Source: an uncultured Pelagibacteraceae bacterium (lineage in GTDB: Bacteria; Pseudomonadota; Alphaproteobacteria; Pelagibacterales; Pelagibacteraceae). Taken from it: a DNA stretch of 64,000 bases. The notes below the pieces were generated by a model. The model was not told the DNA's origin. It searched no databases and worked only from the letters and a program-made list of their open reading frames with translations. Made by a program: the position numbers and the translations under genes. Below, one piece after another: positions 1-64,000 of this stretch; within the stretch, counting starts at the first letter, position 1, and every line of letters starts with the position of its first letter. The stretch spans positions 21,175 through 85,174 of the forward strand of contig CABXSO010000001.1 of the NCBI GenBank assembly GCA_902514945.1, read 5' to 3'.

Positions 1-1474
1 CATAATTAATTTCAATTTCACTTGAACCAGAAACACAAGGTCTTCCCATTCCCCTAGCTACAACTGCAGCATGACTAGTCATACCCCCTCTTGAGGTTAA
101 AATTCCTTTTGCAGCATGCATTCCTTGAATATCTTCTGGAGAAGTTTCAACTCTAACTAAAATTGTATCTTGCATCATATCATTTAATCTTTCAGCCTCC
201 TCTGAAGTGAAAACTACTTTTCCACTTACTGCACCAGGAGACGCCGGAAGACCGTTTGCTATAACTTTGATTGAACTTTTCTCATCTAAAGTAGGATGCA
301 AAAGCGTGTCTAAAGAGTTGGGATCAACTCTTAAAATAGCATCATTTTTATTGATTAACTTTTCTCTAACCATATCAACGGCAATTTTTACTGCCGATTT
401 TGATGTTCTTTTTCCAGATCGAGTTTGTAATATCCAAAGTTTATTATTTTCAACAGTGAACTCTACATCTTGCATATCCTTATAATGTTTCTCGAGTTTT
501 TTTAAAATTTTATATAATTCGTGATATACTTTTGGCATCGACTCTTCCATAGATACATCATCAACCTTTGCCTCTTTTCTTGCCTTTTTTGTAATATACT
601 GCGGAGTTCTAGTTCCAGCTACAACATCTTCTCCCTGAGCATTTATCAAATATTCTCCATAAATATCATTTGATCCATCTGAAGGGTTTCTAGTAAAGAC
701 AACTCCTGTTGCACAATCATTACCCATATTTCCAAAAACCATAGATTGAACATTAACAGCTGTTCCCCATTCAGAAGGAATTTGATTCAACTTTCTGTAA
801 ACATTCGCTCTTTTGCTTTCCCAAGATAAAAATACAGCATCTATTGCCCCAAATAATTGATGATAAACATCTTGAGGAAAATCTTTACTGGTTTTTTCTT
901 TAACTACATTCTTAAAATCATTTATTAAACCATCCCAATCCTTTTCATCAAGATCCGTATCAAGCAACACACCTTTTGTTAATTTATAATTTTCTATCAG
1001 TTCTTCAAAATTGTAACTTTCAACACCCATGACTACATTTCCGTACATCTGAATGAATCTTCTATAACTATCTTTCGCAAATCTTCCGTTGGATGTTTTG
1101 TTGGCCAAAGCAATTACTGTTTTATCATTTAGTCCTAAGTTTAGAATTGTATCCATCATACCTGGCATTGAAACTCTTGCTCCAGATCGGACTGATAAAA
1201 GAAGAGGATTTTTTAAATCTCCAAATTTTTTTGATACATCTTTTTCTATTGTTTTAATTTCTTTTTTAATTTGGTTAATTAATTTGGAATTTAATTTTTT
1301 TTTACCCTTATAAAAAATTTCGCAAACTTTTGTTGAGATCGTAAAACCTGGAGGCACAGGTAAACCCATTCTTCCCATTTCAGATAAATTTGCTCCTTTA
1401 CCACCTAAAAAATTTTTTGAATTTTTTATTTTTTTTGAGTCTTTAGACTTAAAATTAAGAATTAACTTATTCAT
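1..1474 (-). CDS. ppdK: Pyruvate, phosphate dikinase (N-terminal part; gene runs off left edge)
   Basis: Reverse complement from ATG at 1474 reads MNKLILNFKSKDSKKIKNSKNFLGGKGANLSEMGRMGLPVPPGFTISTKVCE..., the PPDK N-terminal signature; open to the window edge. Confidence 0.93.
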   Translation of the reverse strand, partial: MNKLILNFKSKDSKKIKNSKNFLGGKGANLSEMGRMGLPVPPGFTISTKVCEIFYKGKKKLNSKLINQIKKEIKTIEKDVSKKFGDLKNPLLLSVRSGARVSMPGMMDTILNLGLNDKTVIALANKTSNGRFAKDSYRRFIQMYGNVVMGVESYNFEELIENYKLTKGVLLDTDLDEKDWDGLINDFKNVVKEKTSKDFPQDVYHQLFGAIDAVFLSWESKRANVYRKLNQIPSEWGTAVNVQSMVFGNMGNDCATGVVFTRNPSDGSNDIYGEYLINAQGEDVVAGTRTPQYITKKARKEAKVDDVSMEESMPKVYHELYKILKKLEKHYKDMQDVEFTVENNKLWILQTRSGKRTSKSAVKIAVDMVREKLINKNDAILRVDPNSLDTLLHPTLDEKSSIKVIANGLPASPGAVSGKVVFTSEEAERLNDMMQDTILVRVETSPEDIQGMHAAKGILTSRGGMTSHAAVVARGMGRPCVSGSSEIEINY

Positions 1475-3539
1475 TATGAGCTTTTAAAAATTGAAAATTT
1501 ATATAATTTTGAAACGTTTTACATAACATATTAATAAGTTCCAAACGGTTTTTTCTTAAAGTTTCGTTGTCCTCATTAACTTTTACATTATCAAAAAATT
1601 CGAAAACTTCTTTTTTAGTTTCAGCTAAAATTAATAATGATTTTTCACAATTTTCATCGCTGGTTATGGTAGAATAATATTTTTTAATATCATTAATTTT
1701 TTTATATAAGTTTTTTTCAAAATCACTTTTAAAAATACCAGGATCAGTTGTATCATTTATTTCAATCTCATTATTTTTCATCTCATGATCTAAAATGTTA
1801 GATGCTCTTTTGTAACTTGAATTAATGTCTATACCAATTTGACTGTTAATTACCTTATTAAGACATTTTGCTTTTTCATAAGATGAAAATAATTTATTTA
1901 ATGAAAATGATGATAAAGTTGCTTCAATTATGTCGTAACGTATTTCTTTTTCTTTAAGATAATATCTAAATCTATCTTTTAAAAAATCATGTAATTCTTT
2001 TTGTAAATCTTTATTATCAAGATTGTATCCTTGGTCATCGTAAAGACGTGAAGAATAATTTAAAAGATCATTTATTTTCAGGTTCTTTTTATTTTCTATA
2101 GTAGTTCTTATTATACCTAGAGCAATTCTTCTTAATGCTAATGGGTCTTTTGAACTGGTGGGTTTCTCATTTATACCAAAAAAGCCTACCAAGGTATCAA
2201 TCTTGTCTGTAATTGATAATGCAACACTGAACAGCTTTTTTGGAACCATTGAGTTGAGACCAATTGGTAAATATTGTTCAGAAATAGCCAAAGAGATATC
2301 TTTATCGAATCCTTGATGTTCAGAAAAATATCCTCCCATAAGTCCTTGGAGTTCAGGAAATTCACCAACAAGACCAGAGGTAAGATCGGTTTTACAAATC
2401 GATGCTGCTAATTCTACTTTTTCCTTACTAATTAATAATTCATCTGAAATTATTGCACCAATTTTTCTCATTCGTTGAACTTTATCAAAATAAGATCCAA
2501 GACCTTTAAAAAAATTCATTGATTTTAATTCTGATACCTTTTTTACTAAATTTTGAGTTTTATCCTTATTCCAAAAGAATTCTGCATCGCTTAATCTTGC
2601 GTCAACCACTCTTTCGTTACCTATTTTAATGAGTCCTTTTTTATCTTTTTTATTTGTTACAATTAAAAATTCATTCGTGATTTCGTTTTTATCATTAAAT
2701 GTTGGAAAATATTTTTGGTGAGACTCCATTGTTAAGGTCAAAATCTCTTTAGGAACCGATAAAAATTTATTATTAAATTTGCACAATAAAACGTTTGGGC
2801 TATCTACTAAATTTACTACCTCATCCATTAATTTTATATTTTCATTAATTTTTAATCTTTTTTTTCTAAGTATTTTTAAAAAAGATTTGTTGATTATTTT
2901 TAGTCTTTTATTTTGATTAATAATAACTCCATTATTTTCAAAAAATTTTTCATATTTACTAAAATTTTCAAAGGATTTTTTTTTATCCTCAAAATCTTTA
3001 TCTAAAAAAGTCAAATTAGAGGAAACTAAATGATGAAATTTAAAACTTACAATTTTTTTATCAAATATTGATAAGATTGATTTTAATGGTCTTCCCCAAT
3101 TTAAATCAAATTCACCCCATTTCATTGATTTTTTCCATTTATAATTACTCAAAATTTTTGGAATGAATTCAGCAAGTAAATCATGTGTCTTTAATGAAGT
3201 TGCTAAAGTTTTGTAAAAATAAAATTCATCCTTTTCAGTTTTTTTTTTAAATAGATCTTTTTTGTTAATTTTATTTGATCTCAAAAATCCTTCCAACGCT
3301 TGTTGGGGAGCGCTAATTTTAGGACCTTTAATATCTTTAGATTTAATTTTAATTTGTTTATCTAGTCCTTCAAAAACTAAAACTAATCTATTTGGAGTTG
3401 AAAAAGAAAAATTTTTTTTTGATTTTATTGATTTTTCCTCAAATAAATTTTTAAAGTCTTCAAAAATTTTTTCTCTCAAATTTTTCTGAAGCGCAGCAGG
3501 AATTTCTTCACTAAATAGCTCTAAAAAAAATTCTGACAT
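1467..3539 (-). CDS. glyS: Glycyl-tRNA synthetase beta subunit
   Basis: ORF MSEFFLELFSEEIPAALQ..., typical GlyS N-terminus; adjacent to glyQ. Confidence 0.96.
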   Translation of the reverse strand: MSEFFLELFSEEIPAALQKNLREKIFEDFKNLFEEKSIKSKKNFSFSTPNRLVLVFEGLDKQIKIKSKDIKGPKISAPQQALEGFLRSNKINKKDLFKKKTEKDEFYFYKTLATSLKTHDLLAEFIPKILSNYKWKKSMKWGEFDLNWGRPLKSILSIFDKKIVSFKFHHLVSSNLTFLDKDFEDKKKSFENFSKYEKFFENNGVIINQNKRLKIINKSFLKILRKKRLKINENIKLMDEVVNLVDSPNVLLCKFNNKFLSVPKEILTLTMESHQKYFPTFNDKNEITNEFLIVTNKKDKKGLIKIGNERVVDARLSDAEFFWNKDKTQNLVKKVSELKSMNFFKGLGSYFDKVQRMRKIGAIISDELLISKEKVELAASICKTDLTSGLVGEFPELQGLMGGYFSEHQGFDKDISLAISEQYLPIGLNSMVPKKLFSVALSITDKIDTLVGFFGINEKPTSSKDPLALRRIALGIIRTTIENKKNLKINDLLNYSSRLYDDQGYNLDNKDLQKELHDFLKDRFRYYLKEKEIRYDIIEATLSSFSLNKLFSSYEKAKCLNKVINSQIGIDINSSYKRASNILDHEMKNNEIEINDTTDPGIFKSDFEKNLYKKINDIKKYYSTITSDENCEKSLLILAETKKEVFEFFDNVKVNEDNETLRKNRLELINMLCKTFQNYINFQFLKAHNE

Positions 3540-3540
3540 T

Positions 3541-4422
3541 TTATGTTTGCGACTCTACCCAAACTTCAGCAGCTTGTTTTGTGATCTCTCTTATTCGACC
3601 AATATATTCTGCTCTTTGAGCAACACTAATAGCTCCACGAGCATCTAATACGTTAAATATATGACTTGCTTTCAAGCATTGATCGTATGCAGGTAAAGAT
3701 ATGTTTTTTTCAACTAATGATTTTGCCTCACTCTCATGTATATCAAATATCTTAAATAAATTTTCCGTATTAGCATACTCAAAGTTATAAGCTGAGAATT
3801 CTTTTTCTGATTGATGAAAAACTTCTCTGTAATCAATACCTTCATCATTCCAAATTAAATCATAAACGTTTTTTTTCTGTTGGGTAAACATACAAATTCT
3901 TTCAAGACCGTAGGTTATCTCCACTGACACTGGTTTACATTCGAAACCCGCCATTTGTTGAAAATAGGTAAATTGAGATATTTCCATTCCATCACACCAT
4001 ACTTCCCATCCAAGACCTGCAGCTCCTAGAGTTGGACTTTCCCAGTCATCTTCAACAAATCTAATATCATGGTCTTTATGATTGATTCCTATTACCGACA
4101 AACTGTTTAAATAAAGTTTTTTAATATTTAGCGGAGAGGGTTTTATTATAACTTGAAATTGATAATAATGCTGAAGTCTATTTGGATTATCTCCATATCT
4201 TCCATCTGTAGGTCTTCGTGAAGGTTGAACATACGCTGCTTTCCATGGCTTGGGCCCAAGTGATCTTAAAGTAGTTGCTGGGTGAAATGTTCCAGCTCCA
4301 ACCTCCATGTCATAAGGTTGTAAAATTACACATCCATTTTTACTCCAAAATTTTTGTAGATTAATAATTGTATCTTGGAAAGTTTGAAATTTAGGTTTTT
4401 TTTTATTTTTTTTAGAGGCCAT
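3541..4422 (-). CDS. glyQ: Glycyl-tRNA synthetase alpha subunit
   Basis: ORF with [69 protein letters not shown], highly conserved GlyQ. Confidence 0.98.
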
Positions 4423-5218
4423 ATTTTTGCCAAACCGATTTTTCCTCTAATATATTTGATAATTGATCGACATGGGTATTTGAAGATGATAATTTTTTAC
4501 TAAGCCAACTTTTTGATTTTTCAAATTTTTTAATGACAACATCTTCTCCAAATTTTTCTTTTAATACCTGATCTGCATTTCCTATCTCATCTATCAAACC
4601 AAGATCTTTGGCTTTTCTGCCGGACCAAAATTCACCTGAAAATAACTCTACCTCAGATTTTTTAAGTTTTGATGACCTGCTTTTTTCGACAACCTCTATG
4701 AAATCTTTATGTAAATCTAATTGAATATTTTTTAATCTTTCGATGTCTTCTTTTTTTTCATCAAGAAATGGGTCTAATGTACTTTTATTTTTCCCTGCAG
4801 TGTGCACTCTTCTCTCAACACCTATCTTTTTTATCAATTCTGTAAAGCCGAAAGAAGAGTAGATAACACCTATCGAGCCTATAATTGAACTTGAGTTTGC
4901 ATAAATTTCATCTCCAGCACACGCTATTAGATATCCGCCTGAGGCTGCTACATCTTCTGCAAAAACTATTACTTTTTTTTTATTTTTTTTTGCCTGTTGT
5001 CTAATTAAACTATAAATTAAATGTGATTGGACGGGAGATCCTCCTGGAGAATTTATTGTAATAGCGACACACGGTGCTTTTTTAACTGAAAAAGCTTTTG
5101 AAATAATCTCCTCTTGACCAGAAAAATCTATACCCTGTTTAAATTTACCTACATTTCCAATTACGCCATTTAGCTTTACATGTGGAATAATTTTTTTTTT
5201 TTTAAAAAAAGAGAGCAT
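4412..5218 (-). CDS. S49 family signal peptide peptidase (SppA/SohB-like)
   Basis: ORF with [36 protein letters not shown] and [11 protein letters not shown] motifs of S49 peptidases. Confidence 0.9.
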
Positions 5219-5286
5219 TTTAAATATTTATAGAATTTTTTAGTGAATATAAAGACACCTTATAATTGAAGATACAGGTGCGTCAA

Positions 5287-5314
5287 TTGATAAGTATAAA
5301 AAGTAACCTATTAT
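5287..5314 (+). promoter_or_regulatory. Candidate sigma70-type promoter upstream of polyprenyl synthase
   Basis: TTGATA (5287-5292), 16-nt spacer, TATTAT (5309-5314) in the divergent intergenic region; pattern only, in an AT-rich background. Confidence 0.35.
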
Positions 5315-5331
5315 ACTAATTTGCTCGATAA

Positions 5332-6345
5332 ATGGGAAGTGTCATACAACTAAAAAACAAAATTAATAATTCATATTTTCAACTTAAAAACTCAGTCGAA
5401 GATAGATTGATGTTAGTTGAAGAAAAAATAAAGTCAAAATTGGAGAGCAATGTAGACTTAGTTCAAAAAATGTCAAACTATCACCTTAATACAGGTGGTA
5501 AAAGATTAAGAGCTTTATTAACTCTAGGATCAGCAAAGTTATGCAATTATACAAAAGGAACTAGAGATATAAATTTAGCTGCTTGCGTAGAACTTATTCA
5601 CTCAGCAACTTTAATGCATGATGATGTGATAGATAATGGTTCTATTAGAAGAGGAAAAAAAACTTTGAATAAAATATGGGATAATCATTCATCTGTTTTG
5701 TTAGGAGATTATTTACTAAGTAGATGTTTTGAAATGATGGTGGAGGATGGGAATATTGAAGTATTAAAATTATTGTCATCGACCTCCTCTAAGATTGCTC
5801 AAGGTGAAGTTCTTCAATTGCAACATCAGGGTGAGGTTGACATGCTGGAAGAAACTTACTTAAAAATTATCTCTGCTAAAACCGCAGAGCTTTTTGCGGC
5901 GGCTACAAAAGTAGGTGCTATTTTATCAAACGTGGAAACAAAAGAAAAAGAAGCATTAGAATTTTATGGAAGGAATTTGGGCTTAACATTCCAAATAGCT
6001 GATGATACTTTGGATTATAAATCTGAGTCAAAGTTTTTTGGAAAAAAAATTGGTAAAGATTTTTACGAAGGAAAGACTACCTTGCCAATTATTTTGTTAT
6101 TTCAAAAAGCAAATTTAAAGGAAAAAAAAATACTTAAAAATATTTTTTCAAAAAACAAAAGAGATGAAAACGATTTAAACCGTACATTATCTTTAATTAA
6201 AAAATATGAGATAATTAGAAAGTGTTATCAAAAAGCAAACCACTATATTAATTTAGCATCAAGCTCATTATCAATATTTAAAGATTGTGATGAAAAAAAC
6301 ATTCTTGAAAATTTAACTTCATTTAGTTTGTCAAGGGATTTTTAG
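5332..6345 (+). CDS. ispB: Polyprenyl diphosphate synthase (octaprenyl/solanesyl-type)
   Basis: GGKRLRALL, LMHDDVID and QIADDTLDY motifs of trans-prenyltransferases. Confidence 0.88.
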   Translation: MGSVIQLKNKINNSYFQLKNSVEDRLMLVEEKIKSKLESNVDLVQKMSNYHLNTGGKRLRALLTLGSAKLCNYTKGTRDINLAACVELIHSATLMHDDVIDNGSIRRGKKTLNKIWDNHSSVLLGDYLLSRCFEMMVEDGNIEVLKLLSSTSSKIAQGEVLQLQHQGEVDMLEETYLKIISAKTAELFAAATKVGAILSNVETKEKEALEFYGRNLGLTFQIADDTLDYKSESKFFGKKIGKDFYEGKTTLPIILLFQKANLKEKKILKNIFSKNKRDENDLNRTLSLIKKYEIIRKCYQKANHYINLASSSLSIFKDCDEKNILENLTSFSLSRDF

Positions 6346-6968
6346 GGACTTAGAAGGCTTTTTATCCAATTACCATTTTTTTCTAAAGAATATTTTAATC
6401 TCTCGTGAATTCTATTATCACCATCTAACCAGAATTCAATTGTTGAAGGTTTTAAATTCCATCCAGACCAGTGACTTGGTCTAGGAACATTTTTTTTATC
6501 TTTATATTTTTTTCTATAATCCTCTAATGAATTTAAAAGGTCATCTCTACTTTGAAGAACACTGCTTTGTTTTGAGGCCCAAGCACCTATTCTACTGTCG
6601 TATTCTCTTGAGGCATAGTACTCATCAGCTGTTTCATCGTCTACTTGCTGTAATGTTCCAACTATTCTTATTTGTCTTAGTAGACTTTTCCAATGAAAGC
6701 ACATTGTAGCATTTGGATTTTCTTTAATTTCATTTCCTTTTTGACTATTCAAATTTGTATAAAAAACAAATCCTTTTTCATTGTGACCTTTGAGAAGAAC
6801 CATCCTAACTGAAGGAATACCCTCTTTATTTGCGGTGCCAAGCGCTAAAGCATTTGGGTCGTTAATTTCTTTTTTTTTAGCCTCTTCAAACCATTTTTGA
6901 AATAATTCAAACGGGTTATCTAGATCTAAAAAGCATTTATTAAGCCCTAGTGAGTTTTTTTGATTCAT
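6342..6968 (-). CDS. pdxH: Pyridoxamine 5'-phosphate oxidase
   Basis: MVLLKGHNEKGFVFYTNLNSQKGNEIKENPNATMCFHWKSLLRQIRIVG and C-terminal RIHERLKYS. Confidence 0.95.
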   Translation of the reverse strand: MNQKNSLGLNKCFLDLDNPFELFQKWFEEAKKKEINDPNALALGTANKEGIPSVRMVLLKGHNEKGFVFYTNLNSQKGNEIKENPNATMCFHWKSLLRQIRIVGTLQQVDDETADEYYASREYDSRIGAWASKQSSVLQSRDDLLNSLEDYRKKYKDKKNVPRPSHWSGWNLKPSTIEFWLDGDNRIHERLKYSLEKNGNWIKSLLSP

Positions 6969-7001
6969 AATTTAAACAAAATAATCTATACAATATAAAT
7001 A

Positions 7002-8084
7002 ATGTCATTTAATACTTTTGGAAAGACTTTTCGTTTCACAACTTGGGGAGAGTCCCATGGTCCAGCTATTGGCTGTATTATTGATGGGTGTCCACCATTA
7101 ATACCACTGAAGGAGGTGGATATTCAAAAAGAATTGAATAAACGAAAACCTGGACAATCTAAATTCACTACTCAAAGGAAGGAAAGTGACAAGGTTCAAA
7201 TTCTTTCAGGAGTTTTTGAGGGTAAAACGACAGGAACCCCGATATCTTTAATAATTTACAATGAAGATATGCGTTCAAAGGATTACAATGATATTAAAGA
7301 TAAATTTAGACCAGGACATGCAGATTTCACATATTTTAAGAAATATGGAATAAGAGACTACAGAGGTGGTGGTAGATCATCAGCTAGAGAAACAGCTGCA
7401 AGGGTTGCAGCGGGTGCTGTGGCAAAAAAAGTTTTAGAAAAAAAATTAGGAAAAAAATTCAAAATCTATGGAGCTGTAACCCAGCTTGGAATACTAGGAT
7501 GTGATACAAATAAATGGGATGATAAAATAATTTCTAAAAACCCATTCTTTTGCCCAGATAAATCAATGTTAAAAATTTGGGAAAAATACTTATTAAGCAT
7601 TAGAAAAGCTGGCTCGTCATGTGGGGCAATAATCGAAGTAAGAGCAAATGGTATTCCTGCTGGATTGGGTGCACCTATATACTCAAAATTAGATTCTGAC
7701 ATAGCTTCGGCTATGATGAGTATAAATGCTGTAAAAGGAGTTAATATTGGTTCAGGTATGAACTCAGCACAATTATCAGGTGAGGAAAATTCTGATGAAA
7801 TCTCTCAAAATAGAAAAAAAACAAAATTTAAATCTAATAACGCTGGAGGTATTTTAGGCGGTATTTCTTCAGGTCAAGAAATAATTGTTTCTTTTGCCGT
7901 AAAGCCAACTTCATCAATTTTAAAAAGTAGAAAAACAATTAATAAATTTGGAAAAAATACAAGTATATCAGTAAAAGGTAGACATGATCCATGTGTTGGT
8001 ATTAGAGCTGTACCAGTAGGTGAGGCAATGCTATCATGTGTTATATTAGATCATTATCTTCTTGATAAAGCTCAGTGTGGTTAG
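7002..8084 (+). CDS. aroC: Chorismate synthase
   Basis: [63 protein letters not shown]. Confidence 0.98.
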
Positions 8085-8088
8085 TTCT

Positions 8089-10002
8089 TTAATTTTGTTT
8101 TTTTAAAACTATATTGGAATTTAGTAAATCTAGAACTTTTTCCTCAATTGAGATGGAGTCGAGATTTGCAATTTTGTACATTTTATCTGGAGTATCTTGA
8201 TCAATAAAAATATCTGGTAATGTCAATGATCTAAATTTTAAATTAGAGTCTATTAAACCTTTATTTGTTAAAAAATTAATTACATGAGAGCCAAAACCAC
8301 CGATAGAACCCTCCTCAATAGTCATTATCGCCTCATGAGTGGTAGCTAATTGCCAAATTAAATTTTCATCTAATGGTTTTGCAAATCTGGCATCGACAAC
8401 TGTAATCGATACGCCTTTTTTTGATAAATTTTCTGCAGCTTTTAAAGTATCATTTAATCTTGCTCCAAAATTTAATATTGCTAATTTTTTCCCTTCTATG
8501 ATAATTCTTGATTTTCCTATCTCAATTTTTTCGTTTATCGTTGGCAGAATAGAACCTAATCCAGTTCCTCTTGGATATCTGAATGCACACGGTCTATCAT
8601 TAATCTCGGTTGAGGTATTTATCATTCTCACAAGCTCAGCTTCATCACTAGCTGCCATGACAATAAAGTTTGGTAAAGTTGACAAATAAGTTGTATCAAA
8701 ACTCCCAGCATGTGTTGGTCCATCAGCTCCTACAAGTCCTGCTCTATCAATTGCAAATCTGACAGGTAAACTTTGGATTGCTACGTCGTGAACCACTTGA
8801 TCATAAGCTCTTTGAAGAAAAGTGGAATAAATGGCAGCATATGGTTTAAAGTTTTCTGTAGCTAAACCTGCAGCAAATGTAACAGCATGCTGTTCTGCAA
8901 TCCCAACATCAAAAGTCCTATCTGGAAATTCTTTACGGAAAATATTGAGGCCAGTCCCGTCAGGCATGGCAGCTGTAATAGCCACAATTTTACTATCCTT
9001 CTTTGCGTGTTGTATTAAAGTATTTGCAAAAACTTTTGTATATGAAGGTAATTTGCTTGAACTTTTTGATTGTTCTCCAGTTTTAACATTAAACTTTGAT
9101 ACTCCATGATAATTATCGTTAGCTTCTTCTGCAAAGGAATAGCCTTTTCCTTTTTTTGATTTAGTATGAATTAAAATTGGTCCTTCATGCTTTGAATCTC
9201 TAGCATTTCTTAAAATAGGAATTAGTGAATTTAAATCATGGCCATCTATTGGACCAATATAGTAAAATCCAAGTGAACTAAACAAAGTTCCACCTGTTAC
9301 AGCTGATCTAATCAAATCTTCTGCTTTGCCTGCCTTTGCACTAAATCTTTTTGAAAAGGCTGACATAATTAATTTTATTGTCTCTCTTAAACTAAAATAA
9401 ATCTTTCCTGAAAAGATTTTTGCTAAATAAGTACTCATTGCTCCTACAGGTCGAGCAATTGACATATCATTATCATTTAAAATTACGATCATTTTAGTTT
9501 TGGAGGCGCCAGCATTATTCATAGCTTCATAAGCCATTCCCGCACTGATAGCTCCATCACCAATAACTGCAATTACATTATCTGACTTATTAGATAGTTT
9601 ATTTGCCTCTGCTATACCCAACGCTGATGAAATTGATGTTGAACTATGTGCTGCACCAAAAGGATCATATTCACTCTCTGATCTTTTTGTAAAACCAGAA
9701 AGACCATTACCTTGCCTTAATGTTCTTATCTTGTCTTTTCTACCAGTTAAAATTTTATGCGGATAACATTGATGACCAACATCCCAAATTAATTTATCGT
9801 TAGGTGTATTAAATATATAATGTAATGCGACAGTCAATTCTACTACTCCAAGACTCGCTCCTAAATGTCCACCTGTCACAGAAACGGCATCAATCATTTC
9901 CTCTCTTAATTCATCAGCTACTTTTTGCAATTTTGACTCAGGTATTTTTTTTAAATCTGAAGGAAAATTAATCTCATCTAGTAATTCATATTTCTTTTTC
10001 AT
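8089..10002 (-). CDS. dxs: 1-deoxy-D-xylulose-5-phosphate synthase
   Basis: [63 protein letters not shown]. Confidence 0.98.
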
Positions 10003-10871
10003 TTATTTCTACTCAAAATATAATTTAATGTTTCGAACAAATTTTTGGTTCTTGGTCCATATTTAATTAGTTTTTCATTTATTTTTAAAATCAAATTGTT
10101 AGCATATTTAATAGTATTTTTGTATCCCAGTAAACTAATAAGAGTTGCCTTTCCCTTTTTTTTATCCTTACCAGTTTTTTTCCCTGCCACATAAAGAGTT
10201 CCTTTATAATCAATAAGATCATCAGCAACTTGAAATAACAACCCTATATCAGCACCAATATTTTCAAATTTTTTAATATCTTTTTTATTTTTTTTCTTAA
10301 TTATTAATGGTGCTACACAACAAAAACTAAAAAGTTTCCCAGTTTTTTTAATTTCCATCTCTTCAATCTTTTTTTTGGAAATTTTTTTACGTTCATAACT
10401 TAAATCTAAATATTGTCCCCCTGCTATTCCAAGGTGACCTGAACTTTCAGAGATTCTATTAATTAAAGTAGTTTTAATTTTTTCATTAATTTTTAAATCT
10501 TTATGACTTAAGATTTCAAAAGCCATTGTTAAAAGTGAATTTCCAGCTAAAACTGCTGTAGCTTCTCCAAATTTAATATGTGCTGATGGTTTGCCTCTTC
10601 TTATAGAATCATCATCCATGCAAGGTAAATCATCATGTATTAAAGAATACGCATGAATACATTCAACCGCAGCCCCGATAATGATAAGTGTTCTATAGTT
10701 TAATTTGAATAAAAACCCAATATCAATTAAAATTTTTGATCTTATTTTTTTTCCACCAGAAAATAAACCATATTTCATTGCAACAATCAAATCTGATTTT
10801 TTTTGTTTAGAAATAAACTTTCTTAAAAAAAAATTTGTATCTTTAGCAATTTTACTTAGTTTTTTTTGCAT
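9999..10871 (-). CDS. ispA: Farnesyl/geranylgeranyl diphosphate synthase
   Basis: [43 protein letters not shown]; between dxs and xseB. Confidence 0.93.
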
Positions 10872-11106
10872 GATTTTTTTGACTAATTTTAGATATCATT
10901 TTTTTTGTTTTTTCGTTAATTTCTCTAATATCTTTTTGAAATTTTTTTTCAATAATGTTATTGAGTTTGATTAGGTTTTGATATTTGTCTAAAGAGTCAC
11001 CTAAATCCTTTTGATTTTCTAATTCTTCAATCATCCTATTTGCCTCAAAAGTTAACTCCTCAAGAGAAAATGAATTATAATCTTTTTGTAAATTTTTATC
11101 TTTCAT
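10852..11106 (-). CDS. xseB: Exodeoxyribonuclease VII small subunit
   Basis: Short ORF with SFSLEELTFEANRMIEELENQKDLGDSLDKY; canonical xseB-ispA-dxs order. Confidence 0.8.
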   Translation of the reverse strand: MKDKNLQKDYNSFSLEELTFEANRMIEELENQKDLGDSLDKYQNLIKLNNIIEKKFQKDIREINEKTKKMISKISQKNHAKKTK

Positions 11107-11126
11107 ATAATACTCTCAAATAGTAC

Positions 11127-12059
11127 ATGAAAATTAATCTTGCAAATATTAAAAAAGCGAAGAAACTGTTAAATAAAAGAGAGTGTATTGCTATACCCAC
11201 TGAAACTGTTTATGGAATTGGAGGAAATGCTTATTCTGACACTGCTTGTAAAAAAATATTTAAATTAAAAAAAAGACCCAAGAATAATCCACTGATAGTT
11301 CATTATTATGATTTAAAAAACTTAGAAGCTGATTGTGATTTAAATAATGATTTTAAAAAATTGTATAAAAGATTTTGTCCTGGGCCAATAACATTTATTT
11401 TAAATCTTAAGAAAACATCAAAAATTTCTAAAGTTGCAACAAATCAAAAAAAAACACTTGCTGTAAGATTTCCAAAACATCCTATAACAAGAAATTTATT
11501 AAAAAATTTAAATTTTCCTATTGCAGCACCTAGTGCAAATATTTCTACAAAAATAAGTGCAGTGACTTCTTCAGATGTTAAAGATGATTTTGGAAAAAAA
11601 ATTAAGTATGTGCTTGAAGGTGGAAAATCATTAATCGGTGTAGAATCAACGATTGTTGATCTTAGAAAAAAACCTCAAATTTTAAGATTGGGTGGTTTAG
11701 AAGTAGAAACTATTCAAAAAATATTAAAAAAAAAGATATCAATTAACATTAATCCCTCTAAAATTTCAGTACCTGGACAATTGAAAATCCATTATTCTCC
11801 CGGTATTCCAATTAGGCTTAATGTTAGAAAAATTCAAAAAGATGAAGCCTTTTTATTAATTAAAAAAAATAAGATTAACAAATCAAACTATTATTTTTTA
11901 TCAGAAAAAGGAAATTTAAAAGAAGCTGCAAAAAATCTTTATACGACTTTAAGAAAAATAAAAAAAGATAGATATAAATCTATAGCTGTGAGTAAAATTC
12001 CGAATAAAGGATTTGGCAAAACAATAAATGATAGATTAATGAGAGCTTCAAAATTTTAA
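11127..12059 (+). CDS. L-threonylcarbamoyladenylate synthase (Sua5/YrdC/TsaC family)
   Basis: CIAIPTETVYGIGGNAYSD, KLKKRPKNNPLIVH, FPIAAPSANIS, VESTIVDLR. Confidence 0.93.
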   Translation: MKINLANIKKAKKLLNKRECIAIPTETVYGIGGNAYSDTACKKIFKLKKRPKNNPLIVHYYDLKNLEADCDLNNDFKKLYKRFCPGPITFILNLKKTSKISKVATNQKKTLAVRFPKHPITRNLLKNLNFPIAAPSANISTKISAVTSSDVKDDFGKKIKYVLEGGKSLIGVESTIVDLRKKPQILRLGGLEVETIQKILKKKISININPSKISVPGQLKIHYSPGIPIRLNVRKIQKDEAFLLIKKNKINKSNYYFLSEKGNLKEAAKNLYTTLRKIKKDRYKSIAVSKIPNKGFGKTINDRLMRASKF

Positions 12060-12787
12060 TGCCAATACCACTCGAAATAATCGATTTATCAAAAACTTAT
12101 GACTCGAAAGAAGCTGTTCGAAATATTTCTTTTAAGGTAAATGAAAATGAAATCATTGGAATTCTTGGGCCTAATGGTTGTGGCAAAACGACAACAATAG
12201 GTATGATCCTGGGTTTACTTAAACCCACTGGAGGCAAAGTTTTAATTAAGGGTTTAGAAATTGAAAAACAAAGAGTAGATTTGTTGAACGAATTAAATTT
12301 TATTTCACCTTATATTGAATTACCAAAAAAATTAACCGTAAAACAGAATTTAGAAGTCTATGGAAGACTTTATGATGTTAAGGAACTAAAAAAAAAAATT
12401 GAATATCTTTGTGAAAAATTAAGATTAAATGAATTTATTAATAAAAACACTGGAGAACTTTCCTCTGGTCAAAAAAATAGAGTAAGTCTTGCTAAATCAA
12501 TTATTAATGATCCATCTGTTTTACTTCTTGATGAACCAACTGCATCTCTTGATCCAGAAACAGGAGACTTTGTTAGAAGTTTTTTAGAAGAATACCAGAA
12601 AGAAAAAAAAACTTCTATTCTCCTTGCTTCTCATAATATGTCCGAGGTTGAAAGATTGTGCTCCTCAGTACTTATGATGAATAAAGGAACTATTATTGAT
12701 GAGGGAACACCTGAAGAATTAATTAAAAAACATGGCCGGAAAAATATGGAGGAAGTTTTTTTAAAACTTACAAGAGATTTATTGTGA
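12059..12787 (+). CDS. ABC transporter ATP-binding protein
   Basis: Walker A GPNGCGKTT, signature LSSGQKNRVSLAKS, Walker B VLLLDEPTASLDP. Confidence 0.95.
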   Translation: MPIPLEIIDLSKTYDSKEAVRNISFKVNENEIIGILGPNGCGKTTTIGMILGLLKPTGGKVLIKGLEIEKQRVDLLNELNFISPYIELPKKLTVKQNLEVYGRLYDVKELKKKIEYLCEKLRLNEFINKNTGELSSGQKNRVSLAKSIINDPSVLLLDEPTASLDPETGDFVRSFLEEYQKEKKTSILLASHNMSEVERLCSSVLMMNKGTIIDEGTPEELIKKHGRKNMEEVFLKLTRDLL

Positions 12788-13575
12788 ATTTAAATAAAAT
12801 GTATGGTCTTTTTTTAAGACATTTTTATCTTATCAAAAGTTCTTTACCTAGGGTTTTGGATTTGATTTATTGGCCAACTATTCAGATTATTCTTTGGGGC
12901 TTTATTTCCAAATTTTTTTCAATTTATAGTGATTATTACAGTAATACGCTTGGAATAATTCTTACATGTGCAATTCTTTACGATATTCTTTTCAGATCAA
13001 GCATAAGTTTTAATATGCTCTTTTTAGAGGAAATCTGGAGCAGAAATTTTACAAATTTATTTATTGCTCCTCTTAAACTTAGAGAAATAATAGCATCACT
13101 AATCTTCACTGCTCTAATAAGAACTTTAATCGGATTAGTTCCTGCAATTATTTTGACATCACCTTTGTTTGGAGTCTCAATTTTAAAATTAGGTTTTCCT
13201 CTATTAATATTATTTCTAAGTTTATATATATTTGGAATAACACTTGGGTTATTTGTTAGCTCTGGTCTGATGAGGTTTGGTCCATCTTTTGAAAATATAG
13301 CTTGGTCATCTTTATTTTTACTTGCACCATTAGGCTGTATTTATTATCCAATAGAAATACTTCCTAATTTTTTTCAGATTATTGCGAAAGGTTTACCATT
13401 AGTTTACATTTTTGATGAGACAAGAAATATATTATTAAATGGAGTTGTAAATTATGAAAATATAAAACAAGCTTATTTGTTAAATCTAGTTTATTTAATT
13501 TTTGGAATATATTTATTTTATTTCTCTTTTTTAAAAGCCAGGGTAAAAGGAACATTAATAAATATGGGTGAATAA
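12784..13575 (+). CDS. ABC-2 type transporter permease
   Basis: Hydrophobic multi-TM ORF overlapping the ATPase gene by 4 bp. Confidence 0.85.
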   Translation: MNLNKMYGLFLRHFYLIKSSLPRVLDLIYWPTIQIILWGFISKFFSIYSDYYSNTLGIILTCAILYDILFRSSISFNMLFLEEIWSRNFTNLFIAPLKLREIIASLIFTALIRTLIGLVPAIILTSPLFGVSILKLGFPLLILFLSLYIFGITLGLFVSSGLMRFGPSFENIAWSSLFLLAPLGCIYYPIEILPNFFQIIAKGLPLVYIFDETRNILLNGVVNYENIKQAYLLNLVYLIFGIYLFYFSFLKARVKGTLINMGE

Positions 13576-13576
13576 T

Positions 13577-13653
13577 TGGTGCGCCTGCTAGGAGTCGAAC
13601 CCAGAACCTCCTGATCCGAAGTCAGGCGCTCTATCCAGTTGAGCTACAAGCGC
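13577..13653 (-). tRNA. tRNA-Arg (anticodon TCG)
   Basis: Reverse complement GCGCTTGTAGCTCAACTGGATAGAGCGCCTGACTTCGGATCAGGAGGTTCTGGGTTCGACTCCTAGCAGGCGCACCA folds as a cloverleaf; loop CTTCGGA; encoded CCA. Confidence 0.95.
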
Positions 13654-13676
13654 ATATCATATTAATATAACATTTT

Positions 13677-14657
13677 ATGGAAAAAAAAATAAATTTGATT
13701 GTTGATAAGATTGAAAATGACATCCGTGTTGATGTTTTTATCAAAAAGAGAAAGGATGCAGTTAGTCGAACTAGAATAAAAAAACTGATTTTAGATAAAA
13801 AATTAACGATAAACAACAAAGTAGTAATTGATCCCTCTAAGAAAATATATTTTAATGATCAAATAAAATTGATTATTCCTGAACCTAAAAAAGCTTCTCT
13901 AAAACCATACAAGTTTAATTTAGATATAGTTTTTGAGGATAAGGACTTAATTGTTTTAAATAAACCTGCTGGAATAGTGATACACCCCGGAGCGGGTAAT
14001 TTCGATAATACTATTGTAAATGCTCTTATGAATTATAATAAGAACTCTTTTTCTAATATTGGAGGTGAATTAAGACCTGGTATAGTACATAGAATTGATA
14101 AAAATACATCTGGATTAGTTGTGGTTGCAAAAAATAATCTAACACACGAACATCTTTCAAATCAATTTAATAAACATACAATCAATCGAGTTTATCAATT
14201 ATTAATTTGGGGGAAAGTTAGACCATCTAAAGGTAAGATAGAAACCTTCATTAAAAGGAGTTCAAAAAATAGACAAATGATGGAGGTTAGTAGTAGTAAA
14301 GGAAAAAAAGCAATAACCAATTATAAAACTTTAGAAATTTTTGAAAATGATAATATACCAACATTAAGTTTATTAGAGTGTAAATTAGAAACTGGTCGAA
14401 CCCATCAAATTAGAGTCCATATGAATTATTTAGGTAATAGTATTGTTGGTGACGACAAATATAAAAAGAAATTTAATAGTCTTAAAAATATAGATCCTTT
14501 ATTAGAAAAAATTTTAATTAAGTTAAATAGACAGTTTCTTCATGCGAAAACGTTAGGATTTATTCACCCAAAAAAAAATAAAGAAATGACTTTTAACTCA
14601 ATTTTACCAAATGAACTTCAAATAATTCTAAAAACACTGAGAAATGCGGTTAAATAA
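13677..14657 (+). CDS. rluD: 23S rRNA pseudouridine synthase, RluD/RluA family
   Basis: LNKPAGIVIHPGAGN, RPGIVHRIDKNTSGLVVVAKN, ETGRTHQIRVHM. Confidence 0.93.
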   Translation: MEKKINLIVDKIENDIRVDVFIKKRKDAVSRTRIKKLILDKKLTINNKVVIDPSKKIYFNDQIKLIIPEPKKASLKPYKFNLDIVFEDKDLIVLNKPAGIVIHPGAGNFDNTIVNALMNYNKNSFSNIGGELRPGIVHRIDKNTSGLVVVAKNNLTHEHLSNQFNKHTINRVYQLLIWGKVRPSKGKIETFIKRSSKNRQMMEVSSSKGKKAITNYKTLEIFENDNIPTLSLLECKLETGRTHQIRVHMNYLGNSIVGDDKYKKKFNSLKNIDPLLEKILIKLNRQFLHAKTLGFIHPKKNKEMTFNSILPNELQIILKTLRNAVK

Positions 14658-14691
14658 ATCATTGAAAAATTTTAAATATTAATTAGATAAA

Positions 14692-17692
<3,001 letters not shown>

Positions 17693-17693
17693 A

Positions 17694-19025
17694 TTATTTA
17701 ATCTTTTTTAAAACAATATTTAAACACTTAGAAAGAAGAGTTTTGTTCTCACTTTCACCCATTATTCTTATTTTTGATTCTGTCCCTGACTTTCTTACCA
17801 AAATTCTACCATTACCTTTAATTAATTTTGTTGCTAGTTTAATTGAATTTTTAATTTCTAATCTATTAATTATATTCTTATCTTTAACTTCAATATTTCT
17901 TAATATTTGAGGAGTTTTTTTGAATTTTTCAAAAAATTCACTAGCTTTCTTTCCTTTTCTAATAGCAAATAAAGACTCTAAAGCTACAAGTAATCCATCC
18001 CCTGTTGTTGCAAATTTACCCAAAATAATGTGTCCAGACTGTTCACCTCCTAAATTGAATTTATTCTTTTGCATTTTTTCTTTAACATATCTATCGCCAA
18101 CATTAGCACGTATAAATTTAATGCCTTCCTTTTTTAAAAATTTTTCAAGACCATAATTGGACATTAATGTTCCAACAACCCCACCTTTCAGCATTTTTTT
18201 CTTTTTCCATCTCAAAGCTAAGGCCGCAATAATTTGATCTCCATCTATGATATTACTTTTTTCATCGCACATAATAATTCTGTCAGCATCACCATCCAAT
18301 GAAATACCTATATGTGCCTTATGTTTTTTAACTGCAGATTTTATATTTTTAGGAAACGTGGATCCGCAATTTTTATTAATATTTAATCCATTAGGATTTA
18401 TCCCAATTGCAATTACTTTAGCCCCTAATGATTTAAGTAGTTTTGGACCAGCTTTATAGCCTGCTCCATTTGCACAATCTATAACAATTCTAAGTCCCCT
18501 TAAATTAAATTCTTTAGTAAAATTTTTCTTTAAAATTTTAATATAATTTTCAGTTCCAGTTTCTAATCTTTTAACTCGTCCTAGTTTTTCAGGTTTAGAA
18601 AGATTTTTAATTATATTTTTATCAATCAAATTCTCGATTTTTTTTTCTATCTTATCTGATAATTTCATCCCATTAGGACCAAATAGTTTTAATCCGTTAT
18701 CACTATGTGGATTGTGAGATGCTGTGATCATAATACCCATGTTAGCTTTCATAGATTTTGTAAGCATAGCTAAACCGTTTGTTGGTAAGGGTCCTAAGGT
18801 ATATACATGCATGCCTGCAGATGCTAATCCTGATACCAGTGCAGGCTCAAGGGTATAACCAGATAATCTTGTATCTTTAGCAATTATTGCAATTTGTTTT
18901 CTTTTATTTTGTAATTTAAAATATGTTCCACTTGCTAAACCAAATTTAAAAAACATATCTCCATTAATATTTTTACTATTAATAGCCCCTCTAATACCGT
19001 CAGTACCAAAATATTTTTTTGTCAT
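17694..19025 (-). CDS. glmM: Phosphoglucosamine mutase
   Basis: KKYFGTDGIRGAIN, ITASHNPHSDNGLKLFGPNG, SLDGDADRIIMCDE, LVRKSGTESKIRIM. Confidence 0.97.
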   Translation of the reverse strand: MTKKYFGTDGIRGAINSKNINGDMFFKFGLASGTYFKLQNKRKQIAIIAKDTRLSGYTLEPALVSGLASAGMHVYTLGPLPTNGLAMLTKSMKANMGIMITASHNPHSDNGLKLFGPNGMKLSDKIEKKIENLIDKNIIKNLSKPEKLGRVKRLETGTENYIKILKKNFTKEFNLRGLRIVIDCANGAGYKAGPKLLKSLGAKVIAIGINPNGLNINKNCGSTFPKNIKSAVKKHKAHIGISLDGDADRIIMCDEKSNIIDGDQIIAALALRWKKKKMLKGGVVGTLMSNYGLEKFLKKEGIKFIRANVGDRYVKEKMQKNKFNLGGEQSGHIILGKFATTGDGLLVALESLFAIRKGKKASEFFEKFKKTPQILRNIEVKDKNIINRLEIKNSIKLATKLIKGNGRILVRKSGTESKIRIMGESENKTLLSKCLNIVLKKIK

Positions 19026-20080
19026 TAATTACTTATAATTTTTCTAAAAACTTTTAAGCCCTGTGTTATTTCATTTACATCATGGATTCTTAAAATTTGA
19101 ATACCTTGCATCATTAGATAAATTGATGATGCTAATGTTCCACCAATCCTAGATTTACTATCGTTTTTTTTAGATAAGTCCTTGATAAATCTCTTTCGTG
19201 AATTACCTACAAGTATAGGAAAACCAAGAGAATGAAAAATAGAAATGTTGCGAATTAGACTCATATTATGTTTCAATTTTTTTCCAAAACCTATCCCGGG
19301 ATCTAAAATTATATTATTATGATTAATGCCTTTTGACCTTATTAGTTTTATTTTTCTCTCAAAAAAATCATATATATCTAATAACTCATTTTCATAAATA
19401 GGTTTTTTTTGCATATTTTCTGGAAGGCCTTGCGAATGTTGAATTACAAATGGAACTTTATATCTCCTCAATACATTAATAGTATTAGTATCAAAATTTA
19501 GACCTGAAACATCATTAATTAATTGTACTCCTAAGTTTATACCCTTTTCTATAATATTTGATTTTCTAGTATCTAAAGATATTGGTATTTTTTTTTTGAC
19601 TAAATATTTTAAAATTCTGTTAATTCTATTCCATTCTAAACTTTCACTGATCGCTTTTGATCCTGGCCGTGTAGACTCTCCACCAACATCAATTAAGTTA
19701 GCCCCGTAGTTTTTTAAATTAATTGCATGGTCAACCGCTTTTTCCATCTTGTTAAATTTTCCTCCATCAGAAAAACTATCAGGTGTTAAATTTAAAACAC
19801 CTAATATATTAGGCGTTTCTTTAAAATTGAAATTAGAAAAATTTTTTTTTTTAGATTTAATTTTTTCTAAGTCTAAATTTATTTTTTTTTTAATTACTTT
19901 TGGTAAATCTTTAATACGATTAATGGAGATTTTTTTTTTTGATCTTCTCGTTAATATTTCTACTTGATCAAATGAAATTTCTTTAATCTGGCTTAATGGT
20001 ATAGTTTTTTTTTTATCTACCAGTTCTGTTGAATGTTTTCCATAATAGAAATTACACACTCTAGTGTAATATCTAGACAT
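19025..20080 (-). CDS. folP: Dihydropteroate synthase
   Basis: ILGVLNLTPDSFSDGGKF, LIDVGGESTRPGSK, ILDPGIGFGKK; about 90-residue N-terminal extension. Confidence 0.94.
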   Translation of the reverse strand: MSRYYTRVCNFYYGKHSTELVDKKKTIPLSQIKEISFDQVEILTRRSKKKISINRIKDLPKVIKKKINLDLEKIKSKKKNFSNFNFKETPNILGVLNLTPDSFSDGGKFNKMEKAVDHAINLKNYGANLIDVGGESTRPGSKAISESLEWNRINRILKYLVKKKIPISLDTRKSNIIEKGINLGVQLINDVSGLNFDTNTINVLRRYKVPFVIQHSQGLPENMQKKPIYENELLDIYDFFERKIKLIRSKGINHNNIILDPGIGFGKKLKHNMSLIRNISIFHSLGFPILVGNSRKRFIKDLSKKNDSKSRIGGTLASSIYLMMQGIQILRIHDVNEITQGLKVFRKIISN

Positions 20081-20085
20081 TAAAA

Positions 20086-21987
20086 TTAATGAACAATTTT
20101 TGGTTTAAGTCCCATTGCACCCATGGCAGAACTCTTCTCATCATCAACTTTTAAATCTTGTTTATCAGCAGGATAGACATTTTTATTAATTATATTTTCT
20201 ATTTCTTCGCCAGTTAAAGTTTCATATGTCATTAGAGCCTTAGCAATTTTATGAAGATCGTCAACTTTCTCAGTAAGTATCTCTGTTGCTTTATTATAGC
20301 CTTCATCAACTAATTTTCTTATTTCTTTATCTATTTTTTGAGCCACTTCCTCTGAAACTGACTGTGTCTGAGTAACAGATCTTCCAAGAAATACTTCTTC
20401 TTGATTCTCGCCATATTCTACTGGTCCCATTTCTTCGCTCATTCCATATTTTGTTACCATAGCTCTAGCTAGTTGAGTTGCTTGATTGATATCAGATCCA
20501 CTTCCTCCACCTGCCCCAGTCGAAATATTATCTTTTCCAAAAATTACTTCCTCTGCTACTCTACCGCCAAAACATACTGCTAATCGTGCTTTTAAATATT
20601 TAATCGAAAAACCATGTTTATCTCTTTCTGGAAGATTCATAACCATACCTAATGCTCGACCTCTTGGTATAATTGTTGCTTTATGTATTGGATCGTAGCT
20701 AGGCATATTAAAAGAAACTAAAGCATGTCCTCCTTCATGATATGCCGTTAATTTTTTTTCATCTTCAGTCATAACCATTGAGCGTCTTTCTGCACCCATC
20801 ATTACTTTGTCTTTAGCTTCCTCAAACTCACTTAAAGTAACTATTCTTTTATTTTTTCTTGCAGCTAATAAAGCAGACTCATTTACTAAGTTTGCTAAAT
20901 CTGCACCTGAAAAACCTGGTGTCCCTCTTGCAATAGTTCTTAAATTTACATCAGGGGCCATCTTAATTTTTTTAACATGTACTTTTAATATTTTTTCTCT
21001 TCCAATAATATCTGGATTTGAAACGACTACTTGTCTGTCAAACCTTCCCGGTCTCAATAAAGCTGGGTCTAAAACATCTGGTCTGTTAGTTGCAGCTATA
21101 ATAATAACACCCTCATTAGTGTCAAAACCATCCATCTCAACTAAAAGCTGGTTAAGTGTTTGTTCTCTTTCGTCATTTCCACCACCTAAACCTGCCCCTC
21201 TGCTTCTTCCAACTGCATCAATCTCATCTATAAATATTATACATGGAGAATTTTTTTTTCCTTGTTCAAACATGTCTCTAACTCTTGATGCTCCAACTCC
21301 AACAAACATCTCAACGAAATCTGAGCCTGAAATAGTAAAAAAAGGAACTCCAGCTTCACCAGCAATAGCTCTAGCTAATAAAGTTTTTCCTGTGCCTGGA
21401 GGACCAACTAACAAGGCGCCTCTTGGAATTTTTCCACCTAACCTACTAAATTTTTTAGGGTCTCTTAAAAATTCTACAATCTCTTCAACTTCTTCTTTTG
21501 CTTCCTCAACACCTGCAACATCATTAAAAGTTACCTTTCCTTTCATTTCGTTCATCATTTTTGCTTTCGATCTTCCAAAACCCATGGCACCGCCTTTACC
21601 GCCTTGCATTTGTCTCATAAAGAAAATCCAAACCGCAATTAGTAACAACATAGGGAACCATGATAGTAACACACCAAACAATGATGGCATTTTTTCATCA
21701 AGTGGGGCAGCAGAAATACTTACCCCTTTGTCAGAGAGTTTTTCTATTAAATTAGGATCATTAGGTGAATATGTTTTAAAACTTTTTCCGTTTGCATAAA
21801 CTCCATTAATGTTATTTCCTTGTATCTCAACTTTTACAACTTCACCATTATCAACAGACTCTAAAAAATCAGAAAAAATAATTTGATTTGAAGCACTTGT
21901 ATTAGCTTGAGGGTTCTTGAACATATTGTATAGACCAATTGTCAAAAAGACGATTATTGCCCACATAGCTAAATTTTTAAAATTCAT
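20086..21987 (-). CDS. ftsH: ATP-dependent zinc metalloprotease FtsH
   Basis: [63 protein letters not shown] (HExxH-like HEGGH). Confidence 0.98.
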
Positions 21988-22029
21988 GACTATAAGATAA
22001 GAATTATTATTAATATAACAAGGTTATTT

Positions 22030-23058
22030 TTAGTATTCTTTTGTTAAAATGACAGTCTGATTAATCATCTTAATGACGCATCCTCCTAGTGTTTCTCTAA
22101 ATAATCTCTTATTTCTAATCTTATTTAAAATACTATCAATTTTTTTACCTCTGACTGGGTTCCGCTTTTTACCAACAAAATGAATTAAATCTGATAAAGA
22201 TCTAAAAACTACCTCATATGAGTTGTCAAAAAAATCCTCTTTTAAGACTAACTCTTTTTTTTTTTCGTTTAGTCTCGAGTTATTTTTCTTGTTTTTTTCA
22301 ACATAAAATCTTATTGATTCATCTGAAATTTTCAAATTTTTTATAGTTAATTGAAATTTTTTTTTATCAAAACCAATTGATTTTAATTGATCAATAAAAT
22401 TTCTTATTTTAATTCTATTAAATTTTGTATTATAATTTGAGGGATCATTAATAAAAAAATTAAAAATAAATTTAGAAATAAATAACAAATCTTTTTTATC
22501 AAATTTGATAAGAGGTCTAAGTAAATTGACGCCATTAATTTTTGTCACCTCCCCCAGCGACACTAATCCTTTTAATCCACTTCCTCTTACCATTCTTAAA
22601 AAGAAATTTTCAATTAGATCATCCATATGATGACCTAAAACTAAGTTATTAATTTTTAATGTTTTACATTTAGAAAATAAAAGATCATATCTTTTTTTTC
22701 TGGCAAAAGATTGGATGCCGTTTGGAGGTTTTTTGCTCTTGACCGTCAGAATTTTTGACTCAATGTTCATAGACTTAAGAATTTTTTTTACTTTAAACGC
22801 CTCGATTGTTGACTCTTTTCTTAATTTATGATCAACGATAAAATACTTGGAATTAAGATCGTTTTTATAAGCAAAAATTCTTGTTAAAAATGCTAATGCT
22901 AAGCTATCTGATCCTCCAGATACAGCAACTATAAAATCTTTATCTATTTTAAATGAATCTTCAAATTTTCTATAAATTTGATTTACTCTTTGGTTACTAA
23001 ACTTTACTTTATATTTATTAGGAATTTTGTTTCTTACACTCAAATTTTTGAGACTCAT
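22030..23058 (-). CDS. tilS: tRNA(Ile)-lysidine synthase
   Basis: VAVSGGSDSLALAFL PP-loop, LVLGHHMDDLIENFFLRMVRGSGLKGL; adjacent to ftsH and ybgF. Confidence 0.92.
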   Translation of the reverse strand: MSLKNLSVRNKIPNKYKVKFSNQRVNQIYRKFEDSFKIDKDFIVAVSGGSDSLALAFLTRIFAYKNDLNSKYFIVDHKLRKESTIEAFKVKKILKSMNIESKILTVKSKKPPNGIQSFARKKRYDLLFSKCKTLKINNLVLGHHMDDLIENFFLRMVRGSGLKGLVSLGEVTKINGVNLLRPLIKFDKKDLLFISKFIFNFFINDPSNYNTKFNRIKIRNFIDQLKSIGFDKKKFQLTIKNLKISDESIRFYVEKNKKNNSRLNEKKKELVLKEDFFDNSYEVVFRSLSDLIHFVGKKRNPVRGKKIDSILNKIRNKRLFRETLGGCVIKMINQTVILTKEY

Positions 23059-24004
23059 ACTTCGCTTTTTGAATTACTGATTGGTTTGCATCAGGATATT
23101 GTTTTTCAACACCACCAATCATTTTACAACCTTGATCTTTTTCACCAATTTGTATCATTGATACGCCTAATTTTAATAAATTAATAGGTGCTTTTTCACC
23201 TTTAGGATATTTTTGATATCCCTCTAGATAAGCTGAAGCTGCATCTGTATAAAGTTGTCTAATTCTGAAAGTTTCAGCATACCAATATTGTGCATTACCA
23301 GCTAATTTGTGTTCAGGATTTGTAATAACAAATTCTCTAAATGCTCTTTCAGCAGTGGCATAATCTCCAACTTTCAAAAAACTTGTAGCGAATTCATATT
23401 GTTTTGATGCAGACACCTTTGGCAAAATCTTTTCTTCTGCTTGGAATGTCTCAGTAACGATAGACGCAGTTGTTTCAACTGATTGAATTTTTTGTGATGT
23501 TTCATTTTGAGAATTATCTTTATAAGAAATTGAGCCCAAGTCTTGTGGTAGAGATGAACCGGGTAATATTTCTGAATTATCATTTGCTTTACTTTTTGTA
23601 ACTTTGTTAATTAGTTCACCAGTTGATAAGTTAGTTTCTAAATTTTGAAATCTAAGTTGGTTGTCAGCCTGTACCTTGGATAACCTACTCGATAATTTAT
23701 CCAATTTAAAATTAATTTCCTCGAACTTATTAGTAAGTTCTTGAAATTGATTTTCAATTTCAGAAAGTTTTAACAAATGTCTAGTTAGAACATCTTCTGA
23801 GTTTCCAATTTCAGATGAGCTTAAATTTGTACTATTAAGTTCATTTGAATTCGAATAGACTGCTTTTTCTAGTGTCTTTAGATCTTTTTTAATCACCTCT
23901 ATAGTATCATAGATATTATGATTATCAGCTAATGAGGAAAAACAGATAAAAATGTTAATTACCGAAAATGTTATTAATCTAAAATTTAACTTTAAATAAA
24001 TCAT
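23018..24004 (-). CDS. ybgF: Tol-Pal system protein YbgF/CpoB (TPR-like)
   Basis: N-terminal signal/coiled-coil and C-terminal KQYEFATSFLKVGDYATAERAFREFVITNPEHKLAGNAQYWYAETF; downstream of pal. Confidence 0.88.
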   Translation of the reverse strand: MIYLKLNFRLITFSVINIFICFSSLADNHNIYDTIEVIKKDLKTLEKAVYSNSNELNSTNLSSSEIGNSEDVLTRHLLKLSEIENQFQELTNKFEEINFKLDKLSSRLSKVQADNQLRFQNLETNLSTGELINKVTKSKANDNSEILPGSSLPQDLGSISYKDNSQNETSQKIQSVETTASIVTETFQAEEKILPKVSASKQYEFATSFLKVGDYATAERAFREFVITNPEHKLAGNAQYWYAETFRIRQLYTDAASAYLEGYQKYPKGEKAPINLLKLGVSMIQIGEKDQGCKMIGGVEKQYPDANQSVIQKAKYESQKFECKKQNS

Positions 24005-24032
24005 TTATGAAGGTTATGTTGAAAATAGTGGC

Positions 24033-24071
24033 AAAAAAAAGACCTCTTAAATAACCAATATTTAAGAGGTC
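24033..24071 (-). terminator. Rho-independent terminator/attenuator between pal and ybgF
   Basis: Perfect 13-bp inverted repeat GACCTCTTAAATA-accaa-TATTTAAGAGGTC (24041-24071) followed on the minus strand by T8. Confidence 0.85.
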
Positions 24072-24089
24072 TAAAATCTTTATTTAATT

Positions 24090-24569
24090 TTAATTAGCTT
24101 TAACTGATACAGATCTTCTGTTCTTTGACCAGGCTAATGGATTTGATCCAGAATCTACAGGTCTTTCCTTCCCATAACTTAAAACAGAAATTCTACCTGA
24201 TGAGATCCCATAGGTCATTAAATAGTCTTTTGCGGCATTAGCTCTTCTTTCGCCTAAAGCCAAGTTGTATTCTCTTGTTCCTCTCTCATCTGCATGACCT
24301 TCTAACACAATTGTAATATTAGAATTCTTTCTTAACCATGATGCTTGTTTTCTTAATGTTTCTCTAGATGCAGTTGTTAAAACAGATTCATTTGTCGCAA
24401 AAAATACTCTGTCTGGAACTCCTGATGCAAGGTATTCAACAGTGTCTGTGCCTGTATAAACATCACCCTGCATTTGTCCTGTACTCACTTTTTGAGTTGC
24501 GCAAGCACTCAAAGCTAAACATGCAACTAATGCAAGAAACGTATTTTTTAAAATTTTGTTAAATTTCAT
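24090..24569 (-). CDS. pal: Peptidoglycan-associated lipoprotein Pal (start trimmed to MKFNKILKN)
   Basis: Lipobox LSACA, OmpA-like IVLEGHADERGTREYNLALGERRANAAKDYL; ORF track start at 24611 adds 14 residues before a more plausible signal peptide. Confidence 0.93.
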   Translation of the reverse strand: MKFNKILKNTFLALVACLALSACATQKVSTGQMQGDVYTGTDTVEYLASGVPDRVFFATNESVLTTASRETLRKQASWLRKNSNITIVLEGHADERGTREYNLALGERRANAAKDYLMTYGISSGRISVLSYGKERPVDSGSNPLAWSKNRRSVSVKAN

Positions 24570-24655
24570 TATTGCTCCTTCGCTCAATATTTCAAAAGTA
24601 TACTTTTTCACAACTAATTAGATGTTTCAAGTCTAAAAATCAAGCTAATTAGTTA

Positions 24656-25996
24656 TTAATTGCTTAATAAAGATGACCATGATGGGTCTGATCCATCAGT
24701 CGGTGTAGGCACTTGTCTCTCATTATAGCCTGTTAAATCTATAGACCACAATTTAGCAGAGAAACCCTCACCCTTTACGTCAGTTTTAGTCTCTCTGTAA
24801 AAAATAAGAACTCTACCGTTAGGAGACCATGATGGAGCTTCTTGATAATAATTTTCTGTTAACAACCTTTCTCCGCTTCCATCCGTTCTCATGACACCAA
24901 TGTAGAACTTACCTTTGTGAAGTTTTGTGAATGCTATTAGGTCTCCTCTAGGAGACCATACTGGGGTTCCATAAATTCCTTTACCAAAAGATATTCTTTT
25001 AACATTGCTACCATTACTTCTCATTACGTAAATTTGCTGATAACCACTTCTATCCGAATTAAATGCGATAAATTTTCCGTCAGGAGAATAGGATGGTGAT
25101 GTATCGATAGAAGGATGATTTGTAATTTTTTCGACAATTCTATTTTCTAAATCCATAGTATAAATTTCAGAGTTACCATCTTTTGCGAAACTCATAATAA
25201 TCTTCTTTCCATCAGGAGAAAAACGTGGAGCAAAAGTCATCCCAGGAAAATCTCCAACAACCTCTTGAGTTCCAGTCTCAATATCCAATAGATAAACTCT
25301 TGGTAAATTTCTAAAGTAAGAAAGATATGTTACTAGTTGACTAGTAGGATTAAATCTGGGGGTTAAAACTAATTCATTTCCAAGTGTCAAAAATTTATTA
25401 TTTGCTCCATCTTGATCCATAATAGCTAATTTTTTTACTCTTTGAGTTTTTGGACCTTCTTCTGCAACATAAATGATTCTAGTATCAAAATAACCCTTTT
25501 CACCTGTCAATCTCTCGTAAACTTTATCTGTTATTATATGGCCAACACGTCTCCAATTATTTGGTACGGTTGTAAATGCTAATGCCATCATCTCTTTGCC
25601 AGCAAGAACATCCCACAATCTAAATTCTACTCTTAATTTTTCATCCACATAGCTTACTTTTCCAGTAATCAGAGCTTGAGCTTTAATTAAGTTCCAATCT
25701 TCAAATCTAGGTTTCAAATTTGCAATATCTGGAGCCTGCAAAAATGCATCTTTATTTAACGGATTAAATAATCCTGAAATTCTCAAATTATTTTCAACGA
25801 TTAAAGATATTTCTAAACCTATATCTTTTTTTTTTAGGATATTTTCAAAATTTTTTCTTGAATCTTCATCAATAGATAAAGGAGAAACTGCAACAGGTAA
25901 TGGATCAAGATTCCCTCTAGTAATATCAACTTCTATCAACCCAAATGACTTAACTGGGATTAAAATCATAATCAAAGTAATTAAAAAATTTTTCAT
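24656..25996 (-). CDS. tolB: Tol-Pal translocation protein TolB
   Basis: Repeated [24 protein letters not shown] / [23 protein letters not shown] beta-propeller. Confidence 0.96.
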
Positions 25997-26011
25997 TTTA
26001 TAAATATTATA

Positions 26012-26821
26012 TTAACCCTCTAACATTTCTCTTGCATCAAAATTTAATTGAAGTTGCTTCCACCTCTCGTACCCAGTACTAGGAACTCTTAAAGGCTGAC
26101 ACAATTTAATAGCTCTTAAGGCACTTTCTGCTAATACTTTGTAAAAACCTTGCCCTGGTTTATTCATCCTTGCGTGATCCAAAATTTCTGACTTAATTAC
26201 AGATCCATCAGGTTTAAGTTCTAGTTTTATTCTCACAAGTAAATTTTCATTATAAGGTAATCCAAGTGGAATACTCCAACAACCAAAAATTTGAGCCTTT
26301 AATGCGTCCTCCTCACTTAAGGATAAGCCCGTGTTATCAAAATTTTTATTTTGATCTTGGCTTAAATCTGGATTTTTTATTAAAGTCTCTGATTTACTCT
26401 CTTTAGACTTGTCAATCAAAGCTGCAATATTATTAGGATCAAATAACTCATCTTTTTCAAATTCTGATACTTGCTTTACTTCATTGTCAATTTTTTCAGG
26501 GTTTTGTTTGTCTTCTTTTATTTTTTCGACTTTCTTTATTTTGTCATCTGGCATTGGGACTGCATCAGGCTTTATTTTCTTAACTTTTTTAGGAGGAGCT
26601 TGTTCTGATACTAGTTTCTTCTCTTTTTCTTTTACTTTTTCAATTATTTTTTTTGCTTTGGGTGCAAATGGAATATTTGTTTTTTCAGTTATTTGAATTA
26701 ATTCTACTGAAACAATAGGAGGAAGGTCAATTGGTTTTTTTACTAAAAAAGGTAGGCTCATTGCCGTTAAAAAAATTACAAATAAATGTAAAGTAGAGGA
26801 AATTACAATACTTCTATTCAC
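26012..26821 (-). CDS. tolA: TolA-like energy transduction protein
   Basis: N-terminal TM, Lys/Glu/Pro-rich middle, C-terminal TonB/TolA-like domain; between tolR and tolB. Confidence 0.82.
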   Translation of the reverse strand: MNRSIVISSTLHLFVIFLTAMSLPFLVKKPIDLPPIVSVELIQITEKTNIPFAPKAKKIIEKVKEKEKKLVSEQAPPKKVKKIKPDAVPMPDDKIKKVEKIKEDKQNPEKIDNEVKQVSEFEKDELFDPNNIAALIDKSKESKSETLIKNPDLSQDQNKNFDNTGLSLSEEDALKAQIFGCWSIPLGLPYNENLLVRIKLELKPDGSVIKSEILDHARMNKPGQGFYKVLAESALRAIKLCQPLRVPSTGYERWKQLQLNFDAREMLEG

Positions 26822-26828
26822 AAAAAAA

Positions 26829-27245
26829 TTACCTCTCTTTGTATGGTTCGGAAATTAAAGCTACTTTTGTAAATCCTGAACCTGAAAGCAACCCCATTAT
26901 TTCAAGAACTCTGCCATAATTAATTGTTTTATCTCCTCTCACATAAATTCTTGTATCTGTACGATTTTTTGAGACTGCTAAAACTTTTGCAATGATTTTT
27001 TCATATTCAACTTTTGACTCTTGTATAAAAATTTCTCCTTTTGAATTTATGGTCAACGTTAAAGGCTCTTGTTCCTCAGGAAGAGAGTCTGCAGAACTCT
27101 CTGGTAAATCAACTTGAACTCCCACAGTCAATAAAGGTGCTGTTACCATAAAGATAATTAATAGGACCAACATAACATCTACAAATGGTGTTACATTTAT
27201 TTCACTCATTGGTTCCTTTGATGAACGATTGAACTTAAATGCCAT
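26829..27245 (-). CDS. tolR: Biopolymer transport protein TolR/ExbD
   Basis: MSEINVTPFVDVMLVLLIIFMVTAPLLTVGVQVDLPES. Confidence 0.96.
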   Translation of the reverse strand: MAFKFNRSSKEPMSEINVTPFVDVMLVLLIIFMVTAPLLTVGVQVDLPESSADSLPEEQEPLTLTINSKGEIFIQESKVEYEKIIAKVLAVSKNRTDTRIYVRGDKTINYGRVLEIMGLLSGSGFTKVALISEPYKER

Positions 27246-27246
27246 T

Positions 27247-27921
27247 CTAGATAATCGTTAAAAATCTTTTAGAAAAGTTTTCTAATTTTTGCGAATATTT
27301 TAAAGAATCGTTATTAAATTTATTGTAAGCGATTACAGCAGGGATTGCTGCTAACAAACCTAGAGCAGTAGCAAAAAGAGCTTCTGCTATCCCAGGTGCT
27401 ACAATCGCTAAGCTAGTATTTCTTGAAATAGCTATAGATTGAAAAGAATTCATAATCCCCCAAACAGTTCCAAATAATCCTATAAATGGTGCTGTTGATC
27501 CTACTGTAGCCAAAAAAGTAAATCCCTTAGTAATCTTAGACATTTGTTTTTCTATACCTGTTTCTAACATCGATGTCATTCTAGTATTTAAATCTGTTTT
27601 AGATCTTCTTTTAAGAAGATTTTGCATAGCGTCTTTAAAAATTAGAGCCATTGGATCACTAATATTTCCTGGAAGATTATTATAAAACGACTCGGCTGAT
27701 TTCGAATTCCAAAACTTGGTTTCAAATTCCTCTGTACTTTCATTTATTTTTTTAAATAATTTAAATTTTTCAATTATTACTGCCCAAGAATAGACTGAGC
27801 ATGCTATAAGAATAATTATAACTGATTTTACAATTATATCTGCTCTTATAAACAAATTCATAAGTGAAAAATCAGCATTTGAAGCAAGTCCGACTGCTTG
27901 TGAAGAAATATCAGCTTCCAT
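27247..27921 (-). CDS. tolQ: TolQ/ExbB proton channel protein
   Basis: LATVGSTAPFIGLFGTVWGIMNSFQSIA, EALFATALGLLAAIPAVIAYN. Confidence 0.96.
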   Translation of the reverse strand: MEADISSQAVGLASNADFSLMNLFIRADIIVKSVIIILIACSVYSWAVIIEKFKLFKKINESTEEFETKFWNSKSAESFYNNLPGNISDPMALIFKDAMQNLLKRRSKTDLNTRMTSMLETGIEKQMSKITKGFTFLATVGSTAPFIGLFGTVWGIMNSFQSIAISRNTSLAIVAPGIAEALFATALGLLAAIPAVIAYNKFNNDSLKYSQKLENFSKRFLTII

Positions 27922-27973
27922 AAGATCTTCTCACACTTAAATGTGTCATGAATTTGACTTTAAAAATCTAAGA

Positions 27974-28465
27974 TTAATCCTCTTTTTGGTGAGTTTCATA
28001 GTAAAAACTCGCAATTAAAATAGCATCTGCTTTATTTGAATCTTTTTTTTTTGAGAGATGTTTTGAAAAATAAGGAAATATTTCAATAGCTCTTGTCCTA
28101 CTTGCATCCTTTTGAGAATTAATTAAATTAAAATATTTTTTCCATTTAGCTGGTCTAACAAAAAACACTGGTAATTGCATTGCGGAACATATTCCTTTCA
28201 AAATCCCAAAAGATTGACCAAAATTAAACATACTGGTAACACCTTGCCCTGGCATTGCAGAAACTTGTTCTATCACAACTCTAATTTCATTGTCTTTTCT
28301 ATTAATTCTCTTAAAAAATTCGTTATAAATTTGAGCACCATTAACCTGTTTTTTATTTTTTTTCCCCTCGGTCATGATTGGCATTTCGATTACTTCAATA
28401 ATTTTTCCATTTTCAAAAAAACAAATTGAGCCTGAAATACCTGGATCAATACCAATTATAAGCAT
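27974..28465 (-). CDS. RuvC-like (phage/alphaproteobacterial type) Holliday-junction endonuclease-like protein
   Basis: MLIIGIDPGISGSICFF, VVIEQVSAMPGQGVTSMFNFGQSFGILKGI, SNKADAILIA: RNase H-fold RuvC-like residues but a non-classical sequence. Confidence 0.75.
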   Translation of the reverse strand: MLIIGIDPGISGSICFFENGKIIEVIEMPIMTEGKKNKKQVNGAQIYNEFFKRINRKDNEIRVVIEQVSAMPGQGVTSMFNFGQSFGILKGICSAMQLPVFFVRPAKWKKYFNLINSQKDASRTRAIEIFPYFSKHLSKKKDSNKADAILIASFYYETHQKED

Positions 28466-28474
28466 ATTTTGTAT

Positions 28475-29197
28475 TTAATTTAAAAATTTAACATTTGTAT
28501 AGATATTTTGTACATCATCATCTTCTTCTAATGTCTCAAAAAAATTAATCAATTCTTCTTTTTTCTCGTTTGAAATTTCAACAGCATTTAAAGGCACCCA
28601 TTCTATTCCTGTCGAAATAAAATTACTTATTTTTTTTTCTAACTCTTTTTTAACAGTATAGATATCATTTATTGAACATTGTATCTCATGAAATTGTTTA
28701 TACGATTTGCACTCATTTGCGCCGGCATCAATAGCAAGTTCTAATATATCTTCATCTGAAATTTCATTTTTGTCGATTTTAACTACTCCTAATTGATTAA
28801 AATTATGAGATGCTGAGCCTTGAGTTCCAAGGCTTCCCCCTGATTTTTGAAAAATTGTTCTTATATTTGAAGCAGTTCTATTCTTGTTATCAGTTAAAGT
28901 TTCAACTATCACAGCTACTTTTTCAGGTCCAAAGCCTTCATATCTCAAGTTTTCAAAATTCGACTGATTACTCATTGAGGACTTATCGATAGCTCTAGCT
29001 ATATTATCTTTAGGCATATTTGCTGACCTTGCTGCTTGGATAGCAGAACGTAGTCTTGGGTTCATAGCTGGGTCTTTATCTCCAAGCTTTGCAGCAACAG
29101 TAATTTCTTTGGATAGTTTTGAAAATATTTTTGATCTTTCTTTGTCAGCTTTACCTTTTTTATGTTTTATACCTGCCCAATGAGAATGTCCTGCCAT
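28475..29197 (-). CDS. yebC: YebC/PmpR family protein
   Basis: MAGHSHWAGIKHKKGKADKERSKIFSKLSKEITVAAKLG. Confidence 0.97.
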   Translation of the reverse strand: MAGHSHWAGIKHKKGKADKERSKIFSKLSKEITVAAKLGDKDPAMNPRLRSAIQAARSANMPKDNIARAIDKSSMSNQSNFENLRYEGFGPEKVAVIVETLTDNKNRTASNIRTIFQKSGGSLGTQGSASHNFNQLGVVKIDKNEISDEDILELAIDAGANECKSYKQFHEIQCSINDIYTVKKELEKKISNFISTGIEWVPLNAVEISNEKKEELINFFETLEEDDDVQNIYTNVKFLN

Positions 29198-29202
29198 AAA
29201 AA

Positions 29203-30006
29203 TTAAGTATTTTTTAAAAGACCTCCAAATATATAACTTTCTATACTATCTGCTAAGCCAGTTTCTAAATTACAATTTACTATAACTCCACTCAAAGAAG
29301 CTTCTCCAACAGCTGGAAAATGTTTAATTGAATTTTTTTTCATAAATCTACTTAAAGAATTATCTTTATCCATGCCTATAACTGAATCATAATCTCCACA
29401 CATGCCTGCGTCTGTTTGGTAAGCAGTACCATTTTTTAAAACTCTTGCGTCATTAGTGGGTATATGTGTGTGAGTTCCAATAACAAGCGTTGCTTTTCCA
29501 TCAAAATAATGACCAATAGCATTTTTTTCACTTGTTATTTCTCCATGAAAGTCAACAATTAAAAAATCATAATCCTTTTTCAAATCATATTTTTCTAAAA
29601 ATTCTTTTGATATTTTAAAAACATCATCACACTTCTTCATAAAAACATTTCCCATTAAATTTAAAACACCCACCCTGTAATTATTTTTTGTTTCATAAAC
29701 CTCAAATCCTCTACCTGGAGCAGGTTCAAATAAATTTTTTGGCCTTAGTAATCTGCTCTCCTTATCAATAAAATTCATAATGTCTTTTTGATCCCATATA
29801 TGATTTCCAGTTGTAATAACATTAACGCCATTTTCAAAAAAATCTGTACAGATTTCTTTAGTCAAACCAACGCCAGTGTCATCAGCATTCTCACCATTAA
29901 TAATTACAAAATCGATATTATTTTTTTTAATCTGGCCTAATAAATCATTAGTTATTTTTCTACAACCAGATAATCCAACAACATCACCTAAAAATAAAAT
30001 TTTCAT
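29203..30006 (-). CDS. YmdB family metallophosphoesterase
   Basis: MKILFLGDVVGLSGCRKI, INGENADDTGVGLT, VITTGNHIWDQ, VIGTHTHIPTNDARVLKNGTAYQTDAGMCGDYDSVIGM. Confidence 0.93.
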   Translation of the reverse strand: MKILFLGDVVGLSGCRKITNDLLGQIKKNNIDFVIINGENADDTGVGLTKEICTDFFENGVNVITTGNHIWDQKDIMNFIDKESRLLRPKNLFEPAPGRGFEVYETKNNYRVGVLNLMGNVFMKKCDDVFKISKEFLEKYDLKKDYDFLIVDFHGEITSEKNAIGHYFDGKATLVIGTHTHIPTNDARVLKNGTAYQTDAGMCGDYDSVIGMDKDNSLSRFMKKNSIKHFPAVGEASLSGVIVNCNLETGLADSIESYIFGGLLKNT

Positions 30007-30013
30007 AAAAAGA

Positions 30014-30547
30014 TTATTTGTTTGTTATAATAAAATCTAATTTAATATCATAATTATTAGTTGGTATTTTTTTTACTTTCTGAAAAGAGTAAGCAAATCC
30101 AATCGTTATGACCTTTTTTCGTTTTCTTATTTTCTCAATATACCTATCGTAAAACCCTCCACCATAACCAATCCTATTGAAATTTTTATCAAAAGCTACA
30201 AGAGGCACTAACAGAATATCTGGAAATTTAACATTTTCAGAAATTGGTTCTGGTATTCCAAATTTATTTATAGCTAATGGATGATTTGTTGACCATTGAT
30301 AAAAGTTCATTTGTGATTTTTTCGTTATTTTTGGTAACGTTACAATAAATTTTTTTTTTTCAAATTTTTCCAAAATTTTGAGAATATCTATTTCATAGTT
30401 ATATGCGTAATAGCCACCAATTATTTTTCCTGAAACTTTATTTTTTTTTAAAATGTTTAAAATTAAATTAAAATTAAAAATAAATTTTTTTATCTTTTTT
30501 TGTTTTCTTATCTTTAGGATTTTTTTTCTAATTTGAGATTTATTCAC
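30014..30547 (-). CDS. 5-formyltetrahydrofolate cyclo-ligase family protein
   Basis: LLVPLVAFDKNFNRIGYGGGFYDRYIEKIR signature. Confidence 0.92.
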   Translation of the reverse strand: MNKSQIRKKILKIRKQKKIKKFIFNFNLILNILKKNKVSGKIIGGYYAYNYEIDILKILEKFEKKKFIVTLPKITKKSQMNFYQWSTNHPLAINKFGIPEPISENVKFPDILLVPLVAFDKNFNRIGYGGGFYDRYIEKIRKRKKVITIGFAYSFQKVKKIPTNNYDIKLDFIITNK

Positions 30548-30556
30548 AAAATTTTA

Positions 30557-31000
30557 TTAAGATATTTTATCTATATTTGCTTTTTCAACAAAATTTGAAA
30601 TCTCATTAGTAGCAGCGTCAATTAACTTTTCATAATGTTTTTGATTCTGCTCTATTTCGTCTTTTAATTCTATATGATTTTTATTTAGATTTTTAATTTC
30701 CTCCTCTTTTCTGTCTTTGTATTCATAAACTAATGATTTTAACTCTCTAAATTTATTTGAAAGTTCTTTTAATTCTGTCTTTTTCTGCTCAACTTTTTTC
30801 TTAGTTTCGTAGTATTCATCCATTACTTTTACTGCAGTAACCAGTAAAAGTTTATTTTCTCCAATATTTCCTAGGTCATTTTTTAAATCATTAAACTTTT
30901 GATTAATTTGTATTAATAAATTTTCAAGATGTTCTTCTTGTCCATCATCACACGATAACAAAAACTCTTTACCATTGAATTTTATAGTTACATTTGCCAT
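30557..31000 (-). CDS. zapA: Cell division protein ZapA
   Basis: VTIKFNGKEFLLSCDDGQEEHLENLLIQINQKFNDLK; between the formyl-THF cyclo-ligase gene and a coiled-coil gene. Confidence 0.82.
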   Translation of the reverse strand: MANVTIKFNGKEFLLSCDDGQEEHLENLLIQINQKFNDLKNDLGNIGENKLLLVTAVKVMDEYYETKKKVEQKKTELKELSNKFRELKSLVYEYKDRKEEEIKNLNKNHIELKDEIEQNQKHYEKLIDAATNEISNFVEKANIDKIS

Positions 31001-31311
31001 TTATCGATTTCATCCATTAACGTATTTGTTTCTTGATTTAATTCATCTATTTTTTCCGAAAATTCTAATCTTTTTTTTTCCTCAATTTTTTCTTTATTTT
31101 GTAAATCTTCTAGCTTTCTTGATAAATTATCATGCTCATCAACCAAAGTTTTATATTTTTTCTCGATTTCAGATTTTTCAATTTCTAATTGATTTTTTTG
31201 TTCTCCAATAATTTCAATATTTTTTTTTATATCTGGATTTTCTAGGTTTAAATTTTTTAGTTTAGTCAAAGCCAAATTAAGCTTTTTTTCTTTTTCAAGA
31301 ATAGAATTCAT
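30988..31311 (-). CDS. Small coiled-coil protein (DUF4164-like position upstream of zapA)
   Basis: Entirely Lys/Glu/Leu-rich heptad-like ORF, 13-bp overlap with zapA, divergent from tkt. Confidence 0.7.
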   Translation of the reverse strand: MNSILEKEKKLNLALTKLKNLNLENPDIKKNIEIIGEQKNQLEIEKSEIEKKYKTLVDEHDNLSRKLEDLQNKEKIEEKKRLEFSEKIDELNQETNTLMDEIDKWQM

Positions 31312-31364
31312 ATATATATGTTTATATTATTAAATAGAATCTTCTAAGTCTAGACAGGATAATT

Positions 31365-33296
31365 TTGAACAATTTATATAAAGAATTAGCTAATTGTATA
31401 AGATTTCTCTCAATTGATGCTGTTCAAAAAGCAAACTCGGGACACCCTGGAATGCCAATGGGTATGGCCGATGTTGCTACAGTACTTTTTAGAGATTTTT
31501 TGAAATTTAATCCAAAAAATCCTAGCTGGATTAATAGAGATAGATTTATTCTTTCAGCTGGCCATGGATCGATGCTACTTTACTCTCTTCTTTATTTGAC
31601 TGGTTACAAGAGTGTTTCTTTAACTGATATTAAAAATTTTAGACAATTAAATTCCATATGTGCTGGACATCCTGAATATTATCCTAATACAGGGATTGAA
31701 ACCACTACAGGTCCATTAGGACAAGGAATCTCTAATGCAGTTGGGTTTGCAATATCAGAGGAAATTTTAAAAAAACAATTAGGTAAAAAAAAAATTAATC
31801 ATAAAACTTATGTTCTTGCTGGGGATGGATGTTTAATGGAGGGTATTAGTCACGAGGCATTGAGCTTAGCTGGACATTTAAAATTAAAAAATCTTATTTT
31901 GTTATTCGATAATAATTCTATCTCAATCGATGGTCCCACTAACCTGGCTGTTTCAGATGATCACGAAAAAAGATTTAAGAGCTACGGTTGGGATTACCTG
32001 AAAATAAACGGTCATAATTTCAAAGAAATAACTAAAGCACTAAAAAAAGCACAAAAATCAAAAAAACCTATTGCAATTTCATGTAAAACTACAATCGGTT
32101 ATGGATCTCCAAACAAAGCGGGTAAATCTTCATCACACGGAAGTCCATTAGGTGACGAAGAAATAAAACTTGTTAGGAAAAAACTAAAATGGAAATATGA
32201 GCCTTTTAAGATTCCAGCTGAATTATTAAGTGAATGGAGAAAAATTGGGGAAAGTGCCTCACAAAAGGCTCAGAAAAATAAAGTAAACTTTTCAAATTTT
32301 AAATATTTTAATTCATTAAAAAAATTAATTGAAAAAGCAAAAATTGAGTATTATAAAAATACGAAACCGATTGCCACAAGAAAATCATCTGAAATATTTT
32401 TAAACGTTGTTGCAAAATTTCCTTATTTAATCGGAGGCTCAGCTGATTTAGCTGGTTCGAATAATACTAAGACTAAAGATCATAAAATAATCAAACCAGG
32501 AAATTTTTCAGGAAATTATATTCATTATGGGGTTAGAGAGCATGCGATGTGTGGAATAATGAATGGAATAGCCTTGCACAGTGGTCTTATTCCTTATGGT
32601 GGAACATTTTTAATATTTAGTGATTATTGCAAACCATCAATCAGATTAGCTGCTATGATGAAACAGAGAGTTATATATGTATTTACACATGACTCTATTG
32701 GCTTAGGTGAGGACGGCCCAACTCATCAGCCAATTGAACAATTAACAAGTTTGAGATCAATTCCAAACTTAAATGTTTTTAGACCTTCAGATACGATTGA
32801 AACTTTTGAGTGTTGGCAACTAGCTCTTGAAAGTAAAAATACCCCAAGCGTAATTTCACTAACTAGACAAGGAGTGAGTCCTGTTAGACTAAAAAATACG
32901 CTCAAAAATGAGTCGTCTTTTGGTGCTTATGAAGTTTTGAGAACTGGAAATAATATAAGTGTAACAATTTTAGCTACAGGGTCTGAAACGAGTTTAGCAA
33001 ATGATGTGGGTCATAAATTAGCCACAGATGGTATTTATTCCAAAATAATATCAATGCCTTGTCAAAAAATATTTGATAGTCAAAATAGAAAATATAAGGA
33101 CAAAATATTAGGCGAAACTGAACTGATTGTATCTATTGAAGCCTCTGAAACGAATTATTGGAGAAAATATACGGGTACAAATGGGTTAAATTTTGGAATT
33201 AATGATTTTGGGAAAAGCGCCCCGTATAAAAAAATTTATGATCACTTTAAATTAAATTCTGAAAACATAGTAAAGAGAATTAAAGAAAAATTATGA
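31365..33296 (+). CDS. tkt: Transketolase
   Basis: [64 protein letters not shown]. Confidence 0.98.
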
Positions 33297-34291
33297 AAAT
33301 AAAAATTGGTATCAATGGAATGGGGAGAATAGGAAGAATGATTCTTCGTTCAATTTTTGAAGGTAACAAGGAAATAGAAATTAAGCATATTAATAATAGA
33401 ACTAATTCTGAGGTTTGCGCAAATCTTCTGAAATATGACTCAATCCATGGAAAATTTAATGCTGATATAAGCTTTGATGAAAAAAATCTTATTGTAAATA
33501 AAAACAAAATTTCTTTTGGTCAAGAAACTGATTTAAATAAAATTGATTGGAAAAAATATGGTGTTGATTATGTTTTCGAGTGTACTGGAAAATTTAATTC
33601 TAAAGACAAATTGCAGCCACATCTAAATAATGGAGGGAAAAAAGTAATTGTTTCAGCTCCATGTAAAAATGCAGATAAAACTATTGTTTATGGTGTAAAT
33701 GAGACTGAATTAAAGAAAGAAGATAAAATTATTTCTGCTGCATCTTGCACAACAAATTGTCTAGCAACGGTTGCTAATATTTTAAATGAAAATTTTGTTA
33801 TTGAAAAAGGTTTTATGACAACCATTCATGCATATACAAGTGATCAAAAAATTTTGGATAATTCTCATAAAGATCCTAGAAGGGCTAGATCTGCCAGTCA
33901 ATCAATTGTACCAACTTCTACAGGTGCATCAAAAGCTATAGGTGAAATTATTCCCTCTCTTAAGGGAAAATTAGAAGGTGTAGCAATGAGAGTGCCCACC
34001 CCAAATGTTTCATTGGTTGAACTTGTTTTTTGCGCAAAAAAAGATTTGAGTGTTGAAAAAATAAATTCAGCATTTGAGAATTTTAGTAAAAAAAATAAAG
34101 TTCTAGAAATAACAAGAGAGAAGCTTGTTTCTATTGATTTTAATCATAACCCTGCTTCGTCAATTATTGATGCAAGTTTAACAAACACAGTTGGTATGAA
34201 TATGGGAAAAATTTCTGCATGGTATGATAATGAATGGGGTTTTTCAAATAGGATGTGCGATATAGCTGAATATCTTCATAAAATTTCTTAA
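33293..34291 (+). CDS. gap: Glyceraldehyde-3-phosphate dehydrogenase, type I
   Basis: [45 protein letters not shown]. Confidence 0.98.
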
Positions 34292-35469
34292 TGAATAGTA
34301 TAAAAAATCAAGGAAATCTTAAGAAAAAAAAAATTTTATTAAGATTGGATTTAAATGTTCCATTAAAAAATGGATCAATTGCCGATGAAACAAGAATAGT
34401 TAAAATTATCCCAATCATAGATTTTTTAATTAAAGAACAATCAAAAATTATAATAATCTCTCATGTTGGACGACCAAAAGGTAAGGTAGACCCTGATCTG
34501 TCACTTAAACCGATATGTGATAATTTAGAAAAAAAGATTAAAAAGAAAATTAGATTAGTTCAAAAAGATATATTTACATTAAAAAAAGAGGATTTGTTTA
34601 AAAATCCAAACGATGAAATAATTTTTTTAGAGAATATTAGATTTTATGAAGAGGAAGAAAAAAATGATACTAATTTTGCACAACATTTAGCCAAACTTGC
34701 TGATTTGTATGTGAATGATGCCTTTTCTTGTTCTCATAGAGCCCACGCATCTTTAAGTAAAATTACTAAATTTCTTCCTTCTTTTGCTGGATTGCAATTG
34801 GAAACAGAAATTAGTGCTTTAAAAAAAGTTACTACAGAGATCAAAAAACCGATCACTTGTATTATTGGAGGATCAAAAATTTCAACAAAAATTGGAATAA
34901 TCAAAAATTTAATATCTAAATTTGATAACATTATCATTGTTGGTGGAATGGCTAATAATATTATCGAATACAAAGGAAACCAAATAGGTAAATCAATTAA
35001 AGAAGAAAATTGTGATGTAATGATTAAAGAAATTTTTGAGACTTTAAAAAATCATTCTTGTAAAGTTACTTTCCCAGAGGATGTTTTAATTGGAAAAAAT
35101 TTAGATGATGAACCTCAAATCAAAGAATTAAATAATATTAAAGATGATGATTTAATTCTAGATATTGGTCCTAAGACATTAGATAAGATAAAAAGTATTA
35201 TTAGGAATAGTGAAACAGTTCTTTGGAATGGACCAGCTGGTTATTTTGAAAATCCAAATTTTGCTAATGGCAGTTACGAAATTGCTAAAGCTATCACAAA
35301 AAAAAATAAGGATAACTCGATTTACTCAGTTGTAGGAGGTGGAGATACAATAGCTCTGATTAATAAAATAAAAGTAGTAGAAAATTTTAATTTTGTTTCA
35401 ACTGCTGGTGGAGCATTTTTAGAATACCTTGAAGGAAAAGAGTTACCTGGTATAAAAGCCTTAAACTAA
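34291..35469 (+). CDS. pgk: Phosphoglycerate kinase
   Basis: LLRLDLNVPLKNG, SHVGRPKG, VWNGPAGYFE-type motif, VVGGGDTIA. Confidence 0.98.
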   Translation: MNSIKNQGNLKKKKILLRLDLNVPLKNGSIADETRIVKIIPIIDFLIKEQSKIIIISHVGRPKGKVDPDLSLKPICDNLEKKIKKKIRLVQKDIFTLKKEDLFKNPNDEIIFLENIRFYEEEEKNDTNFAQHLAKLADLYVNDAFSCSHRAHASLSKITKFLPSFAGLQLETEISALKKVTTEIKKPITCIIGGSKISTKIGIIKNLISKFDNIIIVGGMANNIIEYKGNQIGKSIKEENCDVMIKEIFETLKNHSCKVTFPEDVLIGKNLDDEPQIKELNNIKDDDLILDIGPKTLDKIKSIIRNSETVLWNGPAGYFENPNFANGSYEIAKAITKKNKDNSIYSVVGGGDTIALINKIKVVENFNFVSTAGGAFLEYLEGKELPGIKALN

Positions 35470-35470
35470 T

Positions 35471-36478
35471 ATGTCTGAATTAAATAGTATAGTACTTAAA
35501 ATACTTAATAATGGAAAAGGTATCCTTGCAGCTGATGAAAGTACTGCAACAATGGCTAAAAGATTAGAGTCAGTAAAAGTTCAATCGACGACTGAAAACC
35601 GTTTGTTGTTTAGAGAAACATTATTTAGTGCTTCTAGTATGACTGAATATATCGGAGGAGTAATTTTGTACGACGAGACAATAAAACAAGTAACGTCAAA
35701 AAAAAATAAAATCCCAGAATTAATTTCAGAAATGGGTAGTACTCCGGGTATAAAAGTTGATACAGGAGCAAAAGTTTTAGCTGGTTCACCAAATGAAAAA
35801 ATTACAGAAGGTTTAGATGGATTAAGGGAAAGATTAAAAGAGTATTATAACTTAGGAGCAAAGTTTACAAAATGGAGAGGTGTATACAATATATCTAAGG
35901 AATTTCCAAGTAATCTATCAATACAATCCAATGCGCACGCATTGGCCAGATATTCTGCATTAGTTCAAGAATGTAATATGGTACCAATAGTTGAACCTGA
36001 AGTATTAATGGATGGAGAACATTCAGCAAAGGAATGCTTCATCAAAACTTGTGAGGTAATTAAAAGATGTTTTGAGGAACTAATCTTACATAAAGTTGAT
36101 TTAAGTGGAGTCATATTAAAGCCAAATATGATTTTAGCTGGAAATAAATGTAAAGATAAAATATCAAATGAGGAAGTTGCAAAATTAACTCTTGAATGTT
36201 TAAAAGACTCAGTTCCATCAGAAGTACCTGGAATAGCATTTTTATCTGGCGGTCAATCAGAAATTGAGGCTACAGAAAATCTAAATTTAATAAACAAATA
36301 TAATGATACCAACTTTATAATGAGCTACTCTTTTGGTCGTGCTCTACAACAAAGCGCATTAAAATTTTGGTCTCAAGATACAAGGAATATGGAAGGAACT
36401 CAAAAAGTTTTTAATCAAAGAGCAAAAATGAATACTTTAGCTGCTCAGGGTAAATGGTCTAAAGAACTTGAGAATTAA
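35471..36478 (+). CDS. Fructose-bisphosphate aldolase class I
   Basis: NGKGILAADESTATMAKRLESV, KFTKWRGVYNI, GVILKPNMILAG, IAFLSGGQSEIEATENLN. Confidence 0.96.
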   Translation: MSELNSIVLKILNNGKGILAADESTATMAKRLESVKVQSTTENRLLFRETLFSASSMTEYIGGVILYDETIKQVTSKKNKIPELISEMGSTPGIKVDTGAKVLAGSPNEKITEGLDGLRERLKEYYNLGAKFTKWRGVYNISKEFPSNLSIQSNAHALARYSALVQECNMVPIVEPEVLMDGEHSAKECFIKTCEVIKRCFEELILHKVDLSGVILKPNMILAGNKCKDKISNEEVAKLTLECLKDSVPSEVPGIAFLSGGQSEIEATENLNLINKYNDTNFIMSYSFGRALQQSALKFWSQDTRNMEGTQKVFNQRAKMNTLAAQGKWSKELEN

Positions 36479-37082
36479 TAAAAAAAAATTCATTTATCTC
36501 ATTTCACCTACCAAAATTAATAAGCCATTCTACCAAGATTTATCTCAAGTTCTCAAACAAAAAAAAGTTAGTTTTTTTCAATTGAGGCTTAAAAAAGAAA
36601 GTTTAAAAAAAAAATTAATGATTGGTAAAAAAATTAGAAGAATTTGTAAAAAATTTAATGTCAAATTTCTTGTTAATGACGATGCTTTAATTGCCAAAAA
36701 ATTAAATGCAGATGGTTGCCACCTAGGTCAAAAAGACATGCATATTATTGAAGCTAGAAAGTTAATTGGTAATAAAATAATTGGTGTCACGTGTCATAAT
36801 TCTATAGAATTAGCAAAAGTTGCTGTAGAAAATAAAGCAGATTACATAGCCTTTGGGGCCTTTAATGACTCAAAAACAAAAAATATAAAATATAAAGCTT
36901 CTACTAATTTGATAAGAAAAGTAAAAAAAATCACAAAAATCCCTATTGTTGCCATAGGTGGTATTAATTCTAGTAATTATAGAAAACTTTTATTGAATAA
37001 GGCAAACTTTTTAGCTATTTCAGGCTACATTTGGAGTAATAAAAAACTAAAACCAATTGAAGCAATAAAAAAACTTAAATGA
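36468..37082 (+). CDS. thiE: Thiamine-phosphate synthase-like protein
   Basis: FFQLRLKK, FLVNDDALIAKKLNADGCHLGQKDM, IGVTCHNSIELA, ADYIAFGAF, IPIVAIGGINSSN. Confidence 0.82.
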   Translation: MRINKKKFIYLISPTKINKPFYQDLSQVLKQKKVSFFQLRLKKESLKKKLMIGKKIRRICKKFNVKFLVNDDALIAKKLNADGCHLGQKDMHIIEARKLIGNKIIGVTCHNSIELAKVAVENKADYIAFGAFNDSKTKNIKYKASTNLIRKVKKITKIPIVAIGGINSSNYRKLLLNKANFLAISGYIWSNKKLKPIEAIKKLK

Positions 37083-37639
37083 AAATTAATGCTGGAGAAA
37101 TAAGAGTGGGCATGTTGCTTGAATATAAAAATGATCTATGGCAAGTGCTCAAGACTCAACATGTTAAACCGGGTAAAGGTGGTGCCTTTGCACAAGTTGA
37201 AATGAAAAGTTTAAGCAAAAATACAAAATTAAATGAGAGATTTAGATCTAGCGAAAATGTGGAAAAAGCATCATTAGATGAAATAAACTATAATTATTTA
37301 TACGAAGACGAAAACTGTTACTTCTTTATTGAGCCTAAATCTTTTGAGCAAATTAATTTAAAAAAAGATATTATTGGGGAAAAAGGAAGGTTATTAACTG
37401 AAAATCTCGAGGTCAATGTTAGTTTTCATAATAACTTACCTATTTTTGTTGATTTACCAAATCAAGTAACATGTAAAATAAAAAACACTGATGTTGCATT
37501 AAAAGGCCAGACAGTTTCCTCCTCTTATAAACCAGCGACATTAGATAATGGTTTAAATATACAAGTGCCCCCTTTTATTGAGGCAGGGGATGAAATCATA
37601 ATAGATACACGTAAACTCGAATATATAAAAAAAATTTAG
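37079..37639 (+). CDS. efp: Elongation factor P
   Basis: RVGMLLEYKNDLWQVLKTQHVKPGKGGAFAQVEMK, NTDVALKGQTVSSSYKPATLDNGLNIQVPPFIEAGDEIIIDT. Confidence 0.98.
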   Translation: MKINAGEIRVGMLLEYKNDLWQVLKTQHVKPGKGGAFAQVEMKSLSKNTKLNERFRSSENVEKASLDEINYNYLYEDENCYFFIEPKSFEQINLKKDIIGEKGRLLTENLEVNVSFHNNLPIFVDLPNQVTCKIKNTDVALKGQTVSSSYKPATLDNGLNIQVPPFIEAGDEIIIDTRKLEYIKKI

Positions 37640-37643
37640 TTAT

Positions 37644-38384
37644 ATGAATTCAATATCTTCAAATTTAAATATAATGATTAAAGCTAGTGAAAAAGCCTCA
37701 AAAATTTTAATTAGAGATTTTGGAGAGATAGAAAAATTACAGGTTTCTAAAAAAAGTCCTTCAGATTTTGTAACAAACTCAGACCTAAAAGCAGAAAGAA
37801 TAATTATTGAAGAGTTAGAAAAAGCGAGACCAAATTTCTCTTTTATTAGCGAAGAAAACGGGATAAAAAAAAAGAAGGATACAAACAATATATGGATTAT
37901 TGATCCAATTGATGGAACAATCAACTTTTTACATGGAATTCCACATTTTGCAATTTCAATTGCTTTAAAATCAAATAATGAGATTGTTTCAGGTCTGATT
38001 TATGATCCCATAAAAGATGAAATGTTTTATGCTGAGAAAAATAATGGAACATTCCTAAATAACCAAAGAGTAAGAGTTTCTAAAAAAAATAATTTTGAAG
38101 ATTGTTTATTTGCAATTGGAGGAAAGTTAAATATTGAACCAAATTTTATTAATAGAAGATCAGGTAGTGCAGCACTTGATTTAGCATATGTCGCTGCTGG
38201 AAGATATGATGGCTACTTTCAAAAAAATCTCAACTTATGGGATATAGCAGCAGGAATAATTTTAGTCCAAGAGGCTGGTGGTATAATAGAGGATTTAAAC
38301 TTAGATAACTTAAAAAATGTAAATGTTATAGCTTCAAATCCAAACATTAGTGGAAAATTTAAAGAAAAAGTGGTGAACTTTTAA
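37644..38384 (+). CDS. suhB: Inositol monophosphatase family protein
   Basis: [43 protein letters not shown]. Confidence 0.93.
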
Positions 38385-38419
38385 TTGTTTTAAAAAAATC
38401 TTTTGTTATAAATCTCGAA

Positions 38420-38650
38420 ATGAAAAAAAATATACACCCTAAGTATCACAAAATTAAAGTTGAGATGACTGATGGTACTCAATTTGAAACAAGATCTACC
38501 TGGGGTGCGGAGGGCGATGTATTAAAATTAGAAATTGATCCAAAATCTCATTCTGCTTGGACTGGTGGAAAACAAAAACTTATGGATAAAGGTAGAATTA
38601 GTAAATTTAACAAAAAGTTTCAAAACTTTAAATCAGAAAACAAAAACTAG
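38420..38650 (+). CDS. rpmE: 50S ribosomal protein L31
   Basis: [50 protein letters not shown]. Confidence 0.96.
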
Positions 38651-39226
38651 ATGTCTGAAACTCCTTTAATGCCAATGGCAACCGCTGTCTGGCTAGTGGA
38701 AAACACAACACTGACTTTTAAACAAATTGCAAATTTTTGCAATATGCATGAGGTTGAAATTCAAGGTATAGCCGATGGTGAAGTTGCAAAGGGAATTAAA
38801 GCATATAATCCTATAATAGCAGGTCAACTATCAAGAGAAGAAATTGAACTATCTTCAAAGGATGAGAGTAGGCCTCTTAAAATAAAAAATACAGATGTTG
38901 AAATTTCAAATAATGAAAAAAAGATAAAAAAATATATTCCTCTTTCTAAAAGACAAGATAAACCAGATTCAGCTTTATGGCTAATAAAACAGCACAATTT
39001 TTTAAAAGATTCCCAAATTGCAAAATTGGTTGGAGTTACAAAGAATTCCGTTACTTCTATAAGAAATAAAAGTTACTGGAATTTTAATAATTTAAACCCT
39101 AAAGATCCAATTGCATTAAACTTATTTACACAAAAAGATTTGGTTGATGCAATTGAGAAGGCAGAAAGAAGAATTAAAAGAGAAAAAAAAGAAAAAGAAA
39201 AACTACAAAAACTCAACTCGAAGTGA
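38651..39226 (+). CDS. DUF1013 (TrcR-like) putative regulator
   Basis: MPMATAVWLVENTTLTFKQIANFCNMHEVEIQGIADGEVAKGIKAYNPI; typical DUF1013 N-terminus. Confidence 0.87.
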   Translation: MSETPLMPMATAVWLVENTTLTFKQIANFCNMHEVEIQGIADGEVAKGIKAYNPIIAGQLSREEIELSSKDESRPLKIKNTDVEISNNEKKIKKYIPLSKRQDKPDSALWLIKQHNFLKDSQIAKLVGVTKNSVTSIRNKSYWNFNNLNPKDPIALNLFTQKDLVDAIEKAERRIKREKKEKEKLQKLNSK

Positions 39227-39294
39227 TGAATAAATTAGATAGACATAGAATTTCAAAAATGATAACAAATCATTCTTTTGGAGGTAGTTATTAA
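39226..39294 (+). CDS. Putative 22-aa coupling/leader ORF upstream of rpsU
   Basis: ATG overlaps the DUF1013 stop (TGATG); MNKLDRHRISKMITNHSFGGSY*, stop TAA overlaps the candidate ATT start of rpsU; last codons contain GGAGGT. Confidence 0.35.
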   Translation: MNKLDRHRISKMITNHSFGGSY

Positions 39295-39484
39295 AATAGA
39301 GGTGAAAGACAATAATGTTGAACAAGCTTTGAGAGTTTTGAAAAGAAAACTTCAAAGAGATGGTTTTTTTAAAATAATTAAGCTTAAAAATAATTATGAA
39401 AAACCATCTGAGAAAAAAAAAAGAATTCTCCAAGAAAATATTAAACGAGTAAAAAAATTAAATAAGCTTAAAAACAGAATTTAA
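39290..39484 (+). CDS. rpsU: 30S ribosomal protein S21 (start codon uncertain: ATT 39290, or TTG 39278 per ORF track)
   Basis: EVKDNNVEQALRVLKRKLQRDGFFKIIKLKNNYEKPSEKKKR; GGAGGT ribosome-binding site at 39280-39285. Confidence 0.88.
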   Translation: MKIEVKDNNVEQALRVLKRKLQRDGFFKIIKLKNNYEKPSEKKKRILQENIKRVKKLNKLKNRI

Positions 39485-39490
39485 GTACAC

Positions 39491-39567
<77 letters not shown>

Positions 39568-39636
39568 ATTTTTTATGAAAAGAAATCAATCTCTAATAGC
39601 TAAACCCTTCAATAATTTACGCAAATAAAATTAAAA

Positions 39637-40845
39637 GTGTCTAAACTAACATTTTCGTTAATACTATTTTTTCCAATATTTCTAATTGCTGGAAATTTTT
39701 TAATAAATCTTTTTTATATTTCAGTTTCGATTTTATCTGTTTTAAATTTTCATCAAGAAAAAGATTTTTTCAGATCAAATATATTTTACCTGTTAATATT
39801 TTTTCTAATCTACTTATGTATAAATCTTATATTCAGCATTAATTTTTATAATTCTTATCCTAGAGTAATAAAATTTCTACTTATAATTTTGTTTGTGAAA
39901 GAAATCGTCAATTTTAATAATAAAGGAGAAATTTATATTGAAAGAATAATGAGATTTTGGTCTGTATTATTTTTTATTGTCACCATTGATGTAATATTTG
40001 AAATTATATTTGGATTTAATACTTTGGGATTTAAGTCCTACATGCCTGGTAGAATTGCGAGTTTTTTCGGTGATGAATTAGTAGTTGGCACTTTTTATCA
40101 TTTTTTTTCTTTGATGGTATTATCGTATTTAGTTAAAAACAAATATTCAAATTTTTTCATTATTTCTCTTATAATCTTAATTATTTGTATAAGCTTTATG
40201 ATTGGTGAAAGAGCAAACTTCATCAAATTATTTTTTTCAATTTTAATAATTTCTTTTCTTATCTTGGAAATTGGTTTTATAAAAAAAATTGGTATGACCT
40301 TTTTAACTTTTTTAATCGTAGGAGGAATTTTTTACTCAAATGATAACATTAAAAGTAGATATTATAATCAAATTGGTAATATTTATTCTGTTGATGGTTT
40401 TAAAAAATTTTTTAAAGAATCTCAATATGGGGCACATCAAAGCACTGCTTACCAAATATTCAAAGATAATACCTTACTTGGTGTAGGACTTAAGAACTTT
40501 AGAGAAGAGAGTAAAAAAAGTAAATACGAAAATCCAGATTACAAAAGGTCAAATCAAAGACAAGCAACTCACCCACATCAGATCCATCTTGAGCTTTTAT
40601 CTGAACTTGGATTAATTGGGTACATTTCTTTCTTAGTTATGATTATTTACTCAATTATAGTTTCAGCTAAAAATTATTTTAAAAAGAAAAATCCTTATCA
40701 ACTTTCAACCTTGATTTACATTATATCTTGCTTGATTCCAATAATACCTTCGGGAAGTATATTTTCGACCTTCTTTGGAGGACTCTTTTGGTTTAGTTTT
40801 GGTTTAATGATCAGCTTTAATAAAAATTTAAAGCTTAAAGTTTGA
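39637..40845 (+). CDS. O-antigen ligase/polymerase-like membrane protein
   Basis: Multi-TM ORF with a late loop containing GVGLKNFREESKK...THPHQIHLELLSELGLIGYISFL, typical of the Wzy_C/WaaL family. Confidence 0.85.
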   Translation: MSKLTFSLILFFPIFLIAGNFLINLFYISVSILSVLNFHQEKDFFRSNIFYLLIFFLIYLCINLIFSINFYNSYPRVIKFLLIILFVKEIVNFNNKGEIYIERIMRFWSVLFFIVTIDVIFEIIFGFNTLGFKSYMPGRIASFFGDELVVGTFYHFFSLMVLSYLVKNKYSNFFIISLIILIICISFMIGERANFIKLFFSILIISFLILEIGFIKKIGMTFLTFLIVGGIFYSNDNIKSRYYNQIGNIYSVDGFKKFFKESQYGAHQSTAYQIFKDNTLLGVGLKNFREESKKSKYENPDYKRSNQRQATHPHQIHLELLSELGLIGYISFLVMIIYSIIVSAKNYFKKKNPYQLSTLIYIISCLIPIIPSGSIFSTFFGGLFWFSFGLMISFNKNLKLKV

Positions 40846-41523
40846 TTTTTTACTATCCTTCAGAAAACTAGTTACAGTCTCTTTAGTAAGTTGATCAAAT
40901 GATTTTCCAAACTTTTCTATTTTCTCTATAATTTTCGGTGGAACAGTTATCAAATGACAACCTAATTGTTTTGCTTGTAAGTAATTATAGGGCTCTCTAA
41001 CACTTGCCCATAATATCCTAACATTTTTAAATCTTTTTGACATTGATATACTTTTTTTTAGCTCTGGCATTGGGTCTTTGCCTACGTCGCCAGCTCTACC
41101 GGCAAAAATTGAAATTATAGTTTTTGATTTTTTATTTAGACATTTTAAAATTTTTTTGGTTTGTGAAGAATTATAGACAGCAGTTATATTTAGCTTAATA
41201 TTTTTATAACTTAACTCTTTTATGAGTTTTCCTGTAAAACTTCCTTTGGAATTAATTATTGGAATTTTAACATAAACATTTTTACCCCAAGAATTAATTA
41301 TGAATGCCTGTCTTTTCATTGACATATAATCATCACCAAAGACTTCAAATGAAATTGGTTTTTTGCAAAATTTCAAAATTTCCTTAGAATAATTCTCATA
41401 ATTTTTTGCTCCTGCTTTTCTCATTAAGCTTGGATTAGTTGTAAAACCTTTAACAATAATTTTCTTATTAAATTTTTTAATTTGCTTAATATCTGCAATA
41501 TCACAGTAAATATTTGTAATCAT
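40828..41523 (-). CDS. Transaldolase/fructose-6-phosphate aldolase family protein
   Basis: DIADIKQIKKF, GFTTNPSLMRKAG, VYVKIPIINSKG, ISIFAGRAGDVG. Confidence 0.88.
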   Translation of the reverse strand: MITNIYCDIADIKQIKKFNKKIIVKGFTTNPSLMRKAGAKNYENYSKEILKFCKKPISFEVFGDDYMSMKRQAFIINSWGKNVYVKIPIINSKGSFTGKLIKELSYKNIKLNITAVYNSSQTKKILKCLNKKSKTIISIFAGRAGDVGKDPMPELKKSISMSKRFKNVRILWASVREPYNYLQAKQLGCHLITVPPKIIEKIEKFGKSFDQLTKETVTSFLKDSKKSNFKL

Positions 41524-41530
41524 AAAAAAT

Positions 41531-42925
41531 TTATAAATTTTTAGTAATATCTTCTGTCATTTTTTTTGCGTCGGCAAATAGCATGAGGGTATTCTCTCTA
41601 TAAAATAAATCATTATCTATTCCTGCATATCCTGGTGATAAACTTCTCTTTACAAATAAAACTGATTTACATTTTTCAACATCAAGAACAGGCATTCCAT
41701 AGATTGGACTTTGAGGATCAGTTTTCGCAACAGGATTCGTAACATCGTTTGCACCAATAACAAACGCAACATCGGCATTAGCAAAATCATTATTGATTTC
41801 TTCCAACTCGAAAACTTCATCGTACGGAACATTTGCCTCAGCTAATAAAACGTTCATGTGTCCAGGCATTCTTCCTGCTACAGGATGAATAGCATATGAG
41901 ACTTTAATTCCATTTTTTTTCAATGTATCAACCATCTCTCTTAATGCATGTTGAGCTTGAGCAACTGCCATTCCGTAACCAGGAACGATAATAACTGATG
42001 AGGCATTTTTCATTAAGAATGCTGCGTCATCTGCATTTCCACTTTTAACGGGTCTCTGTTCTTTATTTTTATTATTGGTCGACTGCTCTGAACCTCCCCA
42101 GCCTCCCAAAATAACATTAAAAAATGATCTATTCATTCCTTTACACATTATGTAAGAAAGAATTGCCCCCGATGATCCAACTAAAGCACCTGTAATTATT
42201 AAGGCTGTATTTTCTAAAGTAAAACCAATTCCTGCAGCAGCCCAACCTGAATAAGAATTTAACATCGAAATTACAACTGGCATGTCAGCACCTCCAATTG
42301 GAATAATTATTAAAAAACCAATTAAGAAAGAAATTGCAATTAAAATCCAAAACAACCTAGATGACTGTGCTGAACAAAGATAATAGGTTAGAATGAAAAT
42401 TGAAATTAATAGTAAGGCATTGAGTAAATGTTGTCCTTTAAAGGTTATTGGAGCTCCCGACATAATTCCTTGAAGTTTTAAAAAGGCAATAATGGATCCG
42501 GAAAAAGTTATTGCACCTACAGCTGCTCCAATTGCCATTTCTATTAAACTTGCAAGTTTAATATTACCTGGTGTGCCAAGATTAAACGCTTCTGGATTTA
42601 TAAATGCAGAAATTGCAACGAATACCGCAGCAAGTCCAACTAAGCTGTGAAAACCTGCTACTAATTCTGGCATTGCTGTCATTGGTATTTTATATGCAAT
42701 GAATGCTCCAATACTTCCACCAATAGCTAAAAAAATTAATACATAAACGAAACCTGATGAAAAATTCCCAACAGAAAGAAAAGTAACTGAAATTGCAATT
42801 ATCATTCCAATAATTCCAAATAAATTTCCTTGTCTAGAAGTTTCGGGTGAAGATAATCCTCTTAGAGCAAGAATAAACAACACGCCCGAAACAAGATATA
42901 AGATTGCAGAAAGATTAGCCGACAT
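41531..42925 (-). CDS. pntB: NAD(P) transhydrogenase subunit beta
   Basis: GGADMPVVISMLNSYSGWAAAGIGFTL, VIIVPGYGMAVAQAQHALREM, HPVAGRMPGHMNVLLAEANVPYDEVFELEEIN. Confidence 0.98.
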   Translation of the reverse strand: MSANLSAILYLVSGVLFILALRGLSSPETSRQGNLFGIIGMIIAISVTFLSVGNFSSGFVYVLIFLAIGGSIGAFIAYKIPMTAMPELVAGFHSLVGLAAVFVAISAFINPEAFNLGTPGNIKLASLIEMAIGAAVGAITFSGSIIAFLKLQGIMSGAPITFKGQHLLNALLLISIFILTYYLCSAQSSRLFWILIAISFLIGFLIIIPIGGADMPVVISMLNSYSGWAAAGIGFTLENTALIITGALVGSSGAILSYIMCKGMNRSFFNVILGGWGGSEQSTNNKNKEQRPVKSGNADDAAFLMKNASSVIIVPGYGMAVAQAQHALREMVDTLKKNGIKVSYAIHPVAGRMPGHMNVLLAEANVPYDEVFELEEINNDFANADVAFVIGANDVTNPVAKTDPQSPIYGMPVLDVEKCKSVLFVKRSLSPGYAGIDNDLFYRENTLMLFADAKKMTEDITKNL

Positions 42926-42927
42926 TA

Positions 42928-43236
42928 TTATTTATCTTTCTTTTTTTTTTTATACATAGCCAACATCCTTTGAGTAACAAGAAAGCCACCAAAAATATTA
43001 ACAGCAGCCAAAATAATTGCTAAGAAACCATAAATACTTGATGAGGTAAATACCGCGTTCTCACTACTGGATAAGGAGGCAATAATTGCCCCTACAATTA
43101 TTACAGATGAAATAGCATTAGTAACAGACATTAAGGGTGTATGTAGAGAAGGTGTAACACTCCACACTACATAATAACCTATAAATATTGATAATATAAA
43201 AATACTCAATCTAAATATAAAAGGATCAATTTCCAT
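42928..43236 (-). CDS. pntAB: NAD(P) transhydrogenase alpha subunit, membrane part
   Basis: IGYYVVWSVTPSLHTPLMSVTNAISSVIIVGA, GGFLVTQRMLAMY. Confidence 0.96.
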   Translation of the reverse strand: MEIDPFIFRLSIFILSIFIGYYVVWSVTPSLHTPLMSVTNAISSVIIVGAIIASLSSSENAVFTSSSIYGFLAIILAAVNIFGGFLVTQRMLAMYKKKKKDK

Positions 43237-43240
43237 TAGT

Positions 43241-44329
43241 TTATTTTATTAAAGTTTTCTCAATAATTTCATCTTCTAAATTTATGTTTAATTTTTTGTT
43301 CTCTTTGTCATATAAATTTGAAATAAAATTAAATACATTCTTAGCATATAAATTGGACGCAGATACTGGTAATTTATTCAATATATTTGCCTCACCTAAA
43401 ATTTTAACACCATTTTTATCAACAATTTTATTCACTTCTGTAAATACCGTGTTGCCTCCCTGTACCGCCGCTAAGTCATATATAATTGAGCCTTTTTGAA
43501 GATTTTCAAACATTTTTTCTTTAATTATTTTTGGTGCCTCTTTTCCAGGAATTAAAGCTGTACAAATTACAATGTCAATTTTTTTCAGGGTTTCAGATAA
43601 AAGATCTTCTTGTTTTTTTTTAAAATCTTCAGATGTTTCTTTCGCATATCCACCTTTAGTTTCAAGATTTTCCATGCCCTCTACCATTAAAAATTTTCCA
43701 CCTAAACTTTCAACTTGCTCTTTAGATGCTGCTCTTACATCTGTTGCAAATACTATTGCACCCATTCTCTTAGCTGTAGCAATTGCTTGCAATCCAGCCA
43801 CACCTGCGCCAACTACAAGTACTTTTGCAGCTGGTATTGTGCCAGCAGCAGTCATCATCATTGGAATTGCTCTTTCATAAAATTGGAAAGCTTCTATAAC
43901 TGCTTTGTAGCCTGCAAGATTAGCTTGTGACGAAAGTATATCCATAGATTGTGCTCTAGTAATTCTTGGTAACATTTCTAATGAAAAACAATTGATTTTT
44001 TTTGATTTTAAAGAGATTAATTTTTCTTTGTTGGAAAAAAAATCTAGTGAACCTATTAGTGTTTGATTTTCTTTTAAAAGTGAGAGCTTATGATCTGTGG
44101 GTATTCCTAATTGAATGATTATATTTGCATTATCAATTATCTCTTTTTCACTGTCTAAAATATTTACTCCAAGACTCTTATAATTATTATCATCAAAGCC
44201 AAGATGAGAACCATAATTGGGTGGCAAAAACAATTTAAAACCTAAATCAATATATTTTTTTATAATTTCAGGCGTTATCGCCAATCTTTTTTCAAATTCT
44301 TTATTTTCTAAAAGCGAGACTATATTCAT
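43241..44329 (-). CDS. pntAA: NAD(P) transhydrogenase alpha subunit, NAD-binding part
   Basis: ENKEFEKRLAITPEIIKKY, AQSMDILSSQANLAGYKAVIEA, KVLVVGAGVAGLQAIATAKRMGAIVFATDVR. Confidence 0.96.
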   Translation of the reverse strand: MNIVSLLENKEFEKRLAITPEIIKKYIDLGFKLFLPPNYGSHLGFDDNNYKSLGVNILDSEKEIIDNANIIIQLGIPTDHKLSLLKENQTLIGSLDFFSNKEKLISLKSKKINCFSLEMLPRITRAQSMDILSSQANLAGYKAVIEAFQFYERAIPMMMTAAGTIPAAKVLVVGAGVAGLQAIATAKRMGAIVFATDVRAASKEQVESLGGKFLMVEGMENLETKGGYAKETSEDFKKKQEDLLSETLKKIDIVICTALIPGKEAPKIIKEKMFENLQKGSIIYDLAAVQGGNTVFTEVNKIVDKNGVKILGEANILNKLPVSASNLYAKNVFNFISNLYDKENKKLNINLEDEIIEKTLIK

Positions 44330-44335
44330 CAGAGA

Positions 44336-44446
44336 CTATAAAAGAAAAATTGCCATAAGAACAAGAACCAAAATTACCGCAACTGATCCCCATAAAACAA
44401 ATTTGGTAAAGTTATCCCAGGTTTTTTTATGGTTCTCATTATCCAT
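44336..44446 (-). CDS. aa3-type cytochrome c oxidase subunit IV-like small membrane protein (36 aa; not in ORF track)
   Basis: Reverse complement reads MDNENHKKTWDNFTKFVLWGSVAVILVLVLMAIFLL*; resembles the bacterial aa3 CoxIV family. Confidence 0.75.
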   Translation of the reverse strand: MDNENHKKTWDNFTKFVLWGSVAVILVLVLMAIFLL

Positions 44447-44449
44447 AAA

Positions 44450-44575
44450 TTATTTTTGTCTAGCTTTGAATTTTGGGTTGATTTTATTAATAACATAGAC
44501 TCTTCCTCTTCGTCTTACTAACTTTGAGTTGAGATCCCTTTTTTTTACTGATTTAAGTGAGCTTTTAATCTTCAT
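44450..44575 (-). CDS. rpmJ: 50S ribosomal protein L36 (41 aa; not in ORF track)
   Basis: Reverse complement reads [41 protein letters not shown]. Confidence 0.94.
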
Positions 44576-44587
44576 AAATTAAATAAA

Positions 44588-44703
44588 TGCTGGCAACGAC
44601 CTACTCTTCCATATCTTAAGACAAAGTACCATCGGCGCTGAAAGGCTTGACTGCCGAGTTCGAAATGGGATCGGGTATAACACTTTCGCAATAGTTACCA
44701 GCA
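44588..44703 (-). rRNA. rrf: 5S ribosomal RNA
   Basis: Reverse complement TGCTGGTAACTATTGCGAAAGTGTTATACCCGATCCCATTTCGAACTCGGCAGTCAAGCCTTTCAGCGCCGATGGTACTTTGTCTTAAGATATGGAAGAGTAGGTCGTTGCCAGCA has the conserved 5S core. Confidence 0.95.
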
Positions 44704-44760
44704 AGCCCTTATATAATATTAGTAATGATTGTAAATATTAAATTTTTTAAAATGTATCAA

Positions 44761-44790
44761 AAAAAACCTCTAAAAAAGAGGTTTTTTTTT
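44761..44790. terminator. Bidirectional rho-independent terminator-like hairpin
   Basis: AAAAAACCTCTAAAAAAGAGGTTTTTTTTT: stem flanked by A-run and T-run, functional-looking on both strands. Confidence 0.75.
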
Positions 44791-44861
44791 GTTAATAATT
44801 AATTTTTTTATCACTATAATTTTATATTTAAATCTAAATATTTATTTATGAAAAAGAAACT

Positions 44862-46259
44862 ATGCAATATTACCTAAATTCTAGTGAAGATTTTTTTAAA
44901 AAGCACTCTAGTAAGAGATTGAAATTTACTAGAGATAAAAAATTCTTATTCTCAGAAATTTCAAAATTTATTAATAATTGTGTTAATAATTCTAAAGAAA
45001 TTTTTTTGTTTTGTGCGGGAAATTCAATTATTGCAAATAATATTCAATCTGAAAAAATCAATATAAAAGAAATAAATGAAAAATTATATCAAGATTCTAA
45101 AGATAGAATTTATTATAAAAAAACTTTTGAAAAGGAAGATATTGAAAATTGTGATCATCTTGTGATTGCAGATATTGAACATCAAAATAATCCAGCTCTA
45201 AATTTACTTAAACTCTCAAATTTTATGAAAGATGAGGCTAGAATAATAATTTTATCGAAAAATTTTTTTTGGATGTTTGTTCTTAAATTTTTAAAAATTA
45301 TTTTTAATTTTTCTCCAACTAGAAATAATTTTTTACCATCATCATATTTATCTAATTTATATTCAAGTTGTAATCTAGAAATTGTGAGGTCAGAGAAAAT
45401 AATTGCACTTCCAATAAATATCCCAATTATAACAGATTTAATAAACAAAATATTTAGGTTACCAATTTTAAATTGGTTTTGCATTATGAATATAACCATT
45501 CTGAAAAAAATTAATACGAAGACAAATAAAGAAAACGAAAAAATTTCATTTATAATTCCATGTAAAAATGAAGAAAAAAATATTCCTTTATTTAAAGATC
45601 ATATTAAAGCTCTTAATGGAGAATATGAATTTCTATTTGGAGACGATTTTTCATCAGATCAAACTCTGATAGAAATTAATAAATTAAAATCAGAATTAAA
45701 AGATATAAAAATTAATTCTTATAAAGGGCCTGGCATTTGTAAATCTGAAAATGTTTATAAGGGAATAGAAATATCAAATGGAGATATTGTGGTTATTTAT
45801 GATGCAGATCTCACTGTAAGTTTTGATGATATAGAGTTTGCGATAAAAATTCTTGTGAACTCAAATGCAGATTTTATAAACTGTTCAAGAATGATTTATC
45901 CTCAGAAAGAGGGTGCTATGAAAAAATTGAATTTTTTAGGAAATAGTTTTTTTGCTCTTTTATTTAGTTTGCTATTCAAGAAAAAAGTAACAGATACATT
46001 GTGTGGTACAAAAATTTTTTATAAGAAAGATTGGGTAAAGATTAAACAAGATGTTTCTAATTGGGGCACAAAAGATTTATGGGGTGACTATGATTTACTT
46101 ATTGGTGCTTACAAAAATAATCTTAAAATTTTAGAAGTACCTGTCACATATTACGAGAGAACGTGCGGAGAAACCAAGATGACTAATGTTTTTAAAAATG
46201 CATTAAGAATGTTTTATATTATTGTTTATGCCTTTTATAAATTAAGACTCCAAAAATAA
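44862..46259 (+). CDS. Glycosyltransferase family 2 with N-terminal methyltransferase-like region
   Basis: C-terminal half ISFIIPCKNEEKNIPLF...YEFLFGDDFSSDQT...VVIYDADLTVSFDDIEFAI...DTLCGTKIFYKKDW; N-terminal half resembles the C-terminal part of a SAM methyltransferase fold. Confidence 0.83.
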   Translation: MQYYLNSSEDFFKKHSSKRLKFTRDKKFLFSEISKFINNCVNNSKEIFLFCAGNSIIANNIQSEKINIKEINEKLYQDSKDRIYYKKTFEKEDIENCDHLVIADIEHQNNPALNLLKLSNFMKDEARIIILSKNFFWMFVLKFLKIIFNFSPTRNNFLPSSYLSNLYSSCNLEIVRSEKIIALPINIPIITDLINKIFRLPILNWFCIMNITILKKINTKTNKENEKISFIIPCKNEEKNIPLFKDHIKALNGEYEFLFGDDFSSDQTLIEINKLKSELKDIKINSYKGPGICKSENVYKGIEISNGDIVVIYDADLTVSFDDIEFAIKILVNSNADFINCSRMIYPQKEGAMKKLNFLGNSFFALLFSLLFKKKVTDTLCGTKIFYKKDWVKIKQDVSNWGTKDLWGDYDLLIGAYKNNLKILEVPVTYYERTCGETKMTNVFKNALRMFYIIVYAFYKLRLQK

Positions 46260-46263
46260 TATT

Positions 46264-46992
46264 TTAGATTTTTGAATTTTGATAAATATACTCAAATGAT
46301 TTTCTAAAAGGCATTTTTGATTTATACTTCTTAACGAAACCATTTTTTTTAAGAAGAGAATGCACATCAGAAAATGTGTAATTTTTTTTTATCATATTGT
46401 CGTAATGATGTTCGAAATATACAAAGTGAACTTTATGGAAATTTTCCTTTAAACCTTTTAAAACCTCAAATTCAAAACCCTCTGTGTCTATTTTAATTAT
46501 ATCAATAATTTCAATTTCATTTTTTTTTATATAATAATCTAATGATTCAATCTTAACAGGAACTTTCTGAATGTAATTTTTAATGTCAGAAATATTTAAC
46601 ACTTTTAGTTTTCTTAAAAGATAATCAGATTTAAAGTTTATTTCGTTAATTGTTGAGGAAGAGGACTCTTGGGTTTGATTAATGACAGTCTCATAATTTT
46701 TTTGACCAAGTCCAATATTATTTAAATTACAAATAGTTCTATACTTAGATTTATTAATTTTATTTCTCAAAATATCAAAATTTTTTGGACTAGCTTCAAA
46801 ACAATGAAATTCCTTTATATTCAAATTTTCACCAAATAAATCAACAGTTTCTCCAAAGTGAGAGCCTATATCAAAAAAAATAATTTTTTTTTCATTTAAT
46901 TTTTTATTAAAAAAATGAATGATTTTTTTTTGAAAAAAAAAATCAAATAAATTTAAAATATATCTTACAAGTTTGATATAAAACTCTGTCAT
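46264..46992 (-). CDS. FkbM family methyltransferase
   Basis: IIFFDIGSHFGETVDLFG...FHCFEASPKNFDIL...IDIIKIDTEGFEFEVLKGL. Confidence 0.88.
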   Translation of the reverse strand: MTEFYIKLVRYILNLFDFFFQKKIIHFFNKKLNEKKIIFFDIGSHFGETVDLFGENLNIKEFHCFEASPKNFDILRNKINKSKYRTICNLNNIGLGQKNYETVINQTQESSSSTINEINFKSDYLLRKLKVLNISDIKNYIQKVPVKIESLDYYIKKNEIEIIDIIKIDTEGFEFEVLKGLKENFHKVHFVYFEHHYDNMIKKNYTFSDVHSLLKKNGFVKKYKSKMPFRKSFEYIYQNSKI

Positions 46993-47014
46993 CTATTTTA
47001 GATCTTTTTAAACA

Positions 47015-48040
47015 TTAAACTTTAAATTTATATTTATAGGCAAAAAGTTTAAAATAAATAGCACAATAAATAATTAAATTTAATATAAGCAGAATAATTT
47101 GATATTGTGTATTTGAAATATTTTGAATACCGAAACTAAAAATAATTAGATTGTATAATAAGATAATTAATGACCCATAATTATTTGCAAAAATACTTTT
47201 TAATTTATATTTATTTTTTAAATAAAAAAATAAAAGTTGATGTAAATGATTATTATCAGGTTTTATGGGAGATTTCTTTAATTGAAATTTCCTCAATATA
47301 GAAAATAAATTTTCAAAACATGGATACCACAACAGTAAAATAACAAAAAAAGGTGAAAATATTTGGTATTCAATGTAAATCTTTATTAAGAGATATCCAT
47401 AAAAAAAGCTTAATATATACGCACCCGTATCTCCCATAAAAGACTTTTTAAAAAGGTTTAGTAAAAATAAAATAAATAAAATAAATGAAAAAAATAACGA
47501 ACTATCATTTTCAATATTTAAAAAATTAATAAAATTTAGTTGGTAGAATATAATTGATATTAATAAGTAATAACCCACTAACAATCCGTTCAATCCATCA
47601 ATAAAATTTGATCCATTAATTAAGATCAAAAGACAAAACGTAGAAAAAAAATAACTTAATAAAGAATTTGAAATTAAAAGATCTATTATATGAATTCTTG
47701 TTGGTGAAATTCTTAAATCAGACGTATAGACAATTAAAAATAATAAAATCGTTTGAATTAAAAATCTAATTTTAGGTGAGGCTATTATTTTAAGATCACT
47801 CGACAATCCCAATATAAATAAGAAAGAAAAAAGATACATAACAGACTCAATTTCTTTCAAATATAGATACAAAATTGAAAAAAAAATAAATATGCCACCA
47901 GTTAATGGTACGGTAGTTAGTCCAGAAAATTTTTGATGTATCGAGCCACTGTAATTAAGTAGAATTTTTTTTTTAATAAAAAAGTTATTTAAAAAAATAA
48001 AAAATAAAAAACTAATTATAATTATTATTAATTCTTTCAT
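47015..48040 (-). CDS. MraY/WecA-like undecaprenyl-phosphate sugar-1-phosphate transferase
   Basis: Multi-TM protein with NGSNFIDGLNGLL and FMGDTGAYILSFFYGYL motifs. Confidence 0.88.
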   Translation of the reverse strand: MKELIIIIISFLFFIFLNNFFIKKKILLNYSGSIHQKFSGLTTVPLTGGIFIFFSILYLYLKEIESVMYLFSFLFILGLSSDLKIIASPKIRFLIQTILLFLIVYTSDLRISPTRIHIIDLLISNSLLSYFFSTFCLLILINGSNFIDGLNGLLVGYYLLISIIFYQLNFINFLNIENDSSLFFSFILFILFLLNLFKKSFMGDTGAYILSFFYGYLLIKIYIEYQIFSPFFVILLLWYPCFENLFSILRKFQLKKSPIKPDNNHLHQLLFFYLKNKYKLKSIFANNYGSLIILLYNLIIFSFGIQNISNTQYQIILLILNLIIYCAIYFKLFAYKYKFKV

Positions 48041-48781
48041 CTATTTGAATAAAGAATTAATGCTCAATAAAAATAAAAAAAATACTGATTTAAATAAATT
48101 AAATTTCATAAATTTATTATAAACACTATATCCGTCTTTTATCTTTTGTATAATGGAAGATGATAAGGAATTACTAAGTTTTCTCCAGTACATTAAATTT
48201 TTTTGTAATCCACCTATTTTAATATTTTTTTTTAATATTTTTAGCCATAACACAAAATCTTCTTTCGTTTTCAAATTTACAAACAAACATCCCTTAGTTA
48301 AGATTTCTTTTTCCACTATTACAGAAGAAAGTCCTATATCACATGATTTTAAAAGATCACTTATGCTGTGAAAGTTCCTTGCGGTTCTATAATTTAAAAT
48401 ATTATTCTCATTATCTATAATTTCATAATCTGTATGACTTATTAATAAATTTTTTTCCTTCATAAACTTGATCTGCAATTCTAATTTATTTTTTTTCCAC
48501 AAATCATCTGCATCTATAAAACTAACGTAGCGCCCTTTTGATTTTTTAATACCTTTATTTCTGGATAATCCAGCACCTAGAGATTTTTTATTAATCATCA
48601 GAATTATTCTTTTATCAATATTTACTAATTTTTTTATAAATTTAAGCTCATCTTTGTCATCGTCATCATAAATAATAATTATCTCAAAATTCTTATAAGT
48701 TTGTTTTAAAACGGATTTAAGTGTATCAGTGATGTATCTTCTTTTTTTGTAATAAGGTATTATAATTGAAACTAGATCCAT
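48041..48781 (-). CDS. Glycosyltransferase family 2
   Basis: VSIIIPYYKKRRYITDTLKSVLKQTYKNFEIIIIYDDD, GLSRNKGIKKSKGRYVSFIDADDLW. Confidence 0.92.
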   Translation of the reverse strand: MDLVSIIIPYYKKRRYITDTLKSVLKQTYKNFEIIIIYDDDDKDELKFIKKLVNIDKRIILMINKKSLGAGLSRNKGIKKSKGRYVSFIDADDLWKKNKLELQIKFMKEKNLLISHTDYEIIDNENNILNYRTARNFHSISDLLKSCDIGLSSVIVEKEILTKGCLFVNLKTKEDFVLWLKILKKNIKIGGLQKNLMYWRKLSNSLSSSIIQKIKDGYSVYNKFMKFNLFKSVFFLFLLSINSLFK

Positions 48782-48871
48782 TATATTTATAAATTTAGTA
48801 TGTGTTTAAGTAATTTGAATATATCTGTTTATATTTCTAATTTGAATATTTTTGTATAAATAATTTTAATT

Positions 48872-49969
48872 TTGATGATAAAAAAAAATATAATCATATT
48901 TATGCCTACAATTGATTATGGAGGTGGTGTAGAAAAGAATTTTTTTATTATTACAAATTATCTATCAACAAAATTCAAGAAAATTACTGTAGTTACACTT
49001 TCACAGGCTGTTAAAACAAAATTGAATAATAAAGTAAATATTGTATGTCCAAAAATTAGCTTAATTCATTATTTAGGAAGAAGACTTAGATTTATAGTAG
49101 CTCTAGTATATTTACTTCAAACAATTCTGGTAAATAAAAAACCAACTGTATTTTGTTTCCAGGGAATTATTTATTGTACCTTATTGTGTAAAATCATTGG
49201 AACTAAAATTATCGTAAGATCTAATTCGTCACCTTCAGGTTGGTCTAATAATTTTATTAAAATGATTTTGTACAAAAAAATTTATAGTTTTGCAGACACA
49301 ATTGTTGTTAACAGTCAAAATTTTAAAAAAGAAATCAAAAAAAAATTTAATTTGGAAAGTGTATGTATTTATAATCCACTTAACAAAATTGAGGTTTTAA
49401 AAAATTCCAAAAAAGAAATAAATTTTAATTTTTTTAATAAAAAGTACTTAAACTTGATAAGTGTCGCAAGATTTGCAGAACAGAAAGATCATGAATGCCT
49501 TATCAGAGCAATCAACTTGCTTAAAAATAAATCAAATATCAAATTACTTTTAATAGGCTCGGGTAATTTAAAAAAAAAGATATCTTATTTAATCAAAAAA
49601 TTTAAACTTTCAAAAAATATTAAAATAATTGATTATCAAAAAAATCCATTTCCGTTTATTAAGATGAGCGATGTATTTATACTTTCATCTAAATATGAAG
49701 GCTCTCCAAATGTTTTATTGGAAGCAATAACCTTAAATAAATTAATTATTTCCTCTGATTGTCCAACAGGACCAAGAGAGATTTTAGATGAAGGAAAAGG
49801 TGGTATTTTATTTAAAGTCGGAGATTACAAAAGATTATCAAATATAATTCAGTTTTTAAAAAAAAAAAATAAAAAATTTGACAAATTAAAAACTCATGCA
49901 AAAAAAAGATTATACAGATTTGACTATAAAAAAAGATTAGATGACTATTTTAAAATAGTAAGTACCTAA
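48872..49969 (+). CDS. Glycosyltransferase family 4
   Basis: ISVARFAEQKDHECLIRAI, LLLIGSGNLKKKI, FILSSKYEGSPNVLLEAI. Confidence 0.9.
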   Translation: MMIKKNIIIFMPTIDYGGGVEKNFFIITNYLSTKFKKITVVTLSQAVKTKLNNKVNIVCPKISLIHYLGRRLRFIVALVYLLQTILVNKKPTVFCFQGIIYCTLLCKIIGTKIIVRSNSSPSGWSNNFIKMILYKKIYSFADTIVVNSQNFKKEIKKKFNLESVCIYNPLNKIEVLKNSKKEINFNFFNKKYLNLISVARFAEQKDHECLIRAINLLKNKSNIKLLLIGSGNLKKKISYLIKKFKLSKNIKIIDYQKNPFPFIKMSDVFILSSKYEGSPNVLLEAITLNKLIISSDCPTGPREILDEGKGGILFKVGDYKRLSNIIQFLKKKNKKFDKLKTHAKKRLYRFDYKKRLDDYFKIVST

Positions 49970-50748
49970 TTTTTATTTTGGCTTAGTAATATAGATTTAA
50001 ATATTTTTAAAACTGTGTGAATCGAAAATAACCTTACATAAAGAAATTCTTGTATTCTACCCATCAAACTAGATTTAAAAAAATTTGGTAAAATTTCAAA
50101 CTCAGAACTTATTGGTTCAATATTAGTATTCCTCCATTTTGGTATCATCACAAATGACAATAATAGCCTTTGTTTATTAGAAAAATTAACAGTACCTCGA
50201 TGCCATAAATTATGTTTTCTGATTAAAATTTGGCCTTTATTCATTAATAGTTTTTTTTTATCTTTTTTTGAAAAAAAAAATTCATGGAAAGACATAGATT
50301 TTAGATGAGAACCAGCGCAGATTTCAGTTGGACCATTTTCTAAAGTGATATCTTCGGTCGCTATTGAAACCATATACATTTCATTTTCATATTTTCCATC
50401 TGTATGAAAATGTTGAACTCCTTTTTTTGGTAAGACAAGATTGCCACCATAATTAATATCAAATGAATCTAATTTTTTTAATGTAATTTCTTCAAAATAT
50501 TTAATAAACTCATCCTTAAATACTAAAGAATACAATTTTTTAGCAAATGGTCCTTGGTTTATTCCAAAGTTGCCCATTAAATAACCTCCAAATTTTTTAA
50601 GATTTGGATTCTCTAATGCTAGTGAAAGTGATTTTTCAATATCAGTAATTAAACTAGAAAATAAGTGATTATCACCTAACGAAGTATCTAATAATACAAA
50701 ACCATTTGTATCAAAAAAATTTTTCTTAATTTTTTTTCTTAAAAACAT
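49966..50748 (-). CDS. Phytanoyl-CoA dioxygenase (PhyH)-like Fe(II)/2OG oxygenase
   Basis: QHFHTDGKYENEMYMVSIATEDITLENGPTEICAGSH...IRKHNLWHRGTVNFSNKQRLLLSFV: HxD...H...R pattern. Confidence 0.75.
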   Translation of the reverse strand: MFLRKKIKKNFFDTNGFVLLDTSLGDNHLFSSLITDIEKSLSLALENPNLKKFGGYLMGNFGINQGPFAKKLYSLVFKDEFIKYFEEITLKKLDSFDINYGGNLVLPKKGVQHFHTDGKYENEMYMVSIATEDITLENGPTEICAGSHLKSMSFHEFFFSKKDKKKLLMNKGQILIRKHNLWHRGTVNFSNKQRLLLSFVMIPKWRNTNIEPISSEFEILPNFFKSSLMGRIQEFLYVRLFSIHTVLKIFKSILLSQNKN

Positions 50749-51463
50749 AATCCTCTTTATGAAGTTTGGTAATAAATTTATAATCTTTACTTATCATATA
50801 TTTTCTTAGTTTATTAAAATTATAACTTTCAATACATAAATAATTTATTTGAATTTTATCGAAATTTATACCCTTTAATAATTCCAATTCTGATCCTTCA
50901 ACATCTATAATGGCAAGATCCAACAATTTTATCTTATATTGACTAAAAATATTTTCTAAACTTTCTATTTTACATTTGTAAGATTTAAAATTTCCAGATC
51001 TAGAATCTCTCGCTAAATTATCAATTCTGTTTACTGGATAATCTGTAAAATAGAATTTATCTTTATCATCAACTATATAAGACATTTGGTTTAAATTTTT
51101 GATATACAATTTTTTGTTAAAAAATTTGTTATTCAAGCATATGACATTTAAACAAATATTATTCGGTCTATTTCTTTTTAAATATTTATAATGTAGCGGA
51201 TTGGGCTCTATTAACAAACCTGACCAATTCAATTCTTTTTCAAATCTAAGTGAAATAGATTCTGAAATTCCATTGTAAGCTCCAACTTCTAAAAATAACC
51301 CATCCTTTTTTTTTATTATATTAATTAAATCTTTATCAATATTTCCTCTTGAAGAATAATTTTTGAATAAAAAAAATTTAAGTGACTGATAATTTGAAAT
51401 AAATTTAAGCCACAAATTATAAGAAAAAATATTTTTTAAAAATTTTTTAATCTTATTAATCAT
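50726..51463 (-). CDS. FkbM family methyltransferase
   Basis: GLFLEVGAYNGISESISLRFEKELNWSGLLIEPNPLHYKYLKRNR...LLDLAIIDVEGSELELLKGI. Confidence 0.87.
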   Translation of the reverse strand: MINKIKKFLKNIFSYNLWLKFISNYQSLKFFLFKNYSSRGNIDKDLINIIKKKDGLFLEVGAYNGISESISLRFEKELNWSGLLIEPNPLHYKYLKRNRPNNICLNVICLNNKFFNKKLYIKNLNQMSYIVDDKDKFYFTDYPVNRIDNLARDSRSGNFKSYKCKIESLENIFSQYKIKLLDLAIIDVEGSELELLKGINFDKIQINYLCIESYNFNKLRKYMISKDYKFITKLHKEDYVFKKKN

Positions 51464-51465
51464 TT

Positions 51466-52617
51466 TCAGTAAAATAACTGAATTAATTTATTGTGATGAT
51501 TCAATAATGTAAATTTTTTTACAAATTTTTTTGCTGATATTTTTTTTTCTAATATTTGACTTTCTTGCAAATTAGTTAAAAAATTAAATTTTTCAATAAA
51601 ATCCCTTTTATTATTACTTTGAAACAAAACTCCTCTATTTTTATCTAAAATTTCCTTTGGCCCACTAGCACAATCACTCGAGATAACGATTGTATTAGAG
51701 AACATGGCTTCAATTATTACAAATCCAGGGTCTTCCCACAATGAAGAAAGGATGAATGCTTTAGATTTGATTAAATATTTAAATACGTTCTCATTATACC
51801 CTTTCAAATATATCTTATTTTTCAAGTTGTATTTGGTTATCAGTGTCTCTAAGCTCGATTTATTTTCTCCTGAACCAATAATTATAAGTTTAATATCCTT
51901 CTTGGTTTTTAAGATTTCGTTAAAACATTCTATCAAAAAATTAAAATTTTTTTGTTTTGTTAGTCTTCCAATTGCTAAATAAAATTTCTCATTATCAATT
52001 ATTTTATCCTCACTATGTTCATTCTTTTTTTTACAAATTTCTTTTACATTTAATATGGGGTCATATAGTAATTCGAATTTTTTTTTATCAGCGATATTTA
52101 AAGATTTAAAATAATTTAGTGTTTCTTGAGTTGGAAAAGTAATTTTATGAATATTCTTTAGTGAAATCTTCCATAAAAAAAATCTAACAAAATTTAATCT
52201 AGGTTTCCCTGAAATTCTAAGAATAAATTTTGTTTGAAATTTATAAATTAAATTAAGAAATAGGGGTAATGACGTTACCAAATGAATAATAATAAAATCT
52301 GGTTTGTTTTTATTTATAAAATTTTTAAGTGGAAAAAAACATAATAAAAAAATTAATACATATTTAATTCTGCTCTTTAAGAATCCAAGTGAGGAAAATT
52401 TATTTAAAAAACTAAATTTAGTTAAAGGGAAAAAATAATTCTTATTTTGATCAAAATAATTATTCATTTTCCACTCACCAAATGTATCAATTATTTTTGC
52501 ATCATATTTTTTTGATGAATAACGATTTAATGAATTAACAGAGTTGTAAACTGCTTTGATTGTTGCAACTTTATCAATAAATGGAGCCCAATAATAAATT
52601 TTCTGAAATTTATCCAT
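51466..52617 (-). CDS. Glycosyltransferase family 4
   Basis: YLAIGRLTKQKNFNFLIECF, LIIIGSGENKSSLETLI, AFILSSLWEDPGFVIIEAMFSNT. Confidence 0.9.
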   Translation of the reverse strand: MDKFQKIYYWAPFIDKVATIKAVYNSVNSLNRYSSKKYDAKIIDTFGEWKMNNYFDQNKNYFFPLTKFSFLNKFSSLGFLKSRIKYVLIFLLCFFPLKNFINKNKPDFIIIHLVTSLPLFLNLIYKFQTKFILRISGKPRLNFVRFFLWKISLKNIHKITFPTQETLNYFKSLNIADKKKFELLYDPILNVKEICKKKNEHSEDKIIDNEKFYLAIGRLTKQKNFNFLIECFNEILKTKKDIKLIIIGSGENKSSLETLITKYNLKNKIYLKGYNENVFKYLIKSKAFILSSLWEDPGFVIIEAMFSNTIVISSDCASGPKEILDKNRGVLFQSNNKRDFIEKFNFLTNLQESQILEKKISAKKFVKKFTLLNHHNKLIQLFY

Positions 52618-53725
52618 AAAGTATTTTTCTTAAATAATTTAAATAGAGCAGCGAATTTTTTTCGATATAAAATCTATTTACTCTTTTTTTTGCAAATTGA
52701 GACTTCACTCGTGCATTGTCATAATTATTTATCACATAAATAATTTTTTCCGCTAGAAGATACTTATTTGATATAGGCACTGAATACCCACCTTTTCCAT
52801 AATCAATTATTTCCAATGGTCCACTTTTGCAGTCAGTTGTAATAATTGGTATTTTATGATTAGCAGCGTCAATTAAAACATTTCCTAATCCTTCATAGAT
52901 AGAACTTAATATAAAAATTTTAGATTCTGTATAGTATAGATTTAAATTTTTGGTCCACTTTTTTATTTTAATTTTATTATTTAATTTTAATTTGCTAATT
53001 ATTTTCTTTAACTCTCTCTGTTTTTCACCGCTTCCAACAATCGATAATTTAAAATTTGGGATTTTTTTATGAATTAAACTAAAGGCGTATATTAAAGTTT
53101 TAAAATCTTTTTGTTTAGTTAATCGTCCAACAGATAAAATCAGATCTTTTTTTTTATTTTTTTTTATTTTCAAATTTTCTTTTAAATAAGGATTATAAAT
53201 ACTTTTTATTTTTTTTTCATTCAGAACTAATTTATTCATTGATAACTTTGAGCCCTTTGAATTAGTAATGATTCCGTTTGCAAAATTATAAGTTAAAATT
53301 TTAGAAAAAATTACAAATAAAGCTAAAATCTTTTTATCTGCATAAAGTGTTGAATAAACAGGATCTTCTGCATTACGTACTACAATTTTAAATCCAAATA
53401 TTCTTGAGATTAAAATAGCTATAGAACTACTTTGAAAAGAAAAAACTACTGTATTTTCTTTTTTTGATTTTTTTAATTCATCAATTAATAACTTTGAAGC
53501 TTCTCGGGCAGTCGACAAACGATTTGGTAAAAAACTTTTATTCAATTTAAAATATTTATATGAAAAATAATTTTTATTTAAAATATCTAATTTGTTAAAA
53601 TTAGACGAAATTAAAACAACATAAATCTTTTTTTTCAGAAGATAATTTATAAAGTTAACTAAAACAATTTCAACTCCCCCTCTTTCAAAAGAAGGATAAA
53701 ACAATATTATTTTTTTTAAGTTCAT
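52610..53725 (-). CDS. Glycosyltransferase family 4
   Basis: LILSVGRLTKQKDFKTLIYAF, LSIVGSGEKQRELKKII, IFILSSIYEGLGNVLIDA. Confidence 0.92.
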   Translation of the reverse strand: MNLKKIILFYPSFERGGVEIVLVNFINYLLKKKIYVVLISSNFNKLDILNKNYFSYKYFKLNKSFLPNRLSTAREASKLLIDELKKSKKENTVVFSFQSSSIAILISRIFGFKIVVRNAEDPVYSTLYADKKILALFVIFSKILTYNFANGIITNSKGSKLSMNKLVLNEKKIKSIYNPYLKENLKIKKNKKKDLILSVGRLTKQKDFKTLIYAFSLIHKKIPNFKLSIVGSGEKQRELKKIISKLKLNNKIKIKKWTKNLNLYYTESKIFILSSIYEGLGNVLIDAANHKIPIITTDCKSGPLEIIDYGKGGYSVPISNKYLLAEKIIYVINNYDNARVKSQFAKKRVNRFYIEKNSLLYLNYLRKILYG

Positions 53726-53729
53726 TAGC

Positions 53730-54701
53730 TTAATTTGAAAATCTTAAATATCTTTTATTCTTATATTTTTTAAACCACGTCGAAGTTTTTTTATATCCTA
53801 CGTCAAATTTAGTAAATTTGTACTTCTTAATAAATTTGATTAATTTTAGGTTTGAGCCATAAGTAATATGCATTTCTCCTTTTCTTTTTTTTAAATAATT
53901 CAATTGCATTTTTTTTTTCTGATTTCTTTTAATTAGATTAATCACATTACTAATTTTAAGTGGATTTGAAGCACAAACATTAAATAAATTTATTTTATTA
54001 TTTAATAGTTTTGAAATTTTAAAAACTATATCAACAACATCATCGATATAAGTAAAGTCACGAAAATGCTCACCAAAATTATAAACATTGATTTTTTTTT
54101 GATATGTTAAGTTTGTCATTATTTTTAGCAACAACATATCTGGTCTACCAAATGGTCCATAAACTGTGAATGGTCGAATTATTGAAGTTGAACACTTAGA
54201 GTTACTTAATTTTCTTCGAATAATATTCTCACATTCAACTTTGGTTTTTGCGTAATAATTTATAGGTTTGAGTTTGAAATTTTCTTTTATAGGGTATTTT
54301 TTATGGTCGCCATAAACTGAACTTGAGGAGCAAAATATAAATTTTTTGATTTTATTTTTGCCTATTATCTGAACAAGATTCTTTGTAGCATTAACATTAT
54401 TTTTTTTATAGCTTTCTGGATTTTTATATGAATATATCACTCCTGGTTGAGCAGCAAAATGTATTACTTTTGTTATTTTATTATTTTCAAATATTGAGGA
54501 TAATTTATTTTTATTATTTAAATCCATTTTATAGAATTTAAAATATTTGCTTTTATTTAAAATTTTTATTCTATCTAGCTTATAATTTTTAGAATAGTAT
54601 GAATTTAGGTTATCAATTCCTATAATTTTTGTTTTTCTTTTAATTAAAAATTTACTGAAATGAAAACCTATAAATCCTGCACAGCCTGTAACAATATACA
54701 T
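53730..54701 (-). CDS. NAD-dependent epimerase/dehydratase (UDP-glucuronate epimerase-like)
   Basis: YIVTGCAGFIGFHFSKFLIKR, VIHFAAQPGVIYSYKNP, SSSSVYGD, YYAKTKVECE, RPFTVYGPFGRPDM. Confidence 0.92.
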   Translation of the reverse strand: MYIVTGCAGFIGFHFSKFLIKRKTKIIGIDNLNSYYSKNYKLDRIKILNKSKYFKFYKMDLNNKNKLSSIFENNKITKVIHFAAQPGVIYSYKNPESYKKNNVNATKNLVQIIGKNKIKKFIFCSSSSVYGDHKKYPIKENFKLKPINYYAKTKVECENIIRRKLSNSKCSTSIIRPFTVYGPFGRPDMLLLKIMTNLTYQKKINVYNFGEHFRDFTYIDDVVDIVFKISKLLNNKINLFNVCASNPLKISNVINLIKRNQKKKMQLNYLKKRKGEMHITYGSNLKLIKFIKKYKFTKFDVGYKKTSTWFKKYKNKRYLRFSN

Positions 54702-55802
54702 CTAAAATCCCTCTAAAAATCTTAAAGCTCTTTTTTTTAAACCATATCTTTTACTTAATTTAAAATTATTTTTTGAAAATATTGTTCTTTTTTCAAAATT
54801 ATTAATTATTTTATTTATCTCAAGCTTCCACAAATTTGGATTATTAAAGTTTTTTATAAAAATAGAATTTTTATTTGTTAGAATCTCTCTTAGAGCTGGT
54901 AAATCTGATGAAATTATAATTTTACCAGTAGTCAAATAATCAAATAACTTTAATGGTGAAGTAAAATTAGTTATATCACCAACATTACCCCCTGATGTAA
55001 TTTTTTGATTATAAGGCATTAAAAGTATATCCATTTTATTAAGTTCTTTCTCAATATTTTTATATTCTACATAATCTTTGAAAAATAAATTATTTTTAAA
55101 ATTACTTAATTTTAATTTTGCATTTCTTTTATCTCCATAAATAAAATAGTAATTATTTTTGTCTATAATTGACAGTTTAACTAAAAGATCAATATTCCAT
55201 TTATAAATAGATCCAAAAACCCCTATTTTTACTTTTGTTCTTTTTTTAAAATTATTGTTAATTTTTTTTTTTAATGAAGATCCACTTGGCAATATATGTA
55301 TCCTGGTATCATTAAAATCTAAAAATTTTGAATAATAATTTCCAGCTTTATTTGAAATCGCTATAAATCTAATCAAATATTTTGATTTAAAAAATTTTAA
55401 TCTTTTAGTAATAAATCTAACTACCCTACTTTCAATATCTAAAGGATGATGAAGTTCAAGAATATTCTTTTTTCTTAAAAGACAAAGTAAGAATGATGTA
55501 AAAAAATTTCTCGTTATATAAATATCTGGTTTATATCTTAAGCTTGCGAAAATTGATTCGATTGAAAAAAAATAATATTTAAAACCTAAAGGGAATTTTT
55601 TGTATCTTTTTAGCTTAATAAAATTGAATTTTGTTTTAACATTATAGTATTCAAAGATTGAGTCTTTAATTTTTTCAGAGTTTGGGCTAATTAATAAAAC
55701 ATCGTTTCCATTTTCAACTAAGGCTTCACACATTTTTATGGTCTGTATTGAGTTTGCCATTTTTGAGGGCATATCGTTGTTTGAAAGATAACAAACTCTC
55801 AT
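54702..55802 (-). CDS. Glycosyltransferase (GT4-like fold)
   Basis: CYLSNNDMPSKMANSIQTIKMCEAL; LLMPYNQKITSGGNVGDITNFTSPLKLFDYLTTGKIIISSDLPALREIL. Confidence 0.82.
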   Translation of the reverse strand: MRVCYLSNNDMPSKMANSIQTIKMCEALVENGNDVLLISPNSEKIKDSIFEYYNVKTKFNFIKLKRYKKFPLGFKYYFFSIESIFASLRYKPDIYITRNFFTSFLLCLLRKKNILELHHPLDIESRVVRFITKRLKFFKSKYLIRFIAISNKAGNYYSKFLDFNDTRIHILPSGSSLKKKINNNFKKRTKVKIGVFGSIYKWNIDLLVKLSIIDKNNYYFIYGDKRNAKLKLSNFKNNLFFKDYVEYKNIEKELNKMDILLMPYNQKITSGGNVGDITNFTSPLKLFDYLTTGKIIISSDLPALREILTNKNSIFIKNFNNPNLWKLEINKIINNFEKRTIFSKNNFKLSKRYGLKKRALRFLEGF

Positions 55803-55812
55803 CTTTTAAATC

Positions 55813-56910
55813 CTATAATTTATTTTTTTCAAAAAAAATAAATTTTATAATATCTCCTAGTGTTGTCTTTTTTGAAAAATTTTTAAAATAATTATCAATT
55901 TGTGAATAATTTTTCCTATCAAATTCTCCATATTTACTTTGAATAAAATGTTTTATTGCCAAAAATCGTATTAAAACCCTAGATGAATAATAGCGATTAA
56001 AAATAAAAAAAAATGAAAATAAAAATTTTAAAATAGAAACTGAATATCCAAAGAATTTATCAGATAAATTGCCAATTTTTTTTATTAACAAAAGTCTATA
56101 TTTATAATTGTAATATATATTTTTTGCCCAGTTTCTGCCTACGGTCACAGACACAAAGTGAAAGACTTTCTCATCAAGATCTACGCACAATAATCCCTCT
56201 CGTTGCTTCAATCGATGAGATAAATCAATATCCTCCTCCCCATAAAAAAAATCTGGATCTGATAAACCAGCTTTTTTTAGTGCAGAGCCCTTCATTAATG
56301 ACGCACATCCACAAACTGCATCAGATTTTATTAAACCTTTAAAATCTTTTCTGTCTAAGTGGATCCCGTTGTAATCAGCACAATTTTTTTGAAATTTTAA
56401 ATTATATCCTATGGTAGTTCCTCGATACCACACATAGTTTTTTTTATAACCATGCAATATTTTTGGACTTATACCCACAATTTCTTTATTATTTTCTAAT
56501 CTTTGAATTAGATTATTAAGAGTTGTTTTGGGTACAACTATATCATTATCCATTCTTGCTATATATTTAAATTTATTTTTTAATAGGAACTTATATCCTG
56601 CATTGTGGCCTAAACCACATCCATAATTCTCTTTATTTTTAATATAGTAAATTTTTTTTTGATTAGGGTGGTTTCTAACTTTTAAAAATTCTTTTTTATT
56701 TCTTAATATCATGATATTTTTTTTTTTTAACCAAGTTTTAATATTTTCAAAATATATTTGATCAGAATTATTATCTATTAAAACTATTAATGGACTAATT
56801 TTGCTTTGATTAATTATTGAATTTAAACATTTTATAGTTTTTTTATAATCATTCCAAAAAAGAACAACAACACCTAAAAAATTTTTTTTATATGGATTTT
56901 TATTTTTCAT
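55813..56910 (-). CDS. Glycosyltransferase family 2 (start trimmed)
   Basis: MKNKNPYKKNFLGVVVLFWNDYKKTIKCLNSI..., YIARMDNDIVVPKTTLNNLI, GLSDPDFFYGEEDIDLSHRLKQ; ORF track start at 56982 would overlap the upstream gene by more than 80 bp. Confidence 0.88.
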   Translation of the reverse strand: MKNKNPYKKNFLGVVVLFWNDYKKTIKCLNSIINQSKISPLIVLIDNNSDQIYFENIKTWLKKKNIMILRNKKEFLKVRNHPNQKKIYYIKNKENYGCGLGHNAGYKFLLKNKFKYIARMDNDIVVPKTTLNNLIQRLENNKEIVGISPKILHGYKKNYVWYRGTTIGYNLKFQKNCADYNGIHLDRKDFKGLIKSDAVCGCASLMKGSALKKAGLSDPDFFYGEEDIDLSHRLKQREGLLCVDLDEKVFHFVSVTVGRNWAKNIYYNYKYRLLLIKKIGNLSDKFFGYSVSILKFLFSFFFIFNRYYSSRVLIRFLAIKHFIQSKYGEFDRKNYSQIDNYFKNFSKKTTLGDIIKFIFFEKNKL

Positions 56911-57769
56911 AAAATAGAATTTTACTAAAATATATTTCTGATAGATATCCATGTGGTAAAAATTTTTCTGTAGCACCTCCATGTATATTTGTTATTTCAC
57001 CAATAAAAATTTCTTTATCATTGGTGTACATATCAATTCTGACAAAATTAAAATATTTACTAATTTTCTCAGCAAGAATAATCATTTCATTGAAATTTTT
57101 TGGTTTTATTAATTTTTTTTCATTCATTTTAAAATCTATTGATATGCCTAACTTATTCCACTCAATATCATAAATACTTCTGGAATGATCAGTTGCTCTA
57201 TCAAAGTCTACTTGAACCGCTTTTGCCTGTCCATTGAAACAAAAAATTTTATAATCAATTATATTTTCATTATTGAATAATAGTGGCTCAATGATGATCT
57301 TGGGTTTTAGATTTAAATAATTTCTTTCCCTATTCGCGTAATATTGGTTTTGACGAAACCAACTTTCAATTTTCTGTTTATCTATATTATCTAATTGATT
57401 TTTTTCTTTTTTAATAATCCATTTTCCAGCCAAATGAGTAGGTTTAATTACGCAATTAGAATTTAAAGTAAATTTATCTATCTCAGAAAAATTTTTAGCA
57501 ACTAAAATATTGGGCACTATATATTTTTTTTCTATTACTTGATGTAAAAATATTTTACAAAATTCTTTGTCTGACACAAAAATTCTTAAAGGATCCTCAA
57601 TCTCTTTGGAAGTCTTAATATAATAAAGCATATCATTAAAAATCTTTTTTTTTGACGGCAATCTTTTGTGTATAAAAAAGAACTGTATAAATGACAAAAT
57701 TTTATCAAAAAATTTATTGTTAGGTAAGTTATCTAGGAAAAATTTAAATAAGGTTCTTTTGATATTCAT
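56900..57769 (-). CDS. TupA-like ATP-grasp domain protein
   Basis: NCVIKPTHLAGKWIIKKEKN, IIIEPLLFNNENIIDYKIFCFNGQAKAVQVDFDR, FVRIDMYTNDKEIFIGEITNIHGGATEKF. Confidence 0.8.
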   Translation of the reverse strand: MNIKRTLFKFFLDNLPNNKFFDKILSFIQFFFIHKRLPSKKKIFNDMLYYIKTSKEIEDPLRIFVSDKEFCKIFLHQVIEKKYIVPNILVAKNFSEIDKFTLNSNCVIKPTHLAGKWIIKKEKNQLDNIDKQKIESWFRQNQYYANRERNYLNLKPKIIIEPLLFNNENIIDYKIFCFNGQAKAVQVDFDRATDHSRSIYDIEWNKLGISIDFKMNEKKLIKPKNFNEMIILAEKISKYFNFVRIDMYTNDKEIFIGEITNIHGGATEKFLPHGYLSEIYFSKILFYEK

Positions 57770-57820
57770 TTTTTTAATTATATCATATTTAGAAGTATTA
57801 ATACTTGAACCTAATAATTG

Positions 57821-58606
57821 TTATTTTTTTAAAATATTATGGAATACTAAAGCTAATAATATACTCAAGTTTATCAAGAGATATCCAATTGTGAAAAATA
57901 ATAGAACTTCAGGTAAGTAATTACGAGTATAAATCGAAATTAAAGAGAATGTTAACAGTATTATCTCGTTGATACCACATTGGGTAAATATATTTCTCCA
58001 ACAATAAAAGATTAAAGATCCAGTTTTTGATTTTTTTCTATAATTAAAACTTCTTTTAAATTGACAAGCTATGACTAGCCAGAAAAATGAATTATTATTA
58101 ATTTTTTTCGTATAAGGAAAATTAGTCAAAAAAGGTCTCAAAATATTAAATAAAGTTAAACTAAAAATAGTTAAAATCATTAAATTAAATTCTATTAAGT
58201 TATCTTTGTATAATCCAATAGATAAAGATGGAAATAATAGTATATAGAAAATATCAGAATTTATCCTCTCCAGTGTTGAGCCTAGACTAGAAATTGAATT
58301 TTGCAACCTGGCTAGTTCACCATCAATGTTATCTAATAATACCCATGAGCAAGCAATTAAAGATCCCATCAAATAATTTGAATTAGAAAAAAAATAAAAA
58401 CATAAAAATGATACTAAAATTGAAAAAATTGTAATTGTGTTAGGCTTTATCTCTATTTTATTTAAAAAATAATAAGAGAGAATTACAGATACTCTTCTAG
58501 AAAGAGTGGCAAGTAAGTATGGCTTTTCGTATCGAATTTTTTCAAATGGATAAATAATCTTTTGAATTTTTTTTGGAACTAATATTCCCAGGGGTTTTTC
58601 TCTCAT
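57821..58606 (-). CDS. CDP-alcohol phosphatidyltransferase family protein
   Basis: Multi-TM; DNIDGELARLQNSISSLGSTLERINSD aligns to the DxxDGxxAR(x8)GxxxDxxxD motif with deviations at the third and fourth Asp. Confidence 0.8.
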   Translation of the reverse strand: MREKPLGILVPKKIQKIIYPFEKIRYEKPYLLATLSRRVSVILSYYFLNKIEIKPNTITIFSILVSFLCFYFFSNSNYLMGSLIACSWVLLDNIDGELARLQNSISSLGSTLERINSDIFYILLFPSLSIGLYKDNLIEFNLMILTIFSLTLFNILRPFLTNFPYTKKINNNSFFWLVIACQFKRSFNYRKKSKTGSLIFYCWRNIFTQCGINEIILLTFSLISIYTRNYLPEVLLFFTIGYLLINLSILLALVFHNILKK

Positions 58607-59293
58607 TTATTTTACTATATATGATGGCCTGTTGAAAAAAGGAAATTTAATAATCTTTTTATTTTTTTTTTTTAAAAATCTATTGATTGTATCTGTCTCG
58701 CCTTTATAAAAAGTTCCACCAGTTCCCACACCTTCATAATTATCAAAAAGAATTATGCCGCCTTTAATAACTTTATTATATAAGTTGTCAAGAACACATT
58801 GCGTTGTTTCGACAAAATCAATATCTACATTTAATAGTGCAATTTTAAGATTGGGATTTTTTTTTACGAAATTTGGAATAGTTTGCAATACATCGCCTTT
58901 TATAAGTTTAAAATTTTTTATTTTTTTTTTTTTAAAAATTTTTGTTAATTGATTAATCGCGATCGAACTTCCACCAGCCGTGTTAATCCAGTGTTTTCTC
59001 TGTTTTTTTTCATTTTTAAATTTTGTGTCTGGAAATTTATCACTAAAAACATCGAATGCTATGAGTTTATTGCTTTTTGATTTACCAATAAGTTCTCTTA
59101 ACATCGCGAATCTGGAGAGAGATGTTCCTTTAAAAACCCCACACTCAACGATTGATCCTTTATAATTTTTTATCTTTTTAAATATTTCATAATGAATTAA
59201 AAACTTTGACAATCTCTCATCATTCATAAATAAATTAAAATGCGTTTCTGCGTCATACATATTTTGTAAATTAAATTTAGGAAGTTTAATCAT
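58607..59293 (-). CDS. TylF/macrocin O-methyltransferase-like SAM methyltransferase
   Basis: GSIVECGVFKGTSLSRFAMLRE, IALLNVDIDFVETTQCVLDNLYNKVIKGGIILFDNYEGVGTGGTF. Confidence 0.85.
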   Translation of the reverse strand: MIKLPKFNLQNMYDAETHFNLFMNDERLSKFLIHYEIFKKIKNYKGSIVECGVFKGTSLSRFAMLRELIGKSKSNKLIAFDVFSDKFPDTKFKNEKKQRKHWINTAGGSSIAINQLTKIFKKKKIKNFKLIKGDVLQTIPNFVKKNPNLKIALLNVDIDFVETTQCVLDNLYNKVIKGGIILFDNYEGVGTGGTFYKGETDTINRFLKKKNKKIIKFPFFNRPSYIVK

Positions 59294-60063
59294 TTTTTAA
59301 ATAAGGATTTTGCTTTAATATAATCCTGTTTTGTGTCAATTTCAATCCATCTTGAATTAATTGTTTTTTTATACTTGATATTATTAACTTTTAAAAATTC
59401 ATTCATAAAATGCTCCCAGTTAAGTTGAATATTTTCTTTTTTTTTTAAAAATTTTTTTAAACTAAAAATCATTTTTACTTTTATATCACTCTTTATCAGA
59501 ATTATTCCTATTGCTTCTCCAACAAAATTTAGTTTTTTAAGCTCCGATTTTTTAATTAATCTTTTGTCTATTGTTTTTCTTACAAATCCATATTTGTCTG
59601 CTAGTGCTTTAGCGCATTCAACGTTTGAAATTGAAGTTTTTCCAATCAGAAAAGATGAATGTGTGTTATGTTTTAAAAAACTCTTTAAAATATCACTCGA
59701 AAATACAAGATCTCCATCAAAAACCAGACTATTTCCATATGATTTTTCAAGCCCTTTTAAAAGGGAAAATGAATTTCCTTTTATTCTATACTCATTATTG
59801 TAAATAAATTTAAAATTAAAATAATTATCAAATTTTTTAATTTCTTTTTTTATTAATTTTTTTTTATATCCTAAAACTAGTACTACATCTTTAATTTTAA
59901 ATTTCTTTAAAATCTCTAAATTTCTATCAATTAAAGTTTGGTTATTAACTTTTAACAAACACTTTGGGTTTCTAGTAATATTTGAAATTCTTTTACCAAA
60001 ACCAGCTAACAAAAAAATTGCTGAAAGTTTATTTAGTTTTTTTTTTCTCTGTTTTTGATCCAT
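59290..60063 (-). CDS. MobA/LicC-like nucleotidyltransferase (candidate phosphonate or choline-phosphate cytidylyltransferase)
   Basis: SAIFLLAGFGKRISNITRNPKCLLKVNNQTLIDRNLEILKKFKIKDVVLVLGYKKKLI, FDGDLVFSSDIL. Confidence 0.85.
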   Translation of the reverse strand: MDQKQRKKKLNKLSAIFLLAGFGKRISNITRNPKCLLKVNNQTLIDRNLEILKKFKIKDVVLVLGYKKKLIKKEIKKFDNYFNFKFIYNNEYRIKGNSFSLLKGLEKSYGNSLVFDGDLVFSSDILKSFLKHNTHSSFLIGKTSISNVECAKALADKYGFVRKTIDKRLIKKSELKKLNFVGEAIGIILIKSDIKVKMIFSLKKFLKKKENIQLNWEHFMNEFLKVNNIKYKKTINSRWIEIDTKQDYIKAKSLFKK

Positions 60064-60962
60064 ACTCTTATCATGGTTCTTTTTAATCTACTTTCCTTAT
60101 TCTTTATCTTAGCCAGGGGTAAAGCATCATAAGCGTCTGAAAAAGACGTTCTGCCATGAAGAACTTTGGAGTCAAGGTTAAATAAAACATCTCCTTTTTG
60201 CATTTTATATCTAAATTGAAATTTACTTGTTTCTAAAAGAGCATCTAATACATCAAGTGCATAAAGTTGTTTGGATGTTAGTTTTTTATTGGCCTTCATG
60301 TGTGCTGCTTCGAGATACGGTCTCAAATATCTAAACATTGGTTGATTAGTTTTATCATAAGTTAAAATTGGTGCTCTATACAATTCATCTGCAACTCCCC
60401 TTTTTTCCCAAAAAAAGTTTTTCTCAAGTATGCTTTTTGCTTCGGCAAAATTTAAGTTTAACTCTTTGTGGATGGTTTTTGAGTCAACCAATATTGTTTC
60501 CCCTCCTGCCTTAGAACTAGATAAGCATCCAAACATTAAATATTCCCAACCATTTGGTATATTAACGTTATCAGTATGAATACTTCCTCCTTCTCTTGTC
60601 TGGTGATATCTTGAGCCTTTATGCATTGATAGCTTTCTATCCCTATCGTAAACTTCTATGAGTTTATCTTTTGATGAATTTTGGATTAGTGTATCTCCAG
60701 CATACTCACACATAATTTCTAAAATTTTCTTTACTGTTTGTGCTGAGAATTTTCTCGCTTTATAACTTTTAGGATAAAGACAGATAATTAGTGCTCTAAT
60801 ATTTTTTTTAAAATCTAAAATTTTTTTGCAATTTAGTGTAAATTTTTTAAGCTCAGGAATTTCTTTATTGGCGTAAAATGTATTTTTTTTTTCAATATTT
60901 CTTAAAGTATTGAATAAATGCTTATTAATATATTTAAATTGTACAAATTTATTATTTTTCAT
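60033..60962 (-). CDS. TauD/TfdA-like Fe(II)/2-oxoglutarate dioxygenase
   Basis: GGSIHTDNVNIPNGWEYLMFGCLSSSKAGGETILVDSKTIHKEL ... VLFNLDSKVLHGRTSFSDA ... RTMIRVWI: HxD...H...R triad pattern. Confidence 0.78.
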   Translation of the reverse strand: MKNNKFVQFKYINKHLFNTLRNIEKKNTFYANKEIPELKKFTLNCKKILDFKKNIRALIICLYPKSYKARKFSAQTVKKILEIMCEYAGDTLIQNSSKDKLIEVYDRDRKLSMHKGSRYHQTREGGSIHTDNVNIPNGWEYLMFGCLSSSKAGGETILVDSKTIHKELNLNFAEAKSILEKNFFWEKRGVADELYRAPILTYDKTNQPMFRYLRPYLEAAHMKANKKLTSKQLYALDVLDALLETSKFQFRYKMQKGDVLFNLDSKVLHGRTSFSDAYDALPLAKIKNKESRLKRTMIRVWIKNREKKN

Positions 60963-61948
60963 TTTTTTAACAATTTTTTTTGAATTAATCCTTTAGCATT
61001 ATTCTTTAAATATGTTTCTCCAAGATGGCTGACTACACTGCCATTAATTTTTTTTCTAGATTCGTAAATAATAATATTTTTTTTCCTATTAAAATATTTT
61101 TTTTTTGAATAAGTGCATAAAAGTGGTTGATTTTCAAGGGGATAAACCAAATAATTTTTATTATCGTGCAAAAATTTTATTTTATTTTTTTTCACTGCTT
61201 GTTTAATTTTTCTATATTTTTTTAGTACATAATATAAGGAACCTATTGTATGGTATGGTCCAGTAAGTTTCTTTTCAATATGTGTATTTATATCCATGTA
61301 AAACGATCTAACTTTATTTTTCGGCTTAACTCTATATGCAACAAAAGCTGCACCTGTTAATCCAAATAACCCTTTACAAGAGCTAAATGTTGCGACTTCT
61401 GCATTATTGTGACCATCCTCCAAACCAATTGACCCAGTTGCATCAAGCATCAGATTTGCTGAACATCTTTTTTTTAACAATTTTAACTCATTTATTGGGA
61501 CTTTAAGGCCTATACTTGTTTCAACTGGAGAAGCGCATACCCAATCATAATTTTTTTTTAAATATCTAATTTTTTTCCAGGATATACTATCAATCTGTTT
61601 AATAATTTTAAAATTCGATTTAAGGAAATTTAAAATTTTATAAACTCTATCAGAATAATATCCCGTTCTGACAACCAATACTTTGCCTTTTACAAAATTT
61701 TGTAAAGCAATTTCAATCGCTAAGCTCCCAGAGCCTTGAAAGCAAGCAACATTTCTTAAGCCGCTTATTCTTCTTAAACTTTTAATTACTTCTGTCTCAA
61801 TTTTTTTATAATTACTATCCCCTCTTCCAAAGAAAGGTCCTAATCCTTCAATATTTTCCTCTAATAAACTTCCTGGTCCTGGAGTAAAGACTATTTTTTT
61901 ATTTTTTTCTAATACAAAATTTTTTATTGTTTTATTTGAAATTTTCAC
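60959..61948 (-). CDS. Class V aminotransferase (2-aminoethylphosphonate transaminase-like)
   Basis: KIVFTPGPGSLLEENI, FQGSGSLAIEIAL, LMLDATGSIGLEDGHNNAEVATFSSCKGLFGLTGAAFV with candidate PLP lysine. Confidence 0.83.
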   Translation of the reverse strand: MKISNKTIKNFVLEKNKKIVFTPGPGSLLEENIEGLGPFFGRGDSNYKKIETEVIKSLRRISGLRNVACFQGSGSLAIEIALQNFVKGKVLVVRTGYYSDRVYKILNFLKSNFKIIKQIDSISWKKIRYLKKNYDWVCASPVETSIGLKVPINELKLLKKRCSANLMLDATGSIGLEDGHNNAEVATFSSCKGLFGLTGAAFVAYRVKPKNKVRSFYMDINTHIEKKLTGPYHTIGSLYYVLKKYRKIKQAVKKNKIKFLHDNKNYLVYPLENQPLLCTYSKKKYFNRKKNIIIYESRKKINGSVVSHLGETYLKNNAKGLIQKKLLKK

Positions 61949-61951
61949 GAC

Positions 61952-63256
61952 TTATTTAGTACCAGGGATTAATTCTAAAATATCTTTGATTTTAATGAGA
62001 TCTTTATCTGCCTCAAACGACCTACCATTTTCTAAAATAGATTTAGCTGTATTATACATTGCGGGATAAGCAGCTCTTAGCATTTGATTAGCATAAATTA
62101 CCAAGTTAAAACCATTTTCTATAAGCTCATCTTCAGTCACTTTATTATAAGTCGAGGGCACAGAAACTAAAGGAATTGATTTGTGTTTTTTTCTAAACTC
62201 TTTCGAAAATTGAAAAATTTCATCAGTTGTTTTTTGTCTACTATGTATCATTATTCCGTCAACACCAGCTTCGATGTAAGCATCTGCTCTAAAAAGAGCA
62301 TCTTTTACACCTTTTTCAAGTATTAGACTTTCTATTCTCGCTATTACCATAAAATGTTCGCTTATTCTTGATGAACGGCCTGCCTTTATTTTTTCTGAAA
62401 AAACTTTTACATCTTCTTGTTCTTGTTTTACCTCATTTCCAAATAGTGAATTTTTTTTAAGACCTTTTTTATCTTCAATTATCACAGCAGAAATACCTAA
62501 CCTCTCCATACTCTTTACATTCAATTGAAAATGTTCAACTTTTCCTCCTGTGTCAGCATCCATAATTAGTGGTTTTGTAGTGACATCAAATATATTATTG
62601 ATATTATTTAAGCGATTGTTTATTTCTAGTACTTCAATATCTGGCTTTCCTTGTGAGGTTGAGTCTGTTAGTGAACTTGACCAAAAACCGTCAAATTGGA
62701 TTAGCTTGTCATTTTTGTTAATTGAAATATTTTCTAATATCAAAGCTGACAATGGATTATGGGCTTCCATTATTCTTACAATTTTTTTTACGTTTAAAAG
62801 TCTTTTTAAAGATGATTTCCTCAAGTCAGTTGTGGTACCAATTATTTTTTCTTTTAACGATAAATGAGTTGAGGATACACCCTTTGTATATTCTATTTCG
62901 ATTAATTTCCCTCCATAACTCTTTAATGCCGCTATAGCTAAAGTTCTATATGGTGCCAAAGGACCTTCGATCCAATCAGATCCATGTATCATATAGTCGG
63001 GTTTATATTTTAAAATAGTTGGTGCGTAATCCCATTCTTGTTGTTCAAAAACTTTTGAAACCCCTTTAATGTTTTCAATTATTTCTTTTCTGTTCTGCCA
63101 ACTAAGATATGGAAGTCTTTTGTGTTCTGCTACGGCTTTATCGTTTAGTAATCCTATAATAACATCACCATACTTTCTTGCCTCTTTAATGATATTGACA
63201 TGACCATGGTGGAAAACATCAGCTGACATTCCAACGTATACAGTTTTTGAACTCAT
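61952..63256 (-). CDS. pepM: Bifunctional cytidylyltransferase-like domain / phosphoenolpyruvate phosphomutase
   Basis: N-terminal VYVGMSADVFHHGHVNIIKEARKYGDVIIGLL (nucleotidyltransferase HxGH); C-terminal MDADTGGKVEHF, IEDKKGLKKNSLFG matches PepM EDKxGxKxNS, VDGIMIHSRQ. Confidence 0.93.
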   Translation of the reverse strand: MSSKTVYVGMSADVFHHGHVNIIKEARKYGDVIIGLLNDKAVAEHKRLPYLSWQNRKEIIENIKGVSKVFEQQEWDYAPTILKYKPDYMIHGSDWIEGPLAPYRTLAIAALKSYGGKLIEIEYTKGVSSTHLSLKEKIIGTTTDLRKSSLKRLLNVKKIVRIMEAHNPLSALILENISINKNDKLIQFDGFWSSSLTDSTSQGKPDIEVLEINNRLNNINNIFDVTTKPLIMDADTGGKVEHFQLNVKSMERLGISAVIIEDKKGLKKNSLFGNEVKQEQEDVKVFSEKIKAGRSSRISEHFMVIARIESLILEKGVKDALFRADAYIEAGVDGIMIHSRQKTTDEIFQFSKEFRKKHKSIPLVSVPSTYNKVTEDELIENGFNLVIYANQMLRAAYPAMYNTAKSILENGRSFEADKDLIKIKDILELIPGTK

Positions 63257-63343
63257 AGATTTATAATTTTATCATAAATTTAAAGGGTTATATTCGATAA
63301 ATATTATTTTTAATTTATCTTAAGTCTTATATATCTAATTCAT

Positions 63344-64000
63344 ATGATTTCAATAACATTAAAAAAAGTTCTTTTTTCTTTAGTAAAAAAATACAATATT
63401 TTTTTATTTTTTTACAAATTTTTTTATAAGTCATTAAAAAAAAAAAATAATAAAATTTTTTTAATTTTAACGTTTTTATTAATTATATTTATAGAAATAA
63501 TTTTTGAAATAATAACACTTTTTAAATTTTCAAGAGCAGAAAAAGAAAGCCCCGATAAAGAGGAGCAAGATTTCACTGAACCTAGATCAACCACTTGTTT
63601 ACAATTAATAAACATGATTTTCAAAATTAAAATTAATAAATTAACAAGGTACCATTCTCGAAGAGAAGCCTTTATGGATATAGGTTGTGGATATGGTAAA
63701 GTAATTTTTTTTAATAAGATTTTTTTTAAAAAATTATATGGAATAGAAATAAACAAATCTGTCTTTAAAGAATTAAAACAGAACTTTCCTAATAACTCAA
63801 AAAAAATATCATTAATTAATGATAATTTTTTTTCAATTACGATACCTAAAGAAGTGGGCTTCTTCTATTTATTTTCTCCATTTAATTTAGATAAGCTTTA
63901 TACTAATCTGATAAATACTTTAATTGGACATAGCAAAACTTATGATAAAAAAATATTTGTTGTTCTTGCGAATAAGAGATGTTTAGAATTTTTTTTAGAA
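63344..64000 (+). CDS. Membrane-anchored SAM-dependent methyltransferase-like protein (truncated at right edge; not in ORF track)
   Basis: Open frame of 219 codons from ATG 63344: MISITLKKVLFSLVKKYNIFLFFYKFFYK...FLILTFLLIIFIEIIFEII...REAFMDIGCGYGKVIFFNKIFFKKLYGIEINKSVF... Confidence 0.75.
   Translation, partial: MISITLKKVLFSLVKKYNIFLFFYKFFYKSLKKKNNKIFLILTFLLIIFIEIIFEIITLFKFSRAEKESPDKEEQDFTEPRSTTCLQLINMIFKIKINKLTRYHSRREAFMDIGCGYGKVIFFNKIFFKKLYGIEINKSVFKELKQNFPNNSKKISLINDNFFSITIPKEVGFFYLFSPFNLDKLYTNLINTLIGHSKTYDKKIFVVLANKRCLEFFLE

Follow-up and report, generated by a model that had tools for sequence, protein, structure and literature searches.

Alternative gene orders at the 5S rRNA border of the SAR11 hypervariable region HVR2, and the association of 5S alleles with the neighbouring island

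The hypervariable region HVR2, or O-chain cluster, lies within the rRNA operon of SAR11 bacteria. It was described in 2007, and recombination at the flanking rRNA genes was proposed (Wilhelm 2007, PMC2217521). A figure of 54,755 bp is given for LSUCC0530 (LD12; PMC6018831), and in 2025 the cluster was mapped in ~800 single cells and isolates with the 5S and 23S genes as its ends (PMC11898729). In that survey most shared clusters were vertically inherited and recent whole-cluster swaps were rare, so SAR11 exchanges may be old. The closest precedent for the present analysis is the work on replacement flexible genomic islands and homologous recombination (Lopez-Perez 2014, PMC4033161), in which it was inferred from closely related HTCC strains that rRNA genes had moved with the O-chain cluster, and in which a SNP peak in pntB was reported. 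The island and the idea are the same here, but many species have been tested, and the fitted tract ends fall mostly in rpmJ or in the small gene after it. Also on record are relocated clusters or displaced 5S genes (Ib.4, PMC11898729; uisw_092, PMC12421898), in which the 5S gene is parted from its usual partner.

The locus presented here lies in a window of 64,000 nt, which is the whole stretch of DNA that was analysed. It forms the border of HVR2 on the 5S side, HVR2 being the O-chain cluster by which the SAR11 rRNA operon is divided. The feature is already known, and the window supplies a further example. As in the published examples (PMC2217521; PMC6018831; PMC11898729), AT-rich surface-polysaccharide genes of variable content are bounded by the sole 5S gene, with a 23S bound found in relatives; in contrast to those examples, only the 5S side is assembled. 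About 200 relatives entered the comparison. To the published descriptions are added alternative gene orders at the 5S gene (border haplotypes), a 5S promoter, 5S alleles that are linked both to border type and to the island, and a reclassification of Rfam family RF01810.

The 5S gene and the island beside it

A full-length 5S rRNA gene is found on the minus strand at 44588–44702 (RF00001, 88.6 bits, model positions 1–120, E 1.2e-17), and genome-wide RNA-model matching gives one 5S copy in the assembly. Three genes follow on the same strand. First is rpmJ, encoding ribosomal protein L36 (44450–44575; PF00444, 57.7 bits), whose ATG is 12 nt past the 5S 3′ end. It is followed by a gene for a small membrane protein of 36 amino acids (44336–44446; PF07835, COX4_pro_2), and then by pntA, NAD(P) transhydrogenase alpha (43241–44329; PF05222/PF01262), with which the conserved core flank begins. 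No 16S or 23S gene was found in the window, including the 19.3 kb upstream of the 5S, and none was matched across the assembly (870 kb, 42 contigs, 77% complete); in this incomplete assembly the sole 5S gene thus stands apart from 16S–23S. The first-pass annotation had described a lone, complete minus-strand 5S gene between rpmJ and a glycosyltransferase island, and the RF00001, PF00444 and other Pfam matches confirm it.

The same annotation placed the hypervariable region between the 23S and 5S genes and took the window to capture one of its boundaries. Contig C1 stops exactly at base 64000, short of any 23S. Support for the claim comes from seven relatives of the same genus or family, where 23S and 5S lie on the same strand 46–62 kb apart. 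Measured from the 23S 3′ end, the distances are 46.2 kb (G160), 55.4 kb (G172), 57.6 kb (G164), 61.9 kb (G158), 55.8 kb (G152), 45.8 kb (G153) and ~55 kb (G151, with the 23S partly masked). Searches for 23S by RNA model and by DNA missed it in some complete genomes, several of which, when retrieved, had stretches of N at the place concerned. No intact 16S–23S–5S operon was found. Among genomes of the genus, 106 gave a 5S match, with exactly one 5S gene reported in every case. Named relatives found through pntA are SAR11 (Pelagibacteraceae), mostly uncultured AG- isolates, plus HTCC9565. One genome (G159:C1; L046, L055) carries the 23S near 170 kb (−) and the 5S at 608 kb (+), ~437 kb apart on one contig, and resembles a published relocated cluster or displaced 5S. 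The arrangement in the window is the ordinary one, unlike those of Ib.4 and uisw_092.

The 5S-side part of the island, or HVR2, extends over 44862–63256 and is recognized by Pfam content, low GC and poor conservation in 13 relatives. Its first gene encodes a family-2 glycosyltransferase (44862–46259, +). The surface-polysaccharide gene content of SAR11 HVR2 is seen in further Pfam matches: glycosyltransferases, FkbM and TylF methyltransferases, an epimerase, TupA ATP-grasp, PEP mutase–nucleotidyltransferase, TauD and CDP-alcohol phosphatidyltransferase. GC is 23.6%, as against 29.6% in the rest of the window (the core, before the 5S), in keeping with the low GC of HVR2. An apparent phosphonate cassette within the island (57821–63256, −) consists of genes for a PEP mutase–nucleotidyltransferase fusion, a TauD-like dioxygenase, a nucleotidyltransferase and a CDP-alcohol phosphatidyltransferase. 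Among the 13 relatives, only one has a homologue of the PEP mutase gene in its island. On the core side, just after tRNA-Met, is an O-antigen ligase-like gene (Wzy_C; 39637–40845, +), whose homologues among the 13 relatives are confined to their HVR2.

Synteny was compared by setting the window proteins against 20 kb of the core side and up to ~60 kb of the island side in the 13 genomes. Core genes between 23 and 44 kb keep their order, mostly in 9–12 of 13 genomes and typically at 62–94% identity; those at 23–39 kb are found in 9–10 of 13 at 62–94% mean identity, and 12 have pntB. At the 5S this conservation falls away sharply: island genes mostly occur in 0–5 of the 13 genomes, and the genes from 44.8 to 64 kb are not syntenically conserved. 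The hypervariable island and syntenic core are as expected of HVR2, and the first-pass annotation had proposed looking for such a break in synteny around rpmJ–5S.

The 5S promoter and the small gene before pntA

A putative promoter for the 5S lies at 44708–44735 (−), with a −35 TTTACA (44730–44735), a 16-nt spacer and a −10 TATAAG (44708–44713), matching 11 of 12 consensus bases. Across genomes, a promoter of TTTACA / 16–17 nt / TATAA type ends ~5–7 nt ahead of the 5S. In 96 of 121 genomes the 60 nt before the 5S contain a −35/−10 pair scoring at least 10 of 12, in most of them at the same position, as compared with 20 of 121 shuffled controls and 5 of 120 sequences further upstream. Conservation shows that the 5S has its own sigma-70-type promoter, which is presumably active. 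In the window, a bidirectional terminator-like hairpin sits between this promoter and the island (44759–44789; 13-bp stem, −13.3 and −14.2 kcal/mol, U-runs on both strands). The next start codon after the 5S is 6–26 nt away in the genomes typed. Such a gap leaves no room for a terminator, and the 5S is therefore probably co-transcribed with rpmJ or, in other genomes, with an epimerase gene.

The 36-amino-acid gene coincides at its start with a match to RF01810, the 'pntA' structured RNA (44389–44450, −; covariance model 71.9 bits, cut-off 54). RF01810 originated as a weak candidate motif between rpmJ and pntA in HTCC1062 (PMC2704228). The consensus of its alignment translates as MDNENHKNTWNNFTKFVLW. 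The open reading frame belongs to COX4_pro_2 (PF07835, 46.1 bits against a curated cut-off of 22) and adjoins pntA, not a cox operon. It is present in 93 of 119 genomes, with 36 codons in 90; dN/dS is 0.13, and changes are concentrated at third positions. In RF01810, variability by codon position is 0.075/0.045/0.248. Covariation beyond chance was not found in RF01810, the published pairs giving 26 double-change cells and the slid controls 8–35. Judged from the sequences, RF01810 appears to be mainly coding and is probably a mis-called small protein gene, although the region may have an additional role as RNA. Since this Rfam family appears to be a protein gene, it should be reviewed.

Border haplotypes

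The 5S gene touches rpmJ in 67 of 121 genomes with a 5S locus, and a sugar epimerase gene lies between the two in 48; the remainder are arranged otherwise. Type A, which is the window's, has the order island–5S–rpmJ (41 genomes, and 4 with short upstream sequence). Type B is 5S–epimerase–rpmJ (45 genomes, another 2 with additional genes and one truncated), and type C is epimerase–5S–rpmJ (22 genomes). The order epimerase–5S–glycosyltransferase–rpmJ is found in three. There are also single cases: in G060 (L197) the 5S is inverted relative to rpmJ–pntA at a distance of 145 bp, in G077 gmd-like and epimerase genes lie between 5S and rpmJ, and in G166 there is no rpmJ within 1.5 kb of the 5S. A set of 80 pntA loci from named genomes, which overlaps in part with the 121, comprises 23 (+2) of type A, 31 of B, 15 (+1) of C, 4 others and 4 with no 5S in reach.

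The first-pass annotation had regarded the 5S as an anchor for strain-variable surface genes. It does border the island; it is not fixed, however, as the position of the epimerase varies and the 5S allele tends to change with the island. The constant flank is rpmJ–pntA, not the 5S. Several interchangeable border haplotypes exist, 5S–rpmJ, 5S–epimerase–rpmJ and epimerase–5S–rpmJ, which would be the result of the exchange proposed below.

A tree of the rpmJ–pntA segment from 117 genomes requires at least 38 changes of border type (A, B or C), and 13 between type B and the rest when only strongly supported branches are counted; the segment is itself near the border, and this core tree may be affected by exchange. 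On the epimerase tree, the position of the gene (core side of the 5S, island side or elsewhere) changes only 6 times, against a shuffled mean of 36, from which it follows that each position carries its own epimerase lineage. The two results together indicate that arrangement and epimerase lineage have been exchanged as a unit against the core background. Variants in helix I of the 5S are likewise linked to border type: CCTGG/CAGGC is found in 47 of 47 type B genomes and GCCGG in 16 of 25 of type C.

Two other readings of the borders were considered. An 863-bp gap between 5S and rpmJ in three genomes was examined as a possible reciprocal recombinant with two epimerases, and this was rejected, as the gap contains an antisense glycosyltransferase gene. 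Loss of the epimerase in type A was also considered; an orthologue is present elsewhere in 16 of 24 type A genomes searched. In the window genome it is on another contig (C13:18094–18960; L211, G000), and in other type A genomes it stands beside various other genes.

Proposed exchange of the 5S gene with the island

It is very probable that the locus is the 5S-side border of HVR2, that the separated 5S has its own promoter with read-through into the next gene, and that the island is exchanged by homologous recombination in tracts that commonly include the 5S. Under this explanation the 5S would be transcribed from its sigma-70-type promoter, and the transcript would probably read on into rpmJ, or into the epimerase gene in other genomes. 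New island versions would arrive through homologous recombination, and the exchanged tract would commonly take in the 5S; in closely related pairs, divergence profiles suggest that it often extends into rpmJ or the COX4-like gene.

The evidence comes from close pairs of genomes of one border type with pntA 2–14% different, islands that have 400 bp or more of adjacent sequence in common being counted as shared. With pntA about equal (matched), 5S divergence is 2.0% where the island is shared and 6.1% where it is not, and rpmJ divergence is 7.7% and 12.6%, though in these larger counts the pairs overlap in species. With non-overlapping pairs, each genome being used once per group (11 sharing, 22 non-sharing), the values are 2.1% versus 5.8% for 5S (p=0.0013) and 8.2% versus 11.8% for rpmJ (p=0.02), and pntA is not different. 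The excess of 5S change in pairs with unrelated islands implies that the 5S often travels with the island; from these comparisons, the 5S allele tends to change together with the island. The clearest case is L228/L261, with differences at 13 of 115 positions in 5S and 15 of 125 in rpmJ, but at only 35 of 1063 in pntA. When change points were fitted, with distant-pair divergence as the scale, the tract ended in rpmJ or the COX4-like gene for 55 of 63 pairs, and for 7 of the 9 that do not overlap. Here too species recur among the pairs; the likelihood ratios are not calibrated, and the best-fitted pairs are mostly of unlike border type. Exchange-type divergence at the border, as expected of a replacement island, is thus seen in relatives, and the window 5S compared with its nearest relatives offers no example.

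The strongest competitor is the 2007 proposal, in which the 5S is a fixed, vertically inherited anchor and exchange is limited to upstream DNA, the crossovers falling within the 5S or upstream of it. In close pairs homology does run out tens of bases or less from where the 5S starts: of 215 such pairs with alignments of 2.3 kb or more, 187 have the alignment end within −20 to 100 bp of that point. AG-325-C18 (L220) aligns with the window at 85% until 44705 and AG-430-D06 (L223) at 86% until 44741, and neither has homology beyond despite further sequence. The window 5S is identical to those of L220 and L221, and the adjacent islands of the window and L220 are unrelated, so that in this pair the break is at or upstream of the 5S. 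Against a fixed anchor, the 5S is ~3× more divergent in different-island pairs at similar pntA distance, and border type flips repeatedly. Moreover, 5S divergence averages 13.1% in close A–C and B–C pairs, and distant species average 9.5%. As a general rule the fixed anchor is already disfavoured, and it is judged improbable.

A rate or saturation effect, whereby the few free sites of the 5S change fast in every lineage, is less probable still. For so constrained a gene, a ratio to distant-pair divergence can mislead; yet island-sharing pairs at the same pntA distance remain low in 5S divergence, at 0.6% in type A, and the helix-I variants follow border type. That an island contig was wrongly joined at the 5S in assembly or binning is hardly credible: the assembly is incomplete and in 42 contigs, but AG-337-C07 (L221) is collinear for 7.4 kb across the junction at 89%, through 47642, and the same arrangement recurs in many genomes.

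Exchange that includes the 5S remains the preferred explanation. A broader formulation of it is considered likely, with somewhat less confidence: that the 5S is part of an exchangeable surface-antigen cassette, in which whole border haplotypes would be traded between species, each made up of the island end, the 5S and its promoter, and in many cases rpmJ and the epimerase, with rRNA variants hitchhiking.

In SAR11, one of the most abundant bacterial groups in the ocean, surface variation resides mainly in HVR2, which is also a candidate target for selection by phages. If these findings hold, the usual definition of the cluster, from 5S to 23S, omits rpmJ-side genes in ~40% of genomes, and exchange events could be dated from core-side breakpoints. 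If 5S and rpmJ are exchanged with HVR2, the 5S would be a poor marker of lineage in these organisms.
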